Assembly: GCA_951799405.1 (NCBI GenBank)
Contig: OX637332.1
Location: 19,721,001-19,785,000, forward strand
Length of the DNA stretch: 64,000 nt
DNA from: Agapetus fuscipes
Lineage: Eukaryota; Arthropoda; Insecta; Trichoptera; Glossosomatidae
Reading direction: 5' to 3'
In this document: one piece after another, positions 1-64,000 of the stretch
Numbering within the stretch: position 1 is the stretch's first letter
Layout: each line of letters begins with the position of its first letter
Notes under the pieces: model-generated
What the model was told of the DNA's origin: nothing
The model's database searches: none
What the model saw: the letters and a program-made list of their open reading frames with translations, nothing else
Made by a program: the position numbers and the translations under genes

Positions 1-50
1 TGCCCACAAGCAGGCACATGAAAGTTTGCGCTTACATATCGCACGCTTAA
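1..50 (-). repeat. R1 repeat, partial at window edge
   Basis: TGCCCACAAGCAGGCACATG and GTTTGCGCTTACA match the 3' part of R1 on the minus strand. Confidence 0.65.
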
Positions 51-285
51 TAATAAAGAGAAATAACTCAAAAATTGGGAAAATCGAGATTTTGTAATAA
101 AACGCAAGAACAATGCGAGAAGAATAGGTTGAATGCGACAGCCGTTCAAATTGGACGAATATGACCAAGATAAAACATCGGCCGCCTTTTTTATCCCATA
201 CAAGTTGTACTGGTTGTCTGAACTTCAAACGTGATTTCCCAACATTCTTGTTTTTTGAGTTATTGCTCTTAATTATTAAACGTGC

Positions 286-440
286 GATATGCTGCATGTA
301 AAAATACAAAATAAACCAAGCCTCACATGAAAATAAGCTTTGACACTCCTGCCGGCTTTCCCTGAAACCAGGGGGGCATTGATAATAGTGAACCAATTTT
401 TACATTATGGGCAGCCTCATACCAACCTTTTAGTCAAGGA
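286..440 (-). repeat. R1 repeat, diverged copy
   Basis: CCCTGAAACCAGGGGGGCATTG and CAGCCTCATACCAACC. Bases 296-411 are repeated in inverted form at 1308-1424. Confidence 0.8.
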
Positions 441-1307
441 ATAAATAGGAGAAAAATGTATAAATCCTGTAGGTAGTTGAAAAACATTTTCTTTCTATAC
501 AAAATGAAACTTCAATAATTTCATTAGGTAAATTTTAATAAATACAATCTTGAAAAATGAAGTTCATAGTATTACAAAGCTCTATTATGTCCAAAAATGT
601 ATTTGTTTTCATACTTTCTTCTCAAAATTGAAAAGGGAAGATTATTGAGCTCACACTAAAATACATTTATGTTATGTAATCGGAGGATTGCAGAATTAGG
701 CAAATAGCACATAGGAATTTCATGAAATAGCTGATGCTTTACAACAAAGTATTTTTTTTAAATCCTACCAAACTAGTTCCCCAAGTATATAGTTTTCTAC
801 ATCATAGCATTCTACTAATAGTGTCTGAAAATTAAAATGCTCACTAGAGGCATTGTTTCAGTTTTCATACATTTACATTTCTTCTCAAAAAATACCTTTG
901 ACATATTAAATTTATATTTCACATTACTTATGGCAAAGTGCTTCCTATTCTGGTTTTCATTCTCTGTGTTTACGGTTTTTACAAATGCAAACAATCACAC
1001 AAAGTAATTGAGTAGTGTAGTGGAGAAATAGGAAAAACCTAGTTGATGATGTTAATACTTTTGAGAACTTTTTTGAAAATGCATTTCAATTGGGGTATTG
1101 GCTGAGTTATATCATGATCTGTCTAATTCTACAATCCGTCTAAAAAATATTAAACTAATGTAAATATAAGCTGGTAACTCCAGCACATAGTTTATTTTCA
1201 TTATTAATTTTTATTACAGTTGTGAGAAAATACAAACTTTAATTTGGAATTTACTTTACAGTTTTCCTTTCATAAAAGCAAAACATGAAAAATTCAGTAC
1301 TATAAAC
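441..1307. other. no gene seen; loop between inverted R1 arms
   Basis: AT-rich, no long ORF, no recognised repeat. Confidence 0.6.
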
Positions 1308-1424
1308 CATAATGTAAAAATTGGTTCACTATTATCAATGCCCCCCTGGTTTCAGGGAAAGCCGGCAGGAGTGTCAAAGCTTATTTTCATGTGAGGCTTG
1401 GTTTATTTTGTATTTTTACAGTGA
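1308..1424 (+). repeat. R1 repeat, inverted partner of 296-411
   Basis: ~116 bp, identical in my reading to the reverse complement of 296-411. Confidence 0.85.
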
Positions 1425-2139
1425 TGAACAATAATTACAAAAAGGTTGATGGAATATGATAAACCAAAAAAAAATTTAACAATAAACATCATTGACTTTC
1501 GACAAAAAAAAAAATGGTTTTCATATTCTCTAATGGATGTTAAATTATGTATTTTACAAAAGTTCAAGAATTCATTGATATCTATTTTTTTCATACTATG
1601 ACATTAAAGATAACAAGGTAAGAAATAAAATTACTAAAAATAGAAGAATTTGCCTTTACAGGTTTAGCCTGCAAATACTGGACGAAATGATGACCAAATA
1701 AGCCAAACTATTTTCTTTAAAGTAATTTAATGAATATGATTTTTTCTTTATCTATAATTTAAACATAAATGATTGAGCTAAATTAATGGCCATTTGGATG
1801 AAAACATGTGTGAAAAATTACATTTCCTAGATTTTTATCTTTTCAAAAAACAAACAACTTTAAAGCCTCTCTCAAAAAGACTGTGTTATGAAATGAGATT
1901 TTTTTTAAGATTTATTTTTTATAGTACTCATTCAAATTGAAGATGGTGGTGAGTAGAAAAAAAAACACTATTTTAATGTTAAACATACATCTTTTCAATT
2001 ATTTTGTATCAGGTTATTAAAGTCTTTTGTCAACAAATATGATCAATATCTAAGACGAAGTTAAATACAAAACTAGTTAATTTAAATACAGAAATATTCC
2101 AATAATTTCACTCTCAACACTTGACTTCATGATGGGGGA
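1425..2139. other. no feature recognised
   Basis: AT-rich unique sequence with T and A runs. Confidence 0.6.
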
Positions 2140-2400
2140 TCTAAATAAAAATCTAAATCTAAGCTGCAAGGATATATATAAATTAAGATTCATATTAAAC
2201 GCATTCCCACAAGCAGACATGTATAAGTTTGCGCTAAAACATGCCGCATGTGGACCTACAATATAAAAACCCAATCTCAAATTAACATAAGCCCTGCAAC
2301 TCTTGCCGATCTTCCCTGGAACAGGGGTGACATTGGCAAAGTGAACCATTTTTTACAGTATGAGTGGTCAGCCTCATACCAACCTATAAGACAAGGAATG
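2140..2400 (-). repeat. R1 repeat
   Basis: Near full length: TCTAAGCTGCAAGGATAT tail side, GACATTGGCAAAGTGAACC core, CATACCAACCTATAAG head. Confidence 0.85.
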
Positions 2401-3256
2401 AAATTCAAAATAAAAGTATTGACCACACAAATTATATAAACTTGAAAATGTCTTCTAAAATAGAAGTCCGCTAGGGAGTTTAAATACAAAAATAGTTTTC
2501 AATCACTTGATTTTACAATCTCGAATTTCAAAACAAATTTCTGCATTTTGTAAAAGAACCAACACAACTCAACTTTATAAACAACCATTAGACAAATATA
2601 TTCAAAATAACTATCATAAAGCTTTTTGAATAACAATAATGAAACATAGTTAAATCTTGATGACACATACTTCATTTTGGTGTCAACTCTACAAAAATAG
2701 GTACTCACCTATTTTGTAAAATAACAGATCGAAGATGAATATAATAAACAAATAATGAAAAGACCTCTATGATTCATAAACTTGAAAATAAGTTAATACA
2801 TTTAAATGGTTACACAAGATATGCCTTAATTAAGTAAAAAATTCAGTGATAAGATAAATTGAGGTTTTCACTCTTCATATCTTTAGATTTACTTTGTGTT
2901 AGATAGGTATTTCATAACAAGTACCTTCACTTCATAATGGAAGCAGAGCATTGTTAAGAATCTCATACAAAAAAAAGAACAGCTTAGTAGATCACAAATA
3001 TTTGTTTTAGATGGTTGATGACAAAAGCAAAAAGGGGGATAAAGAATTACAATAAAGTAAATACTTCCAACTATCATGGATGTACTTTGAGCAACACAAA
3101 AAGTACTTTTTGGCCCTATCCATGACAATTTAATTATTCTACTTTAAATTCTAATAATTAAATTTACATGTAATTAATTCACAGCCCAGAAAACTTCAAT
3201 TATCATGAACTTGGTGTTAAGGATTGATGATAGTTTAGAACATCTTTCACAAAAGG
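2401..3256. other. no feature recognised
   Basis: AT-rich; only short chance ORFs. Confidence 0.6.
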
Positions 3257-3610
3257 ATGAAAAATATGTTACATAACTCAAAGCATTATAATACAATAAT
3301 TAATAATCAATTTCACTTCAACTGTTATGATCAACAAAGTTCTAATCCACTTAAGAATGTATTTTTTGAAAAATATATATTTAACACTCAAAGGTTTATT
3401 CCATCAATTAACATAAAAGAAATAGATGGACATAAGCATTTGGCGTGCCAAATTGCTTATGCTTTACGGCATAAGCAAAGTCTTGTTACAATCAGTTTTC
3501 AGGCAACTGTCAAACAAAAATCATTTTCATTTTATTCGACGGAACTAAAAAATATAAAAGATCATCATGTATTTAAAAATAGAGTTAAAAAACATTTTGA
3601 AAAATATTAA
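3257..3610 (+). CDS. hypothetical ORF, 117 codons
   Basis: Open in AT-rich unique sequence. C-terminal FSFYSTELKNIKDHHVFKNRVKKHF vaguely resembles the end of LINE RT proteins (an LP..IK..FK..K pattern), so it may be a decayed LINE. No splice or promoter context. Low confidence that it is expressed. Confidence 0.2.
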   Translation: MKNMLHNSKHYNTIINNQFHFNCYDQQSSNPLKNVFFEKYIFNTQRFIPSINIKEIDGHKHLACQIAYALRHKQSLVTISFQATVKQKSFSFYSTELKNIKDHHVFKNRVKKHFEKY

Positions 3611-3904
3611 AATAGTAGGTAGGTATACCACTTGATATTATTGCCTGTGACTCAATTTCACATCCAGCATTTATTATATGTATTAGAAGTAAGGTGATGA
3701 TATCTTCTTGTCTTTAGTATGCTTTTATAATTCATAAGTATGTATGTTTTTTTATTATACTTCAGTACCTACTTGCCTGTATTGTACTTTTGTTATTATT
3801 CAGTTTTTGAATTTTGTTTGCTTTCTTTACATATGAAATCTTTTCACACCTGAAAAAGTACACATTCTATGTTTATAACTTAACTATATTAACTTAACAC
3901 AAAA

Positions 3905-4663
3905 ATGAAAGTGGCTACCCGTAATAATCTACTCCGGAAGCTTGTGAGCACCAACTGGGGTGTGCAGCCACAAGTAATACGTGTAAATGCAATGACTCTG
4001 TGCTTCTCAGCCGGAGAGTACGCAGCCCCGGTATGGGAGCGCTCCGCACCTACGAAGCAAGTTGATGTCGCGCTGAATGATACCTGCCGCATTGTATCAG
4101 GATGCCTCAAGCCAACGCCCACGGGGAAGTTATATCCTCTTGTAGGCATAGCCCCACCCCACATCAGACGCAAGGTGGCTTCGAGAGTCGAGAGGCAGAA
4201 GGCTCTAACGTGCACACAGCACTGCATTTACGGAAGTGGCATTTCATCACAGAAGCGCCCGAAGTCGAGACACAGCTTCCTTAGTTCCGTGCAGCCCTTG
4301 TCTACGGATCCAGTGGTGGAGAGATTGCGAATGTGGAAAGAGGAATGCCCTGAGAGCTTTGTGCAGCCTGCAGAGAGCCTACCTCCAGGAAAGAACCTCG
4401 AGTGGCCCGTGTGGAAATCTATGAACAGATTGAGGACCAATGTTGGAAGAGCCCGGGCCAACATGTTGACCTGGGGATTTCTGGGACGGGAGAACTCTAC
4501 ACTATGTGAGTGTGGAGCTCAGCAATCTATGGAGCACCTGCGGTGTTGTCCCTCCTCTCCGACAAGCTGCTCCATGGATGATCTCTTTGCGGGAAACCAA
4601 AGAGCTGTAGACATTGCTCATTACTGGGCCAATACGGTGTGAAGCTGACACGAAGAAGAAGAA
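3905..4663 (+). pseudogene. LINE ORF2 C-terminal fragment with (GAA)n tail
   Basis: 245 open codons (3905-4642). Motifs of a widespread non-LTR ORF2 C-terminus: SAGEYAAPVWERSA, ALNDTCRIVSGCL, PTPTGKLYPL, APPHIRRKVA, then NRLRTNVGRARANM and CECGAQQSMEHLRCCP. The 3' end is GACACGAAGAAGAAGAAG, a short-repeat tail. 5' truncated, as expected for a LINE insertion. Jockey/I-group placement is likely but not certain. A relative is at 50330-50765. Confidence 0.8.
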
Positions 4664-4680
4664 GACTTAACTATATAAAA

Positions 4681-4952
4681 CAGAGGTGCCTAAACGGTCG
4701 ATCGCGAAGGGTTTTAAAGTCGATCCCCAAGGATATTGAAAAATTTCAGTGATAGTTCTTAAAACTGTAGTTTTTTGCAAAAGAAAATTTATTTTTGTAA
4801 TGTTAGAGATCAACAATTTATACAGATTTGACATTTTGGGGATTTGATTGTGTGCCTACCCCCCTGGGCTAAGCAGTTCAATAAAATGACGATCTCCTAT
4901 TCATAAATTTTTGCTAAGTCGATCTCTTCAAGAAAAAGTATGGGCACCCCTG
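4681..4952 (+). mobile_element. hAT-type MITE, 272 bp
   Basis: Ends CAGAGGTGCC and GGGCACCCCTG form a terminal inverted repeat. A perfect 8 bp target duplication ATATAAAA flanks it (4673-4680, 4953-4960), the hAT hallmark. No ORF. Strand arbitrary. Confidence 0.92.
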
Positions 4953-5279
4953 ATATAAAATAACCTAAATAAAATTGTTATTACTTTTCATTAAATTTAT
5001 TGTAAATCCCTCACCACACACAAGAGCTTTGCCTCTTTTTGGTGAGGTACAGCTTATAGAACTATTAACTTATTATGTAATAGAAATAAGTTTTAAAAAA
5101 AATGTACCTACTACAAATGTGTTATATTAATAAAAAAAAATCTTATGAGAGTTATTTAGCTACATATTATAAAATTCAACATCTTATCCTTGAACTTGAA
5201 TAATATTTACAATAGTTTTTATTAAGAAGCAAATTAGGGGAGTTTTACCTACCATTAAAACTCTTATTATGTTTCTATA

Positions 5280-5451
5280 GATGTCTGGAGTCCATATTAT
5301 GAGAGAAACAATCACTTTTCCCCTTTTATGTGGTTTTTTAGTCTATTCCTGGGTCTTTGATTTGCACTTTCTACTCTATGGTCGCTTTTTCCCCATTTCC
5401 TGTTCCCTATTTCCAGTTTCCCCATAACCCGGTCGCAATTTTTCATAAAGC
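5280..5451 (-). repeat. DIRS inverted terminal repeat (3' side)
   Basis: About 170 bp, reverse complement of 10829-11000 with very few differences. An outer extension to 5235 is complementary to 5478-5537. Confidence 0.9.
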
Positions 5452-5477
5452 TCATAATACACCAGGTAGGGGTTACC

Positions 5478-5579
5478 TGGACTCCAGACATCTATAGAAA
5501 CATAATAAGAGTTTTAATGGTAGGTAAAACTCCCCTATTACGTGTTCTGAGAGATGTCTGGAGTCCATATTATGAGAGA
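5478..5579 (-). repeat. DIRS internal complementary region
   Basis: 5478-5537 is the reverse complement of 5235-5294. 5533-5579 is the reverse complement of the opposite element end near 10970-11018. The two halves meet at CTATTA. Confidence 0.88.
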
Positions 5580-5613
5580 TCTGTCTATTATCTCCTGGTG
5601 ACCGGGGACGTCT

Positions 5614-7098
5614 TTATTTGATATTAACTGGTTGAAATAGGGAAAGATCTTCTGGAGCTGTATGTTTCAACATCTCTTTCTGATAGTATTTTCTGAAAGT
5701 GTTTTCCTTTTTCCAGTTGCCTCTTTCCAGTATGTTATCTATTGGATTAAGTGATGCGACCGCTGAACGTGTGCTGCCGGGAGTGGCCTCTACTCCTGCT
5801 GATTTTAGCGTGTTCTTTACCCATCCTCCTATGATTGTTCTTGCAGCTGCCTTCACTTGTACTCGGGTGCTGATGAACAGGTTATAAAGATTTTGTCCTG
5901 ATCTCCTTTCGCGTGATAGTTCAATCAGCTTCCTTATCCAGAAGACTGGGTTGACGTTGTGTTCCTTGGATTCCAGAAGTCTCCGATTAGATTGTCGGTG
6001 TTTGAGGGTATCTGTTTTTGATCTAAAGAATGGAATTAACACAATTGATGTGCCTTCGTCGAGAATGTTTACTTCTGTGATATTTAGCAAGGTCAGATCG
6101 TGTACTCTTCTTCCTGAAGATAACAGAAGTAAGATTGCCGTTCTACATGCAACTTCATAGAGAGAATCTGATCGAGGAGTGTTCCTGACTAGCCAGTCTC
6201 TCACTATCTGCCGATTCCACACAGGGGACTTAGGAGGGTTGATCTTTACCATTGCTAGTGCTTTTAATGTTTTTAAATTTAATTTCACTAGGAAATCTGA
6301 GCTGAGATTATTTTCCATCATTGCGTTGCAGAAGGTTACGATGGCTGACTTGTGTACCAGCATAGTCCTGTATGATAGTTTTTCGTTAATGAACAGTTGC
6401 GCTAGATACTTTGCCAATTGATTAGGAGATGGTGTGTTGGGATGGGTATTATTCGCCAGTATCCAGCGGCACCATCTTTGCCAAGCAGGTTTATATGTGT
6501 TGAGTGGGGAAGCTCGCCATCCTGACAGGAACAGTCTTTTCTCTTCCGCGTTCCAGGAATTTAAGATACTGTCCCCAGTCCCAATTTTCCACACTTCCAT
6601 TTCCAGATCCTGAATCCTGGGTGGTGGATTGCCTGTTGATGTGTTGATTAGTACTGACACCAGGTTCGGTATTTGCATCGGAGGTACGAGTGATCGACGA
6701 ATTAAGTCTGGACGCCAGAAGACCCTCTGCCACCTCGGGACCACGAGTAGGTAAGTTCCGGTCGCCCCGTTTAGGTGCCTCAGGATCCTCGGTATAAGGT
6801 TTGGCGGAGGAAATATCCGACCCACATTGTTGAGCCAGTGCCGACTGAAGGCGTTTTGAAAGATTGCGCATGAGTCTGTGGAGTCTCTGGACACGTAAGT
6901 TGAACTCATGTGTGCCATGGTGGATGCGAACAGGTCTATATCTGGTACTCCGAAATGATTGAAAATGGCCTTCGTTGCTGTTGGTAAGAGATGCCACTCT
7001 GGAGGGGATCTTCCTCTTGATAGGTGATCCGCGTCTCCGTATCTTCCCGGTAGGTACTGCGCTGTTAGCGAGAGTTCCCATTGGTCTGCCAGAATCAA
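5614..7098 (-). CDS. DIRS RNase H tail and tyrosine recombinase
   Basis: 494 open codons. The first ~170 residues are the end of RNase H plus the DIRS linker (GDADHLSRG, DLFAS, PPPNLIPRIL). The rest is a tyrosine recombinase: Arg in SSGRRVHDLTLL, then TRSAVAS (second Arg), then GNWKKENTFRKYY with the probable nucleophilic Tyr. The His usually three residues before the second Arg is Gly here. The recombinase replaces integrase in this class and joins circular DNA. It is the best preserved part of the element, but the start is internal to pol. Confidence 0.85.
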   Translation of the reverse strand: MILADQWELSLTAQYLPGRYGDADHLSRGRSPPEWHLLPTATKAIFNHFGVPDIDLFASTMAHMSSTYVSRDSTDSCAIFQNAFSRHWLNNVGRIFPPPNLIPRILRHLNGATGTYLLVVPRWQRVFWRPDLIRRSLVPPMQIPNLVSVLINTSTGNPPPRIQDLEMEVWKIGTGDSILNSWNAEEKRLFLSGWRASPLNTYKPAWQRWCRWILANNTHPNTPSPNQLAKYLAQLFINEKLSYRTMLVHKSAIVTFCNAMMENNLSSDFLVKLNLKTLKALAMVKINPPKSPVWNRQIVRDWLVRNTPRSDSLYEVACRTAILLLLSSGRRVHDLTLLNITEVNILDEGTSIVLIPFFRSKTDTLKHRQSNRRLLESKEHNVNPVFWIRKLIELSRERRSGQNLYNLFISTRVQVKAAARTIIGGWVKNTLKSAGVEATPGSTRSAVASLNPIDNILERGNWKKENTFRKYYQKEMLKHTAPEDLSLFQPVNIK

Positions 7099-7464
7099 CA
7101 GATCTCGAGTAAGATTTTAGGAGTGTTTTGGATCTGGTGCCCCCTTCCTTGCGGATGTAGGCGACTACTGTCGTGTTGTCTGATTGTACCAGAATTTCGG
7201 AGCCGGAAAGGTCGTGCGCTGTGCGTTGCAGGGTTGCAAAAACAGCGAACAACTCTTTTCGGTTGGAGTGCTACTTCTTTTGTTGAACGGTCCACTGTCC
7301 TGACAGCATCAAGTCGTCCAGAGTTGCTCCCCAAGCTAAGTCTGACGCATCTGTTGTCAAGAAATGTCCGAAGGTTTCCCTGTGGATGGAACTTGATTCG
7401 TTCGCATTCCCTATCCACCACTCTATTTCTTGTAAGCTGTCCTCGGTCATTTGTATGGACCCTC

Positions 7465-8022
7465 TTGGTGACAGGTGCTTCAGTGGCTTGCTCGCTATCT
7501 GCAATTGTCTGCAGTGGAGGCGACCATGAAGCTGGCAAAGTTTAGTCTTCCTAGGAGACTTTCCGCCAGTTTTAAGGACCATTTTCGAGAAGTCAGTATT
7601 GCTCGAAGTGAGTGGCACAATGCCTCTTGCTTCCGGTAAGAAAGACCTACTTGGTGACAGGTGCTTCAGTGGCCTGCTCGCTATCTGCAATTGTCTGCAG
7701 TGGAGGCGACCATGAAGCTGGCAAAGTTTAGTCTTCCTAGGAGACTTTCCGCCAGTTTTAAGGACCATTTTCGAGAAGTCAGTATTGCTCGAAGTGAGTG
7801 GCACAATGCCTCTTGCTTCCGGTAAGAAAGACCTACTTGGTGACAGGTGCTTCAGTGGCCTGCTCGCTATCTGCAATTGTCTGCAGTGGAGGCGACCATG
7901 AAGCTGGCAAAGTTTAGTCTTCCTGGGAGACTTTCCGCCAGTTTTAAGGACCATTTTCGAGAAGTCAGTATTGCTCGAAGTGAGTGGCACAATGCCTCCT
8001 GCTTCCGGTAAGAAAGGAATTT
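7465..8022 (-). repeat. three tandem 186 bp units inside DIRS pol
   Basis: Units 7465-7650, 7651-7836 and 7837-8022 are nearly identical. 186 is a multiple of three (62 codons), so a frame across them stays open. The unit spans the RT/RNase H junction, including the LHCRQLQIAS stretch. Confidence 0.9.
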
Positions 8023-8572
8023 GCAATTGTTGTGCGTGTCCCAAACGATTCCCAAGTACTCTAATTGTTGAGTGGGGAAGAGCACTGACTTCTGGAGATT
8101 TACATACCACCCCAGAGATTGTAGGATATCTACTGCTAGATGCAATTGCCGACAAAGATCGTCCTTGGATTGGCTCGCAAGGAGGAAGTCGTCGAGATAA
8201 ACGATTGTCCGAATACCTCGTCGCCTCAGTAGTTGGGCTACCCAATTTGTAAGGGTTGCAAACATTCTGGGGGCAGATGAAAGGCCAAAGGGCAGACTTG
8301 TCATCTGAAGTAATTCTCCTCGATAGACCAGTCGCAAAAATCTCCAATGTTTCTGTGCACTTGGGAGATGAAAGAAGGCTTGCGATAGGTCTATTTTCGA
8401 CAACCAATTGTTTGGCTGCAGAAACTCTGGCACTTTGTAGTGACTATGAGTTTGAACGGAACCGGGTCCAGGAAGAAGTTTAACGATTTCAGGTTGAAAA
8501 TCATTCTCGAGGAACGGTCCGATTTGGGTGTTAGGAACATTTTTGATAAGAAGCTGGGAGATTGTTATGTTA

Positions 8573-9189
8573 TTTTATAATAACATAAAGAACAATCCCG
8601 AAGTGTGCAGTGTATGTTTGTGGGCCGAACGGAGCCGAACGGTCACGGAAGCGGCCGAACTGCACCGTATGAACTAATCAGGCCGTCGTTCGTTAGTTCC
8701 CGGCGAGATGTGAAGTGAGTCAGACGTTAGCGACCAAGCACCAAGCGGTGCAGGAGGGGGCACTACGATGGAGCTCCCTTCCCCCCCATCTACTTGGATT
8801 TCCTGCCAGCAAGGCACCCGCCTTGTGGACCAGAGGCATAGGAGCGCCCACCCAGAGGCTCCCACGTGTGGAGGCGCCCGCCTTGTGAACCGCCGCTAGC
8901 CTGGGGCGCTGCCCCAGGCCTTCCGTTTAGAACTCCAGCCAACGGAATAGGGAGTGTTCTAGTGACAACCTGTAGGTCTGGCCAATCCCTAAATTCCCCT
9001 TTATCCCCATATTAGTAGATTAAATAAACCCTTATTTGTTCATGTCAAACTTATCTTTTCATTATAAAACCCTTCCCAAGATATAAGTAAGCAATACCAA
9101 AGAAAGAACCCCACGCCCTGAGAGTGATGCTGATGAGAGCTAGCCGGATGTAAGTATCCTGAAGATACCTTTCAATTTAAAACATAACA
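8573..9189 (+). mobile_element. 617 bp solo LTR inside the DIRS element
   Basis: TGTTATG at the left, TAACA at the right, and a perfect AGAT target duplication (8569-8572, 9190-9193). Removing it rejoins the DIRS RT frame (IEAAESS next to PSQLL). An AATAAA at about 9024 suggests plus orientation. GC-rich middle. A 4 bp duplication fits a Gypsy-class integrase. Confidence 0.8.
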
Positions 9190-9430
9190 AGATGACTCCG
9201 CGGCCTCTATAACGCCGAATTCGGTCATTTCCTTTATTTGAGAGTCCATTTCGGGTGAAGGACTCGTCTGGTATAGCATTAAGGTCTTTTTGTGTGGTAA
9301 TATCAGAGGGGGAATTGAGATGAAAGGTATTCTTACTCCGATTATCATCTTCAGGATGTGGTTTGGTGCTCCGAGTGACGTCCAAACCTGTAGGGAGGAC
9401 TTCAAGCATCCTCTGCGAAATCGTTTCTTG

Positions 9431-10558
9431 TCATTTTCGTGGATGCCTCCGTCTGTCTCCTTTGAGATTTCCTGACCGTGTGTTATTCCCTGCCCTTTTT
9501 CCTCTTGAAGAGAAATTTGGAGCGTCTCTAAGGCCTCGATTGCTTTCCGCAGTGGGTCGTTGCTGCCCTCTAAAAAACTGATTCCTTTTCTGTACTGGAA
9601 CGTGCGGTTTCGATGAGGTGCTGGGTTGAGGGCACTGGGTCTTCACTGACAATTTGTCGGTGGTCCCCACTCTAGAGAAAAAAGACGTGAGACTGTCTTT
9701 GCCAAACAAGTGTTCGGTACTCGGCGGGAATTTGTTTAACCCCTCTCACATGCTCTTCCTTAACATGCCCTAGCACAGCTTTCCTGCGGAACTGGAGGGC
9801 CTCTGTCCGCCTCCCCCATACCGTCTGGAGGATGTCTTCCGAGACTTTCTGGTATGGCGAGTCCAGAGCGAACAGCGTTTTGACCTTTTCGAAAAGGGCT
9901 TTCCTCGCCAAGGTCGTGTCGCTCCGGGCTCCCCAGTTGACCAAGGTCTGAAGCCCAGACTGGAACTCCTCTTTCTGGATGAGGAGGGCGTGGGACATGG
10001 CTGCAAACGACCGCTCGCCTGAATAGGGGAGCTTACGTCGCACTGGCGAAGTTCATCATTCACTGCCAGGTCGACGAACGCCGGTTCTGCCAGGTACTTT
10101 TTCTGTACCTCGGCGTACCTTACTCCGGCCCAGTTTTCACTGTCGAAGTGCTGGAGCCTTTGGAGCGCTTCGACCCTGTTGCTCTTGGCCTTGGGGTGAG
10201 CTGGTTCTTCCACCGTTGTGGCGGCTTCCTGGAAGCTCAGCAGTAGCTCTTCCTGGGCCTCCTCATTCTCTTCCAGTCCCGAAGGTTGTTAGAGGAAGTT
10301 GCTGGAAGAGTTTCCTGCCGCCGATTCAACGAGATTTCCCATAGAACTGGCGGGCCAGTCACCGAAAACTGCGTTCGTCAGCATCACGATGTGGGAAACC
10401 AGATAATCTATCCTTGGGTCCAAGACAACCCTCAGCCGTTTCTGACGCCGCGGCGGTGAACCTGATTCCGAAGTGTCGTATCCGCGTTTTAGTGACGCAT
10501 CACCTGAATCCTGTGAGATTTCGTCGAGAGGTTGCCCTTTATTGTTATCACAACTCAT
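9431..10558 (-). pseudogene. DIRS gag-like gene, frameshifted
   Basis: Begins at the Met at 10558 (MSCDNNKGQPLDEI...) with a basic PPRRQKRLR stretch, then passes through several frames (10558-10289, 10213-9770, 10043-9672, 9709-9431). The C-terminal part is rich in Arg, Gly and Ser, as in DIRS Gag tails. At least three frame changes, so not functional as read. Confidence 0.65.
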
Positions 10559-10828
10559 AACATTGATTTTGATGTTATATAAAGTACAAACTCCGTTAAA
10601 ATAACGAAAAACGTTTTTCGTAAATATGACAGCGTGGCATAACCAACAAAAATACGTATGCGAACTTTTAACCACCACAATATCACCTGTTTTAGTTTTT
10701 AATTGTTCACAAGGACACAAGATGGTAAAATAACACTCTTTTAAATGTTTTTGCCCAGAAATATTGTCAATTCACTCAAATTTTCGAAGGTAAAATCAAC
10801 TGACATGTGACCACAAGGGGAAAATGAC

Positions 10829-11018
10829 GCTTTATGTAAAATTGCGACCGGGTTATGGGGAAACTGGAAATAGGGAACAGGAAATGGGGAAAAAGCGACC
10901 ATAGAGTAGAAAGTGCAAATCAAAGACCCAGGAATAGACTAAAAAACCACATAAAAGGGGAAAAGTGATTGTTTCTCTCATAATATGGACTCCAGACATC
11001 TCTCAGAACACATAATAG
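10829..11018 (-). repeat. DIRS inverted terminal repeat (5' side)
   Basis: Pairs with 5280-5451. Its outer end (TCTCAGAACACATAATAG at about 11001-11018) is complementary to 5533-5550 in the internal complementary region. Confidence 0.9.
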
Positions 11019-11430
11019 ATTTTAAAATTTTGCAGGAAAAAATACTTCCGCATAAAAATTATCAAAGGATACTTTTTATGCGGAAATGATAATTTTCACA
11101 GGGTGTGAAGTCTGCAGACATTCGTGTGGTCCACCTAGTTTAACACTTACAGGCAGCCATAGAAGACTCAAGATTACAAGAAACTAGTCGCGGAGTGCTT
11201 GGTTGGACGGAAGGCTCAGTGCCTTCAATACTTTGGCAGACAAGGTCCAAAAATGGCTTCAAAACTTAAAATTTCCAGTCAACCGCACCCCTTCAACCAT
11301 ATGAATGATAATTATAATGCAACAAAAAGGTTTAGTTATGATTGTAAGATTTTTGGATGAATATTTTGCTTGGGTAAAGATACGATTGACTATAATAAAA
11401 ATGGGCGAGATTGATAAATATTAAATCAGG
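11019..11430. other. Arl5 3' flank
   Basis: Should hold the Arl5 3' UTR. A short hairpin (TTCCGCATAAAAA...TTTTTATGCGGAA, ~11046-11085) is the only structure seen. Confidence 0.5.
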
Positions 11431-11479
11431 TCACTTCTTCTTGATCCTGCTGGCGATCCATTCCAATCCAAGCAGCAAT
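11431..11479 (-). CDS. Arl5: Arl5 exon 5 (GLEW...KKK, stop)
   Basis: 49 nt after a TTTTTACAG acceptor. It completes a Gly codon, reads [15 protein letters not shown] and stops at TGA. This matches the ARL5 C-terminal helix in length and motif. Confidence 0.92.
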
Positions 11480-14400
11480 CTGTAAAAATATGTAAAATAA
11501 ATGTTTTATTGTATTTTTAAGTGTAGGTAAAAGAAATATGAGATTGACAGTTATAAAATATATTGACCCCAACAACATAAGCTTCTATGAGTATTTTTAA
11601 TTGTTAAAAAAATATCAAAGGACCTCTATAAAAAATACAGTTATTATAAATTTTGATATAAACATTCTCTATTGCGCCAGATGTGAAGTTTTTTTGCTTA
11701 TTAACAAACCTCATATCATATATTTAAATGACAAAGAAAGAAGATACCACTATTCTCAAAAAGGTATTGTTAGACATACAAGAATATTGAAGAAAAAGGC
11801 TACATCTCTCTTTTTTGACTCATTTGGCCCCTTTATGTTAGCATTTTACAAATTTGGATATCAAAGAAACCATTTTAGGGAACTAACTTTATACTCAATA
11901 TCTTGTTGCTGTCATAACTTCATAATTTTAGACAAATTCTGACCCATACATTAGCTAAATTATTGATAAGGAAAGATGGAGTTACCCTTCTCCAGTTAAT
12001 GCACAGCAAGGCTGTATGTGCCAAGGCTGTCGTTTGATAGCAGTCAGCTGCAGCTGTTGCGATATCTCAGCAGCATTCATAGATCCTTTGATATCCTGAG
12101 AAAAAGAAGGAAAATATCAAATCACTTCCTTCACCTGACAAGACTTCCCAACAAATTTCATTATACCATTAAACCGGCGAGCATTCAATTCCGGATAATA
12201 TATTAAGATATGAAATTTTACAACAAATTGAGTCCTTGCTAAAATCACAATAATTTCTAAAGACTTTCTAAAAAATGACAAAGTAATTTTAAAATGCATT
12301 TTTCCCAGTGAACATGCCTGCAACAATATATTTCTAGCAGAAAAAATAAAGAAGAAATTAGAATTATTGAAAATAATTATTATTAAAATAACGAAAAAAT
12401 TTGCCATGGTGCAATGCTAAACTGCACAATCAAACAATCTGACATACAAATAAAGGTGATGACTGGTATATTGATAAATATGTTATTGATTATCATTGAC
12501 ATTTTCTTTTGCTAAAAGTGGTGCCATTGTTCTCAATAATATTTCAGTACATTTTATTTTTTGCAGCTATTTTGAATGCACGTTAGCAGATATGACAAAA
12601 GTGACCCAAAAATTTATGTGTAATTACATACTTATTTAGAAATAATACAACCCAACAAAGTTTTTAGTATTCATTTTTAAAGACAATCCTTAGAAAAATA
12701 TCCATAAAAGCGAAATATACTAGTGGATTACGTCTTTGAAGAAACGTCAATGGAAATACTTTTTTTAGAAAAAAACAAAAAATCAACAACAACATTACTT
12801 TTCTGCATTGAAAAATATATGTTTTTCTACTCCCATTTGGTAATTTACTAAATACAAAACGGCTAATGGAATCACAATGCTTTACATTTTTACAACCCGT
12901 TGCGTAATGACCATTATGCAGCTGGTAACCTTGTTGAAATGAAAATGCGCACATGCGCATTGTCAGAAATGGAACCATTTTTGAATTTCAAATATCAACT
13001 TTGTATGGGGCTATCCTTCTAAGCTACCGGTAACAAACTATTATTTGCCGTTTCCGTAGCAACCATGTTCAAACGTCAGCCAGTACAGCTAGTACATGAA
13101 TACTTATTTTGTATAGATAGTAATTAAAATTTTCAAGTTTTACTTTTATCATATTTGTATACCCACGCACAGGCTATGCCTATGAGGGTTTCTCTTTTAA
13201 GTTTTTTTGAAAATGTGTATAATTATCTGTATTTTTGAAGTGGAATATTAATAAAAAAAAAAAAAACTTTCATCTTATTGATAGTTCCTCCCCACTACGT
13301 TCAATCTATAATCTAAGTTGCAAGGATATATTCATTTAAAGCTCTCAGATGTAAGCCCACTAACCAACAAGTGTAGTTCGCGCTTACAAATGCTGAATGT
13401 GTACTTACAAATAAAATGCAAACCTCAAATGAACATAAGCCCCACAACTTTTGCCGACCTTCCCTGAAACAGGGGTGACATTGGCAAAGTGAACCATTTT
13501 TTACAGTATGGGTGGTCAGCCTCATACCAACCTATAAGTTCAATCCTTTTTCAAATAAAAATAATAAATATATTATATGTGAAAAGTCAAATAAAAATTG
13601 TTAATAGTGTAAAAATTCATCAAATTTATTTATCAAAATACTCCAAATTGTAGCTTTCCTTTTTTCGAAGGAAAACAGAAGGCTTGAAAGGAAAATAATG
13701 CAAGATATTTTCACCCCAAAAAATAAACAATCTTAAACAGTTACTCGGCTAATAGGTCGGTATGAGGTTGACCACCTATGCTGTAAAGACTTGACTCACT
13801 TTGCCAATGACACCCCTGCTTCAGTAGTTGCAGGGCTTATGTTTATTTAAGTTTTGGGTTGGAATGTTTAAGCTTACATGCGGCATGTATAAACGCGACC
13901 TTATATGTGTCTGCTTGTGGGCATGATATTAATATGAATCCTAAATGTAATATATCTTTGCAACTTAGATTAGATTAGATAATCAAAGGGAATGATAAAT
14001 TACATGTTTTGACAAAAGTAAGGTTTTAATACTTCAAATGGACGAATACATTATAATGACTATTATTAACTACTAGCTGTCCCGGCAGATTTTATCCTGC
14101 CTTTATTTTTATAAATGAGATACAATAGTTTTGTGAATTTGTAAATTTGGGAACGGCTGTTCTTCAGAAAATGGAAACGATGAGAGAAGGAATCTTATTT
14201 TGAAGATTGTAACCATACATTATATCAAATGAAATTGGGCTCATTTAAAGATATTCAAGTCCTATGGATTGCAGTTATGAGAGATGTTGTAGCCTCTTTC
14301 AAATTTGTGGAGGTTTATATGAAAGTTTTGTACATTTTATCATTTTCACACTGTAATTGGTATTTCAAGCATAATTTCATTGCTTAATACCAATAAAAGA

Positions 14401-17400
14401 ATGCTGTCATTCTATTCGGCAGAAGGAAACCTTTTCTGTGTACATTTCAAAAATAATTAAATTATCATTTATAGGTTTTAAATGATGGTTTAAATAAAGC
14501 TATTTTCAATCGTTGATGTATAGTGTATACATATTGATTGATATTAGAAGAAGTAAAATCAATAAGATAATTTAGGGTAGATTTGGATGTTTTGGGTATT
14601 TTAGGATGTGCATATTTATTTTTGTTTATTGATTTTAAAAATGTAATTTATTGTGTATGTTCCGTGACTTATACGTTGGTTTGGGGCTGACGAAAATGAT
14701 TTACTTTGCCAATGCCACCCCTGTTTCAGGGAATGTCGGCAAGAGTTGTAGGGCTTATGTTCATTTCAGATTAGGTTTTTTTTTGTAGGTCCACATGCGG
14801 CATGTATTAGCGCGAAATTTTGTGTGTCTGCAAATGCATTTAATATCTTTGCAACTTAGATTTAGATCATTGTGTATATGCTCCTTAACTTATAGGTTGG
14901 TATGCGGCTGATCACTCATGCTGTAGAAAATAGTTCACTTTGCCAATATCACTCCTGTTTTAGAAAAGGTCGGCCAGAGTTGCAGGGTGTTTGTTCATTT
15001 GAGATTTGGGTTTTAATGTTGTAGGTTCACATGCGGCATGTGCAAGCGGGTACTTATACGTGTGTGCTTGTGAGAATGCATATACGAGTAATGTGAATCC
15101 CCAATACCTTTGCAACTTAGATTCGGAATAAATGCAATCCTTTTTTCATGATCTATTGATGATCCAACTTTATATTTTCTTAAATTAGTTCATTTTAGCT
15201 TTGATTTGTTACCTCGTATGAACGATTCAAGATAAAGTTTGCACATGGAAAATTGAATATTAAGTAAGAAGATCGACTTTGTAGTAAAACTTGGTTCACT
15301 TTTGCCAATGTCTAATCTAATCTAAGCTGCAAAGACATATACCATTTAAGATTTATATTAAATGCATTCCCATAAGCTCTGCAACTCTTGCCGTCCTTCC
15401 CTGAAACAGGGGTGACATTGGCAAAGTGAACCATTTTTTACAGTATGGGTGGTCAGCTGCATACCAACCTATAAGTCAAGGAACAAACATCGCAAATTAC
15501 ATTTTTTAAATCAATAAACAATAATATAAACATGGACAGAAATGGCGGTTGATCTGTAATGTTGGCGGCTAGGGTTTATTAAATTGGAATTTGTTTTTAT
15601 TTGTAAATGGATATTTTGTATTTGGATATTATTATTTAGTGATGTATAAAATGTAATTTGTCGTGTGTGTGTGTTCCTTGACTTATAGGTTGGTATGCGG
15701 CTGACCACCCATGCTGTAAAAATGGTTCACTTTGCCAATGTCACCCCTGTCTCAGGGAAGGACGGCAAGAGTTGCAGGGTGTATGTCCATTTGAGATTTG
15801 GTTTTTATGTTGTAGGTTCACATGAGGCATGTGCAAGCGCGAACTTGTACGTGTCTGGTTGTGAGAATGCATGTAATGTGAATCTCCAATGTAACATATC
15901 TTTGCAACTTAGATTAGATTAGATTAGATTAGACACTAACAAAAACTAAATCATAAAACCAATTTCACTTTAATAAACCCTAGCCGCCAACATTTCAAAT
16001 CAACCGCCATTTCTTTCTATCCTTACATACTTCTTTCATTTCCTCCAGAGTCATGTCAACCAATGCCCCCCCGGTTTCAGCGAAAGTGGTAGGAGTTGCA
16101 AAGTTTATGTACACATGCAGCATGTGTAAGCGTGTACTTACATGTGCTTGTTTTTGGGCATGTATTTAATATGAGTCTTAAATGTCAATATATCTTTGCA
16201 ACTTAGATTAAATATATTTGGATCTAAGGAATGTTGAAATGTGGCTTACTGACACATTTATAATTCCAATATGAAAAAGTGCAGTCAGGTTATTCGGTGT
16301 ATGAAAATCTTTGATGTAACTTTTCAAAAAAAAAAGTTACAACCTTTCCTTTTAGCCAGGCAAAAAGAGCAACATCCCTCATACTTAGAAAAAAATATTG
16401 TGAGTAATCTGATTCACATCGAATTTTACACGATTCATCTCAAAGGTAATTTACATGTTTTCTAAGAATTTGGCTAATGTGCGATGAGTATTTAATTTTT
16501 ATATAGATGCAAACGATGCAGTATATTTATGCCAAACCAAATTCCATTAATAAACAATGTTGAACTTTTTACATATTTGAACATCTTCAATGATACTTTT
16601 TCAATTTTTTTTATCCATACACCTGTTCCAGATTACAAACATCATAAAAAAAAAAACAAATCGGTTCAGTCATTCTCAAGTGATACGTTTACCAACAATA
16701 TTTAATTTAGATGCATTCAGATGTCACCTTATGTTTTTTTGCAACTTAGATTATCGGTCCTCGACTTGTAAGTTGGTGTACAAATTGTTTCACTAAGTTG
16801 CACAGTTAATTTGACATTTGGGAATTACGTTTGGGTCTTATTTTGAAAATATACATGCATTATGTGTATGCGCAAACTAACATGTGTTTCGTTTTGGGCA
16901 TCCATTCAATATGAACCTTAAATGTGTGCATATAATTTGTAACTGAGATTAAGAGGGTGCTAGGAAATTTCTCGAAAACACAGTTTTTGACGTGGTTTTT
17001 TTTCAATAAATATGGACAAATATAAATTTTTGATAACTTTAAGTGTTAGTTAAACATTTCATTTGCAATATGCATCAAATAATATATGTCTATAAACGCT
17101 TTTATTACTTGAAAAAATATAAATTACGAACACCTTCTTGCGGTAAGTGGAAAACATACAATTTTTGAACCAGTTTTTCTGTAAATTGGTGGTGTTTTGA
17201 AATCTAAAAAAAAATTACAAATATACTTTATATCCTGTTTTAGTTCGTGGTGTGATTTAAAATGTGATTCAGATGAAGAAAACTGAATTAAAAAAAAAAA
17301 TCTAGAAGCAAAAACGGACAAAAAAGTGTACATTGTATCTTCGAATAAAATCTCAAAAAATGGTTATTTGTGCCCAATTATTTTCAAATATTAAACAATA

Positions 17401-20400
17401 TAATCTTGAGCTTAGTTGTATTTTTTTTCAAAATTTTTATTTCACAAGATGTATTTTTTATTATTATTTTACAAATGGCTTTTAAATGCGAGATTCGCGG
17501 GGTAAACCTCAGTCAAGCGCTAACGCTCACAGAAGGCGGGACCTGCGGCACTTTTTTTTTTTCGCTAAAACTATCTCATAACAAACCTTTTTTTCGTCGG
17601 CAAGTGATATGCAACATTTTCGAAGCGAGAACATTTTACGATTTTCCATGTTACATTTTTACAAAAATATTATTTTTTGCAATCAACAATTTCTTAATAA
17701 TACATTCCTTGACTTATAGGTTGGTATGAAGCTGACCACCCATACTGTACAAAGATGGTTAACTTTGCTAATGTCACCCCTGTTTCTGGGAAGGTCGACA
17801 AAAGTTGCAGGGCTTATGTTCAACTACTATGTGTGTGCTTGTGGGAATGTATTTAATATGAATCTGAAATGATTATATCTTTGCAACTTTAATTTAGATT
17901 AAGACTTTGATACTTAACTTAGAAATTTATTATTACTATTTTAGAAATAATCGGTCGACATTCTACTTCCTACGGATTTTACGCTAAAAAATAATTTTAG
18001 TCATCAAGAAAGCGAAATTGCGAGAAAGGAAACGCAATTTTACAGTATGTAAAAACTAAATATTTACTAAGAAATTCTGCGTGTATGCACTATATTGACC
18101 ACTTTTTTCATAAAATTCCTTGGAACCTTCACATATCCATAACATCTGTAGTTACGCTTACGAGTAACTAAAAACTTGTTTTTTTTTTATTTAATGTTTT
18201 TCAAAGTTCTAATGAATTAATAAAGTGGAAATACACAAACCATTACCAAGACCCGTCACCAAAGTTCATCCAGCCCTACAGCAACTTGGTCTTGATTGAG
18301 AATCGACGCTTTCTTTAGCGACGACCAAGCTCGCTGGGGGCTCTTGGGGTGTGATTTACACAAAAACAGCGCTCGCAAAAATCATCCTGATATTATTATT
18401 ACTAAAAATATAATTTGCGAAACTATTGATTTATTGTTGAACATTTTTAGTTTGGGTGTTGAAGGATGGAAAAGGTTGAGTCTATCTGACCGGCATAAAA
18501 AAATGGCTGCCAAAAAGTGTACTGCAAGCTACTATGAGTAATAACATAGAGGAGCGGAAACTAACGTGCTGATTTGATACATACTGCAGTTGTCATAAGA
18601 ATAAAATTCTTCACAATCTGAGCTAAGAATAAGCGTAAAATTCGTAATGTGAGAGTTGTTTTAAATATTTTTGAAATCAATTTCCTGTTTTCATAAGACA
18701 CATTGGTCCAGTACCTACACATGCAAAAATTGCTCATGTAAAATTAGCTTAATGGTCTCTACGGCAAACAAGAACAAAGGCAGCGACATGCTACCACTTG
18801 GTTTCTCTCCTGTCACACGTTGCAGTGGTTATAATGTGATAAAGTTAAAATATGAAATATGAAATGAAAAGTGATAAAGTTAAAATATGAAATATGAAAT
18901 ATTGCCACGACTTTGGCGATCACAATATTTATAACGTGTGTTATCTGTCAACTCTAGTTATTTCCGGTCTAGTCGGCAGCCGTTATTTGAAATGGCACCA
19001 ACATTCAAGATTTTTTTTTCGTTGTGCCGAGTTTTTTGTACACATGGAAATGCAACTGTGAAGTTCTTTGTTATTTTTATTACTAATGACCATTTTCGTA
19101 AGTAAGTTGAGACATATATATATATGTCTTTTTTGGTTAAAATAATTTCTAGTCCACAGATATTATAAGTTAATATACGTACCTTTCAAAAACTACAAAA
19201 TAAGAGCTCCGAGTGCGCGGCTGTGGCATAGATAGGTATTAAGCGAACGCAGATTTTAAAATTAAAAATTTTCGAGAGCGCTCTTAAAGACTTATTTATT
19301 TAACCATGAACGGTTTTTATGACTTTGGCAGTTGAAAAGCTAAATTCCAATTTTAAAAAAAGAGTTCTGTTTGGTAGAGGCTGTTGATGAATAATATCTT
19401 TTATTCCATTTTCAAATTTTGTACCTACCAGTGTTGTTTTGTACCTTTATTTTATTAATTTGATTTTGTTAAATGTAAATGTAATTTTTTATTCATATTC
19501 CTTGACTTATAGGTTGGTATGAGGTTGACCACCCATACTGTAAAAAATGGTTCACTTTGCCAATGTTACCCCTGTTTCAGGGAAGGTCGGCAAAAGTTGT
19601 GGGGCTTATGTTCATTTGAGGTTTGGATTTTATTTGTAAGTACACATTCAGCATTTGTAAGCGCGAACTACACTTGTTGGTTTGTGGGCTTACATCTGAG
19701 AGCTTTAAATGAATATATCCTTGCAACTTAGATTATAGATTATTATTATTATAGTTTAACCTCTTGCAATATTTCAAACCGAACACATTTTAATGAAATT
19801 TGAATATGGAACAAAAATCTGTCAATTAGATGAAGTGGTTTCAAAATTTACCGACCTCGTTGCTGAAATATTGAGAATTGAGAACCATTGTTTATTTGAT
19901 CACCATCAAACTTCACAGGATTCATTCTAAGAATATGTTACATGTTTCCTGAAAATTTCGTCAAAATCGGATGAGCGGTTTATGAGTCTATAGGGTACAT
20001 ACATACATACATACATACATACATACACACATCCTTCTTTATAGATATAGATTTTGTTATTTATTTCATGGTCGTAGAAAAAGTATTGTATGCCACTGCA
20101 CGTAATAAGTCTCTGTAACACTCTTGCTGTCTATTGTGCCATGAGGCGCAGCCGAATGGCACAAACTACCACTCGTGTTACAAAGACTATCATTACTAGG
20201 CAGTGGCATAAATAACTATTTTCCACCGAGATAATCATTTGAAAAAAATATATCTAAAAAAATAAGTAAATAAATGCTTGACAATGTCAGCCCATCCCTG
20301 CACAAAGGATTAGGTCCCATGAATGCTTTTAGTATGTGATTTCTGCTCCATTCCATTGTAGTCATGAGTCAATGTGCTATGAAAGAAATAAATGCACCCG

Positions 20401-23400
20401 CAATGTATAATGAGTCTTTAGTTAAGCAGCTATGTTGAAAAAAGACAGATTATGACACCTTTAAGGTACATACATGAAATGTTAAAACTCAATGTTATAA
20501 ATGAATTGCAAAGAGTTATTCGGAGCTTTAAAAGAAATTGCTTTTAAGATTTTATTCTAACATAAGACAAACCAATCAAATATAAATATAAGCATGTTTA
20601 TTTAACTTTTTAAGAATTTTATTGAACTGCATAAAGGGCGCGCCATAGTCCCATTTATTTTCTTCTGTAAAAGATTTGCTAAAGTCTTAACAAAGTACGC
20701 AGTATTTATTTTGTATGCAACAGTCTGATACAATCTCCAAGTCATTTGGTGGCAATAAACATGTTCATTGAAGGTTTGGGTTCTCTATTGTAGCATGCAG
20801 TGTGAATACAATATCTAATGATAAAATCTTTTTAATTTAAATTATATATGATTGTTGTACGCAGTGGCAAATGCAAATAATGTATAATTTAGAAATAATG
20901 TATAAGCACCTGTTTATTTGCATACACCAGTAGACAAGCATGGCTGAGTTCTTCATGTGCCAGCATTCTATGAAGTTCTTCCTTGGACACACTGAGCCGT
21001 GATCTGTCAGTCGAGTCTATTACCATAACTACAAACTGAAAACCGACCAGCACAAAGAGTTTATAAGAAATAAACACACAGTTATCATAGACTCCTAATC
21101 TTCTTTTTTAATCTGATTTACATTTTTTGAAAGACACAAAGGAATATTATTTATAGATAGGTAGGCAGAATGACATCTTGGTGCAGGTACTTAAAAGGTG
21201 CAAATATTGTGGGTTTTTTTTCAAGTCCTGCAGAAATGATAATCATGCTCTGTCTAAAATAACATGCATCACCAAACATATCTTTCTAATGTAATATCTA
21301 AACCTTAAATCAGAATCAAGAAGCCATAGGAGACTACTGGATAAAAGTATTTTTAAAAATCATCCCAAGAAATATCAAAAAGGCAATTATTCAAAGAAAT
21401 AAAAGCCATGATAATCAAAATTTAAACAAACTGATCAATGTTTATAGGAGAATGAACTAGTCTTACAAGAACTTTATAGTCAAGAATTACGCTCATGAAT
21501 TGAATGCAAAGATATGAAACGTTTTCAAATAGTCTGCAAGTTTTTGGGTAGAAAGGTTTAATAGTTTTTACAAACTAGTCACACAAAGTATTGGGCAGCG
21601 ATTGAGACGGGAGTAGAGATTTTATGCATTGAATATTGGTAGTCTCATCTGTTCCCTCGGTTTCATCATGATTGAAAAATGCTCAATTCCGCATTCCGTA
21701 AATTGAAGTTTTACATTACCCTTAAACATAAATCTTTAACCCTTTAACTGCGGGTGACATGCATAGGTGTCAAGTGTAAACTTGCATACAGTGTGGCTGT
21801 CAAACATAGACGTCATCCAACTTTGAACTTACCGCTGATATCTGTGTTAAAGAATTCAAAAGTCTGTAAGTGGAATGTCCTAAGCCTTGGTGATTATTGT
21901 TCTTGAATAATTAATACATGTGATTGAGCACATAGTTTTTTCAGTGTCGTCAATCAATTAAAGTAGGAAACAATAAATGTTTTAACAATTTGCTTGAAAA
22001 AGTATTGTGTACTGGGGGCATTCATATAGCCAGAATATTCAGAAGCGAAGAGGTTATGAGTTACAGAAGCATTTACCTCGCTATTTGTGTAGTATGTTGA
22101 CCAGGCCGCTCTCAAGCTTTGTTGACCTCCCAAGTCCCACATGACAAAACGCAGATTCTTCCATTGAACTTCTTCAACATTTGAACCAATGGTGGGACTG
22201 GTGTGGACCGCCTCACCCAGAAGAAGCTGGTACAGAATGGTTGTTTTCCCCGCATTATCCAATCCAACAAGAACCAACTTGTGCTCTGCAACATTGACAA
22301 CAATTATGTATCCGGATAGACCATGAAATTTGAAGTAATAGTTATACAGGGTGAATGGTAATTCGACCTATTCCTTGAAAGGGGTTATACTAGGGTCTAT
22401 TTGCAACATTTTTGACCCAGTTAACTAGGGGTCGAAAATCACTCATCTTCGAGTTATTTCAATTTTTAGGTTTTTTTGAAAATTGACCATTTTTCGACCT
22501 AAAACTTGTGATTGTGAACAAATTTCTTAATTTTTTGCAACAAATAAATGTTTTTCTTATAGCTGATAAATGAGCAACTACTGAAAACTAAAATTTATGT
22601 AAAAAAATCCCAAAAACTCCAAAATAAAAGGTTTTCAACCCCAATTTTTTTTTTGTTTTTCCATTTAAAGAGGATAACTCAAAAAAATGATAACACACTT
22701 GGCGTACAAGCTGCAGGAATAACTTCCTCAACTCATAAGCTTTCAAAAATAGTGCAAGTCTTGGAACTTTTACAACAAATTTGCAAAAAAAAACCTTTTT
22801 TAAACACGCAAAAGGGGAAATGTGAATTTTAATAAAAAAAATATTGGTTCTGGAGAAAATTAGTAAACTCTTATAATTACTGTTAAATAAGCTAAAATAA
22901 GCTACAATAAGTTAAAAATAAGTTAAAATAATAAAATAAGAAAATTTCAAAGTGTATTTACATGGAAAAATCACAAATTTTGCTCAATTTGCCTTCCCGC
23001 GTTACGAATGCAAGCACGAAGCCTGCAACGGACTTCACTCAAAGTTACTCGCGATGAAAGCCCATCTTTTATCTATTGGGCAGCTGTTACAATCCTCTAT
23101 CTCAACTCTTCTTGAGATGAAATCGGTGTGCGATGGAGTAATGCCTTCATATGACCCCAAATAAAAAAGTCACATGGTGTTAAATCAGGACTTCTTGCCG
23201 GCCAAGGAATCGGGCCACCGCGACCAATCCATCTCAGTGGATAGTTGTCATCCATCCACTGTCGCACGCCCTGGTAATAGTGGGCTGGACATCCATCGTG
23301 TTGGTAAATCATACCCATTCTTGTGTTAAGCGGCACATCCTCTAACAGGGAAGGTAGCTCTTAGAAAAAAAAATCATAGGCGTGCTGGCAGAAAGAATGG

Positions 23401-26400
23401 TCCAATTAAGTTATTGTGTACGATCCCCATCGACACATTTAGGGAAAATCTGTGCTGGTGACCCCTTCTTTGGATTTTGACCTTTAGGGGCCCAAAAATA
23501 CAGATTGTGAAAATTTGTAATTTCGTCTCGGTCAAAGTTAGATTCATCGGTCCACAATGTTTTTTTTAGATACTCAGGGTTGAGAAGAGTTTAGAGAGAG
23601 GATTGTAGCAGCTGCCCAACAGATAAAATATGGGCTTTTATTTTATGGGCGAGTAACTTTGAGTGAAGTCTGTTGCAGGCTTCGTGCTTGCATTCGTAAC
23701 GCGGGAAGGCAAATTGAGCAAAATTTGTGATTTTTCCATGTAAGTACACTTTGAAATTTTCTTATTTTATTATTTTAACTTATTTTTAGCTCATTTAAGC
23801 TTATTTTAGCTTATTTAACAGTAATTATAAGGGTTTACTAATTTTCTCCAGACGACTATTTTTTTTAATAAAATTCACATTTCCCCTTTTGCGTGTTTAA
23901 AAAAGGTTTTTTTTGCAAATTTGTTGTAAAAGTTCCAAGACTTGCACTATTTTTGAAAGCTTATGAGTTGAGGAAGTTATTCCTGCAGTTTGTACGCCAA
24001 CTGTTTTATAATTTTTTTGAGTTATCCTCTTTGGATGGAAAAAATTATAAAAAAACAAAAAAAAAAAAATGGGGTTGAAAACCTTTTATTTTGGAGGGTT
24101 TCGGATTTTTTTTACATAAATTTTAGTTTTCAGTAGTTGCTCATTTATCAGCTATAAGAAAAACACTTATTTGTTGCAAAAAATTAAGAAAATTTTCCAC
24201 AATCCTAAGTTTTAGTTCGGTTGCGCCTCATGGCACAATAGACAGCAAGAGTGTTACAAATACTTATTACGTGCAGTAGCATACAATACTTTTTCTACGA
24301 CCATGAAATAAATAACAAAATAGTTAATAATAGTCATTATAATGTATTCGTCCATTTGAAGTAATTAAAACCTTACTTTTGTCAAAACGTGTAATTTATC
24401 ATTCCCTTTGATTATCTAATCTAATCTAAGTTGCAAAGATATATTACATTTAGGATTCATATTAATATCATGCCCACAAGCAGACACATATAAGGTCACA
24501 TTTATACATGCCGCATATAAGCTTAAACATTCCAACCCAAAACTTAAATAAACATAAGCCCTGCAACTACTGAAGCAGGGGTGTCATTGGCAAAGTGAAA
24601 CAAGTTTTACAGCATAGGTGGTCAACCTCATACCGACCTATTAGCCAAGTAAATGTTTAAGTTTATTTATTTTTTGCGGTGAAAATATCTTGCATTATTT
24701 TCCTTTCAAGCCTTCTGTTTTCCTTCGAAAAAAGGAAAGCTACAATTTGGAGTATTTTGATAAATAAATTTGATGAATTACTACACTATTAACAAATTTT
24801 ATTTGACTCTACACATAAAATATATTAATTTTCATTCGAACAAAGATTGAACATAGTGGGGAGGAACTATCAATAAATTGAAAATATTCATGTAACGGCT
24901 GACGTTTAAACATGGTTGCTATGGAAACGGCAAATAATAATTAATGTAATGTCAACGATGTTACCATGTTGAAAGCACCGGTTCCCATAGATCACCGAAG
25001 TTAAGCAACATTGGGCGCAGATAGTACTTAAATGGGTTACCGCTCAGGTACACCGCATGTCGTTGGCATCTTGGACCAGTCCGTAGTCCAGTGGCAACAC
25101 TTCGGACTCGTAAATGGAAGGTTGTGGATTCGGATCCCAGCGGAGCACAAAAAATATACCATTTATATTTCGAATGTGCTCTTCGCTGAGTTGAAAAATT
25201 CATAAACCTTTACCAAAGACCGGTCACTGAAAGGTCCATCCAACCTTACAACAACTGGGTCTTGCTTGAGAATTGGCGCTTTCTACAGCGACGACCAAGC
25301 TCGCAGAGGGCTCTTGAGGTGTGATACACACAAAAACAGCGCTCACCAAATAAATCATCCTAATATTATTATTTATTAATAGTTTGTTATCGGTCGTTTA
25401 GAAGGATAGCCTCATACAAGGTTGACACTCGAAATTCAAAAATGGTTCCATTTCTGACAATGCGCATGCGCACATTTTCATTTCAACACGGTTACCCGTT
25501 GCTTAATGTAACATTACGCAACGGGTGTAGAAATGTTTGTCATTGTGATTGGGTTAGCCGTTTTGTAATTAGTAAATTACCAAATGGGAGTAGAACAAAT
25601 AAAATTAAAGTGTGCAGTTTTTTTATTTGGGCAATAGTGTTATGTAAATAGTAGATTTATATAGGTGTACATCGTAGGTAGCAATAATTATAGGCCTAAG
25701 AAATCTAAAAATGAAATAATCCATTTGTACTCTTGGAGCTGGTAGAACGTTCCAGAGTTTGCTGGCAAATCAGTCACTAGAGACTTCTGTCTCTGAAGTA
25801 TATAAGGAGCAAAATTGAGTGCACCAGGACAGATAGATAGTCGCCTTTGAATGAAGAGAGTGTGAGGTGCTGAACTGTGAAAATAAATTTTAGTTGCTAA
25901 AAGTGTTACAAATAAATATAAACTGTAAAATAAATTAAGTGAAAATAAATATCCAGAAAGAAGACCTGTTGTTTTAATTTAGAGACTATCCGAACCCAAA
26001 AACACTATGATAGTAATAAACTGAAACCATTAATGGCAGTGTAGATTATGACAGACTGATTAATTATATAACACTGAAATATGTGACTAAATGCTGTTTT
26101 TAGGTCAACTGCAATGTGCCCTTATTCAAATTTAATTGATATTTAACAAATGATTGACTGGACAACTTCACTACTCTTGATATTTGTTGTAAAAGGGCCA
26201 AATATTTTACGTGGGATTTAGTGCGGGCCGCACTTGATTAGTGGCGGATCTAACAGTCAGCATTTCAGCACATGCTGACTACCATTGATTCTACCCCCCA
26301 TAATAAATCTCATATTGTAGAATCCCCGCCAATTCAACTCGGTAATCCCGCAATTCAGGGAACTCCACGCAAATCGACACCAGCCTACATAGGGAAATCT

Positions 26401-28774
26401 ACCCACAAATTCTACTCCACCCTTAGGATAAGTTTGACCACCTTTCGAGTCTAAGATCCACCCCTACGCTTGGAGCACATGTCATTGCCTAAAATATTTG
26501 TATACACACGTATACAAATATTTTAGTTGTATAAAAATATTTTAGTTATAAAAATAAAACGCTTTTTGTCCATTTTTACGACATCTGTTGTATTTTTTTT
26601 TTCACTCCATTGTGTATGTGTATTATATCGTCCGGCACATACGTTGCGGCGAATATCTTGCGGGCCGCACCAAGACGCCCAAGGGCCGCAAGCGGCCCGC
26701 AGGTTGCCAACCCATGCATCTTAATCTAATCTAAATCTAAGCTGCAAGGATATGCATCATTTGAGATTCATATTAAATGCATTCCCACAAGCAGACACAC
26801 ATAATTTCGCGCTCACACATGCCGCATGTAGACCTACAACATAAAAACCTCAATTCTCAAATGGACATAAGCCCTGCAACCCTTGCTGACCTTCCCTGAA
26901 ACAGGGGTGACATTGGCAAAGTGAACCATTTTTTACAATATGGGTGGTCAGCCTCATACCAAGCTAATTCATTATAGTATCAAAAACTAAATTCCGGTAT
27001 ATTTGATAGTCCTCAAATAAAGCAACTTGTTAAACATCCAAAATTCACCAAATCAATGAACGAGACTGAATCTAACGCTTGGTGTTCATTTGTTCAAGTA
27101 ATACAAAATTATTTTGGGATACATCTAGCAGAGAATTACGCAGAATTAGTGGAAAATACGCTTTCAAATTCTAACTTTGTCGGTTGTAACCTCAGTATAA
27201 AAGTTCACCACTTCCAAAGCCACCTCGATCGCTTTCCAGAAAACTTAGGTGATCGTAGTGAAGAACAGGGGGAAAGATTCCATCAGGACATAAAAACTAC
27301 GGAAAATTTATATCAAGGACGATGGGATAGTCACATGATGGCTGACTACTCTTGGAACCTTCAGCGAGACTACCCTACTGAACTCTATGCTAGAAAGTTG
27401 TATATAATAGGTTTTCTTTAAGTGATAAGTGATCGATGTATTTCAATCTACTTTTTGTTAAATACTTCAATCCATGTGTTTTTTTTTTTTTTTAACTGAA
27501 GATAGCAAAAGTATGACATGAAATACACAAAAATTGAAAAAAACTAAAAAGTAAATAAAACGTATCTCAAAAAATAGATCTGATGGACAAAATCTGATGG
27601 CTGTTTTGGATTCTGCACCCAAAAAATAATCAGGAACAGTTGAAAAATCTCAGGCACCAAAATGTGTGTTGGCCTGTGATAATCAATCATTTAGTTTTTT
27701 ATTGTCATTAGCAAATAAATACAAACATTGTAACATAGAAAGGAATCACTAAGCATTTGAGTCAGAATGCAAACACTTGAGTATTGTCACAGAAACAAGG
27801 AAGATAATATCAAAATGCTAAAAAGTTTAATGTAGACGTATAATAGTAATAATAATATTAGGATGATTTATTTGGTGAGCGCTGTTTTTGTGTGTATCAC
27901 ACCTCAAGAGCCCTCTGCGAGCTTGGTCGTCGCTGTAGAAAGCGCCAAATCTCAAGCAAGACCCAGTTGTTGTAAGGTTGAATGGACCTTTCATTGACCG
28001 GTCTTTGGTAAAGGTTTATGAATTTTTCAACTCAGCGAAGAGCACATTCGAAATATAAATGGTATATTTTTTGTGCTCCGCCGGGATCCGAATCCACACA
28101 AAAAAAAACGCAACTAAGCTACACATATAGTGTAACTTCTAGCCGCGTTATCCCCGAAGGGGTCGCATGTGGCGAGTTGAACTTATTTATTTTTACAGGT
28201 AAGTGGGCCGGCCTTACGCCAACCACTTCAGTTGAAGTGGAGGTTTCCCAGCTCCCGAGAGTGCTGGTATTCATTTCTAGTGAAGGCTGAGTAAACCTTG
28301 CCGGTATTTTATTTTGGGGTTTGAAATAAACACCGAAACGGGAAATCATTTCTGACACCCTCGGTGGGATTCGAACCCGAGCTTTCGGCATGGAATGCAA
28401 GCACTCTACCACCTGAGCTATCGACCGGACACAACCTTCCATTTACGAGTCCGAAGTGTTGCCACTGGACTACGGACCGGTCCAAGATGCCAACGACACG
28501 CGGTGTGCCTGAGTGGTAACCCATCCAAGTACTATCCGCGCCCAATGTTGCTTTACTTTCGTGATCTATGGGAACCAGCGCTTTCAACATGGTAACGTCG
28601 TCGACCAAAAGGTATATATTGAAAATAAATATTGCTTTTTTAGTACGCCTGAAATATATAAATAGAATAAGCCTTTGTCATGGAAAAGAAATGAACTTCA
28701 CTAAAGCAAATATTTAGATCTTACTTACCTTCGTTACCAAATAAACGCCATATTTTTGAGATTAGAAGCCCCAT
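11431..28774 (-). CDS. Arl5: ARF-like small GTPase Arl5, complete gene in five exons
   Basis: Exons 28729-28774, 22077-22285, 20910-21035, 11986-12095 and 11431-11479 join in frame to 179 codons, the usual ARL5 length. Every intron is GT...AG. Seen: MGLLIS start with Gly2 for N-myristoylation; P-loop GLDNAGKT; switch [19 protein letters not shown], split between exons 3 and 4; CCALTGEG; and a C-terminal GLEW followed by a basic KKK end. Known for the family: Arl5 acts at the trans-Golgi network and recruits the GARP tethering complex in its GTP form. Intron 3 (8.8 kb) and intron 1 (6.4 kb) are filled with repeats; introns 2 and 4 are about 1.0 and 0.5 kb. Intron 3 has a weak donor (GTGCTT). 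No canonical AATAAA is seen shortly after the stop. The DIRS element begins about 0.4 kb downstream. Arl5 fits better than Arl1 or Arf1 because of the NVEE and GLEW motifs. Confidence 0.95.
11986..12095 (-). CDS. Arl5: Arl5 exon 4 (Asp of NKQD to CCALTGE)
   Basis: 110 nt after a CTTTTTCTCAG acceptor. It begins with the Asp that completes NKQD and ends at TGEG with donor GG|GTAACT. It is easily missed because it is short and lies 8.8 kb from exon 3. Confidence 0.92.
12823..14073 (+). repeat. composite repeat R2, copy A
   Basis: Begins TCTACTCCCATTTGG and ends CATTATAATGACTATTATT. Matches 24322-25612 (minus) and 63196-64000. Contains an R1-type copy (13745-13975) as a fixed part in all three, plus a private R1 insertion (13307-13537). 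In Arl5 intron 3 region and upstream. Confidence 0.8.
13307..13537 (-). repeat. R1 repeat nested in R2, 231 bp with 8 bp duplication
   Basis: GTTCAATC flanks it on both sides (13299-13306, 13538-13545). R2 copy B shows the uninterrupted site. Nearly identical to copies at 19506 and 42040. Confidence 0.88.
14074..14649. other. unplaced repeat-like sequence
   Basis: Starts ACTAGCTGTCCCGGC, a start seen in insect retroelement 3' regions; nothing codable. Confidence 0.4.
14650..14870 (+). repeat. R1 repeat
   Basis: Head TTATACGTTGG, core TTTACTTTGCCAATGCCACC, tail GCAACTTAGATTT. Confidence 0.8.
14885..15130 (+). repeat. R1 repeat
   Basis: Head CTTATAGGTTGGTATGCGGC to tail TTTGCAACTTAGATT, directly after another copy. 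Confidence 0.82.
15308..15480 (-). repeat. R1 repeat with internal deletion
   Basis: Tail AATCTAATCTAAGCTGCAA, then jumps from the 3' part to CTCTGCAACTCTTGCCG; head CCAACCTATAAGTCAAGG. Confidence 0.78.
15640..15937 (+). repeat. R1 repeat with (GATTA)n tail
   Basis: Includes the longer 5' part (AAAATGTAATTTGTCGTG) and ends in four GATTA units. Confidence 0.85.
16050..16210 (+). repeat. R1 repeat, partial
   Basis: CAATGCCCCCCCGGTTTCAG subtype, as in 286-440, through GCAACTTAGATTA. Confidence 0.7.
16755..16950 (+). repeat. R1 repeat, degenerate
   Basis: TCGACTTGTAAGTTGGTG head, weak middle, GTAACTGAGATTA tail. Confidence 0.5.
16951..17702. other. no feature recognised
   Basis: AT-rich intron sequence with homopolymer runs; a GC-richer patch at 17480-17560 has no clear frame. 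Confidence 0.5.
17703..17905 (+). repeat. R1 repeat with internal deletion
   Basis: CTTGACTTATAGGTTGG head, CACCCCTGTTTCTGGGAAGG core, then jumps to TGTGTGCTTGTGGGAATG and the CTTTGCAACTTTAATTTAG tail. Confidence 0.78.
18234..18407 (+). repeat. SINE-A 3' fragment
   Basis: Matches the body and tail of SINE-A (GACGACCAAGCTCGC, CTCTTGGGGTGTGA, ACAGCGCTC). The head is missing. In Arl5 intron 3. Confidence 0.8.
18828..19190 (+). repeat. dispersed repeat R3, uninterrupted copy
   Basis: Matches 51785-51968 joined to 61036-61205 (TTTGGCGATCACA, GTGTTATCTGTCAACTC, ATGCAACTGTGAAGTT). It therefore shows the empty site of Gypsy element 2. Contains a short TA run. Confidence 0.75.
19466..19745 (+). repeat. 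R1 repeat, young subtype
   Basis: Nearly identical to 42010-42290. Its head extends to AAATGTAATTTTTTATTC. The 70-codon open frame inside is shared by copies and is a by-product of the repeat. Confidence 0.85.
19996..20028 (+). repeat. (ATAC)n microsatellite
   Basis: About eight ATAC units next to CGGATGAGCGGTTTATGAGT, typical of a LINE 3' end in insects. Confidence 0.8.
20053..20155 (+). repeat. repeat R5, inverted partner of 24221-24321
   Basis: TTATTTATTTCATGGTCG, AGAAAAAGTATTGTATGCCA and TGTGCCATGAGGCGCA recur in reverse at 24221-24321. Confidence 0.75.
20166..20909. other. Arl5 intron 3, no feature recognised
   Basis: Contains TCAGCCCATCCCTGCACAAAGG-like sequence near 20287, perhaps an old repeat; no coding signal. 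Confidence 0.5.
20910..21035 (-). CDS. Arl5: Arl5 exon 3 (up to NKQ)
   Basis: 126 nt, 42 codons, after a TTTTCAG acceptor. It reads [11 protein letters not shown] through KMLAHE-type sequence to ANKQ, the first three residues of the NKxD motif. The donor GTGCTT is weak, and the alternative read-through hits a stop within a few codons. Confidence 0.93.
21036..22076. other. Arl5 intron 2
   Basis: 1.04 kb without R1, SINE or transposon matches, unlike the other long introns. Confidence 0.6.
22077..22285 (-). CDS. Arl5: Arl5 exon 2 (P-loop, switch I, WDLGGQ)
   Basis: 209 nt starting after a TTGCAG acceptor and ending CGAG|GTAAAT. It carries the nucleotide-binding core: [16 protein letters not shown] and WDLGGQ. 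This is the longest conserved block of the gene. Confidence 0.95.
22347..24220 (-). mobile_element. mariner-like element with ~620 bp inverted arms
   Basis: 22490-23112 is the imperfect reverse complement of 23585-24220. The left end begins TA-CAGGGTG at 22345; the right end is truncated against another repeat. The short middle encodes transposase pieces on the minus strand. Located in Arl5 intron 1, about 60 bp from exon 2. Confidence 0.8.
23097..23600 (-). pseudogene. IS630/Tc1/mariner transposase, DDE core fragment
   Basis: 23336-23097 is open: QHDGCPAHY (second Asp), then [20 protein letters not shown] (third Asp in PCD). Counting gives 41 residues between them, so DD41D. Upstream, in a broken frame near 23560, WTDESNF supplies the first Asp. 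Several frameshifts and stops. The N-terminal DNA-binding part is absent. Confidence 0.75.
24221..24321 (-). repeat. repeat R5, second copy between mariner and R2
   Basis: Reverse complement of 20053-20155 with few differences. It truncates the mariner-like right arm. Confidence 0.75.
24322..25612 (-). repeat. composite repeat R2, copy B
   Basis: Minus-strand copy of 12823-14073, interrupted by SINE-A (24951-25375). The R1-like part is at 24430-24655. Confidence 0.8.
24951..25375 (+). mobile_element. SINE-A, full-length: 5S rRNA-like head, tRNA-like unit, LINE tail
   Basis: 24951-25069 matches 5S rRNA along its length (GATCACCGAAGTTAAGCAAC, GGGCGCAGATAGTACTT, GGGTTACCGC, CGTTGGCAT). 25073-25148 looks like a tRNA (TAGTCCAGTGGC A-box-like, GGATTCGGATCCC B-box-like). 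A unique body follows, then the tail GAGGGCTCTTGAGGTGTGA...AAATAAATCATCC shared with the LINE at 38222-38872, ending in ATT repeats. It is inserted in repeat R2; the empty site is visible in the copy at 12823-14073. Pol III-type promoter elements are expected inside the 5S and tRNA parts. Confidence 0.9.
25638..26004 (+). mobile_element. solo LTR, ~367 bp
   Basis: TGTTATGTAAATAG...CCCAAAAACA. Contains AAATAAAT blocks and AGAAGACCTGT near the end, as in the Gypsy LTRs here, so a related family. No 4 bp duplication seen. A second copy is at 29359-29723. Confidence 0.7.
26490..26520. repeat. short perfect palindrome
   Basis: AAATATTTGTATAC facing GTATACAAATATTT around a CACAC/C centre. Confidence 0.7.
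26600..26716 (-). mobile_element. hAT terminal fragment
   Basis: Minus strand begins GGGTTGGCAACCTGCGGGCC and repeats GCGGCCC, the typical end of a large animal hAT group. The other end was not found. Confidence 0.5.
26725..26975 (-). repeat. R1 repeat
   Basis: Tail TCTAATCTAAATCTAAGCTG, core GACATTGGCAAAGTGAACC, head CAGCCTCATACCAA. Confidence 0.83.
26981..27421 (+). pseudogene. fragment of a dispersed transposon-associated protein ([11 protein letters not shown] type)
   Basis: The frame is open back to at least 26981 without a start, reading [34 protein letters not shown], then [25 protein letters not shown] and [17 protein letters not shown], to a stop at 27421. These blocks recur in many arthropod and cnidarian genomes as multi-copy unnamed proteins. 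I know no biochemical function. It is the C-terminal part only. In Arl5 intron 1. Confidence 0.6.
27843..28605 (-). mobile_element. SINE-A, minus copy split by SINE-B
   Basis: 5S-like head 28605-28487, tRNA-like segment down to 28430, then SINE-B (28099-28429), then the rest of the tRNA-like B box, body and LINE tail to 27843. It sits in Arl5 intron 1, 124 bp from exon 1. Confidence 0.9.
28099..28429 (-). mobile_element. SINE-B (tRNA-derived), nested in SINE-A
   Basis: tRNA-like head with A box TAGCTCAGGTGG and B box GGTTCGAATCC, ~250 bp body, T-run end. A TGTG duplication flanks it on the minus strand. The uninterrupted target (AAGGTTGTGGATTCGG) is seen in the full SINE-A at 24951-25375. 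Confidence 0.88.
28729..28774 (-). CDS. Arl5: Arl5 exon 1 (start codon, 46 nt)
   Basis: Codes for the amphipathic N-terminus beginning [12 protein letters not shown]. Fifteen codons plus one base, then the consensus donor G|GTAAGT. The ATG is the only one in frame and puts the myristoylatable Gly at position 2. Confidence 0.93.
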
Positions 28775-29358
28775 CTTGAAATCTGGAAAAAATAAAATAA
28801 ATGGTTGCATTGATTTTGCTTAAATTTGCCAGTGAAATCAGGTTATTGCGCACAGGCAAATCCTCGAGCTGTCTTCACTTGGTGTGCTTCTATTATAATT
28901 TTATATGAGGCCCCGAGGCTCCCAAATTCGACAAATGATCCTCGACAACGATTGGGACGCAATAAACTGCTCCGAAAGCCTGGACTCTTTGTTAGTCTGG
29001 ACAACAAGGATGAAGGACAAAAGGAATTGCCACTCACTGCTAGTCCAGCTATTGGATATTGATTCACATGATGACCAACAGAATATGTCGGTCTGGTGCT
29101 AACAGTTATTATTGACACACTAGTGTCCAACTATATGGAGATTAAATCAAACTGTGTGTAGGTACAGTTGTCAGTTTGGGGAAGAATTATGTGCAAAGAT
29201 ATTTAATTTTGAAAGGAGTTAAGTTTAAAATCAGTCAGTCTGAGTTCAGTTCAATTCAATAAAAAATAAACCACCCTGTTAAATCTCACATCAAAAATCT
29301 ATACTGACAAACAGAAACTTATTGTTACAGATAAATTAATTTTTTGACAATAATGTAA
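28775..29358. promoter_or_regulatory. Arl5 5' flank / probable promoter region
   Basis: Lies between the start codon and a solo LTR. ~28900-29060 is GC-richer than its surroundings and open in several frames; no TATA box is evident. Placement is by position only. Confidence 0.3.
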
Positions 29359-29723
29359 TGTTTTCGGGTTCGGAAAGTCTCTAAATGAAAACATACCGGT
29401 CTTCTTTCTGGATATTTATTTTCACTAAATTTATTTTACAATTTACATTTATTTTTAACACTTTTAGCAACTCAAATTTATTTTCACAGTTAAGCACAAC
29501 ACACTCTTCAATCAAAGTCGACTATCTAACTGTCCTCCTGTATCCAACTTTGTGCCTTAAGTATATACTTCACAGACAGAAGTCTTTAGGGACCAATTTG
29601 CCAGCAAACTCTCGAACGTTCTACCGGCTTCAAGAGTACCAAAGGATTATTTCATTTCTAGATTTTTAAATTATTATTGCTACCTACGATGTACACCTAT
29701 ATCAATCTTCTATTTACATAACA
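29359..29723 (-). mobile_element. solo LTR, minus copy
   Basis: Reverse complement match of 25638-26004 along its length. Flanks show no clear duplication. Lies ~600 bp upstream of the Arl5 start codon, so could influence its promoter. Confidence 0.7.
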
Positions 29724-29887
29724 CTACTAGCAGACTGACCGTGCTGCGCACGGTTGTCTGCTAGGCCCTTCGGGCAGTGTAAGTCTGGCTTCGCAATAAT
29801 TTTTCCTCACACCTCCTTCATAGTAATTAAATGCTTTAAGAAGTAATTTGAAAAAAAAATAGCGGTAAAAGGGTTATTTAGTTCTTT

Positions 29888-32800
29888 CATGTTCTGAGTA
29901 TCTTGTATGAAGCATGAGGTATGAGGCTGACCTCCCATACCTAAAAAATGTTCACTGAACGAATGTTTCTCTGTTCCTGAAAAGGTCGGCAAAATTGCAG
30001 GGCTTATGGTCAAGAGAGGCTGAAATTTTTATTTTTAATTACACATGCAGCGTTTGTAAGCGCAAACTCACTCATGTCTGCTTGGGGGCATGCATTCAAT
30101 ATGAATTATAAAATGTATGTATACAACTTAGATTTATATTCTAAAATTAAAAACATCAAGTGCCACAATTATATGTTAGCGTGAAAGAACATTTGCCAGC
30201 TTGTGGGTGTGCATTGTATTTGAATCATCAAAACTCTTTTTGCAACTTAAGATTATAAATTAAGATAACCGTTGTTTAAGGATTTTTCAAACCCAAACTC
30301 CTTGACCTAAGGGTTAGTATGAGGCTTACCACCAATATCGCATAAATGGGTTCACTTAACTAATGTTCCCCCTGTTTCTGAATAGGTCGGCAAAAGTTGC
30401 ATGGCTTATGGTTATGAGAGGCTGAAATTTTTATTTGTAATTACACATGCAGCATTTGTAAGCGCAAAGTCACTCATGTCTGCTTGGGGGCATGCATTGA
30501 ATATGAATTATAAAATGTATGTATGCAACTTAGATTTATATTCTAAAATTAAAAACATCAAGTGCCACAATTAAATGTTAGCGTGAAATGACATTTGCCA
30601 GTTTGTGGGCGTGCATTCAATTTGAATCATCAAATAACTTTTTTTGCAACTTTAGATTATAAATTAAATTTAACATTGTTGAAGGATTTTTTAAACTCAA
30701 ATCCTTGACGGATAGGTAAGTATGAGCTTGAATACCCATATCGCAAAAGTTCACTTGACAAATGTTTCCCCTGTTTTTGAAAAGGTTGGCAAAAGTTGCA
30801 GGGCTTATGTTCATTAGAGGCCTTAATTTTAATTTGTAAGTTAACATGCAGCATTTATAAGCGCGAACCCACTCATGTCTCCAGGGGGGCATGCATTGAA
30901 TATGAATTATAAAAGTTATTGTATCTGTGCAACTTAGATTATATATTCTAATATTTAAAAAAAAATCAAGTGCCACAACTATATGTTAGCGTGAAATGAC
31001 ATTTGCCAGTTTGTGGGCGTGCATTCAATTTGAATCATCAAATAACTTTTTTTGCAACTTTAGATTATAAATTAAATTTAACGTTGTTGAAGGATTTTTC
31101 AAACTCAAATCCTTTACTTATAGGTAAGTATGAGTCTGAATACCCATATCGCAAAAAATGGTTCACTTGACAAATGTTTCCCCTGTTTTTGAAAAGGTTG
31201 GCAAAAGTTGCAGGGCTTATGTTCATTAGAGGCCTTAATTTTAATTTGTAAGTTCACATGCAGCATTTATAAGTGCGAACCCACTCGTGTCTCCAGGGGG
31301 GCATGCATTGAATATGAATTATAAAAGTTATTGTGTCTGTGCAACTTAGATTATATATTCTAATATTTATTCTTTTATTTTAAAAAATGTAATTTGTCAT
31401 GTATGTTCCTTGACTTATAGGTTGTTATGCGGCTGACCACCCATAATATAAAAATTGGTTCACTTTGCCAATGTCACCCCTGTTTCAGGGAAGGACGGCA
31501 AGAGTTGCAAGGCTTATGTTCATTTGAGATTGGGTTTTTATATTGTAGGTCCACATGCGGCATGTGTTAGCGCGAAATTATACATATCTGCTTGTGGGAA
31601 TGCATTTAGTATAAATCTTAAATGATATATATCTTTGCAGCTTAGATTAGATTAGATTAGATTAGATTAAAAAAAATCAAGCGCCACAACTTTATGTTAG
31701 CGTGAAATGACATTTGCCAGTTTGTGGGCGTGCATTCAATTTGAATCATCAAATAACTTTTTTTGCAACTTTAGATTATAAATTAAATTTAACGTTGTTG
31801 AAGGATTTTTCAAACTCAAATCCTTGACGGATAGGTAAGTATGAGCTTGAATACCCATATCGAAAAAAATGGTTCACTTGACAAATGTTCCCCCTGTTTT
31901 TGAAAAGGTTGGCCAAAGTTGCAGGGCTTATGTTCATTAGAGGCCTTAATTTTAATTTGTAAGTTCACATGCAGCATTAATAAGCGCGTACCCACTCGTG
32001 TCTCCAGGGGGGCATGCATTGAGTATGAATTATAAAAGTTATTGTATCTGTGCAACTTAGATTATATATTCTAATATTTAAAAAAAATCAAGCGCCACAA
32101 CTATATGTTAGCGTGAAATGACATTTACCAGTTTGTGGGCGTGCATTCAATTTGAATCATCAAATAACTTTTTTTGCAACTTTAGATTATAAATTAAATT
32201 TAACGTTGTTGAAGGATTTTTCAAACTCAAATCCTTGACGGATAGGTAAGTATGAGCTTGAATACCCATATCGAAAAAAATGGTTAACTTGACAAATGTT
32301 CCCCCTGTTTTTGAAAAGGTTGGCCAAAGTTGCAGGGCTTATGTTCATTAGAGGCCTTAATTTTAAATTGTAAGTTCACATGCAGCATTAATAAGCGCGT
32401 ACCCACTCGTGTCTCCAGGGGGGCATGCATTGAATATGAATTATAAAAGTTATTGTATCTGTGCAACTTAGATTATATATTCTAATATTTAAAAAAAATC
32501 AAGCGCCACAACTATATGTTAGCGTGAAATGACATTTGCCAGTTTGTGGGCGTGCATTCAATTTGAATCATCAAATAACTTTTTTTGCAACTTTAGATTA
32601 TAAATTAAGATTACCGTTGTTTAAGGATTTTTCAAACTCAAATTCCTTGACTTAAGGGTTAGTATGAGGCTTACCACCCATATCGCATAAATGGGTTCAC
32701 TTAACAAATGTGTCCCCTGTTTCTGAAAAGGTCAGCAAAAGTTGCAGGGCTTATGGTCATGAGAGGCTGAAATTTTTATTTGTAAATACACATGCAGCAT

Positions 32801-32935
32801 TTGTAAGCGCAAACTCACTCGTGTCTCCGAAGAGGAGTGCATTGAATATGAATTATAAATGTTAATGCGTCTATGCAACTTAGATTGTATATTGTAATAA
32901 TACTTTAAAAAAATTAAATGCCGCAATAAGTACGG
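29888..32935 (+). repeat. tandem array of ~410 bp R1-based units
   Basis: Units start near 29888, 30299, 30702, 31110, 31821, 32232 and 32644, a period of 403-412 bp. Each unit is a whole R1-like copy plus a second R1 3' half (GTTTGTGGGCGTGCATTC...CAACTTTAGATTAT). The unit from 31110 is lengthened by a separate R1 insertion (31370-31669). Neighbouring units at 31821 and 32232 are almost identical, which suggests recent unequal exchange. Confidence 0.88.
31370..31669 (+). repeat. full-length R1 copy nested in the array
   Basis: The only clean full-length boundary: interrupts TAATATTTAAAAAAAATC of the array unit. Runs from TTCTTTTATTTTAAAAAATG to (GATTA)n, ~300 bp. Confidence 0.85.
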
Positions 32936-34150
32936 TTTCATATAAAAAGTTGACCGAATCGATCGTCATTATTTCTAAAAAATACATGTTATAACTGGTT
33001 GAAGTATAATTTTGAAATAAATAAAGAATATAGGTAGGTACTCAACGGAATTCAACCGAAAAAGAATCGACTTGGCAATGGCAACGATGGCAACTTTGAA
33101 GCCTATGTTGAAGTGCTGGCAATTTATTTGAAATTCGAATGTCAAAATGAGTTTTGTTTCTCGCATAGGTTTTACATAAAAAGGTGTTGTGATTGATCAT
33201 GTTTATTTATTTAAAAAACAACAATTTAAAATCTACTAATGATGAGGAAGCACATCCCAAGTCCTGAACAATATTTGTTGTGAATATGACGTGCATCTGT
33301 TTAGGAGTTCTTCAGTTTGAATGCCATTAACGCACAACTATTTTGTATGGGGAGGCCGTTGCATTTTATAAAGATAAGGGATAATAATTATTGCTACCTA
33401 CAATGTACACCTATATTAATCCACTATTTACATAACAATAATATTGAAATAAGAGAAAAACAGTCATGGCAAGTATCATATATATCAATATCTTGCTGAG
33501 TCAACAATAATAATATTATCTCAGAGTGCATGTAATAAAAGACTTTACACATTTTGAAAGAAACGATGCCAAGTTCTAGAAGCCACAAATATAAATTTGC
33601 ATCATTTCTTAGTTCAATGTTTCCAGCGACATATGTAAGAATTCATCTACAATTACAAGGTATCAAGTAGTTTATCAATTACTACAGACCTGTGTGAGTT
33701 TAAGAAATTCATTTAAAGCCATGAGTACTTATTTAAAATTAACTTACCCTTCAAGACGTTTGATCACTAATATTCAATCACAGAATTGAAGTACTCACTT
33801 ACTAGGCTAAAAATCTGTGAATTATGGCACCATGACAATCTCTGAAATTCCCACACCATATGAGTTGTTGCTTTTGGTCACTGTTTGTTGGTGATTAAAG
33901 AATAAAACAAAGAAAAAATAAATAAATACACTAGAAGGTTTAATTCACAAAAACATTGAGACACATGTACAATATCGCACAGTTGGAAGTGATTTTATAA
34001 TTCACACGACAACGTTCACCTCATCAGTCGTCCGCCATTAAAGAGCAAGTTGACAGCACAGGTTGACAGTTATGGAGTTCTTCTTCTTCTTTATAGCGAA
34101 TTCCCGCGGCAAGCAGGAGCGCCAGTGTGGAGTAGACTTGATGGGTATTT
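32936..34150. other. mostly unique sequence
   Basis: Only the LTR fragment (33384-33437) and, near 34084-34130, a CTTCTTCTTC run beside CCCGCGGCAAGCAGGAGC that may be a minus-strand LINE tail. Confidence 0.4.
33384..33437 (-). repeat. LTR terminal fragment of the same family
   Basis: ~54 bp equal to the TGTTATGTAAATAG end of the solo LTRs at 25638 and 29359. Confidence 0.6.
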
Positions 34151-35475
34151 GGCTCAGTTTAGACACACGAAATTTTTTTGAATAAGTTTCGATAGTGACG
34201 TCAAGCAAGATGGCCGCTCCGAAGTGACAGATGCTGGCAATTTTGATATTATGATGATTTTTAAATAATGCAACATGACCCGCTTATTTCGTAATGTTGG
34301 TCAGACTGAGTTGTCAGACATTTCCACCACTTCGAAGTTAAAATGTCACGAGACGTTCGCGCCAGTAGGCTCTTGGCTGGGGAACCGGAAATACATGAAT
34401 GGTGGTAAATTTAAATTGGCTGCAAGGCGGTAAATTTAAATTGGGTGCAGTTTGAAAATATTATTCTGAATATTCAAATCATGATATTATACAGCCGTTA
34501 TTATAATGGCGGTAAATTTAAATTTGTGGCAGTTTGAAAATATAAATCTTAGTATTAAAATTATGTTATTAGGTATTATTGCAAAAATGTCTTTCAAAAT
34601 TAAATTAAATTAAAATTTATTTTCACTAAATTTTGTATTTTTAGTTAGGCTTTTGGCTGGGGAACCGGAAATATATAAATGGTGGTAAATTTAAATTGGC
34701 TGCAGTTTGAAAATATTAATCTGAGTATTACAATCATGTTATTATATAGCCTTTATTATAATGGCAGCAAATTTAAATTTGTGGCAGTTTGAAAATATAA
34801 ATCTTAGTATTAAAATTATGACATTAGGTATTATTGCAAAAATGTCTTTAAAATTTTAAATTAAATTGATTTTTATTGGTAATAGATATAGTATTTTTTT
34901 AGCTATTAAATATATATCACTATTGTGAGTAAATGGATGTGTGTGTGAGTTTCTGCAATCTATTTATTGTAAAGGTAAATGTGCACAACTATTTTTACCT
35001 ATTTGTATCTTATTTATTACTTTACTTATTTTTTTGAGTGAAACTAATTTTATTATTTTAGAATCTTGGTATCTTTTAATGTCAACATGTAATTGGAGCA
35101 ATACGTAATTTTTTGTATTTTCATATTTTTTTATATTCTGAAGTATCCTATTTATTATTGTATTGTTCTAAATAAATAAATGAAAATGTGATTATATGGC
35201 CCATATATAACGGCGGCAAATTTAAATTCAAAATATAAATCAGTTATCTTTAAATTTTAGTATTATAATCCCGTGATTCAATAGCCCTTATTTTAAAAGT
35301 TAAACTTAAGCGTGTCGTATTTTTAATTAATATTAATTTTACAAGTGTATGTGGTCACTGTCATAATATTGTTTGTTAGGTGCGTGCAGTTTTTTTTGTT
35401 TTGAGTGTCAGCCGCTGAGCTTGAGATAATATATAATAATTTGTTTGTTAACTGGAATCTTTGACAAGGAGGAAA

Positions 35476-35607
35476 ATATTATTTGCGTGGAGTCAGGAGT
35501 GTAATACAAAATTTACCTTAAAAAAGAATCTCTATGCCCACAAACGAAGTAAGCACGACAAGGATCCAGTTGCACATAAACCTAAAACGATAAAAAAAAG
35601 TGTTTAA
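35476..35607 (+). pseudogene. C2H2 zinc-finger remnant inside the MULE-like element
   Basis: Reads CNTKFTLKKNLYAHKRSKH followed by a basic tail to a TAA, matching the second half of a C2H2 finger (C, F, L, H-x4-H). The first Cys of the pair is lost, perhaps by a nearby frameshift. May be a captured host exon or the DNA-binding remnant of a transposase. Confidence 0.45.
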
Positions 35608-35720
35608 GATATGTGGAGTACATTTCGCGAAGATGGCAAATTATTATCGTCATGTAAATATGTACTTATCATGGAACACCGGCTACCAAGAGGAATAATA
35701 GAATTATACGTTCGTTTGAC

Positions 35721-35935
35721 ATTTTGACAATTAGGTATATTAATTTTTTTAAAACTGAAAATTTTAAAACTTAATTTGAATCGGATATTTACGAATCGTT
35801 TGGTGAGAACTTACATTATTCTCTACGTTTCGTCAGCGACGTCGCCGTCGCTGACGAAAACGGTTCGTAAATATCCGATTCAAATTAAGTTTTAAAATTT
35901 TCAGTTTTAAAAAAAATTAATATAATTGTCAAAAT
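35721..35935. repeat. foldback hairpin, ~75 bp arms
   Basis: ATTTTGACAATT...CGGATATTTACGAA and its reverse complement surround a second short palindrome (GTCAGCGACG...CGTCGCTGAC). It shares a core with the foldback at 53250-53378. Confidence 0.75.
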
Positions 35936-36909
35936 AATAGAATTGTTTGTCCGATTGAACTTTGCGACGTGTCTTTTTTTAATTATCAATCCCTGAGAAT
36001 TCATTTGACAGAAAAACACAATATAGAGTTGGAGTTGAACAAGTTAAAGTTTCAATGTTTTTCAGGTACTTGAAATTTTATACAAATACTTGTCTTAGAA
36101 TGTTTTCTTATATATTGTACAAAATCAAACAAATAACTACAGTGCCCATTCTTACAAACCAGTAAGAAAATATGAAATTTAGTATTACACTCCTCTGAAA
36201 TGTTTTTCTACAAGTCACCAACTGAATTAAATAATTCAATAGGTACGCAAACATTACACTTATATCATGTTTTTGTGTAAAGTGAGGTAAGGATAAACTT
36301 GTCAATTATTTATGTCACTTTCCCAAAGTTTTGTGCTCTTAATTGTGTGCTTAGATAATAGATATAAAATGTTACGATTCACAAGATTTTCATAATTAAA
36401 TTTGAAAGACATTTTTGCAATAATACCTAATAACATAATTTTAATACTAAGATTTATACTTTCAAACTGTCAAAAATTTAAATTTACCGCCATTATAATA
36501 ACGGCTATATAATATCATGATTTGAATACTCAGAATAATATTTTCAAACTGCAGCCAATTTAAATTTACCGCCTTGCAGCCAATTTAAATTTACCACCAT
36601 TTATGTATTTCCGGTTCCCCAGCCAAGAGCCTACTGGCGCGAACGTCTCGTAAAATGTCTGAAAAGTCAAAGACAATAATGCTATGGACTCGACAATTTT
36701 GGTAGGTATTTTAAATTTTTTCGTTAATTTAAAACTCGAAAACCTTTATTTTCTGAGAAAACTAAAAACAATTTGGAAAATATAAAATAATTGTTAACCC
36801 CTTGAAAAGAAAAAGGAAGTAGGTAATAATTAAATTGAGTTTGTTCTTACTTTTGGATTTAAAACAATTTTATTTCACAACGCTGTTTTTTCCATTGCAA
36901 CGTTTTAAT

Positions 36910-37507
36910 AGGGTATTTGCAATAGTGAGGAATATGATAAAAAGTATATTATTTTGATAGATTTCGAAAAATCTAATAATAATATGTTGATTTGAAGCCG
37001 AAAATATTTTTTTTCGATTTTATATTTAAAAAAGAAAATATAGGTTTTTGGACAAGTTTTTAAACGGATGTGAGATCTGCTTCTTGTATTTCGGGTAATG
37101 TGACGTCATATGTTGACGTCACGTTCTTTTATTGACATTCCATACTCTGTTAACTTGTGTTGTTGACAACAGAAACAAATGAAAACAACAAAAACAAATA
37201 ATATGTTCTTAAAGAAACACACAAACTTCTTGAAAAAACACATCCGCAATGGTATAAACATGAAAAAGCGATGCTTGAATGACATTAATGTGAGGGCTGT
37301 CAGTTGATACGGCGATGTTTACAAGACCGTGACGTCACGCGAGAAAATTTCATCTAGTAGCGTTTTGGCGCGAAAATTCAAAGATCGATTTTAAAATGCT
37401 TATAACTTTGCTAAAAATACAACTAAAATTAGAATTCAAGAAGTTTTGGGCTAATAAAGCATAAAAGAATTTAAATCACAAAAAAAAGAAAAATGTGAAA
37501 ATACCCT
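36910..37507 (+). mobile_element. 598 bp MITE (AGGGTATTT ends), second copy
   Basis: Same family as 59271-59868, with about five substitutions seen by eye. Also flanked by AT/AT. It lies between the right arm of the MULE-like element and the right 53 bp arm at 38018. Confidence 0.9.
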
Positions 37508-38191
37508 ATTATGAAATGATTCCGTGAAACTTTTCACGGAAGAAACATGTTAATCAATTTTTTTTGTTAGTCGTAAGGGAAGTTTTAAATTCAATGTTGG
37601 TCTCGGCAAATAAGCGCCAAAAACAATGACACAATATAATGTTAACACAGTATATAATACCAATTCAATATTAATGACACAATATTGCAATATTGCATTC
37701 TGTTTCATAAAAATATTTTTGAGGTTAAGAACCCGTAATATATTTCTACAACTAACATTGGAATATTCTGCTATTTTGTACAACACCACGATGAATTTTA
37801 AATTATCTGTATGATTTTTTTTTACTGGCGTATAGTTTAACTTAACACGTAATAAAATAATTTAATTCCTACATTATTTTAATCCCATTCGATGTTTGAA
37901 TTAACCGCAACAGATAAATGTCATTAGAAGAAAAAGATTCTGTTTTGTTCAAAAAATATTTTGTTCAAATGTGTGTGGAGACGGAGAAACCGATAGTTGC
38001 CGCTAAAAATCGGTCACTGACGTCACTATCGAAACTTATTCAAAAAAATTTCGTGTGTCTAAACTGAGCCTCAGTTCTGGCAACATTATTTATGAATGGT
38101 ACTCTCTCTGTAGTCTGTGGCAGTTTCTCAAACAAATTTGAAATGACGTCAAGAGAGACGCCCCCACGTGACCGCGTGTGGCGGGTGTAGG

Positions 38192-38213
38192 GATATATAT
38201 ATATATATATATA
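38192..38213 (+). repeat. (AT)n microsatellite
   Basis: Eleven AT units at the end of the CR1/L2-like insertion. Confidence 0.85.
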
Positions 38214-38221
38214 AGGATAAT

Positions 38222-38290
38222 TTATTTTAATGTACACATAATTAAAGAGCGCCGTTTTTGTGTGTGTCACACCTCAAGGGCCCTCTCAAA
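38222..38290 (-). repeat. 3' UTR of the CR1/L2-like LINE, shared with SINE-A
   Basis: Minus strand: GAGGGCCCTTGAGGTGTGA, then CACACAAAAACGGCGCTC, then AAATAAATTATCC. SINE-A copies end in the same blocks in the same order. Confidence 0.88.
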
Positions 38291-38872
38291 TCACGGATAA
38301 GATTTCTTGTAAAGATGTGTCTTTAGTGCTCCTTTAAAGACACCAACAGTCTTTGCCTTCCTCACATTAGGTGGCAGTCTGTTCCACTCCATTGGTCCCG
38401 CAAACCGGAAAGCACGGTCCCCAAAATTAGTGCGTGTCTGACGGTGTGGCTGAACCAAGTCCACCACGCCATCCCCTGCAGATCTGAGCGTTTGGCGCCT
38501 CAAATCCCTCTCAACGGGTGTAAACATGTCAGCCAAATATGAAGGAGCTGTACCATTTACAGCCTTATACACCATCAGACAAACACGGTAGACCACCCTC
38601 TCCGGAAAACGAAGCCAATGCAGTTTCCCTAACAATGGAGTAATGCGAGTAAATTTAGACATCCCGAATATGAGTCTTGCCGCTGAATTCAGCACAGACT
38701 GAAGACGGTTGAACTGCTTTTTCGGCTGACCTATGTACAGCGTTGAGCAATAGTCAACTCGTGACATCACAAAGGCATTCACCAGGGTCTTGACTGCTCC
38801 CGACGGTAAACATCTCCTGATCGCCTTTATCTGGCGAAGTTCAAAAAATGAGGAAGATACAGTCGAGTTCAA
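38291..38872 (-). pseudogene. CR1/L2-like LINE ORF2 C-terminus, 5' truncated
   Basis: 193 open codons: FFELRQIKAIRRCLP, VNAFVMSRVDYCSTLY, LQSVLNSAARLIFG, LHWLRFPERVVYRV, YKAVNGTAPSYL, and near the end FGDRAFRFAGPMEWNRLP and FKGALKTHLY. This is the classic post-RT region of CR1/L2-group LINEs. Only the 3' end is present. The frame is intact, so the insertion is not very old. Its 3' UTR (38222-38290) matches the SINE-A tail. Confidence 0.88.
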
Positions 38873-39380
38873 TTGCTGCTTGGATGGGCAAATGAAAAAA
38901 ATATATCGATATATATCGAATCGATATTTTTAAACACTATCGAAATATATCGAGGAAAAAATATCGATATTTCGATATATCGATATTTTTCCTCAATACA
39001 TTTTGGTCGCTGGCGGGTAACGTCTCAAAATTTCGAAATTTTTGGGTTAAAAATCTGTCGGGGGGGGGGGGGGGGTAGAAACGCGTTTTAAAAAAAAATA
39101 TCGAAATTTTCCAAAAAAATATCGGTCGCTGGCGGGTAACGCCTCAAAATTTCGATTTTTTTGAGTTAAAAATCTGTCGACAGGTGGGGGAGGGAGAGGA
39201 GACATGCAATTTGCTACGTAAAAATGTTGGCTTCAAAACACAACCACCTATAAAGTGTGGGGGGAAAAGTCACATTTGCAAAAAAAAATCGTTTTTGATA
39301 CGATTTTAATACTTGAAAATCAATATCGAAATACCGATAAATCGTTATTTCTAATATCGATGAAAATATCGATATTTTTA
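38873..39380 (+). repeat. repeat R4, ATCGAT-rich with a poly-G run
   Basis: Dense ATCGATATTT palindromes, a 16-base G run (39060-39075), and TTGCTACGTAAAAATGTTGG. Similar to 61205-61495. Confidence 0.65.
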
Positions 39381-40739
39381 TATAAAGAAGTATGCAAGGA
39401 CAGGAAGAAGTGGCGGCTAATCTGCAATGTTGATTTCTAATGTTGGTGTATTCATTTGCTACATTTTTTTTGTTGCATAGGAAATTTTTGACTTTTTACT
39501 TTCTTGCTATAGCCGAAGGCTATAAAAGAAAGTTATGATTTGGTGTGAAAAAGAAATTTCGAGGTTTTCACGGAAATGAGTTGTCATGGTGCAGGACATG
39601 CCAAAAAACACTATCTTTCAAAAACGTCCGTCTGTATGTATGTATGTATGTATGTATGTATGTATGTATGTATGTGTGTGTGTCACTTTCCAAAGTATAA
39701 GACCTAGAGATACCAAATTTTGGCTACATCAACTTTTTTGGACATGTATTAAGTATGAATAACATGACATTACACCAACTTGAAAATTCAAGATGGCTGC
39801 GATACAAAAAAAACATAAAATTGCATTTTTCTCAAAAACGGCTCCAAGAATTTTTTTAAAATTTTCAGAATTGCCACTAATTAATTTTTAACTTAATAAA
39901 TTAGTTATGGCAACACTCTTACTAATCTGTGTCTATGGGCTGCGATATGAAAAAAACAAACGATTGTGATTTTCTCGAAAGTGAAGGGGTCAACAAAAAT
40001 ATAATATTCCACAATATTATGGACAACATAAATTTCTACAAATTTACAAAAAAAATTTTTTGAAAAAATAAATATAAAGCACCGTTTACACGACCTGAAA
40101 TTTTAAATCGAAAATATTACAAAAACCTATTAAAATGCAAGATATTTAAATTTGTTTTAGATTTGATAGAAAGAACAAGCTTATCACTTTAATTCATAAT
40201 CATTTTTTTTTTACTTTTTTGAAAATTCAAGATGGCTTCCCAAGAGCTGAAAATTTAAAATGCGATTTTCTCAAAAACGGCTCCGACGATTTTTCTTAAA
40301 TTTTTTGTGAATCCATTTATATAATAGTGCTATCTAATAATTATAATCATTTCTTCATCATAATCTCGGTTTAGGGAGCTGCCATATAAAAGAAAAAAAT
40401 AATGGAAAAATCCTCGGCAGTTAGAGGGTTAATAAAAAAATAATGTAACGCAAATGTAAAACAATAATAATAACCTATATATTGCCATCATTATTTTTTC
40501 CAAAAAATGAATCAAAAGTATAGCCGCCATACAAAGTGAAAATTTTCCATACAAAATGTATTAGCAATTTTCTTGGTAGTCAAAGGGTTAAAAATAAATA
40601 AAAGGCTGCGATTCTTAAAATTTTATAAATACCAATAATAATCAATCGTTACTTTTTCAAAATATAACTAAAAAGTTTACCCACCATACAAAGTCCTAGT
40701 TTGCATACAGAAGGGTTCAATGACCATCTATAATAATCT
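39381..40739. other. repeat-like, non-coding
   Basis: Contains GCTATAGCCGAAGGCTATA and repeated TTCAAGATGGC / TTTTCTCAAAAACGGCTCC blocks (39785 and 40225), suggesting internal duplication of an old element. Confidence 0.45.
39634..39683 (+). repeat. (GTAT)n then (GT)n microsatellite
   Basis: Ten or so GTAT units followed by GTGTGTGT. Confidence 0.85.
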
Positions 40740-40950
40740 AAAATATAAGTTGCAATGAAATATAAACATTCAAAACTAATATGAAATGCATGCCCACAAA
40801 CAGGTACGTGTAAGTTCGCGCTTACGAATGCTGAATTTGTACTTACAAATTAAAACCAAATCTCAAATGAACATAAAACCTGCAACTCTTGCCGACCTTC
40901 CTTGAAACAGGGGTGACATTAACAAAGTGAATTATTTTTTACACTTTGGG
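40740..40950 (-). repeat. R1 repeat
   Basis: Tail ATAAGTTGCAATG, core GACATTAACAAAGTGAA; the head is replaced by LINE sequence. Confidence 0.75.
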
Positions 40951-40989
40951 AGGACTGAGAAATGCGAGAAAATTGAGATAAGACTGAAT

Positions 40990-41632
40990 GAAAAAAGAGT
41001 GGAGGTCGTGAAAGAATTTGATTATCTGGGAAGCAAGTTTGAGTCGAATGCAAAATTGACGAAATAATTGGAAAAGCGCGCTAGTAGAGGAAGAAGTGTA
41101 ATGGAAACGATTGGAAGCATTACAAGGAATAGGAAACTTACGAAGAATATGAGATCGGCGGTCCACAATGGCATATTGGTTGGTGGAAGTGAGGCTTAAT
41201 GAATGTGAGCTGAGTAAAGTATGTAAGTGCGGTTGAAATGGCTTACCTGAGAGCAATGGCTGGAAAGACACTCAGTGATAGAGTACGTAATGCTTGAGTG
41301 ATGAACGAGTGTGGTATAAAAGAGAATATGAGAATGAAAGTACAAAAAAGTACGATGAGATGGTTCAGACATCTTGAAAGAAAGGATGATGAACAACTAA
41401 CGAAGAAAGTGTACAAAGGAAATGTTAGAGGAAAGCGCGGAAGGGGAAGGCTGAGGAAAGAATGGTTAGACCAAATAGGTGAGATTGCGGAAGAATGGAT
41501 CCTGCAGAGTGAGAATAAGAGAAGAGTATGTATGAAAAAGGTGATGACAGCAAAAAGTGGAGGCGCATCTGCGGAGGTACCGGCCACCCCTAATGAAACG
41601 GTGGCAGGATACAGTACAGTACAGTACAGAGG
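40990..41632 (+). pseudogene. decayed RTE-like LINE fragment with ACAGT tail
   Basis: Reads VVKEFDYLGSKFESN, RASRGRSVMETIG, then in a later frame TMRWFRHLERKDDEQL, RGKRGRGRLRKEWLDQ. These are the RT C-terminus blocks seen in RTE-like elements, broken by several stops. It ends in repeated ACAGT. It abuts an R1 copy on the left and a 34 bp R1 fragment plus a SINE-A tail on the right. Confidence 0.65.
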
Positions 41633-41661
41633 TCAGCTTCATACCAACCTATGAGTCGAGG
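41631..41661 (-). repeat. R1 head fragment
   Basis: GGTCAGCTTCATACCAACC then TATGAGTCGAGG; only ~31 bp. Confidence 0.6.
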
Positions 41662-41662
41662 A

Positions 41663-41770
41663 TCTTTCTTGTGTAATTGGCGCTTTTTCCAGAGAAGACC
41701 AACCTCGCAGAGGGCTCTTGAGGTGTGATTCACACAAAACGGCGCTCACCAAATAAATCATCCAAATATT
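41663..41770 (+). repeat. SINE-A 3' fragment
   Basis: Last ~105 bp of SINE-A (CTCGCAGAGGGCTCTTGAGG, GGCGCTCACC, AAATAAATCATCC), joined directly to an R1 fragment at 41631-41661. Confidence 0.8.
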
Positions 41771-42009
41771 TTTTATTCACTTAAGAATTTATATGGCTAT
41801 TTCCATACTCGCACGGGTATGCAGGTACACACCGCGGTGGAATAAAATTGATCTATTATCGATATATTATATTTTCATTGAAACTGCATAAGCTGGTAGG
41901 TGATTATAGCTTTACATACGTCATACAGTGGGTTAATTTTTGCAAGAAAGTCGAGTGCAGATTCTGTGCAATTTATTTTGTATAGATTTCTTTGTAAGGT
42001 TTTGTTCTT

Positions 42010-42290
42010 TTTTATATTTAAATGTAATTTATTATTCATATTCCTTGACTTATAGGTTGGTATGAGGCTGACCACCCATACTGTAAAAAATGGTTCACTT
42101 TGCCAATGTCACCCCTGTTTCAGGGAAGGTCGGCAAAAGTTGTGGGGCTTATGTTCATTTGAGGTTTGGATTTTATTTGTAAGTACACATTCAGCATTTG
42201 TAAGCGCGAACTACACTTGTTGGTTTGTGGGAATACATCTGAGAGCTTTAAATGAATATATCCTTGCAACTTAGATTATAGATTATTATA
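42010..42290 (+). repeat. R1 repeat, young subtype
   Basis: Near-identical twin of 19466-19745, just outside the Gypsy element 1 LTR. Confidence 0.85.
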
Positions 42291-42334
42291 GATTTCAAAA
42301 AAAATATCGGTACTTTTGATATATCAATATATAT

Positions 42335-42808
42335 TGTTACGAAATTAGGGTTCAATTGTCTTCAAATTAAAAATACACAGGTCTTCTTCAATAGTTATTT
42401 ATTTTACACAGTTACAAAATTTATTTTCACACTACTTTCTCGATTATTCCACTTGGTTTTGGTTCACTGATCAGATGACTTCGATGTGTTTGTAAGTCTC
42501 TATGATACTGGCCCGCTCTGCAGGCCATTCGCACCTTTATACTCTGTAGAGCAGTATGATCTAGAACCAAAGTTGCTAGACGGTTCCAGAGTAATTATTA
42601 CTTCTCGACGCTTCACGTACTACCTAGAGATACAACCAAAATCCTACCTACAAATGTAATACAGAATTCCTATAATTATAACAAGTACCTACTTAGCCTA
42701 GAGAATTCTACACTTATACACAATTATCGATCCTACCTACCTATACCTATGAGGACTCTTATAACTATAACTACCCATACTTATTTCAATATTTATATTT
42801 ACATAACA
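42335..42808 (-). repeat. 3' LTR of Gypsy element 1
   Basis: 474 bp partner of 49036-49509. It starts directly after the pol stop codon. Confidence 0.95.
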
Positions 42809-42820
42809 CTACCCCCCACC
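42809..42820 (-). other. polypurine tract of Gypsy element 1
   Basis: Minus strand reads GGTGGGGGGTAG immediately before TGTTATG of the 3' LTR. It also encodes the last Gly residues and the TAG stop of pol. Confidence 0.8.
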
Positions 42821-45800
42821 TAGACTGTTTCGTCCCGGAACAGTCTTGACTCTGTGTAGGTAGGGGCATGCTGATCCACGTCGACACCCTGTGGTCAGGA
42901 AGAAGTGACAGTACACGGATTTCTCCCCACTGGCTCTCGGCTGCGCTTGCTCGCAGCACACCATGACGCTGATGCCGACTCCCGAGAACACTGCTTCAAT
43001 CATACTCCGGATTATCCGCCAGTCTCGATTAGCGCGGCCGCCACCCATCTTCGGTATTGCCAGACGCGCCTGCTGATCCTCCAACATGTAGTCACGCAGC
43101 TCAACAAGGCCGTCCCACAATGCCTTGTAGTCCTCTTCCAGGTTGCTGGAATCCGGGACAACCAGGCAGTATGCTTGTTGACGCCCCTTCGGTAGTCTCA
43201 GAGCTCTTCCTTGCGGGCTGCTCGAGGGTTGCGGTTCTCCGAATTTGTATCGGAAGACCCGTGCAATTCCTCTAGACATATCTAGATCTTCCGGTACACT
43301 GCATGCCAGTGTGTGGTCCCCAGTGACCTCAAATAAGTCCTTGTGGACTTCTGTGGTCACTCCATGGCGAAACTTCTGCCCTGCCTTCGCGTTCTCCCAA
43401 AACGTCTCAAAGGCTGGTGATCTTTCGGATGCGACGCACTGTCGTACTTTTTGGGCTGGTTGGTCATCATTATCGCCTAGGTATGGTGAGAGGCGATTGT
43501 AGTGCACGACCCTTGGTTTTCCGTTTGGTCTCTTTTTTATGCGGTAGACCACATCGTTGATGCGCTCCAAGATCTCGTACGGCCCGTCCCAGGAACGCTG
43601 AAGTTTCGGACAGTATCCTTGGCGCCTCTTGGGGTCAAAAAGCCACACCCAGTCACCAGCTTTGTACCCCATGCTGTCAGCTCTGGTGTCATAGCGCTCC
43701 TTCATTTGATCGCTGGCTTCCCCGATGTTCATGCGGACCTGATCATGGATGTCATCCAGCCTCCTGCGAAGGTCTGTCACATAGTCTTCTCCGGCTAGGT
43801 CTTCACCTGGTTTGCAGCCAAATTTGAGATCACAAGGAAGTCGCATTTCTCGCCCAAACAGTATGCTGCTGGGAGTCTTCTTCGTCGTTTCCTGAACAGC
43901 CGACCGGTAAGCCAATAAGAACAAAGGCAGATGTCGGTCCCAGTCCCGCTGATGGCTGGACACTACTTTGGCTAAGTACCTCCCCACGGTACGGTTCATC
44001 CTTTCCACCATTCCATCAGACTGTGGATGTAGCGCAGTGGTCCTGGTCTTGTAGATCCCTAGCCGCTCACACATTTGCTGGAAGATAGCAGCTTCAAAGT
44101 TCCTTCCCTGATCAGAATGTAATTCCAGGGGTACGCCAAACCTGCTGATAAATTCGGTAACTAGAACTTCAGTCACGGTTACGGCCTCTTGGTTAGGGAT
44201 TGAGTAAGCTTCCACCCACTTGCTGAAGTAATCCATCACCACCATGATGTACTTGTTACCCTTCTCAGTTGTAGGAAATGGGCCAGCTATGTCGATGGCA
44301 ATTCTTTCAAAGGGGCTGCCAACATTGTACTGACGCATTGGTGCTCGCCTTTTCCTTTGCGGTCCATTGGCCGTTGCACAGGTTACACATTTTCGACACC
44401 AATCTTTGACGTCTTCGCTGCAGTTGATCCAGTAAAATCGCTCTTTCACTTTCTCCAGCGTCTTCTTAACGCCTAGATGTCCTCCAGAAGTTCCTCCATG
44501 CAGCAGTCCAAGGATTTCCGGTACTCGGCTCCTCGGAACGAGGGTTTGCTTTCTTCTAAGTGTGCCGTCTTCCTTCTCGATCTTTCGTTTCAGAAACCCT
44601 CCTTCTATCACTATGGATCCCCATTGAGCCCAATAAGCCTTGACAGTTGGTGATAAGGGGGCGAGTTTTTCCCAGGTTGGCCTTTCTCCTTCTCGCGCCC
44701 ATTCCATCACATACTTCAAGTCCGGATCATTCAGTTGGTCTTGCGCCAATTTTTCATCTTGCCAGTCCTCATCTTCGGTGGTCGTCCTTTGGACAATTGC
44801 TACCTTGTCCTCCATCTTGCTGCAATGTTTGCAGTCACTGGCGCATGGTCGTCTGGATAATGCATCCGCATTTCGATGAAGCGTGCCAGGTCTATGTTCG
44901 GAGTCATAATCATACTCCTGGAGCCTTTCAATCCATCTAGCCACTTGCCCTTCTGGGTTTTTGAATTTCAGAAGCCAAACCAGTGCAGCATGATCAGTCC
45001 GTAGTGTGAATTTTCTTCCGTACAAGTATTTGCGGAAGTGTTCCACTGATTTTATCACGGCAAGAAGCTCTCGTCTGGTCACGCAATAATTTCGTTCTGG
45101 CTTGGAAAGCACTTTACTGAAGTAACCCAGAACAGTCTCATGCCCATCCTGTATTTGGGAAAGGACGCCTCCTATCCCCACATTACTAGCGTCGGTATCC
45201 AGGATGAACTTTCCATCTTTTCGTGGGTAGCTCAAGATGGGGGCACTTGTTAATCTTCCCTTAAGCTCTTCAAATGCTTGTGCGCAGGAATCACTCCAAT
45301 GGAAGCGAGTGTTTTCTTCCGTAAGCTTGGTGAGCGGTTTTGCAATGTCCGCAAATCTTGGCACAAACCTCCTGTAATAAGTGCACAGCCCCAGGAAACT
45401 CCTAGTTTCATGTTTGTCCTTCAGCACGGGCCAGTCTCTTACTGCCTTGATTTTGGCAGGGTCAACTTCAACTCCACGTTGAGAAACTATGTGTCCCAGG
45501 TAATTTACTTGTTTCTTGAACAGGTTACACTTTTTCGGGTTGAGCTTCAGTCCAGCGTCTTGTAGTCGCCCGAAAACTTGCTCCAGATTTCTCAACTGAT
45601 GGTTGAAGTCCTTTCCCAGGATGATTATGTCATCCAAGTATACCAGGCAGGTTTCCCATGATAGTCCTCGCAGCACATTCTCCATCAGCCTTTCAAACGT
45701 GGCGGGGGCATTGCATAAGCCAAATGGCATCACGGTGAACTGCCAAAGTCCAGATCCAGTCGAGAATGCAGTTTTCTCCTTATCTTTGGCATCCAATTCA

Positions 45801-47071
45801 ACTTGCCAGTAGCCACTTTTCAGGTCCAATGTGGAAAAAATGGTGCATCCTGCCAATGTGTCCAAGGTGTCGTCAATCCTTGGCAGAGGGTAACTATCCT
45901 TTTTCGTAACATCGTTGAGCAGTCTGTAGTCCACACAAAATCTCGTGGTACCATCCTTCTTTTTCACCAGTACCACCGGGGATGTCCAAGGGCTACTTGA
46001 TGGTTCTATGATGCCATCCTTGCTCATGTCTTTGATGATCTTGTCAGCTTCTTCCCGCTTTGCAAAGGGTAGTCTTCTTGGAGCCTGTTTTATTAGTCTC
46101 GCTTCTCCGGTGTCTATGCTATGTCGCACTACCTTGGTTCTTCCCAGACGGCCATTAGAGTCCTCGAAAATGTTCTGGTAGCGGCAGATCAAACTCCTCA
46201 CTCTCCGTTTGTTTTCCTCGGTTAGACCTTGGGAAGCGTCGTGAACCAGGGCTTCCAATTGTGTTGACAATTTGTTTCCTTCGCATGACATGTTTGTCAT
46301 CTGTTGCACAATGGAAGTTATCCTCTCACATCTGCCCAAAACAAAACCTTCATTCATTTTAACTGGGTAGCTGTTCACATTCATGATCTTGACAGGAATG
46401 GTCTCCTTTGCGCGAATCACTGTTCTTGCCACCATGACTCCTTTGTTAACATTGTCCATGTTCTCCGGTTCTATCATACAGATTTGGTCATTTGTACTAC
46501 TGGAATCCAGGCGGGCACTCACTATCATCTCGGATCGCCCCTTCACTTCGGTATTCTTGGCTAGGATAACACGTGCAGACAGTTCTTTCCGTCTTTGCAG
46601 GATGACTTCTTCATTTCCAATTTTAATGGACACTTTCTTTAAATTTAAACTGCACCCAAATCTGTCCAGTATGTCCATTCCCAATATAACGTCTTCTTCA
46701 ATGTTGGCCACCAACGTCCGATGATCAAAAGTGGTGCTGCCAATTTGGAAGGTGGCAATCGTCTCCCCATACACCTGTGCTGACTCTCCCGTGGCGGTGT
46801 GCAGAGACCACTTTGTTGGTGCAATCTGCTTACCTCGTGCCACTATGTCGCGTCTCAGAATTGTCCTGGTTGCTCCCGTGTCCACCAGTAGTTCACGAGT
46901 TACTCCATCTATTATGCCATTGATAAAAATGCTGCTGGCTTTTCCTCTCACGGTTGCGACAGTAGCAGCAGATTTCAGGGCCTCTCCAGCGTGGGTCAAC
47001 GGTTGCCCCTTCCCATTAACCCTTTCTAGTTTTCCGCAGCCTGTTTTCTGGGTTTCTGAGGCTTGGGACAC
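42809..47071 (-). CDS. pol: Pol polyprotein of Gypsy element 1 with C-terminal macro domain and CCCH finger
   Basis: 1420 codons open from the first Met in frame; real translation probably comes from -1 frameshifting out of gag. Aspartic protease LLVDTGAT (Asp64). RT ~340-530 with YLDD at 478-481. RNase H ~610-745 (DTDAS at 625). Integrase zinc domain H858/H865/C895/C898 and core D927, D987, E1023 (D,D35E). GPY/F-like WDGPYEIL at 1161. After this come residues ~1237-1373, a TARG1/OARD1-like macro domain: KDLFEV, then SVPEDLDMSRGIA, then FRYKFG, then AIPKMGGGRANRDW, then MIEAVF. A CCCH finger (C1388-x7-C1396-x5-C1402-x3-H1406) follows. The stop abuts the LTR. The positions that correspond in human TARG1 to its catalytic Lys and Asp appear not to be conserved, so ADP-ribose binding is a safer guess than hydrolysis. 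Confidence 0.93.
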   Translation of the reverse strand: MSQASETQKTGCGKLERVNGKGQPLTHAGEALKSAATVATVRGKASSIFINGIIDGVTRELLVDTGATRTILRRDIVARGKQIAPTKWSLHTATGESAQVYGETIATFQIGSTTFDHRTLVANIEEDVILGMDILDRFGCSLNLKKVSIKIGNEEVILQRRKELSARVILAKNTEVKGRSEMIVSARLDSSSTNDQICMIEPENMDNVNKGVMVARTVIRAKETIPVKIMNVNSYPVKMNEGFVLGRCERITSIVQQMTNMSCEGNKLSTQLEALVHDASQGLTEENKRRVRSLICRYQNIFEDSNGRLGRTKVVRHSIDTGEARLIKQAPRRLPFAKREEADKIIKDMSKDGIIEPSSSPWTSPVVLVKKKDGTTRFCVDYRLLNDVTKKDSYPLPRIDDTLDTLAGCTIFSTLDLKSGYWQVELDAKDKEKTAFSTGSGLWQFTVMPFGLCNAPATFERLMENVLRGLSWETCLVYLDDIIILGKDFNHQLRNLEQVFGRLQDAGLKLNPKKCNLFKKQVNYLGHIVSQRGVEVDPAKIKAVRDWPVLKDKHETRSFLGLCTYYRRFVPRFADIAKPLTKLTEENTRFHWSDSCAQAFEELKGRLTSAPILSYPRKDGKFILDTDASNVGIGGVLSQIQDGHETVLGYFSKVLSKPERNYCVTRRELLAVIKSVEHFRKYLYGRKFTLRTDHAALVWLLKFKNPEGQVARWIERLQEYDYDSEHRPGTLHRNADALSRRPCASDCKHCSKMEDKVAIVQRTTTEDEDWQDEKLAQDQLNDPDLKYVMEWAREGERPTWEKLAPLSPTVKAYWAQWGSIVIEGGFLKRKIEKEDGTLRRKQTLVPRSRVPEILGLLHGGTSGGHLGVKKTLEKVKERFYWINCSEDVKDWCRKCVTCATANGPQRKRRAPMRQYNVGSPFERIAIDIAGPFPTTEKGNKYIMVVMDYFSKWVEAYSIPNQEAVTVTEVLVTEFISRFGVPLELHSDQGRNFEAAIFQQMCERLGIYKTRTTALHPQSDGMVERMNRTVGRYLAKVVSSHQRDWDRHLPLFLLAYRSAVQETTKKTPSSILFGREMRLPCDLKFGCKPGEDLAGEDYVTDLRRRLDDIHDQVRMNIGEASDQMKERYDTRADSMGYKAGDWVWLFDPKRRQGYCPKLQRSWDGPYEILERINDVVYRIKKRPNGKPRVVHYNRLSPYLGDNDDQPAQKVRQCVASERSPAFETFWENAKAGQKFRHGVTTEVHKDLFEVTGDHTLACSVPEDLDMSRGIARVFRYKFGEPQPSSSPQGRALRLPKGRQQAYCLVVPDSSNLEEDYKALWDGLVELRDYMLEDQQARLAIPKMGGGRANRDWRIIRSMIEAVFSGVGISVMVCCEQAQPRASGEKSVYCHFFLTTGCRRGSACPYLHRVKTVPGRNSLGGG

Positions 47072-48369
47072 TTGGTGCTAAGGTGGCCCAGCTGTCCGCA
47101 GTTCCAGCAGCGTGGGTCTCGTCTTCGAGGTCTCAGACGTTCCAGCACTTTTTCAATTAGCTCCTCGGTTGTAGGTAGCTTGACCTCCTCTGCCTCGACT
47201 GCACGAACCCTGGCGTGGCCCCTGATGGACTGTTTGACAGCCTCAAACTCGAGAGCTTGGCTGAGCGCCTCGTTCAAAGCCTTGGGATGGGCCAGTTTTA
47301 CGGCTTGTTGCGTCTCCCATTCCCGCAATCCATTTAGGAACTTGTCCACTGCCAAGCTCTCACAGATGTCGTCGGAGGCTGTCGGGTAAGCGTCTCGTAC
47401 CAGGCGGGCGATGTCCATTTCAAACTCCTGGAGGCTCTCGTTGGGCTTCTGCACCCTTGTGTTCAGCTGCGACTTGTACAGCTGCTCCAGGCACTTGTGG
47501 CCATAGCGCATATCCAAGCGCTGCTTCAGCTGCCCAAAGTCACCACGGTTGTCCAGGGGTATGGCCTGCAGAACCCTGAGAGCGTCTCCTCGGAGCGACA
47601 GGCTGAGAACCGAAGCCTTCTTCTGCTGGCTCCAGGCTCCCATCATGGCAGCCGTCTCAAAGAGGGTCAAGTATTCCTCCCACGACGTCTTCCCGTCGAA
47701 GGTTGGGAGGTTGTGCTTTGCTAGGGAAGGGTCATCATCCCCTCTTGTGACCCTGGTTGGAGTTGAGCATCCCTGGTCGGTCTCGTCGTGAAGGCCGCCT
47801 TTGGGGGAGATTCTGGTGGACTCCATCTGGCACTTGTCAGCCAGCTCGGCACGCAGACGGTCTTCCAGGTTTGACATCCGAGTCTCCATTTCCCCCTTCA
47901 GGGCCGAGAGGTTGGTTGTCATCTTCTCCTCTATTTCTCCTTTCAGGGTTGTGAGACTATCCGCTATCTCCGCCTTCAGGGTCCTGGCGTTGTCAGCCAT
48001 CTCCGCCTTCAGGTCTTCCCTCAGGGTCTTGGAATTATCAGCCATTTTCTCCTCCAGGGTCCTGGCGTTGTCAGCCATCTTCTCCTCCAGGGTCTTGGCG
48101 TTGTCAGCCATCTTCTCCTCCATGGCAGTGAAGTTTCCCGTGAGCTCCTCCTTCATGGATTTTGTGATGCTGATGTTCAGCTCCTCAAGGGCGCGGTCTC
48201 CTCCAGATGCCATGACAAAGTATGCCGGGTCTTCACCTGACCGTTCCAAGGCCTCTATGATGCGTGCTTGTAAGGCTGCCTTTCCTCCTGAGGTCTCCAG
48301 GTCCCTCTCCAGAAGCTCATTTTTAAGCTCAGTGACTTTGAGGTCCTTGACGTTCACTTTCGTTGCCAT
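47026..48369 (-). CDS. gag: Gag polyprotein of Gypsy element 1
   Basis: 447 codons. Residues ~8-45 look like a SAP helix-extension-helix (KVTELKNELLERDL...SGGKAAL). Residues ~75-175 are a coiled coil made of 11-residue repeats of the EKMADNAKTLE type. Residues ~215-400 look like the Gypsy capsid region (LPTFDGK, WEEY, FL.GL). A single CCHC knuckle CWNCGQLGHLSTKC sits at 421-434, followed by a basic tail. Known role: particle assembly and RNA packaging. The end overlaps pol, which is in the -1 frame. The ATG at 48369 has no in-frame upstream ATG in the leader's last stretch, and the equivalent start in element 2 is conserved. Confidence 0.92.
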   Translation of the reverse strand: MATKVNVKDLKVTELKNELLERDLETSGGKAALQARIIEALERSGEDPAYFVMASGGDRALEELNISITKSMKEELTGNFTAMEEKMADNAKTLEEKMADNARTLEEKMADNSKTLREDLKAEMADNARTLKAEIADSLTTLKGEIEEKMTTNLSALKGEMETRMSNLEDRLRAELADKCQMESTRISPKGGLHDETDQGCSTPTRVTRGDDDPSLAKHNLPTFDGKTSWEEYLTLFETAAMMGAWSQQKKASVLSLSLRGDALRVLQAIPLDNRGDFGQLKQRLDMRYGHKCLEQLYKSQLNTRVQKPNESLQEFEMDIARLVRDAYPTASDDICESLAVDKFLNGLREWETQQAVKLAHPKALNEALSQALEFEAVKQSIRGHARVRAVEAEEVKLPTTEELIEKVLERLRPRRRDPRCWNCGQLGHLSTKCPKPQKPRKQAAEN

Positions 48370-49015
48370 TTTTTTTTCAAAATTTACGTCAAAACAAAAA
48401 TATTTTCAAATTTATTTAATACAAGTTTTGAGTTTTATATATATAGCTGTTTTGAATACGTACTTTAGCAAAAATAATAATTTATCTGATTACACTGATT
48501 GGTAGGTACTGTCTTTTAATATTTATTTTTAATTCACCAATATTTTTTTACATAATAATGTCTGATAGTACATAATTATTTATTTCGTCTCAAGTCTTTC
48601 AAACACACAGGTAGGTACTTAATGTACATTCACACACTTGTAAACAAAGGATAGTTATTCAAAAACTTTTTCTCGATGAATCTGGAACGTTCTTTTGTAA
48701 TATTTTTCAAGATTTTTATTTATTTATTTTATTTTTTTAATCACACACAATAATAAAAAAAACTATGGTCCAATTTGATGACTTTCTTAATGCGGTAAAA
48801 TAGTCATTATGTTATGTCCAGAATTATGTTCCATATGATGTTCCAGAATTTATAAGCAACTTGCTTTTGCGTCTTTTCTTTTAACAAAAATTTATTTAAA
48901 CACTTGTTTTCACAAAAGTCAGTTCACACAAAGTTCAATTTGAATAAAGTTCATTTTAACACTATTTAATTTATTTTATTTATTTTTAGACAGAAGATCT
49001 TAATTTTTCTTGACA

Positions 49016-49033
49016 ATTCCGCACCTGACGCCA
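49016..49033 (-). other. primer-binding-site candidate of Gypsy element 1
   Basis: Two bases inside the 5' LTR the minus strand reads TGGCGTCAGGTGCGGAA, beginning with the TGG that pairs with a tRNA CCA end. The second copy has TGGTGTCAGGTGCGG at the same place. The tRNA is not identified. Confidence 0.6.
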
Positions 49034-49035
49034 AT

Positions 49036-49509
49036 TGTTACGAAATTAGGGTTCAATTGTCTTCAAATTAAAAATACACAGGTCTTCTTCAATAGTTATT
49101 TATTTTACACAGTTACAAAATTTATTTTCACACTACTTTCTCGATTATTCCACTTGGTTTTGGTTCACTGATCAGATGACTTCGATGTGTTTGTAAGTCT
49201 CTATGATACTGGCCCGCTCTGCAGGCCATTCGCACCTTTATACTCTGTAGAGCAGTATGATCTAGAACCAAAGTTGCTAGACGGTTCCAGAGTAATTATT
49301 ACTTCTCGACGCTTCACGTACTACCTAGAGATACAACCAAAATCCTACCTACAAATGTAATACAGAATTCCTATAATTATAACAAGTACCTACTTAGCCT
49401 AGAGAATTCTACACTTATACACAATTATCGATCCTACCTACCTATACCTATGAGGACTCTTATAACTATAACTACCCATACTTATTTCAATATTTATATT
49501 TACATAACA
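49036..49509 (-). repeat. 5' LTR of Gypsy element 1
   Basis: 474 bp, TGTTATG...CGTAACA when read on the minus strand. Identical to 42335-42808 over the whole length as compared by eye. Confidence 0.95.
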
Positions 49510-49610
49510 ATATTTTGCCTATCTCTAGGCGTGTGGCCGGCCGCCATTTGTATTCACGAGGACCGCTCGCTTTGTCAATTTCTTAAATTTTTGTTATTTT
49601 GCGTTTTATA

Positions 49611-49871
49611 ATGTCCAGTCGCCTTTGTTATGTACCTCATTGTTTCAATACGGAAGTTAAAGGAATCAGATACGTGTTTTTTTGACGATTAGTAATGTAC
49701 TTACTTACTGGAGAAAGAGAAAAATTTGGATGAACTGGAAATGTGCGCTTGTTTTAGAAAAGTTTCCTATAAAAGATCGCAAAAGCTTTATGGTTTCAAG
49801 CCATTGGAAGTACGAAGAAAGCCGTTTTTTAAAATGTTTCGGCATGCTGTTCCTACATTATTTTTACCAGG
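49611..49871 (+). pseudogene. THAP-domain exon, broken
   Basis: Starts MSSRLCYVPHCFN (the C-x4-C of the C2CH zinc site) and GIRYVFF, then a stop. It ends in another frame with HAVPTLFLP, the AVPTLF signature that closes THAP domains, followed by a good donor (G|GTATGT). The middle has frameshifts. Either a decayed host THAP gene or a P-element-like transposase exon. The Gypsy element 1 LTR ends 101 bp upstream. Confidence 0.55.
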
Positions 49872-50162
49872 TATGTAAAACTATTTATTTTTGAATACTT
49901 AAGTAGGACGTGTTTGATGTACTTTTTGTAGAAATAAGAAATGTGTATTATTTAGATTTTGGCACTAACTTTTTGAACTTACGTTTTTATTTATTTCAAA
50001 TATTTTTACGTAAAAATTTGAAAGTAAATTTCAGCAAAGTTGTTTGTAACCTAAATGTAAAAATAAGTTGCAAAATTAGTTCCATGAAGCCATCTGATGT
50101 ATGTTGATAAAACTGGCAGTGCTTATAATATGATATCCGGGGCTAGGGAAACTAAGCCCCGG
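49872..50162. other. no feature recognised
   Basis: AT-rich; would be the intron after the THAP-like exon. Confidence 0.4.
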
Positions 50163-50232
50163 ATAACAATAATAATATGGGGATAATTTCTTTGGTGAGC
50201 GCTGTTTTAGTGTGAATCATACCTCAAGATTT
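50163..50232 (-). repeat. SINE-A / LINE tail fragment
   Basis: Only the last ~70 bp of the shared tail, minus strand (CTTGAGGTATGATTCACAC, ACAGCGCTCACC). Confidence 0.75.
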
Positions 50233-50329
50233 ATTTAGAAGCTTCAAAGAACACCCAACAGTTACTGATTGTTATTGCACTTGTTTCAGTTCCTCTAACC
50301 CTTGAGGCCTTAAGGGTTGCTGGGTTGAC

Positions 50330-50765
50330 AACAAAAAGCCCTGATGAATCTACAGCACTGCCTTTTCGGACATTGTGGCGTCACAGTTTCTTGAGCTCTG
50401 TGCACCGATTGACTATAGAGCTGGCGTAGGAGAGACTGCGTCTGTGGAATTTGGAGCTACCTGATAACTTTGTGCAGCCGAGCGAGAAGCTCCCACCTGG
50501 ACAGGATCGTGAGTAGTCTCTATGGATGGCCTTAATCAGGTTGAGAACGGGTGTTGGCAGAGCGCATTGTAACATGATGACCTGGGCAATCTTACATCAA
50601 GATGGCATCACGCTCTGTGAATGCGGAGTCCAACAGTTCATGGATCATCTTCGGATCTGTTCGGCCTGCCCAAGAAGCTGCTCACTGACTGACCTAATGG
50701 AGGTTAACATGGAGCGGTGGAAGCTGTGCGACACTGGGCAAAAATAGTGTAGCGTCTGACTCCAT
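50330..50765 (+). pseudogene. second fragment of the same LINE family
   Basis: Parallels the last ~130 residues of the 3905-4642 ORF, with stops and frame changes: LPPGQD, RLRTGVGRAHCNMMTW, then CECGVQQFMDHLRIC, and a GACTCCATGAAGAAG end. More decayed than the first copy. Confidence 0.7.
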
Positions 50766-51084
50766 GAAGAAGTATCATCCTATTTGCAATAAAAATTAGT
50801 ACACAGTTAAAATTTATTCATTGGATATTATATTTTTATGTGTTTCCATGCATAACTCCTTACAGGGCAATCCGATCTTGGTATTTTATAATATTTGCTT
50901 TAATAATTTCTAAGAAAACGGAGTACCGTGGAACAAATTTCTAAAAATAAAATTAAAACTGTTTATAATGAAATCAGTACTTAGTGTATATTGCATCTTT
51001 AATTATAAATGTTTTGTAATATAATTACTAAAAATAGCCTTGTTTTTTGTTACAGAGCCGAGAGACAAAGCAACGGGGCTAGGG

Positions 51085-51427
51085 GAATAATGTACATGAG
51101 TTTGAGTAGAAACATATGGCGAAGAAGATATAACTCCGAATTGTATAAGCTGTACCAGGACGCTGATATGGTCCGCTCAATAAAGGTCAACAGACTGTTT
51201 TGGCTGGGGCACATTCAGCAAATAGACCATCATAGCCTGGAGAAGACGATTGTGATGACGAACTTGGAGGGACGGTGGACAGTGAGAAGACCACGTTCAA
51301 GATAGCTGGATGGAGTGTTGGCGGATTGTCGTGCAGTGAAAATGTGGGACTGGAGGAGGAAGACGTTGGATAGACAGCGCTGGCAGCGGTTGCTGAGGGA
51401 GGTCGTGCCAATGATGATGATGATGTG
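51085..51427 (+). pseudogene. RTE-like LINE C-terminal fragment with (ATG)n tail
   Basis: Reads WRRRYNSELYKLYQD, then IKVNRLFWLGHIQQID, then GRWTVRRPR, the C-terminal signature of insect endonuclease/RT LINEs. It runs through one stop into DRQRWQRLL and ends in ATGATGATGATG. Confidence 0.7.
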
Positions 51428-51784
51428 ACTATTATAAAACTTTGTTACTACTATAAGCAAACTGTAAATCAAATAAAATAAAAATATTTCATCGTTTTAT
51501 TCTAATTTTGTTTTTTTAAATATGATAATAATATCAAAAAATGTATATAATTTGCAGAAGCAAACATTTTGCAAGTTTGTCATAACAAGCTTGTGGGAAC
51601 TTTGTTATGACAAAGTTCCTGCAAGCTTATTGCTGGGAAACTAGAAAGTTTGATTCAAACTTGCCTCAAGTGTATATACTTGCCATGGTGAACTTGCAGC
51701 AAGCCTTCACTTTTGACACATCAAACTTGTTGCAAGTCAGATTCAAGTTTAAAATGCTATATGGGAAATATAACGCATAAAATA

Positions 51785-51968
51785 TCACAATGGTTATAAT
51801 GAAATGAGTGATAAAATTAAAATATGAATATACACTTTCAAAATATAAAATACTGGCATCAATTTTGGCGATCACATTATTTATAACGCGTGTTATCTGT
51901 CAACTCTAGCTATTTCCGGTCAAATCGGCAGGCATTTTTTGCAATGGTACCAATATTCAAGATTGTAT
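51785..51968 (+). repeat. repeat R3, left part (split by Gypsy element 2)
   Basis: Continues at 61036 after the retrotransposon. Compare 18828-19190. Confidence 0.75.
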
Positions 51969-52446
51969 TGTTATGTAAATGTAAATATTGAAATAAGTAT
52001 GGGTAGTTATAGTTATAAGAATCCTCATAAGTATTGGTGGGTAAGATCGATAATTGTGTTATAAGTGTAGAATTCTCTAGGCTAAGTAGGTATTTGTTAT
52101 AATTATAGGAATTCTGTCTTGCATTGTGTGGGCAGGAATCATAGAATAAAATACGTGCAGCATCGAGAAATAATAATTACTATGTCTTTCTGGAATTGTC
52201 TAGCAACTATAGGATCTAGACTATACTGCTTTAGAGAGTATAAAAGGGTGCAATTGGCCTGCAGGGCCAGCAGTATCATACGAGACTTACAAACACATAG
52301 ACCTAACTTGAGCAGTGAACAGAAACCCAGTGGAATAGTCGAGAAACCTTTGTAAAAATAAATTTTGTAAAAGTGTAAAATAAATAACTGTATAAGAAGA
52401 CCTGTGCATTTTAATTTGAAAGACTTTTGAACCCAATTTCGTAACA
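51969..52446 (+). repeat. 5' LTR of Gypsy element 2
   Basis: 478 bp, TGTTATG...CGTAACA. About two substitutions relative to 60558-61035. The PBS-like TGGTGTCAGGTGCGG follows two bases downstream. Confidence 0.95.
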
Positions 52447-52968
52447 ATTGGTGTCAGGTGCGGAATTTTCAAAAAAAAATTAGGATCTTCTGTCCTCTAA
52501 AAATAAATGAAATTTTGATAAAATAAACTTTATTCAAATTGAACTTTGTGTGAACTGATTAAAACAAGTGGTTAAATTAAATATAAAAAAATAGTGGTTA
52601 AATTAAAGAAAAACGCAAAAGTAAGTTCAAAAATTCTGGAACATCCTAAAAAAAAAAAAATTGTAATTTTATCGTGTTGAGAAAGTCACCAAATTGGACC
52701 ATATTTTTTTTTTATTGTGTGTGATTAAAAATAAAATAAATAAATAAAAATCTTGAAAAATATTGCGAAAGAACGTTCCAGATTCATCAGGAAAAAGTTT
52801 CTGGACAACTGTATTTTTTTATTGCATGTGTGTGCGTGTAGATTAGACTACCTACTTACCTGTGTGTTTGAGAGACTTGAGACGAAATAAAGAATTATGT
52901 ACTATCAGACATTATTATGTTAAAAATATTGGTGATTTAAAAATAAATATTAAAAGGCGGTACCTACC

Positions 52969-54281
52969 AGGGGCGATCATAGGAATTAAGACCTAGTTCG
53001 GCAACTTCTAGGTTTTGGGTGGTTTTCGACAGAACAAGATTATTTTTTGTGCGCAACTCCAAAACAATAAAAATCCGATTTTTTTCATATTCCATACAGC
53101 CAGTGGCATTTACAATTTAATTAAACCAAAAACGAAAAACCGATTTTTCCAGGGAAACCTGTCGGAACAAAATTTGAAATAGCAATTATCTGAAAACAAT
53201 GTTAAGAAACATATAACATAGTCCCTTCATGTATAAAACTGAAATAATATTTACAATAATTACAGGTAGGTTTTTCTATCGGATATTTCACGAACTGTTA
53301 TAAGAGAATAATGTAAGTTGTCTTATGACGGTTCGTGTAATATCCGTTAAAAAAACTGTGTAGTTATAATTATTGTAAACATGTAAAACGACCGTAATTC
53401 CAACCTGAACCTAAAAATGAAATAATATTGCATTAGTTGTCTTAAATAAATAACCACCGTGGTTTTTTCTTGCTGTTTCAGACGGACCTTTAAAGTATCT
53501 ATGAAACTCTTACCTTAGTCATTGTAGAATCTCTAGCATTATGTAGTTGTTCTTGTCCCACGACACTTACAAATAAATAATGAAAAGCTTAGTGGAAGCC
53601 GCCTGAGCCACATCAAATATCAGAGTAAATGATTGATTATAATAAGACAAGTCAATAACTCGATACTTGAAGTGGCCTTAAGAAATGCCGTTTTTCTCAA
53701 TTCTTCCAAACACACACAGTATCTAAGGCATAAAACCACTGACTTAATGATGTTATCAGTTATCCATTGTAATAATTAAGTTTCACAATAAATCACAAAA
53801 ACAATCACAGACGTCAAAAACAACGCGCGCGGGCTTGGAAGAAATTGGAGAATGAACAAAAAGTTAAAACTCACACACTTCTTTTCTGCATCTCTTTCAT
53901 ATATATCACCAGTTTATTTCTGTCTCTACTCTACTATGACGTAAGTGCGTTCCCAATTATGATTGTCTTTTGACCCAGGCAAGCCTGAGTTGAAGCGTAC
54001 AGACGGTGGCCACATGTGGATGTATGAGTGCAATTTGGTTTAAATGTATTGCCGCGCTGGAACCGAGCTACAGTTTAAAATCTCGTTGCCGGACTGCGCT
54101 GAGCGTATTGCATGCGTGAAAACGGTAGGCGCTAACTTACAAATGTCTAATTCGGGGCTACGAAAATTGCCTATCTTTTAGGCGTCGATTAATATTTAAA
54201 ATTATTGTTTCAAAAATATTTTTTCTTTTCTAAAAAGTAAGTTCGGCGAGGACTAATGGTCTTTATGATATGCACGCCACT
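52969..54281 (+). mobile_element. 1.31 kb non-autonomous TIR transposon inside Gypsy element 2 leader
   Basis: The leader aligns to that of element 1 on both sides, so this segment is extra. It is bounded by GGTACCTACC on both sides (52959-52968 and 54282-54291). Ends read AGGGGCGATCATAGG and, reversed, AGTGGCGTGCATATC, an imperfect inverted repeat. A 9-10 bp target duplication fits a MULE-like transposase. No long ORF. It contains a foldback hairpin at about 53250-53378. Strand is arbitrary. Confidence 0.75.
53250..53378. repeat. foldback hairpin inside the 52969-54281 transposon
   Basis: TTACAATAATTA...GGATATTTCACGAAC pairs with GGTTCGTGTAATATCC...TAATTATTGTAA. The loop holds GAGAATAATGTAAG, also found inverted in the foldback at 35721-35935. 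Confidence 0.7.
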
Positions 54282-54436
54282 GGTACCTACCTACCGTTAA
54301 GTGTAATCAGATAAATTATTATTTTGCTACAGTACATGTTAAAACCGCTATATATATAAAACTCCAAACTCTTATTAAATAAATTTAAAAATATTTTTGT
54401 TTTGAAGTAAATTTAAATTTTTGTTAAAATAAAAAA

Positions 54437-55763
54437 ATGGCTAAAGTGAACATCAAGGACCTCAAAGTCACTGAGCTTAAGAATGAGCTTCTGGAGAGGG
54501 ACCTGGAGACCTCAGGAGGGAAGGCGGCCTTACAGGCACGCCTCATGGAGGCCTTGGAACAGTCAGGCGAAGACCCCGGCATATTTTGTCATGGCGTCTG
54601 GAGGGGACCGCGCCTTGGACGAGCTAAATATCAGCATCACCGGAAACTTTACTTCTATGGAGGAAAAGATGACAGGACTGAAGACTGAGATGGCTGACAA
54701 CGTCAAGACCCTGGAAGAGAAGATGGCTGACAACGCCATAACTCTGAGGGAAGACCTGAAGGCGGAGATGACTAGCAACATGACGGACCTGAAGGTGGAG
54801 ATGGCTGAAAACGCCAAGACCTTGGAGGAGAAGGTGTCCCGAAACCTCACAACCCTGAAGGGAGAAATGGAGGAGAAGATGTCAACCCTGAAGCGGGAAA
54901 TGGAGACTCGGATGTCAAACCTGGAGGACCGTCTGCGTGCCGAGCTGGCTGACAAGTGCCAGATGGAGTCCACCAGAATATCCCCCAAAGGCGGCCTTCA
55001 CGACGAGACCGACCAGGGATGCTCAACTCCAGCCAGGGTCACTAGAGGGGATGATGACCCTTCGCTGGCGAAGCACAACCTCCCAACCTTCGACGGGAAG
55101 ACGTCGTGGGAGGAATACTTGACCCTCTTTGAGACGGCTGCCATGATGGGAGCCTGGAGCCAGCAGAAGAAGGCTTCGGTTCTCAGCCTGTCGCTCCGAG
55201 GAGACGCTCTCAGGGCTCTGCAGGCCATACCCCTGGACAACCGTGGCGACTTTGGGCAGCTGAAACAGCGCTTGGATATGCGCTATGGCCACAAGTGCCT
55301 GGAGCAGCTGTACAAGTCGCAGCTGAACACAAGGGTGCAGAAGCCCAACGAGAGCCTCCAGGAGTTTGAGATGGACATCGCCCGCCTGGTACGAGACGCT
55401 TACCCGACAGCCTCCGACGACATCTGTGAGAGCTTGGCAGTGGACAAGTTCCTAAATGGATTGCGGGAATGGGAGACGCAACAAGCAGTAAAACTGGCCC
55501 ATCCCAAGGCTTTGAACGAGGCGCTCAGCCAAGCTCTCGAGTTTGAGGCTGTCAAACAGTCCATCAGGGGCCATGCCAGGGTTCGCGCAGTTGAGGCAGA
55601 GGAGGTCAAGCTACCCACAACCGAGGAAATAATCGAAAAGGTACTAGAACGTCTGAGACCTCGAAGACGAGACCCACGCTGCTGGAACTGCGGACAGCTG
55701 GGACACCTTAGCACCAAGTGTCCAAAGCCTCAGAAACCCAGAAAACAGGCTGCGGAAAACTAG
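54437..55763 (+). pseudogene. gag: gag of Gypsy element 2, frameshifted
   Basis: Starts with the same SAP-like N-terminus (MAKVNIKDLKVTEL) as the intact copy. An extra C in a CCCC run at 54574-54577 shifts the frame; the intact copy has CCC. Beyond that the frame is open to the CCHC knuckle (CWNCGQLGHLSTKC) and the stop at 55763. The coiled coil has a different number and wording of 11-residue repeats than the intact copy. pol overlaps the end in the -1 frame, as in element 1. Confidence 0.9.
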
Positions 55764-58700
55764 AAAGGGTTAATGGGAAGGGGCAACCGTTGACCCGCGC
55801 TGGAGAGGCCCTGAAATCTGCTGCTACTGTCGCAACCGTGAAAGGAAAAGCCAGCAGCATTTTTATCAATGGCATAATAGATGGAGTAACTCGTGAACTA
55901 CTGGTGGACACGGGAGCAACCAGGACAATTCTGAGACGCGACATAGTGGCACGAGGCAAACAGATTGCACCAACAAAGTGGTCTCTGCACACCGCCACGG
56001 GAGAGTCAGCACAGGTGTATGGGGAGACGATTGCCACCTTCCAAATTGGCAGTACCACTTTTGATCATCGGACATTGGTGGCCAACATTGAAGAAGATGT
56101 TATATTGGGAATGGACATACTGGACAGTTTTGGGTGCAGCCTGAATTTAAAAAAAGGTGCCATTAAAATTGAAAATGAATAAGTCATCCTGCAAAGACGG
56201 ACGAAACTGGCTGCACGTGTTATCCTAGCAAAGAATACCGAAGTGAAGGGGCGATCTGAAATGATAGTGAGTGCGCGCCTGGATTCCAGTAGTATAAATG
56301 ACCAAATCTGTATGATAGAACCAGAGAACATGGACAATGTTAACAAAGGAGTCATGGTGGCAAGAACAGTGATTCGCGCACAGGAGACCATTCCTTTCAA
56401 GATCATGAATGTGAACAGCTACCCAGTTAAAATGAATGAAGGTTTTGTTTTGGGCAGATGTGAGAGGATAACTTCCATTGTGCAACAGATGACAAACATG
56501 TCATGCGAAGGAAGAAAATTGTCAACACAATTGGAAACCCTGGTCCACGACGCTTCCCAAGGTCTAACCGAGGAAAACAAACGGAGAGTGAGGAGTTTGA
56601 TCTGCCGCTACCAGAACATTTTCGAGGACTCTAATGGCCGTCTGGGAAGAACCAAGGTAGTGCGATATAGCATAGACACTGGAGAAGCAAGACCAATAAA
56701 ACAGGCTCCAAGAAGACTACCCTTTGCAAAGCGGGAAGAAGCTGGCAAGATCATCAAAGACATGAGCAAGGATGGCATCATAGAACCATCAAGTAGCCCT
56801 TGGACATCCCCGGTGGTACTGGTGAAAAAAAAGGATGGTACCACGAGATTTTGTGTGGACTACAGACTGCTCAACGATGTTACGAAAAAGGATAGTTACC
56901 CTCTGCCAAGGATTGACGACACCTTGGATACATTGGCAGGATGCACCATTTTTTCCACATTGGACCTGAAAAGTGGCTACTGGCAAGTTGAATTGGATGC
57001 CAAAGATAAGGAGAAAACTGCATTCTCGACTGGATCTGGACTTTGGCAGTTCACCGTGATGCCATTTGGCTTATGCAATGCCCCCGCCACGTTTGAAAGG
57101 CTGATGGAGAATGTGCTGCGAGGACTGTCATGGGAAACCTGCCTTGTATACTTGGATGACATCATTATCTTGGGAAAGGACTTCAACCATCAGTTGAGAA
57201 ATCTGGAGCAAGTTTTCGGGCGACTACAAGACGCTTTACTGAAGCTCAACCCGAAGAAGTGTAACCTGTTCAAGAAACAAGTAAATTACCTAGGACACAT
57301 AGTTTCTCAACGTGGAGTTGAGGTTGACCCTGCCAAAATCAAGGCAGTAAGAGACTGGCCCGTGCTGAAGGACAAACATGAAACTAGGAGTTTCCTGGGG
57401 CTGTGCACTTATTACAGGAGGTTTGTGCCAAGATTTGCGGACATTGCAAAACCGCTCACCAAGCTTACGGAAGAAAATACTCGCTTCCACTGGAGTGATT
57501 CCTGTGCACAAGCATTTGAAGAGCTTAAGGGAAGATTAACAAGTGCCCCAATCTTGAGCTACCCACGAAAAGATGGAAAGTTCATCCTGGATACCGACGC
57601 TAGTAATGTGGGGATAGGAGGTGTCCTTTCCCAAATACAGGATGGGCATGAGACTGTTCTGGGTTACTTCAGTAAAGTGCTTTCCAAGCCAGAACGAAAT
57701 TATTGCGTGACCAGACGAGAGCTTCTTGCCGTGATAAAATCAGTGGAACACTTCCGCAAATACTTGTACGGGAGAAAATTCACACTACGGACTGATCATG
57801 CTGCACTGGTTTGGCTTCTGAAATTCAAAAATCCAGAAGGGCAAGTGGCTAGATGGATTGAAAGGCTCCAGGAGTATGATTATGACTCCGAACATAGACC
57901 TGGCATGCTTCATCGAAATGCGGATGCATTATCCAGACGACCATGCGCCGGTGACTGCAAACATTGCAGCAGGATGGAGGACAAGGTAGCAATTGTCCAA
58001 AGGACGACCACTGAAGATGAGGACTGGCAAGATGAGAAATTGGCGCGAGACCAACTGAATGATCCAGACTTGAAGTATGTGATGGAATGGGTGCGAGAAG
58101 AAGAAAGGCCAACCTGGGAAAAACTCGCCCCCTTATCACCAACTGTCAAGGCTTATTGGGCTCAATGGGGATCCATAGTGATAGAAGGAGGGCTTCTGAA
58201 ACGAAAGATCGAGAAGGAAGATGGCACACTTAGAAGGAAGCAAACCCTCGTACCGAGGAGCCGAGTACCGGAAATCCTTGGACTGCTGCATGGAGGAACT
58301 TCTGGAGGACATCTAGGCGTTAAGAAGACGCTGGAGAAAGTGAAAGAGCGATTTTACTGGATCAACTGCAGCGAGGACGTCAAAGATTGGTGCCGAAAAT
58401 GTGTAACCTGTGCATCGGCCAATGGACCGCAAAGGAAAAAGCGAGCACCAATGCGTCAGTACAATGTTGGCAGCCCCTTTGAAAGAATTGCCATCGACAT
58501 AGCTGGCCCATTCCCTGCAACTGAGAAGGGTAACAAGTACATCATAGTGGTGATGGATTACTTCAGCAAGTGGGTGGAAGCTTACTCAATCCCTAACCAA
58601 GAGGCCGTAACCGTGACTGAAGTTCTAGTTACCGAATTTATCAGCAGGTTTGGCGTACCCCTGGAATTACATTCTGATCAGGGAAGGCTAGGGATGTGAG

Positions 58701-60557
58701 CGGCTAGGGATCTACAAGACCAGGACCACTGCGCTTCATCCGCAGTCTGATGGAATGGTGGAAAGGATGAACCGTACCGTGGGGAGGTACTTAGCCAAAG
58801 TAGTGTCTAGCCATCAGCGGGACTGGGACCGACACCTTCCTTTGTTCTTATTGGCTTACCGGTCGGTTGTTCAGGAAACGACGAAGAAAACTCCCAGCAG
58901 CATACTGTTTGGGCGAGAAATGCGACTTCCTTGTGATCTCAAATTTGGCCGCAAACCAGGTGAAGACCTAGCCGGAGAAGACTATGTGACAGACCTTCGC
59001 AGGAGGCTGGATGACATCCATGATCAGGTCCGCATGAACATCGGGGAAGCCAGCGATCAAATGAAGGAGCGCTATGACACCAGAGCTGACAACATGGGGT
59101 ACAAAGCTGGTGACTGGGTGTGGCTTTTTGACCCCAAGAGGCGCCAAGGATACTGTCCTAAACTTCAGCGTTCCTGGGACGGGCCGTACGAGATCTTGGA
59201 GCGCATCAACGATGTGGTCTACCGCATAAAGAAGAGACCAAACGGAAAACCAAGGATCGTGCACTACAATAGGGTATTTGCAATAGTGAGGAATATGATA
59301 AAAAGTATATTATTTTGATAGATTTCGAAAAATCTAATAATAATATGTTGATTTGAAGCCGAAAATATTTTTTTTCGATTTTATATTTAAAAAAGAAAAT
59401 ATAGGTTTTTGGATAAGTTTTTAAACGGATGTGAGATCTGCTTCTTGTATTTCGGGTAATGTGACGTCATATGTTGACGTCACGTTCTTTTATTGACATT
59501 CCATACTCTGTTAACTTGTGTTGTTGACAACAGAAACAAGTGAAAACAACAAAAACAAATGATATGTTCTTAAAGAAACACACAAACTTCTTGAAAAAAC
59601 ACATCCGCAATGGTGTAAACATGAAAAAGCGATGCTTGAATGACATTAATGTGAGGGCTGTCAGTTGATACGGCGATGTTTACAAGACCGTGACGTCACG
59701 CGAGAAAATTTCATCTAGTAGCGTTTTGGCGCGAAAATTCAAAGATCGATTTTAAAATGCTTATAACTTTGCTAAAAATACAACTAAAATTAGAATTCAA
59801 GAAGTTTTGGGCTAATAACGCATAAAAGAATTTAAATCACAAAAAAAAGAAAAATGTGAAAATACCCTATCGCCTCTCACCATACCTAGGCGATAATGAT
59901 GACGAACCAGCCCAAAAAGTACGACAGTGCGTCGCATCCGGAAGATCACCAGCCTTTGAGACGTTTTGGGAGAACGCGAATGCGGGACAGAAGTTTCGCC
60001 ATGGAGTGACCACAGAAGTCCAGAAGGACTTATTTGAGGTCACTCGGGACCACACGCTGGCATGCAGTGTACCGGAAGATCTGGATATGTCTAGAGGAAT
60101 TGCACGGGTCTTCCGATACAAGTTCGGAGAACCGCAATCCTCGAGCCGTCAGCAAGGAAGAGCTCTGAGACTACCGAAGGGGCGTCAACAAGCATACTGC
60201 CTGGTTGTCCCGGATTCCAACAACCTGGAAGATGACTACAAGGCTTTGTGGGACGGCCTTGTTGAGCTGCGTGACTACATGCTGGAGGATCAGCAGGCGC
60301 GTCTGGCAATACCGAAGATGGGTGGCGGCCGCGCTAATCGAGACTGGTGGATAATCCGGAGTATGATTGAAGCAGTGTTCTCGGGAGTCGGCATCAGCGT
60401 CATGGTGTACTGCGAGCAAGCGCAGCTGAGAGCCAGTGGGGAGAAATCCGTGGACTGCCACTTCTTCCGGACCACAGGGTGTCGACGTGGATCAGCATGC
60501 CCATACCAACACAGAGTCAAGACTGTTCCGGGACGAAACAGTCTAGGTGGGGGGTAG
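55718..60557 (+). pseudogene. pol: pol of Gypsy element 2, with macro domain and CCCH finger still open
   Basis: Protease part 55718-56182 ends at a TAA where the intact copy has Glu. RT, RNase H and the start of integrase are open at 56243-58699. At 58687-58693 about 30 nt of the integrase core is replaced by 7 nt that copy the neighbouring CTAGGGA, destroying the region after the second catalytic Asp. Integrase resumes at 58755. A 598 bp MITE splits the frame at 59271-59868. The C-terminal part from 59876 is open: macro-like domain at 60003-60413 and CCCH finger at 60456-60512. The protein differs from element 1 at roughly 16 of 229 positions there, few of them in the macro core. Confidence 0.92.
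59271..59868 (+). mobile_element. 598 bp MITE (AGGGTATTT ends) inside Gypsy element 2 pol
   Basis: Inserted between integrase and the macro domain. The empty site is visible in element 1 (CACTACAATCGCCTC). Ends AGGGTATTTGC and GAAAATACCCT, flanked by AT on both sides. Same length as, and over 98% like, 36910-37507. Confidence 0.9.
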
Positions 60558-61035
60558 TGTTATGTAAATATAAATATTGAAATAAGTATGGGTAGTTATA
60601 GTTATAAGAATCCTCATAAGTATTGGTGGGTAAGATCGATAATTGTGTTATAAGTGTAGAATTCTCTAGGCTAAGTAGGTATTTGTTATAATTATAGGAA
60701 TTCTGTCTTGCATTGTGTGGGTAGGAATCATAGAATAAAATACGTGCAGCATCGAGAAATAATAATTACTATGTCTTTCTGGAATTGTCTAGCAACTATA
60801 GGATCTAGACTATACTGCTTTAGAGAGTATAAAAGGGTGCAATTGGCCTGCAGGGCCAGCAGTATCATACGAGACTTACAAACACATAGACCTAACTTGA
60901 GCAGTGAACAGAAACCCAGTGGAATAGTCGAGAAACCTTTGTAAAAATAAATTTTGTAAAAGTGTAAAATAAATAACTGTATAAGAAGACCTGTGCATTT
61001 TAATTTGAAAGACTTTTGAACCCAATTTCGTAACA
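60558..61035 (+). repeat. 3' LTR of Gypsy element 2
   Basis: 478 bp, preceded directly by the purine tract GGTGGGGGGTAG that also holds the pol stop codon. Confidence 0.95.
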
Positions 61036-61205
61036 GTATATTGGGGTTTTGTTGAGTTTTTTGTACAAACGAAAATGCAACTGTGAAGTTTTTTGTTCTC
61101 TTTCTAACTAATGACCATTTTCGGAAGTAAGTTGAGACAGATATATATATATTTATGTCTATTTTCGTTAAAATAACTTCTTGTCCACAGATGTTATTCG
61201 TCAAT
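61036..61205 (+). repeat. repeat R3, right part
   Basis: GTTTTTTGTACAAACG, TGAAGTTTTTTGTTC and an AT run match the second half of 18828-19190. Confidence 0.75.
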
Positions 61206-61495
61206 GGTCGGTTGGGGGAGGGGGGGGGGGGTGTGTGGAACGCGTTTCAAAATGTTTGGCCATAATATCCATTGACTAATAACATCATAATATCTGTCGA
61301 AAGTGAGGGGGGGGGGGGCTTGCGATTTGCTACGTAAAAATGTTGGCTTCCAAACCCAACCAGCTTAACTGTGAGGGGCAAAGTCATATTTGCCAAAAAA
61401 TATCGTTTTTGATACTTACCGAAAAGATAAATACAGATATTTGTCAAAAAAATATCGGTACTTTAGAAAAATCGATATATTTCACCCATCCCTAG
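61205..61495 (+). repeat. repeat R4, second copy
   Basis: Shares TTGCTACGTAAAAATGTTGG, two G runs and ATCG blocks with 38985-39380. Confidence 0.65.
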
Positions 61496-61581
61496 TGCGA
61501 AACATGCTTCCGGCCATAGATAAGTATACTATAATACTACGTATTATAGATGTGCCACTGAACCCTGTTTCAGTGCATTAT

Positions 61582-61866
61582 GGGGCGTCCACACGCTTGC
61601 CAACCATTCACAAGTCAAGCGCACAGTGTGTCGTCTAGAACATGCTAGCTGGACAAAATTTTGTCTAATGGACTCATTTTGTCCAGCTAGCATGTTCTAG
61701 ACGACACACTGTGCGCTTGGCTACAAGGCAAGCGCACAGTGTGTCGTCTAGAACATGCTAGCTGGACAAAATTAGTCCATTAGACAAATTTTTGTCCAGC
61801 TAGCATGTTCTAGACGACACACTGTGCGCTTGACTTGTGAATGGTTGGCAAGCGTGTGGACGCCCC
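61582..61866. mobile_element. 285 bp palindromic MITE with four alternating arms
   Basis: Outer inverted repeat GGGGCGTCCACACGCTTGCC. Flanking ATTAT on both sides (61577-61581, 61867-61871). Inside, the block GCACAGTGTGTCGTCTAGAA...GGACAAAAT appears four times, alternately direct and inverted, so two hairpins lie within one larger hairpin. Confidence 0.85.
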
Positions 61867-62114
61867 ATTATGTAGGAAAAACAAGGTATATGGAAATAGT
61901 AAAAAGAGTCATCTATACTTCGGGGCGTAAGGTTTTTGTACAAACCCCCCCTGGGGACTTCTTCTTCTTCTTAAAAAATATATTTTTTGTTTCTGCCATA
62001 CTTATTTCACAAGAAAAACAACGTTTTATTACATAGATATATTTTTTATTAACATTTTAAGGAGTGAATTATAATACAAATTTACAATAAAATAAAGCTT
62101 GTACATTCTAAAAT

Positions 62115-62330
62115 CTAAATCTAAATTGGATATGTACCATTTAAGATTCATATTAAACAAATTCCCACAAGCAGACATGTACCATTTCGCGCTAACACAT
62201 GCCGCATGTGGACCTACAATCTAAAAACCCAATCTCAAGTGAACATAAGCCCTGCAACTCTTGCCGACCTTCCCTGAAACAGAGGTGACATTGGCAAAGT
62301 GAACCATTTTTTACACTATGGGTGATACAT
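62115..62330 (-). repeat. R1 repeat
   Basis: Tail TCTAAATCTAAATTGG, CATTCCC-type 3' block, core GACATTGGCAAAGTGAACC. Confidence 0.82.
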
Positions 62331-62373
62331 TATTGTTATTGATACGTGATTACATTAATACATAATATTTTAG

Positions 62374-62700
62374 ATAGCTCAGTTGGTAGAGTGCTTGCAT
62401 TCCATGTCGTGAGCTGGGGTTCGAATCCCACCGAGGCAGGGTGTCAGAAATGATTATCCGTTTCGGTGTTTATTTCAAACCTCAAATCAAAATACCGGCA
62501 AGGTTTACTCAGCCTTAACCAGAAATGAGAACCAGCCTCTCGGGAGCTGGGAAACCCCCACTTCAACTGAAGAGGTTGGCGTAAGGCCGACCCCCTTACC
62601 TGTAAAAATAAATAGGTTCCACTCGCCACATGCGACCCTTTCGGGGATAACGCGGCAAGATGTTACACTATATGTGAAGCTTAGTTGCGTTTTTTTTTTG
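62374..62700 (+). mobile_element. SINE-B (tRNA-derived), second copy
   Basis: A box TAGCTCAGTTGG at 62375-62386, B box GGTTCGAATCC at 62418-62428, then the same body as 28099-28429, ending GCG plus a T run at 62690-62700. It would look like a tRNA gene to a scanner, but lacks a pairing acceptor stem and is dispersed. Confidence 0.88.
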
Positions 62701-62967
62701 TCTATGAAGAATAAAGTGAATAAAATATTATGGTATAAACTTGAAACAATTATTTTTATGTCTTTTGGAGAAAATAGTTCAATGTTTTCTCATTATAATA
62801 ATCAAACTATTTAACTTACATAGTTGAATTTCTAACCTATTTATGGTTTTACCCAAAGTTTCCATTTAACCTAATAACTCGTCGTAAAATCAAACAGTTT
62901 TTAAATAAAATTTTACACTTTCACATTCACTTTCATGATCTGTTTTATCTGATGTATTACTTTTGTG

Positions 62968-63116
62968 TTATTGCAGGTCAGACCATGGTCCATTTGCAAC
63001 TTTTTTATCTGCCGACGTTTCGCTTTCACGGCGTGGTGGTATTTTAATGGGGTTGGTCGTTTTCAGTGACTGACTGGTAGTATGATGAAAATTGTGGGAA
63101 TCGGAAGAATCGATTT
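62968..63116 (-). CDS. possible terminal exon of an unknown gene
   Basis: Unique sequence between repeats. A good acceptor (ATGTTTCAG after a T-rich tract) is followed by 49 codons, hydrophilic and rich in Ser, Thr, Arg and Lys, ending WSDLQ then TAA. It resembles a disordered protein tail rather than transposon code, and no similar sequence occurs elsewhere in the window. Upstream exons would lie beyond 64000. I do not recognise the protein, and a chance open frame is possible. Confidence 0.3.
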
Positions 63117-63195
63117 CTGAAACATAAATAAAAAAAGAAGAATTAGTTTATGGGTTCAAAATTTGCAAGAAAGAAGGAAGGTCTAAGATAATATT

Positions 63196-64000
63196 GTTTT
63201 TCTACTCCCATTTGGTAATTTACTAATTACAAAACGGCTAACGCAATCACAATGCCATACATTTCTACACCCGTTGCATAATGTTACATTATGCAACCAG
63301 TAACCGTGTTAAAATGAACATGTGCGCATGCGCATTGTCAGAATTGGAACCATTTTTTAATTTCAAATGTCAACCTTGTATGGGGGTATGAAGACCTGTC
63401 AATCCAAGATGGCCGCAAGCGATCAGCTGATTAGACTTCATACAATATTAGTGATATTCGGTAGGTAGGAATTACCGTGGTGATGAGACTTTCAGCCCTG
63501 TTCAGATGAAAATAAATAAGAATATTTATGTGTAGAGTCAAATAAAAATTGTTAATATGTAGTGCTAAAATTTATCGAATTTATTTATCGGATTGCTCCA
63601 AATAAAGCTTTCCTTTTTTCAATGGAAAATAAAAGGCTTGAAAGGAAAACAATACAAAAAATTTCACCGCAAAAAATAAACAAACTCAAAAAGTTACTTG
63701 GTTAATAGGTGAGTATGAGGTTGATCACCTATGCTGTACAAATTTGGTTCACCTGCCAATACAACTGCAGGGCATATGTTTATTTGAGTTTTGGGTTTGA
63801 ATGATTAAGCTTATATGCAGGATGTAAAAGCGCGACCTTATACATATGTGTCGGCTTGTGGGCATGAATTCAATATGAAACCTAAATATAATTTATTTTT
63901 ACAACTTAGGTTAGATTAGATAATCGAAGGGAATGATAAATCACACGTTTTGACAAAGGTAAGGTTTTAATTACTTCAAATGGACGAGTACATTATAATG
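63196..64000 (+). repeat. composite repeat R2, copy C, cut by window end
   Basis: Starts at TCTACTCCCATTTGG and runs to the last base; the R1-like part is at 63700-63920. The middle ~150 bp differs from copy A. Confidence 0.75.

Follow-up and report, generated by a model that had tools for sequence, protein, structure and literature searches.

The question raised by this locus is what an additional protein domain does at the end of a retrotransposon Pol, directly behind the integrase. In the window, i.e., the whole stretch of 64,000 nucleotides of Agapetus fuscipes DNA which was analyzed, an earlier note had described a Gypsy Pol carrying a TARG1-like macro domain followed by a CCCH zinc finger, and had proposed that this tail may blunt ADP-ribosylation-based defence or steer integration to ADP-ribosylated chromatin. 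The arrangement was confirmed, and the tail lies on the minus strand, for which the note had given no strand.

The element and its relative in the window

The tail belongs to a Ty3/Gypsy LTR retrotransposon (copy 1, minus strand, about 42335-49509 of the window), identified as such by its LTR pair, its Gag and a Pol with the order PR-RT-RNaseH-IN (Table 1). Its LTRs exhibit 1 mismatch over 479 positions (42333-42811 vs 49034-49512, blastn of the two ends), and a 4-bp ATAT duplication flanks the element on both sides. The Gag and Pol frames share 46 nt, Pol being in the -1 frame, and the TAG stop of Pol directly abuts the 3' LTR; the polypurine-like GGTGGGGGG, located just before this stop and the LTR, also encodes the last Pol residues. 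Gag starts with a SAP domain (48244-48351, minus strand, Pfam E 4.5e-8), which is an uncommon nucleic-acid or chromatin module.

A related but damaged element (copy 2) occupies positions 51969-61035 of the plus strand; the two LTRs at its ends differ by 3 mismatches over 482 positions, and GTAT is found on both sides. Its tail, which matches TARG1 with an E of 7.1e-12, is separated from the remaining Pol by ~600 nt without counterpart in copy 1 (59271-59868, plus strand), and ~1.3 kb within its leader (52970-54287, plus strand) similarly have no counterpart. In copies 1 and 2 alike the reading frame of the tail runs up to the LTR and stops there, and it is open in both copies as well as in P0002, a sequence from a 996-base contig with 227 of 232 residues identical to the window tail.

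Table 1. Position of the features of copy 1 and copy 2 in the window.
Feature	Position	Strand	Basis or remark
3' LTR, copy 1	42335..42808	-	TGTTATG..CGTAACA; trimmed to TG..CA
Polypurine-tract-like G-rich stretch GGTGGGGGG	42812..42820	-	Read from sequence
Pol ORF, copy 1, 1420 aa: protease, reverse transcriptase, RNase H, integrase, p58 module, macro/CCCH tail	42809..47071	-	ORF list and Pfam on five pieces
CCCH finger C-x7-C-x5-C-x3-H, Pol residues 1388-1406	42854..42910	-	Sequence, Pfam, alignment
TARG1-type macro domain, Pol residues 1240-1371, catalytic residues replaced	42959..43354	-	phmmer, structure comparison, alignment
Integrase p58 C-terminal module PF22938	43484..43585	-	Pfam E 4.5e-13
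Gag ORF, copy 1, 447 aa: N-terminal SAP, Retrotrans_gag, CCHC knuckle	47026..48369	-	ORF list and Pfam
Primer-binding-site-like stretch, starts TGG, 2 nt past the 5' LTR	49014..49033	-	Read from sequence
5' LTR, copy 1	49036..49509	-	Trimmed to TG..CA
5' LTR, copy 2	51969..52446	+	LTR comparison, flanks read
Gag ORF, copy 2	54483..55763	+	SAP part upstream in another frame
Pol pieces, copy 2, two ORFs	56243..59318	+	
Macro and CCCH tail, copy 2, open frame	59856..60557	+	212/228 residues identical to the copy 1 tail
3' LTR, copy 2	60558..61035	+	LTR comparison, flanks read

The window also contains a MITE-like inverted repeat at 40813-42212 (arms 40813-40953 and 42072-42212, 87%), of which the stretch 42073-42234 recurs inverted at 62161-62324 (84.8%), and a second inverted repeat at 34343-36656 (261 nt, 96%, 1.8 kb between the arms, direct repeats inside). 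Fragmented ORFs on the minus strand at 5614-8433, one with RVT_1 (E 4.3e-18), probably represent another damaged reverse-transcriptase element.

Identity and distribution of the tail

When the window tail was compared with PDB sequences by phmmer, human TARG1/C6orf130 was matched (E 3.9e-10), and a profile of ten relatives gave the window macro domain 119.9 bits, a score of 4.8 being the highest among 2000 letter shuffles; the resemblance is therefore not due to chance. All the motifs quoted in the earlier note are present, and the alpha/beta macro topology has been recovered for the window tail (AF2 model, Foldseek and VIA-align), while Poa1, also invoked in that note, is not the closest solved macro structure. 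Across the family, 24 macro domains share 29-47% identity (median 41%) with human TARG1. The Pfam Macro model has no match in the window tail at E<=1 and matches 10 of the 10 relatives of alignment A2 at this threshold (best 1.1e-6), the first of them with 17.3 bits for a cut-off of 22. Such scores below the cut-off may explain why these tails go unlabelled.

Relatives were retrieved with the RNase H-integrase-tail piece, a search in which the 7979 candidates sharing most words were scored and which returned 4496 matches, 120 of them listed. A macro domain was found in 24 of the 120 listed (E 5.9e-29 or better, incomplete in P0017), while the other 96 reached only an E of 0.44 or worse with the macro profile. 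As 120 of 4496 matches were listed and 7979 candidates scored, these 24 carriers are a lower bound: the same fusion occurs in at least 24 of the listed relatives, and the extension is not restricted to the window element. A search with the tail alone had returned only P0002, and a tail-word search against Pol-length proteins gave no match at E<=1e-3. Both outcomes would suggest a lone oddity, a reading overturned by these carriers, and both reflect a limit of the word filter.

The assignment of the CCCH finger is less firm than that of the macro domain. In the window it scores 19.4 bits with PF00642 (cut-off 20.5, E 0.001) and 20.4 bits with PF18345 (cut-off 29). The spacing C-x7/8-C-x5-C-x3-H, present in the window copy, is found in 18 of the 26 complete macro rows; it is missing in P0006, P0015, P0018, P0021, P0022 and P0023, which form one group in both the integrase and macro trees, and in P0020, and the record of P0028 ends before the site. 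Since the spacing is absent from 8 of 26 rows, the macro domain is the more constant part of the tail. Among the 96 compared proteins lacking a macro domain, none has the C-x7-C-x5-C-x3-H form.

In a tree built from the integrase core of 118 rows, from which P0028-P0030 were excluded for a coverage <85%, the placed carriers belong to a single clade of 25 rows with an SH-aLRT of 100, comprising 21 full-tail rows (window included), P0017, P0024, P0026 and P0027. P0032, the first row beyond this clade (fork support 90), lacks the tail. The macro domain was undetectable in P0024, P0026 and P0027 though they lie inside the tail clade, which counts against a tail retained throughout and thus against the explanation favored below. 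P0024 and P0027 end shortly past the integrase p58 module, and tail loss or a frameshift may account for the three rows.

The macro tree places the 24 element domains in one clade (99), apart from human TARG1 and from the TARG1-like domains of 80 viral-contig and 22 bacterial loci; human TARG1 is the sole animal sequence in this tree, with few columns for its rows. Over 21 rows, the macro and integrase trees have 9 of 18 splits in common, while 2000 label shuffles gave 4 or fewer. The simplest history suggested by these trees would be one gain, followed by co-descent and some losses.

Among the carriers, hosts are named as the beetle Callosobruchus maculatus (P0028, P0030) and the fungus Erysiphe pulchra (P0021, P0029); the latter labels may, at a guess, reflect contamination. 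P0029 (1132 aa) has a Gag-like sequence with a CCHC knuckle after the Pol tail, for which tandem elements, splicing or misassembly are possible. TARG1-like macro domains were also found in viral contigs (87 stretches) and in bacteria (22 loci, mostly Bacillota); the viral-contig loci were obtained with the relatives' profile, 80 of the 87 being kept for the macro tree, and none was confirmed when viral contigs were searched with the window tail. A tblastn search of phage records with this tail gave 287 records at E<=1 (best E 2e-8, 29% identity), none of which covers 80% of the query; these are probably distant macro domains.

Active site and recent constraint

In TARG1, D20 binds the adenine, GxG the phosphates and S35, T83 and D125 the distal ribose, while K84 is the nucleophile, and the protein is recognized by the pattern TKx(30,35)Px[IL]GxGxD (PMC6397177). 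These positions were compared in 26 complete macro domains, three from the window lineage and P0017 excluded; the rows are partly non-independent, P0013 being close to P0029 and P0028 to P0030. D20 is kept in all 26, T83, K84 and D125 in 21 each, G123 in 23 and G121 in 18. K84 and D125 occur together in 20 rows, and the full TARG1 pattern in 15. Two features count against an eraser: just 5 of the 26 rows retain the pocket residue S35, and the MGAGIA loop of TARG1 is mostly MSRGIA-like in the element macros.

At least one catalytic residue is gone in six rows. Three are those of the window lineage, P0001-P0003, which have P35, V83, P84 and A125, K84 being replaced by proline and D125 by alanine; the others are P0014 (without K84), P0016 (without D125) and P0019 (without both). 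The window copy thus lacks the catalytic residues expected of the TARG1 type, and its lineage retains D20, the phosphate-loop GxG and the CCCH ligands. P0004, the nearest relative among the 120 matches listed of 4496 (67% over an 834-aa piece), lacks G121 and possesses both K84 and D125. Because this relative keeps the pair, its loss is specific to the window branch.

Between copies 1 and 2, dN/dS values by NG86 are 0.48 for the tail, 0.44 for the macro domain, 0.18 for RT-integrase and 0.34 for Gag (YN00: 0.54, 0.42, 0.30 and 0.30, respectively). The tail has 16 amino-acid changes vs 18.6 expected under neutrality, a count as low being reached in 16% of 2000 simulations; the corresponding values are 9 vs 10.6 (26% of 2000) for the macro domain alone and 17 vs 32.7 (0 of 2000) for RT-integrase. 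Purifying selection on the tail was undetected between these two copies, one of which is damaged, the test being weak because of the few changes. The macro branch leading to the window is 1.25 vs 0.49 for P0004, and the integrase branch 0.26 vs 0.16. The tail is deeply conserved in the family, and that of the window lineage is without detectable recent constraint.

Possible roles and known counterparts

The best explanation, whose parts we hold jointly with somewhat better than even confidence, is a clade-wide capture of a TARG1-type domain, a predicted eraser in most members, from which catalysis has been lost in the window lineage. Alignment and trees suggest that one Ty3/Gypsy clade gained a TARG1/OARD1-type macro domain as a C-terminal extension of its integrase, most likely once, with a CCCH finger behind it in most members, and that the clade has largely retained this tail. 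The catalytic pair being intact in most members, the tail would most likely be an ADP-ribosylhydrolase. It could strip the ADP-ribose added by host transferases from element proteins, from cDNA or RNA ends, or from chromatin at integration sites, while the CCCH finger would perhaps anchor it on RNA. TARG1 itself clears proteins, as well as the ends of dsDNA and ssRNA, of ADP-ribose (PMC11088682), and also removes it from thymidine in DNA (PMC8501950). The window element would descend from catalytic members, having lost the Lys and the Asp and kept the fold, the adenine-binding Asp and GxG; its tail would serve no more than ADP-ribose binding or a scaffold role, if it is not already decaying. 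The earlier functional proposal is partly supported.

For the window lineage, a decaying passenger devoid of function is a substantial possibility, if short of an even chance. Both catalytic residues are gone, the macro branch is long and purifying selection was undetected, while the frame is open in copy 1, copy 2 and P0002, the adenine, phosphate and zinc-finger residues persist and the selection test is weak. Somewhat less likely is a lineage carrying its own TARG1-class hydrolase on the integrase to escape an ADP-ribosylation defence of the host, in which the catalytic loss would mark a switch from eraser to integration-guiding reader. The evidence found for a restriction of retroelements by PARPs is thin. 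ZAP/PARP13, a CCCH protein of the PARP family, restricts LINE-1 in human cells, but is a loose parallel since a defective PARP domain is ascribed to it and LINE-1 was not inhibited when PARP1 was overexpressed (PMC4441479). The main rival overall, which we nonetheless regard as improbable, is a putative reader in place of an eraser: the integrase-bound macro domain would tether the pre-integration complex to break sites or to chromatin bearing ADP-ribose, hydrolysis being secondary. The location directly after the p58 module, the fold kept in the window lineage despite lost catalysis and the further losses in P0014, P0016 and P0019 are consistent with tethering, but a pure reader would not need the pair which most rows preserve. 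As animals have TARG1 among their own proteins (PMC6397177), a single insertion reading through into a host OARD1-like gene could also produce such a chimera. This has a negligible probability and is refuted by the relatives which carry the same fusion, at least 24 among those listed, along with both window copies and P0002; in addition, the frame of the tail closes at the LTR in both copies.

If the predicted activity is real, ADP-ribosylation limits or shapes retrotransposition in the hosts strongly enough to select an eraser, and natural members with or without the catalytic pair, and with or without the CCCH finger, allow tests of such selection. To our knowledge, no retrotransposon has an ADP-ribosylation enzyme of its own as part of Pol. 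In the open-access (PMC) literature, as far as its accessible text extends, no integrase-macro fusion was found named in retrotransposons; PMC11642819, in its accessible part, deals with an aphid RNA virus. The nearest precedent found lies in teleosts, whose epsilon-like endogenous retroviruses have ORFs with a macro domain (Basta et al. 2009, cited in PMC4977317). These are also retroelements which acquired a macro domain, but it is described there in additional ORFs of vertebrate retroviruses and is not an extension of a Ty3/Gypsy integrase.

Among macro domains, TARG1/OARD1/C6orf130 is the closest in fold and sequence, and shares the pair K84 and D125 with 20 of 26 element rows. In contrast to TARG1, the element domain is attached to the integrase of a retrotransposon, in most cases together with a CCCH finger, and has a changed loop 1, while the window copy lacks both K84 and D125. 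The DarG antitoxin macrodomain is the second-best subfamily by sequence and Foldseek, but with clearly lower scores than TARG1 and in a bacterial toxin-antitoxin setting. Alphavirus and rubella macrodomains, which act as ADP-ribosylation antagonists, similarly provide a macro fold to a replicating element and match the tail structurally, but they belong to another macro subgroup, with 11-18% identity in the rows compared. Finally, chromodomains tether chromovirus integrases, and they too are reader-type domains added at the C-terminus of a Ty3/Gypsy integrase, although with a fold and a ligand other than those of the macro tail.
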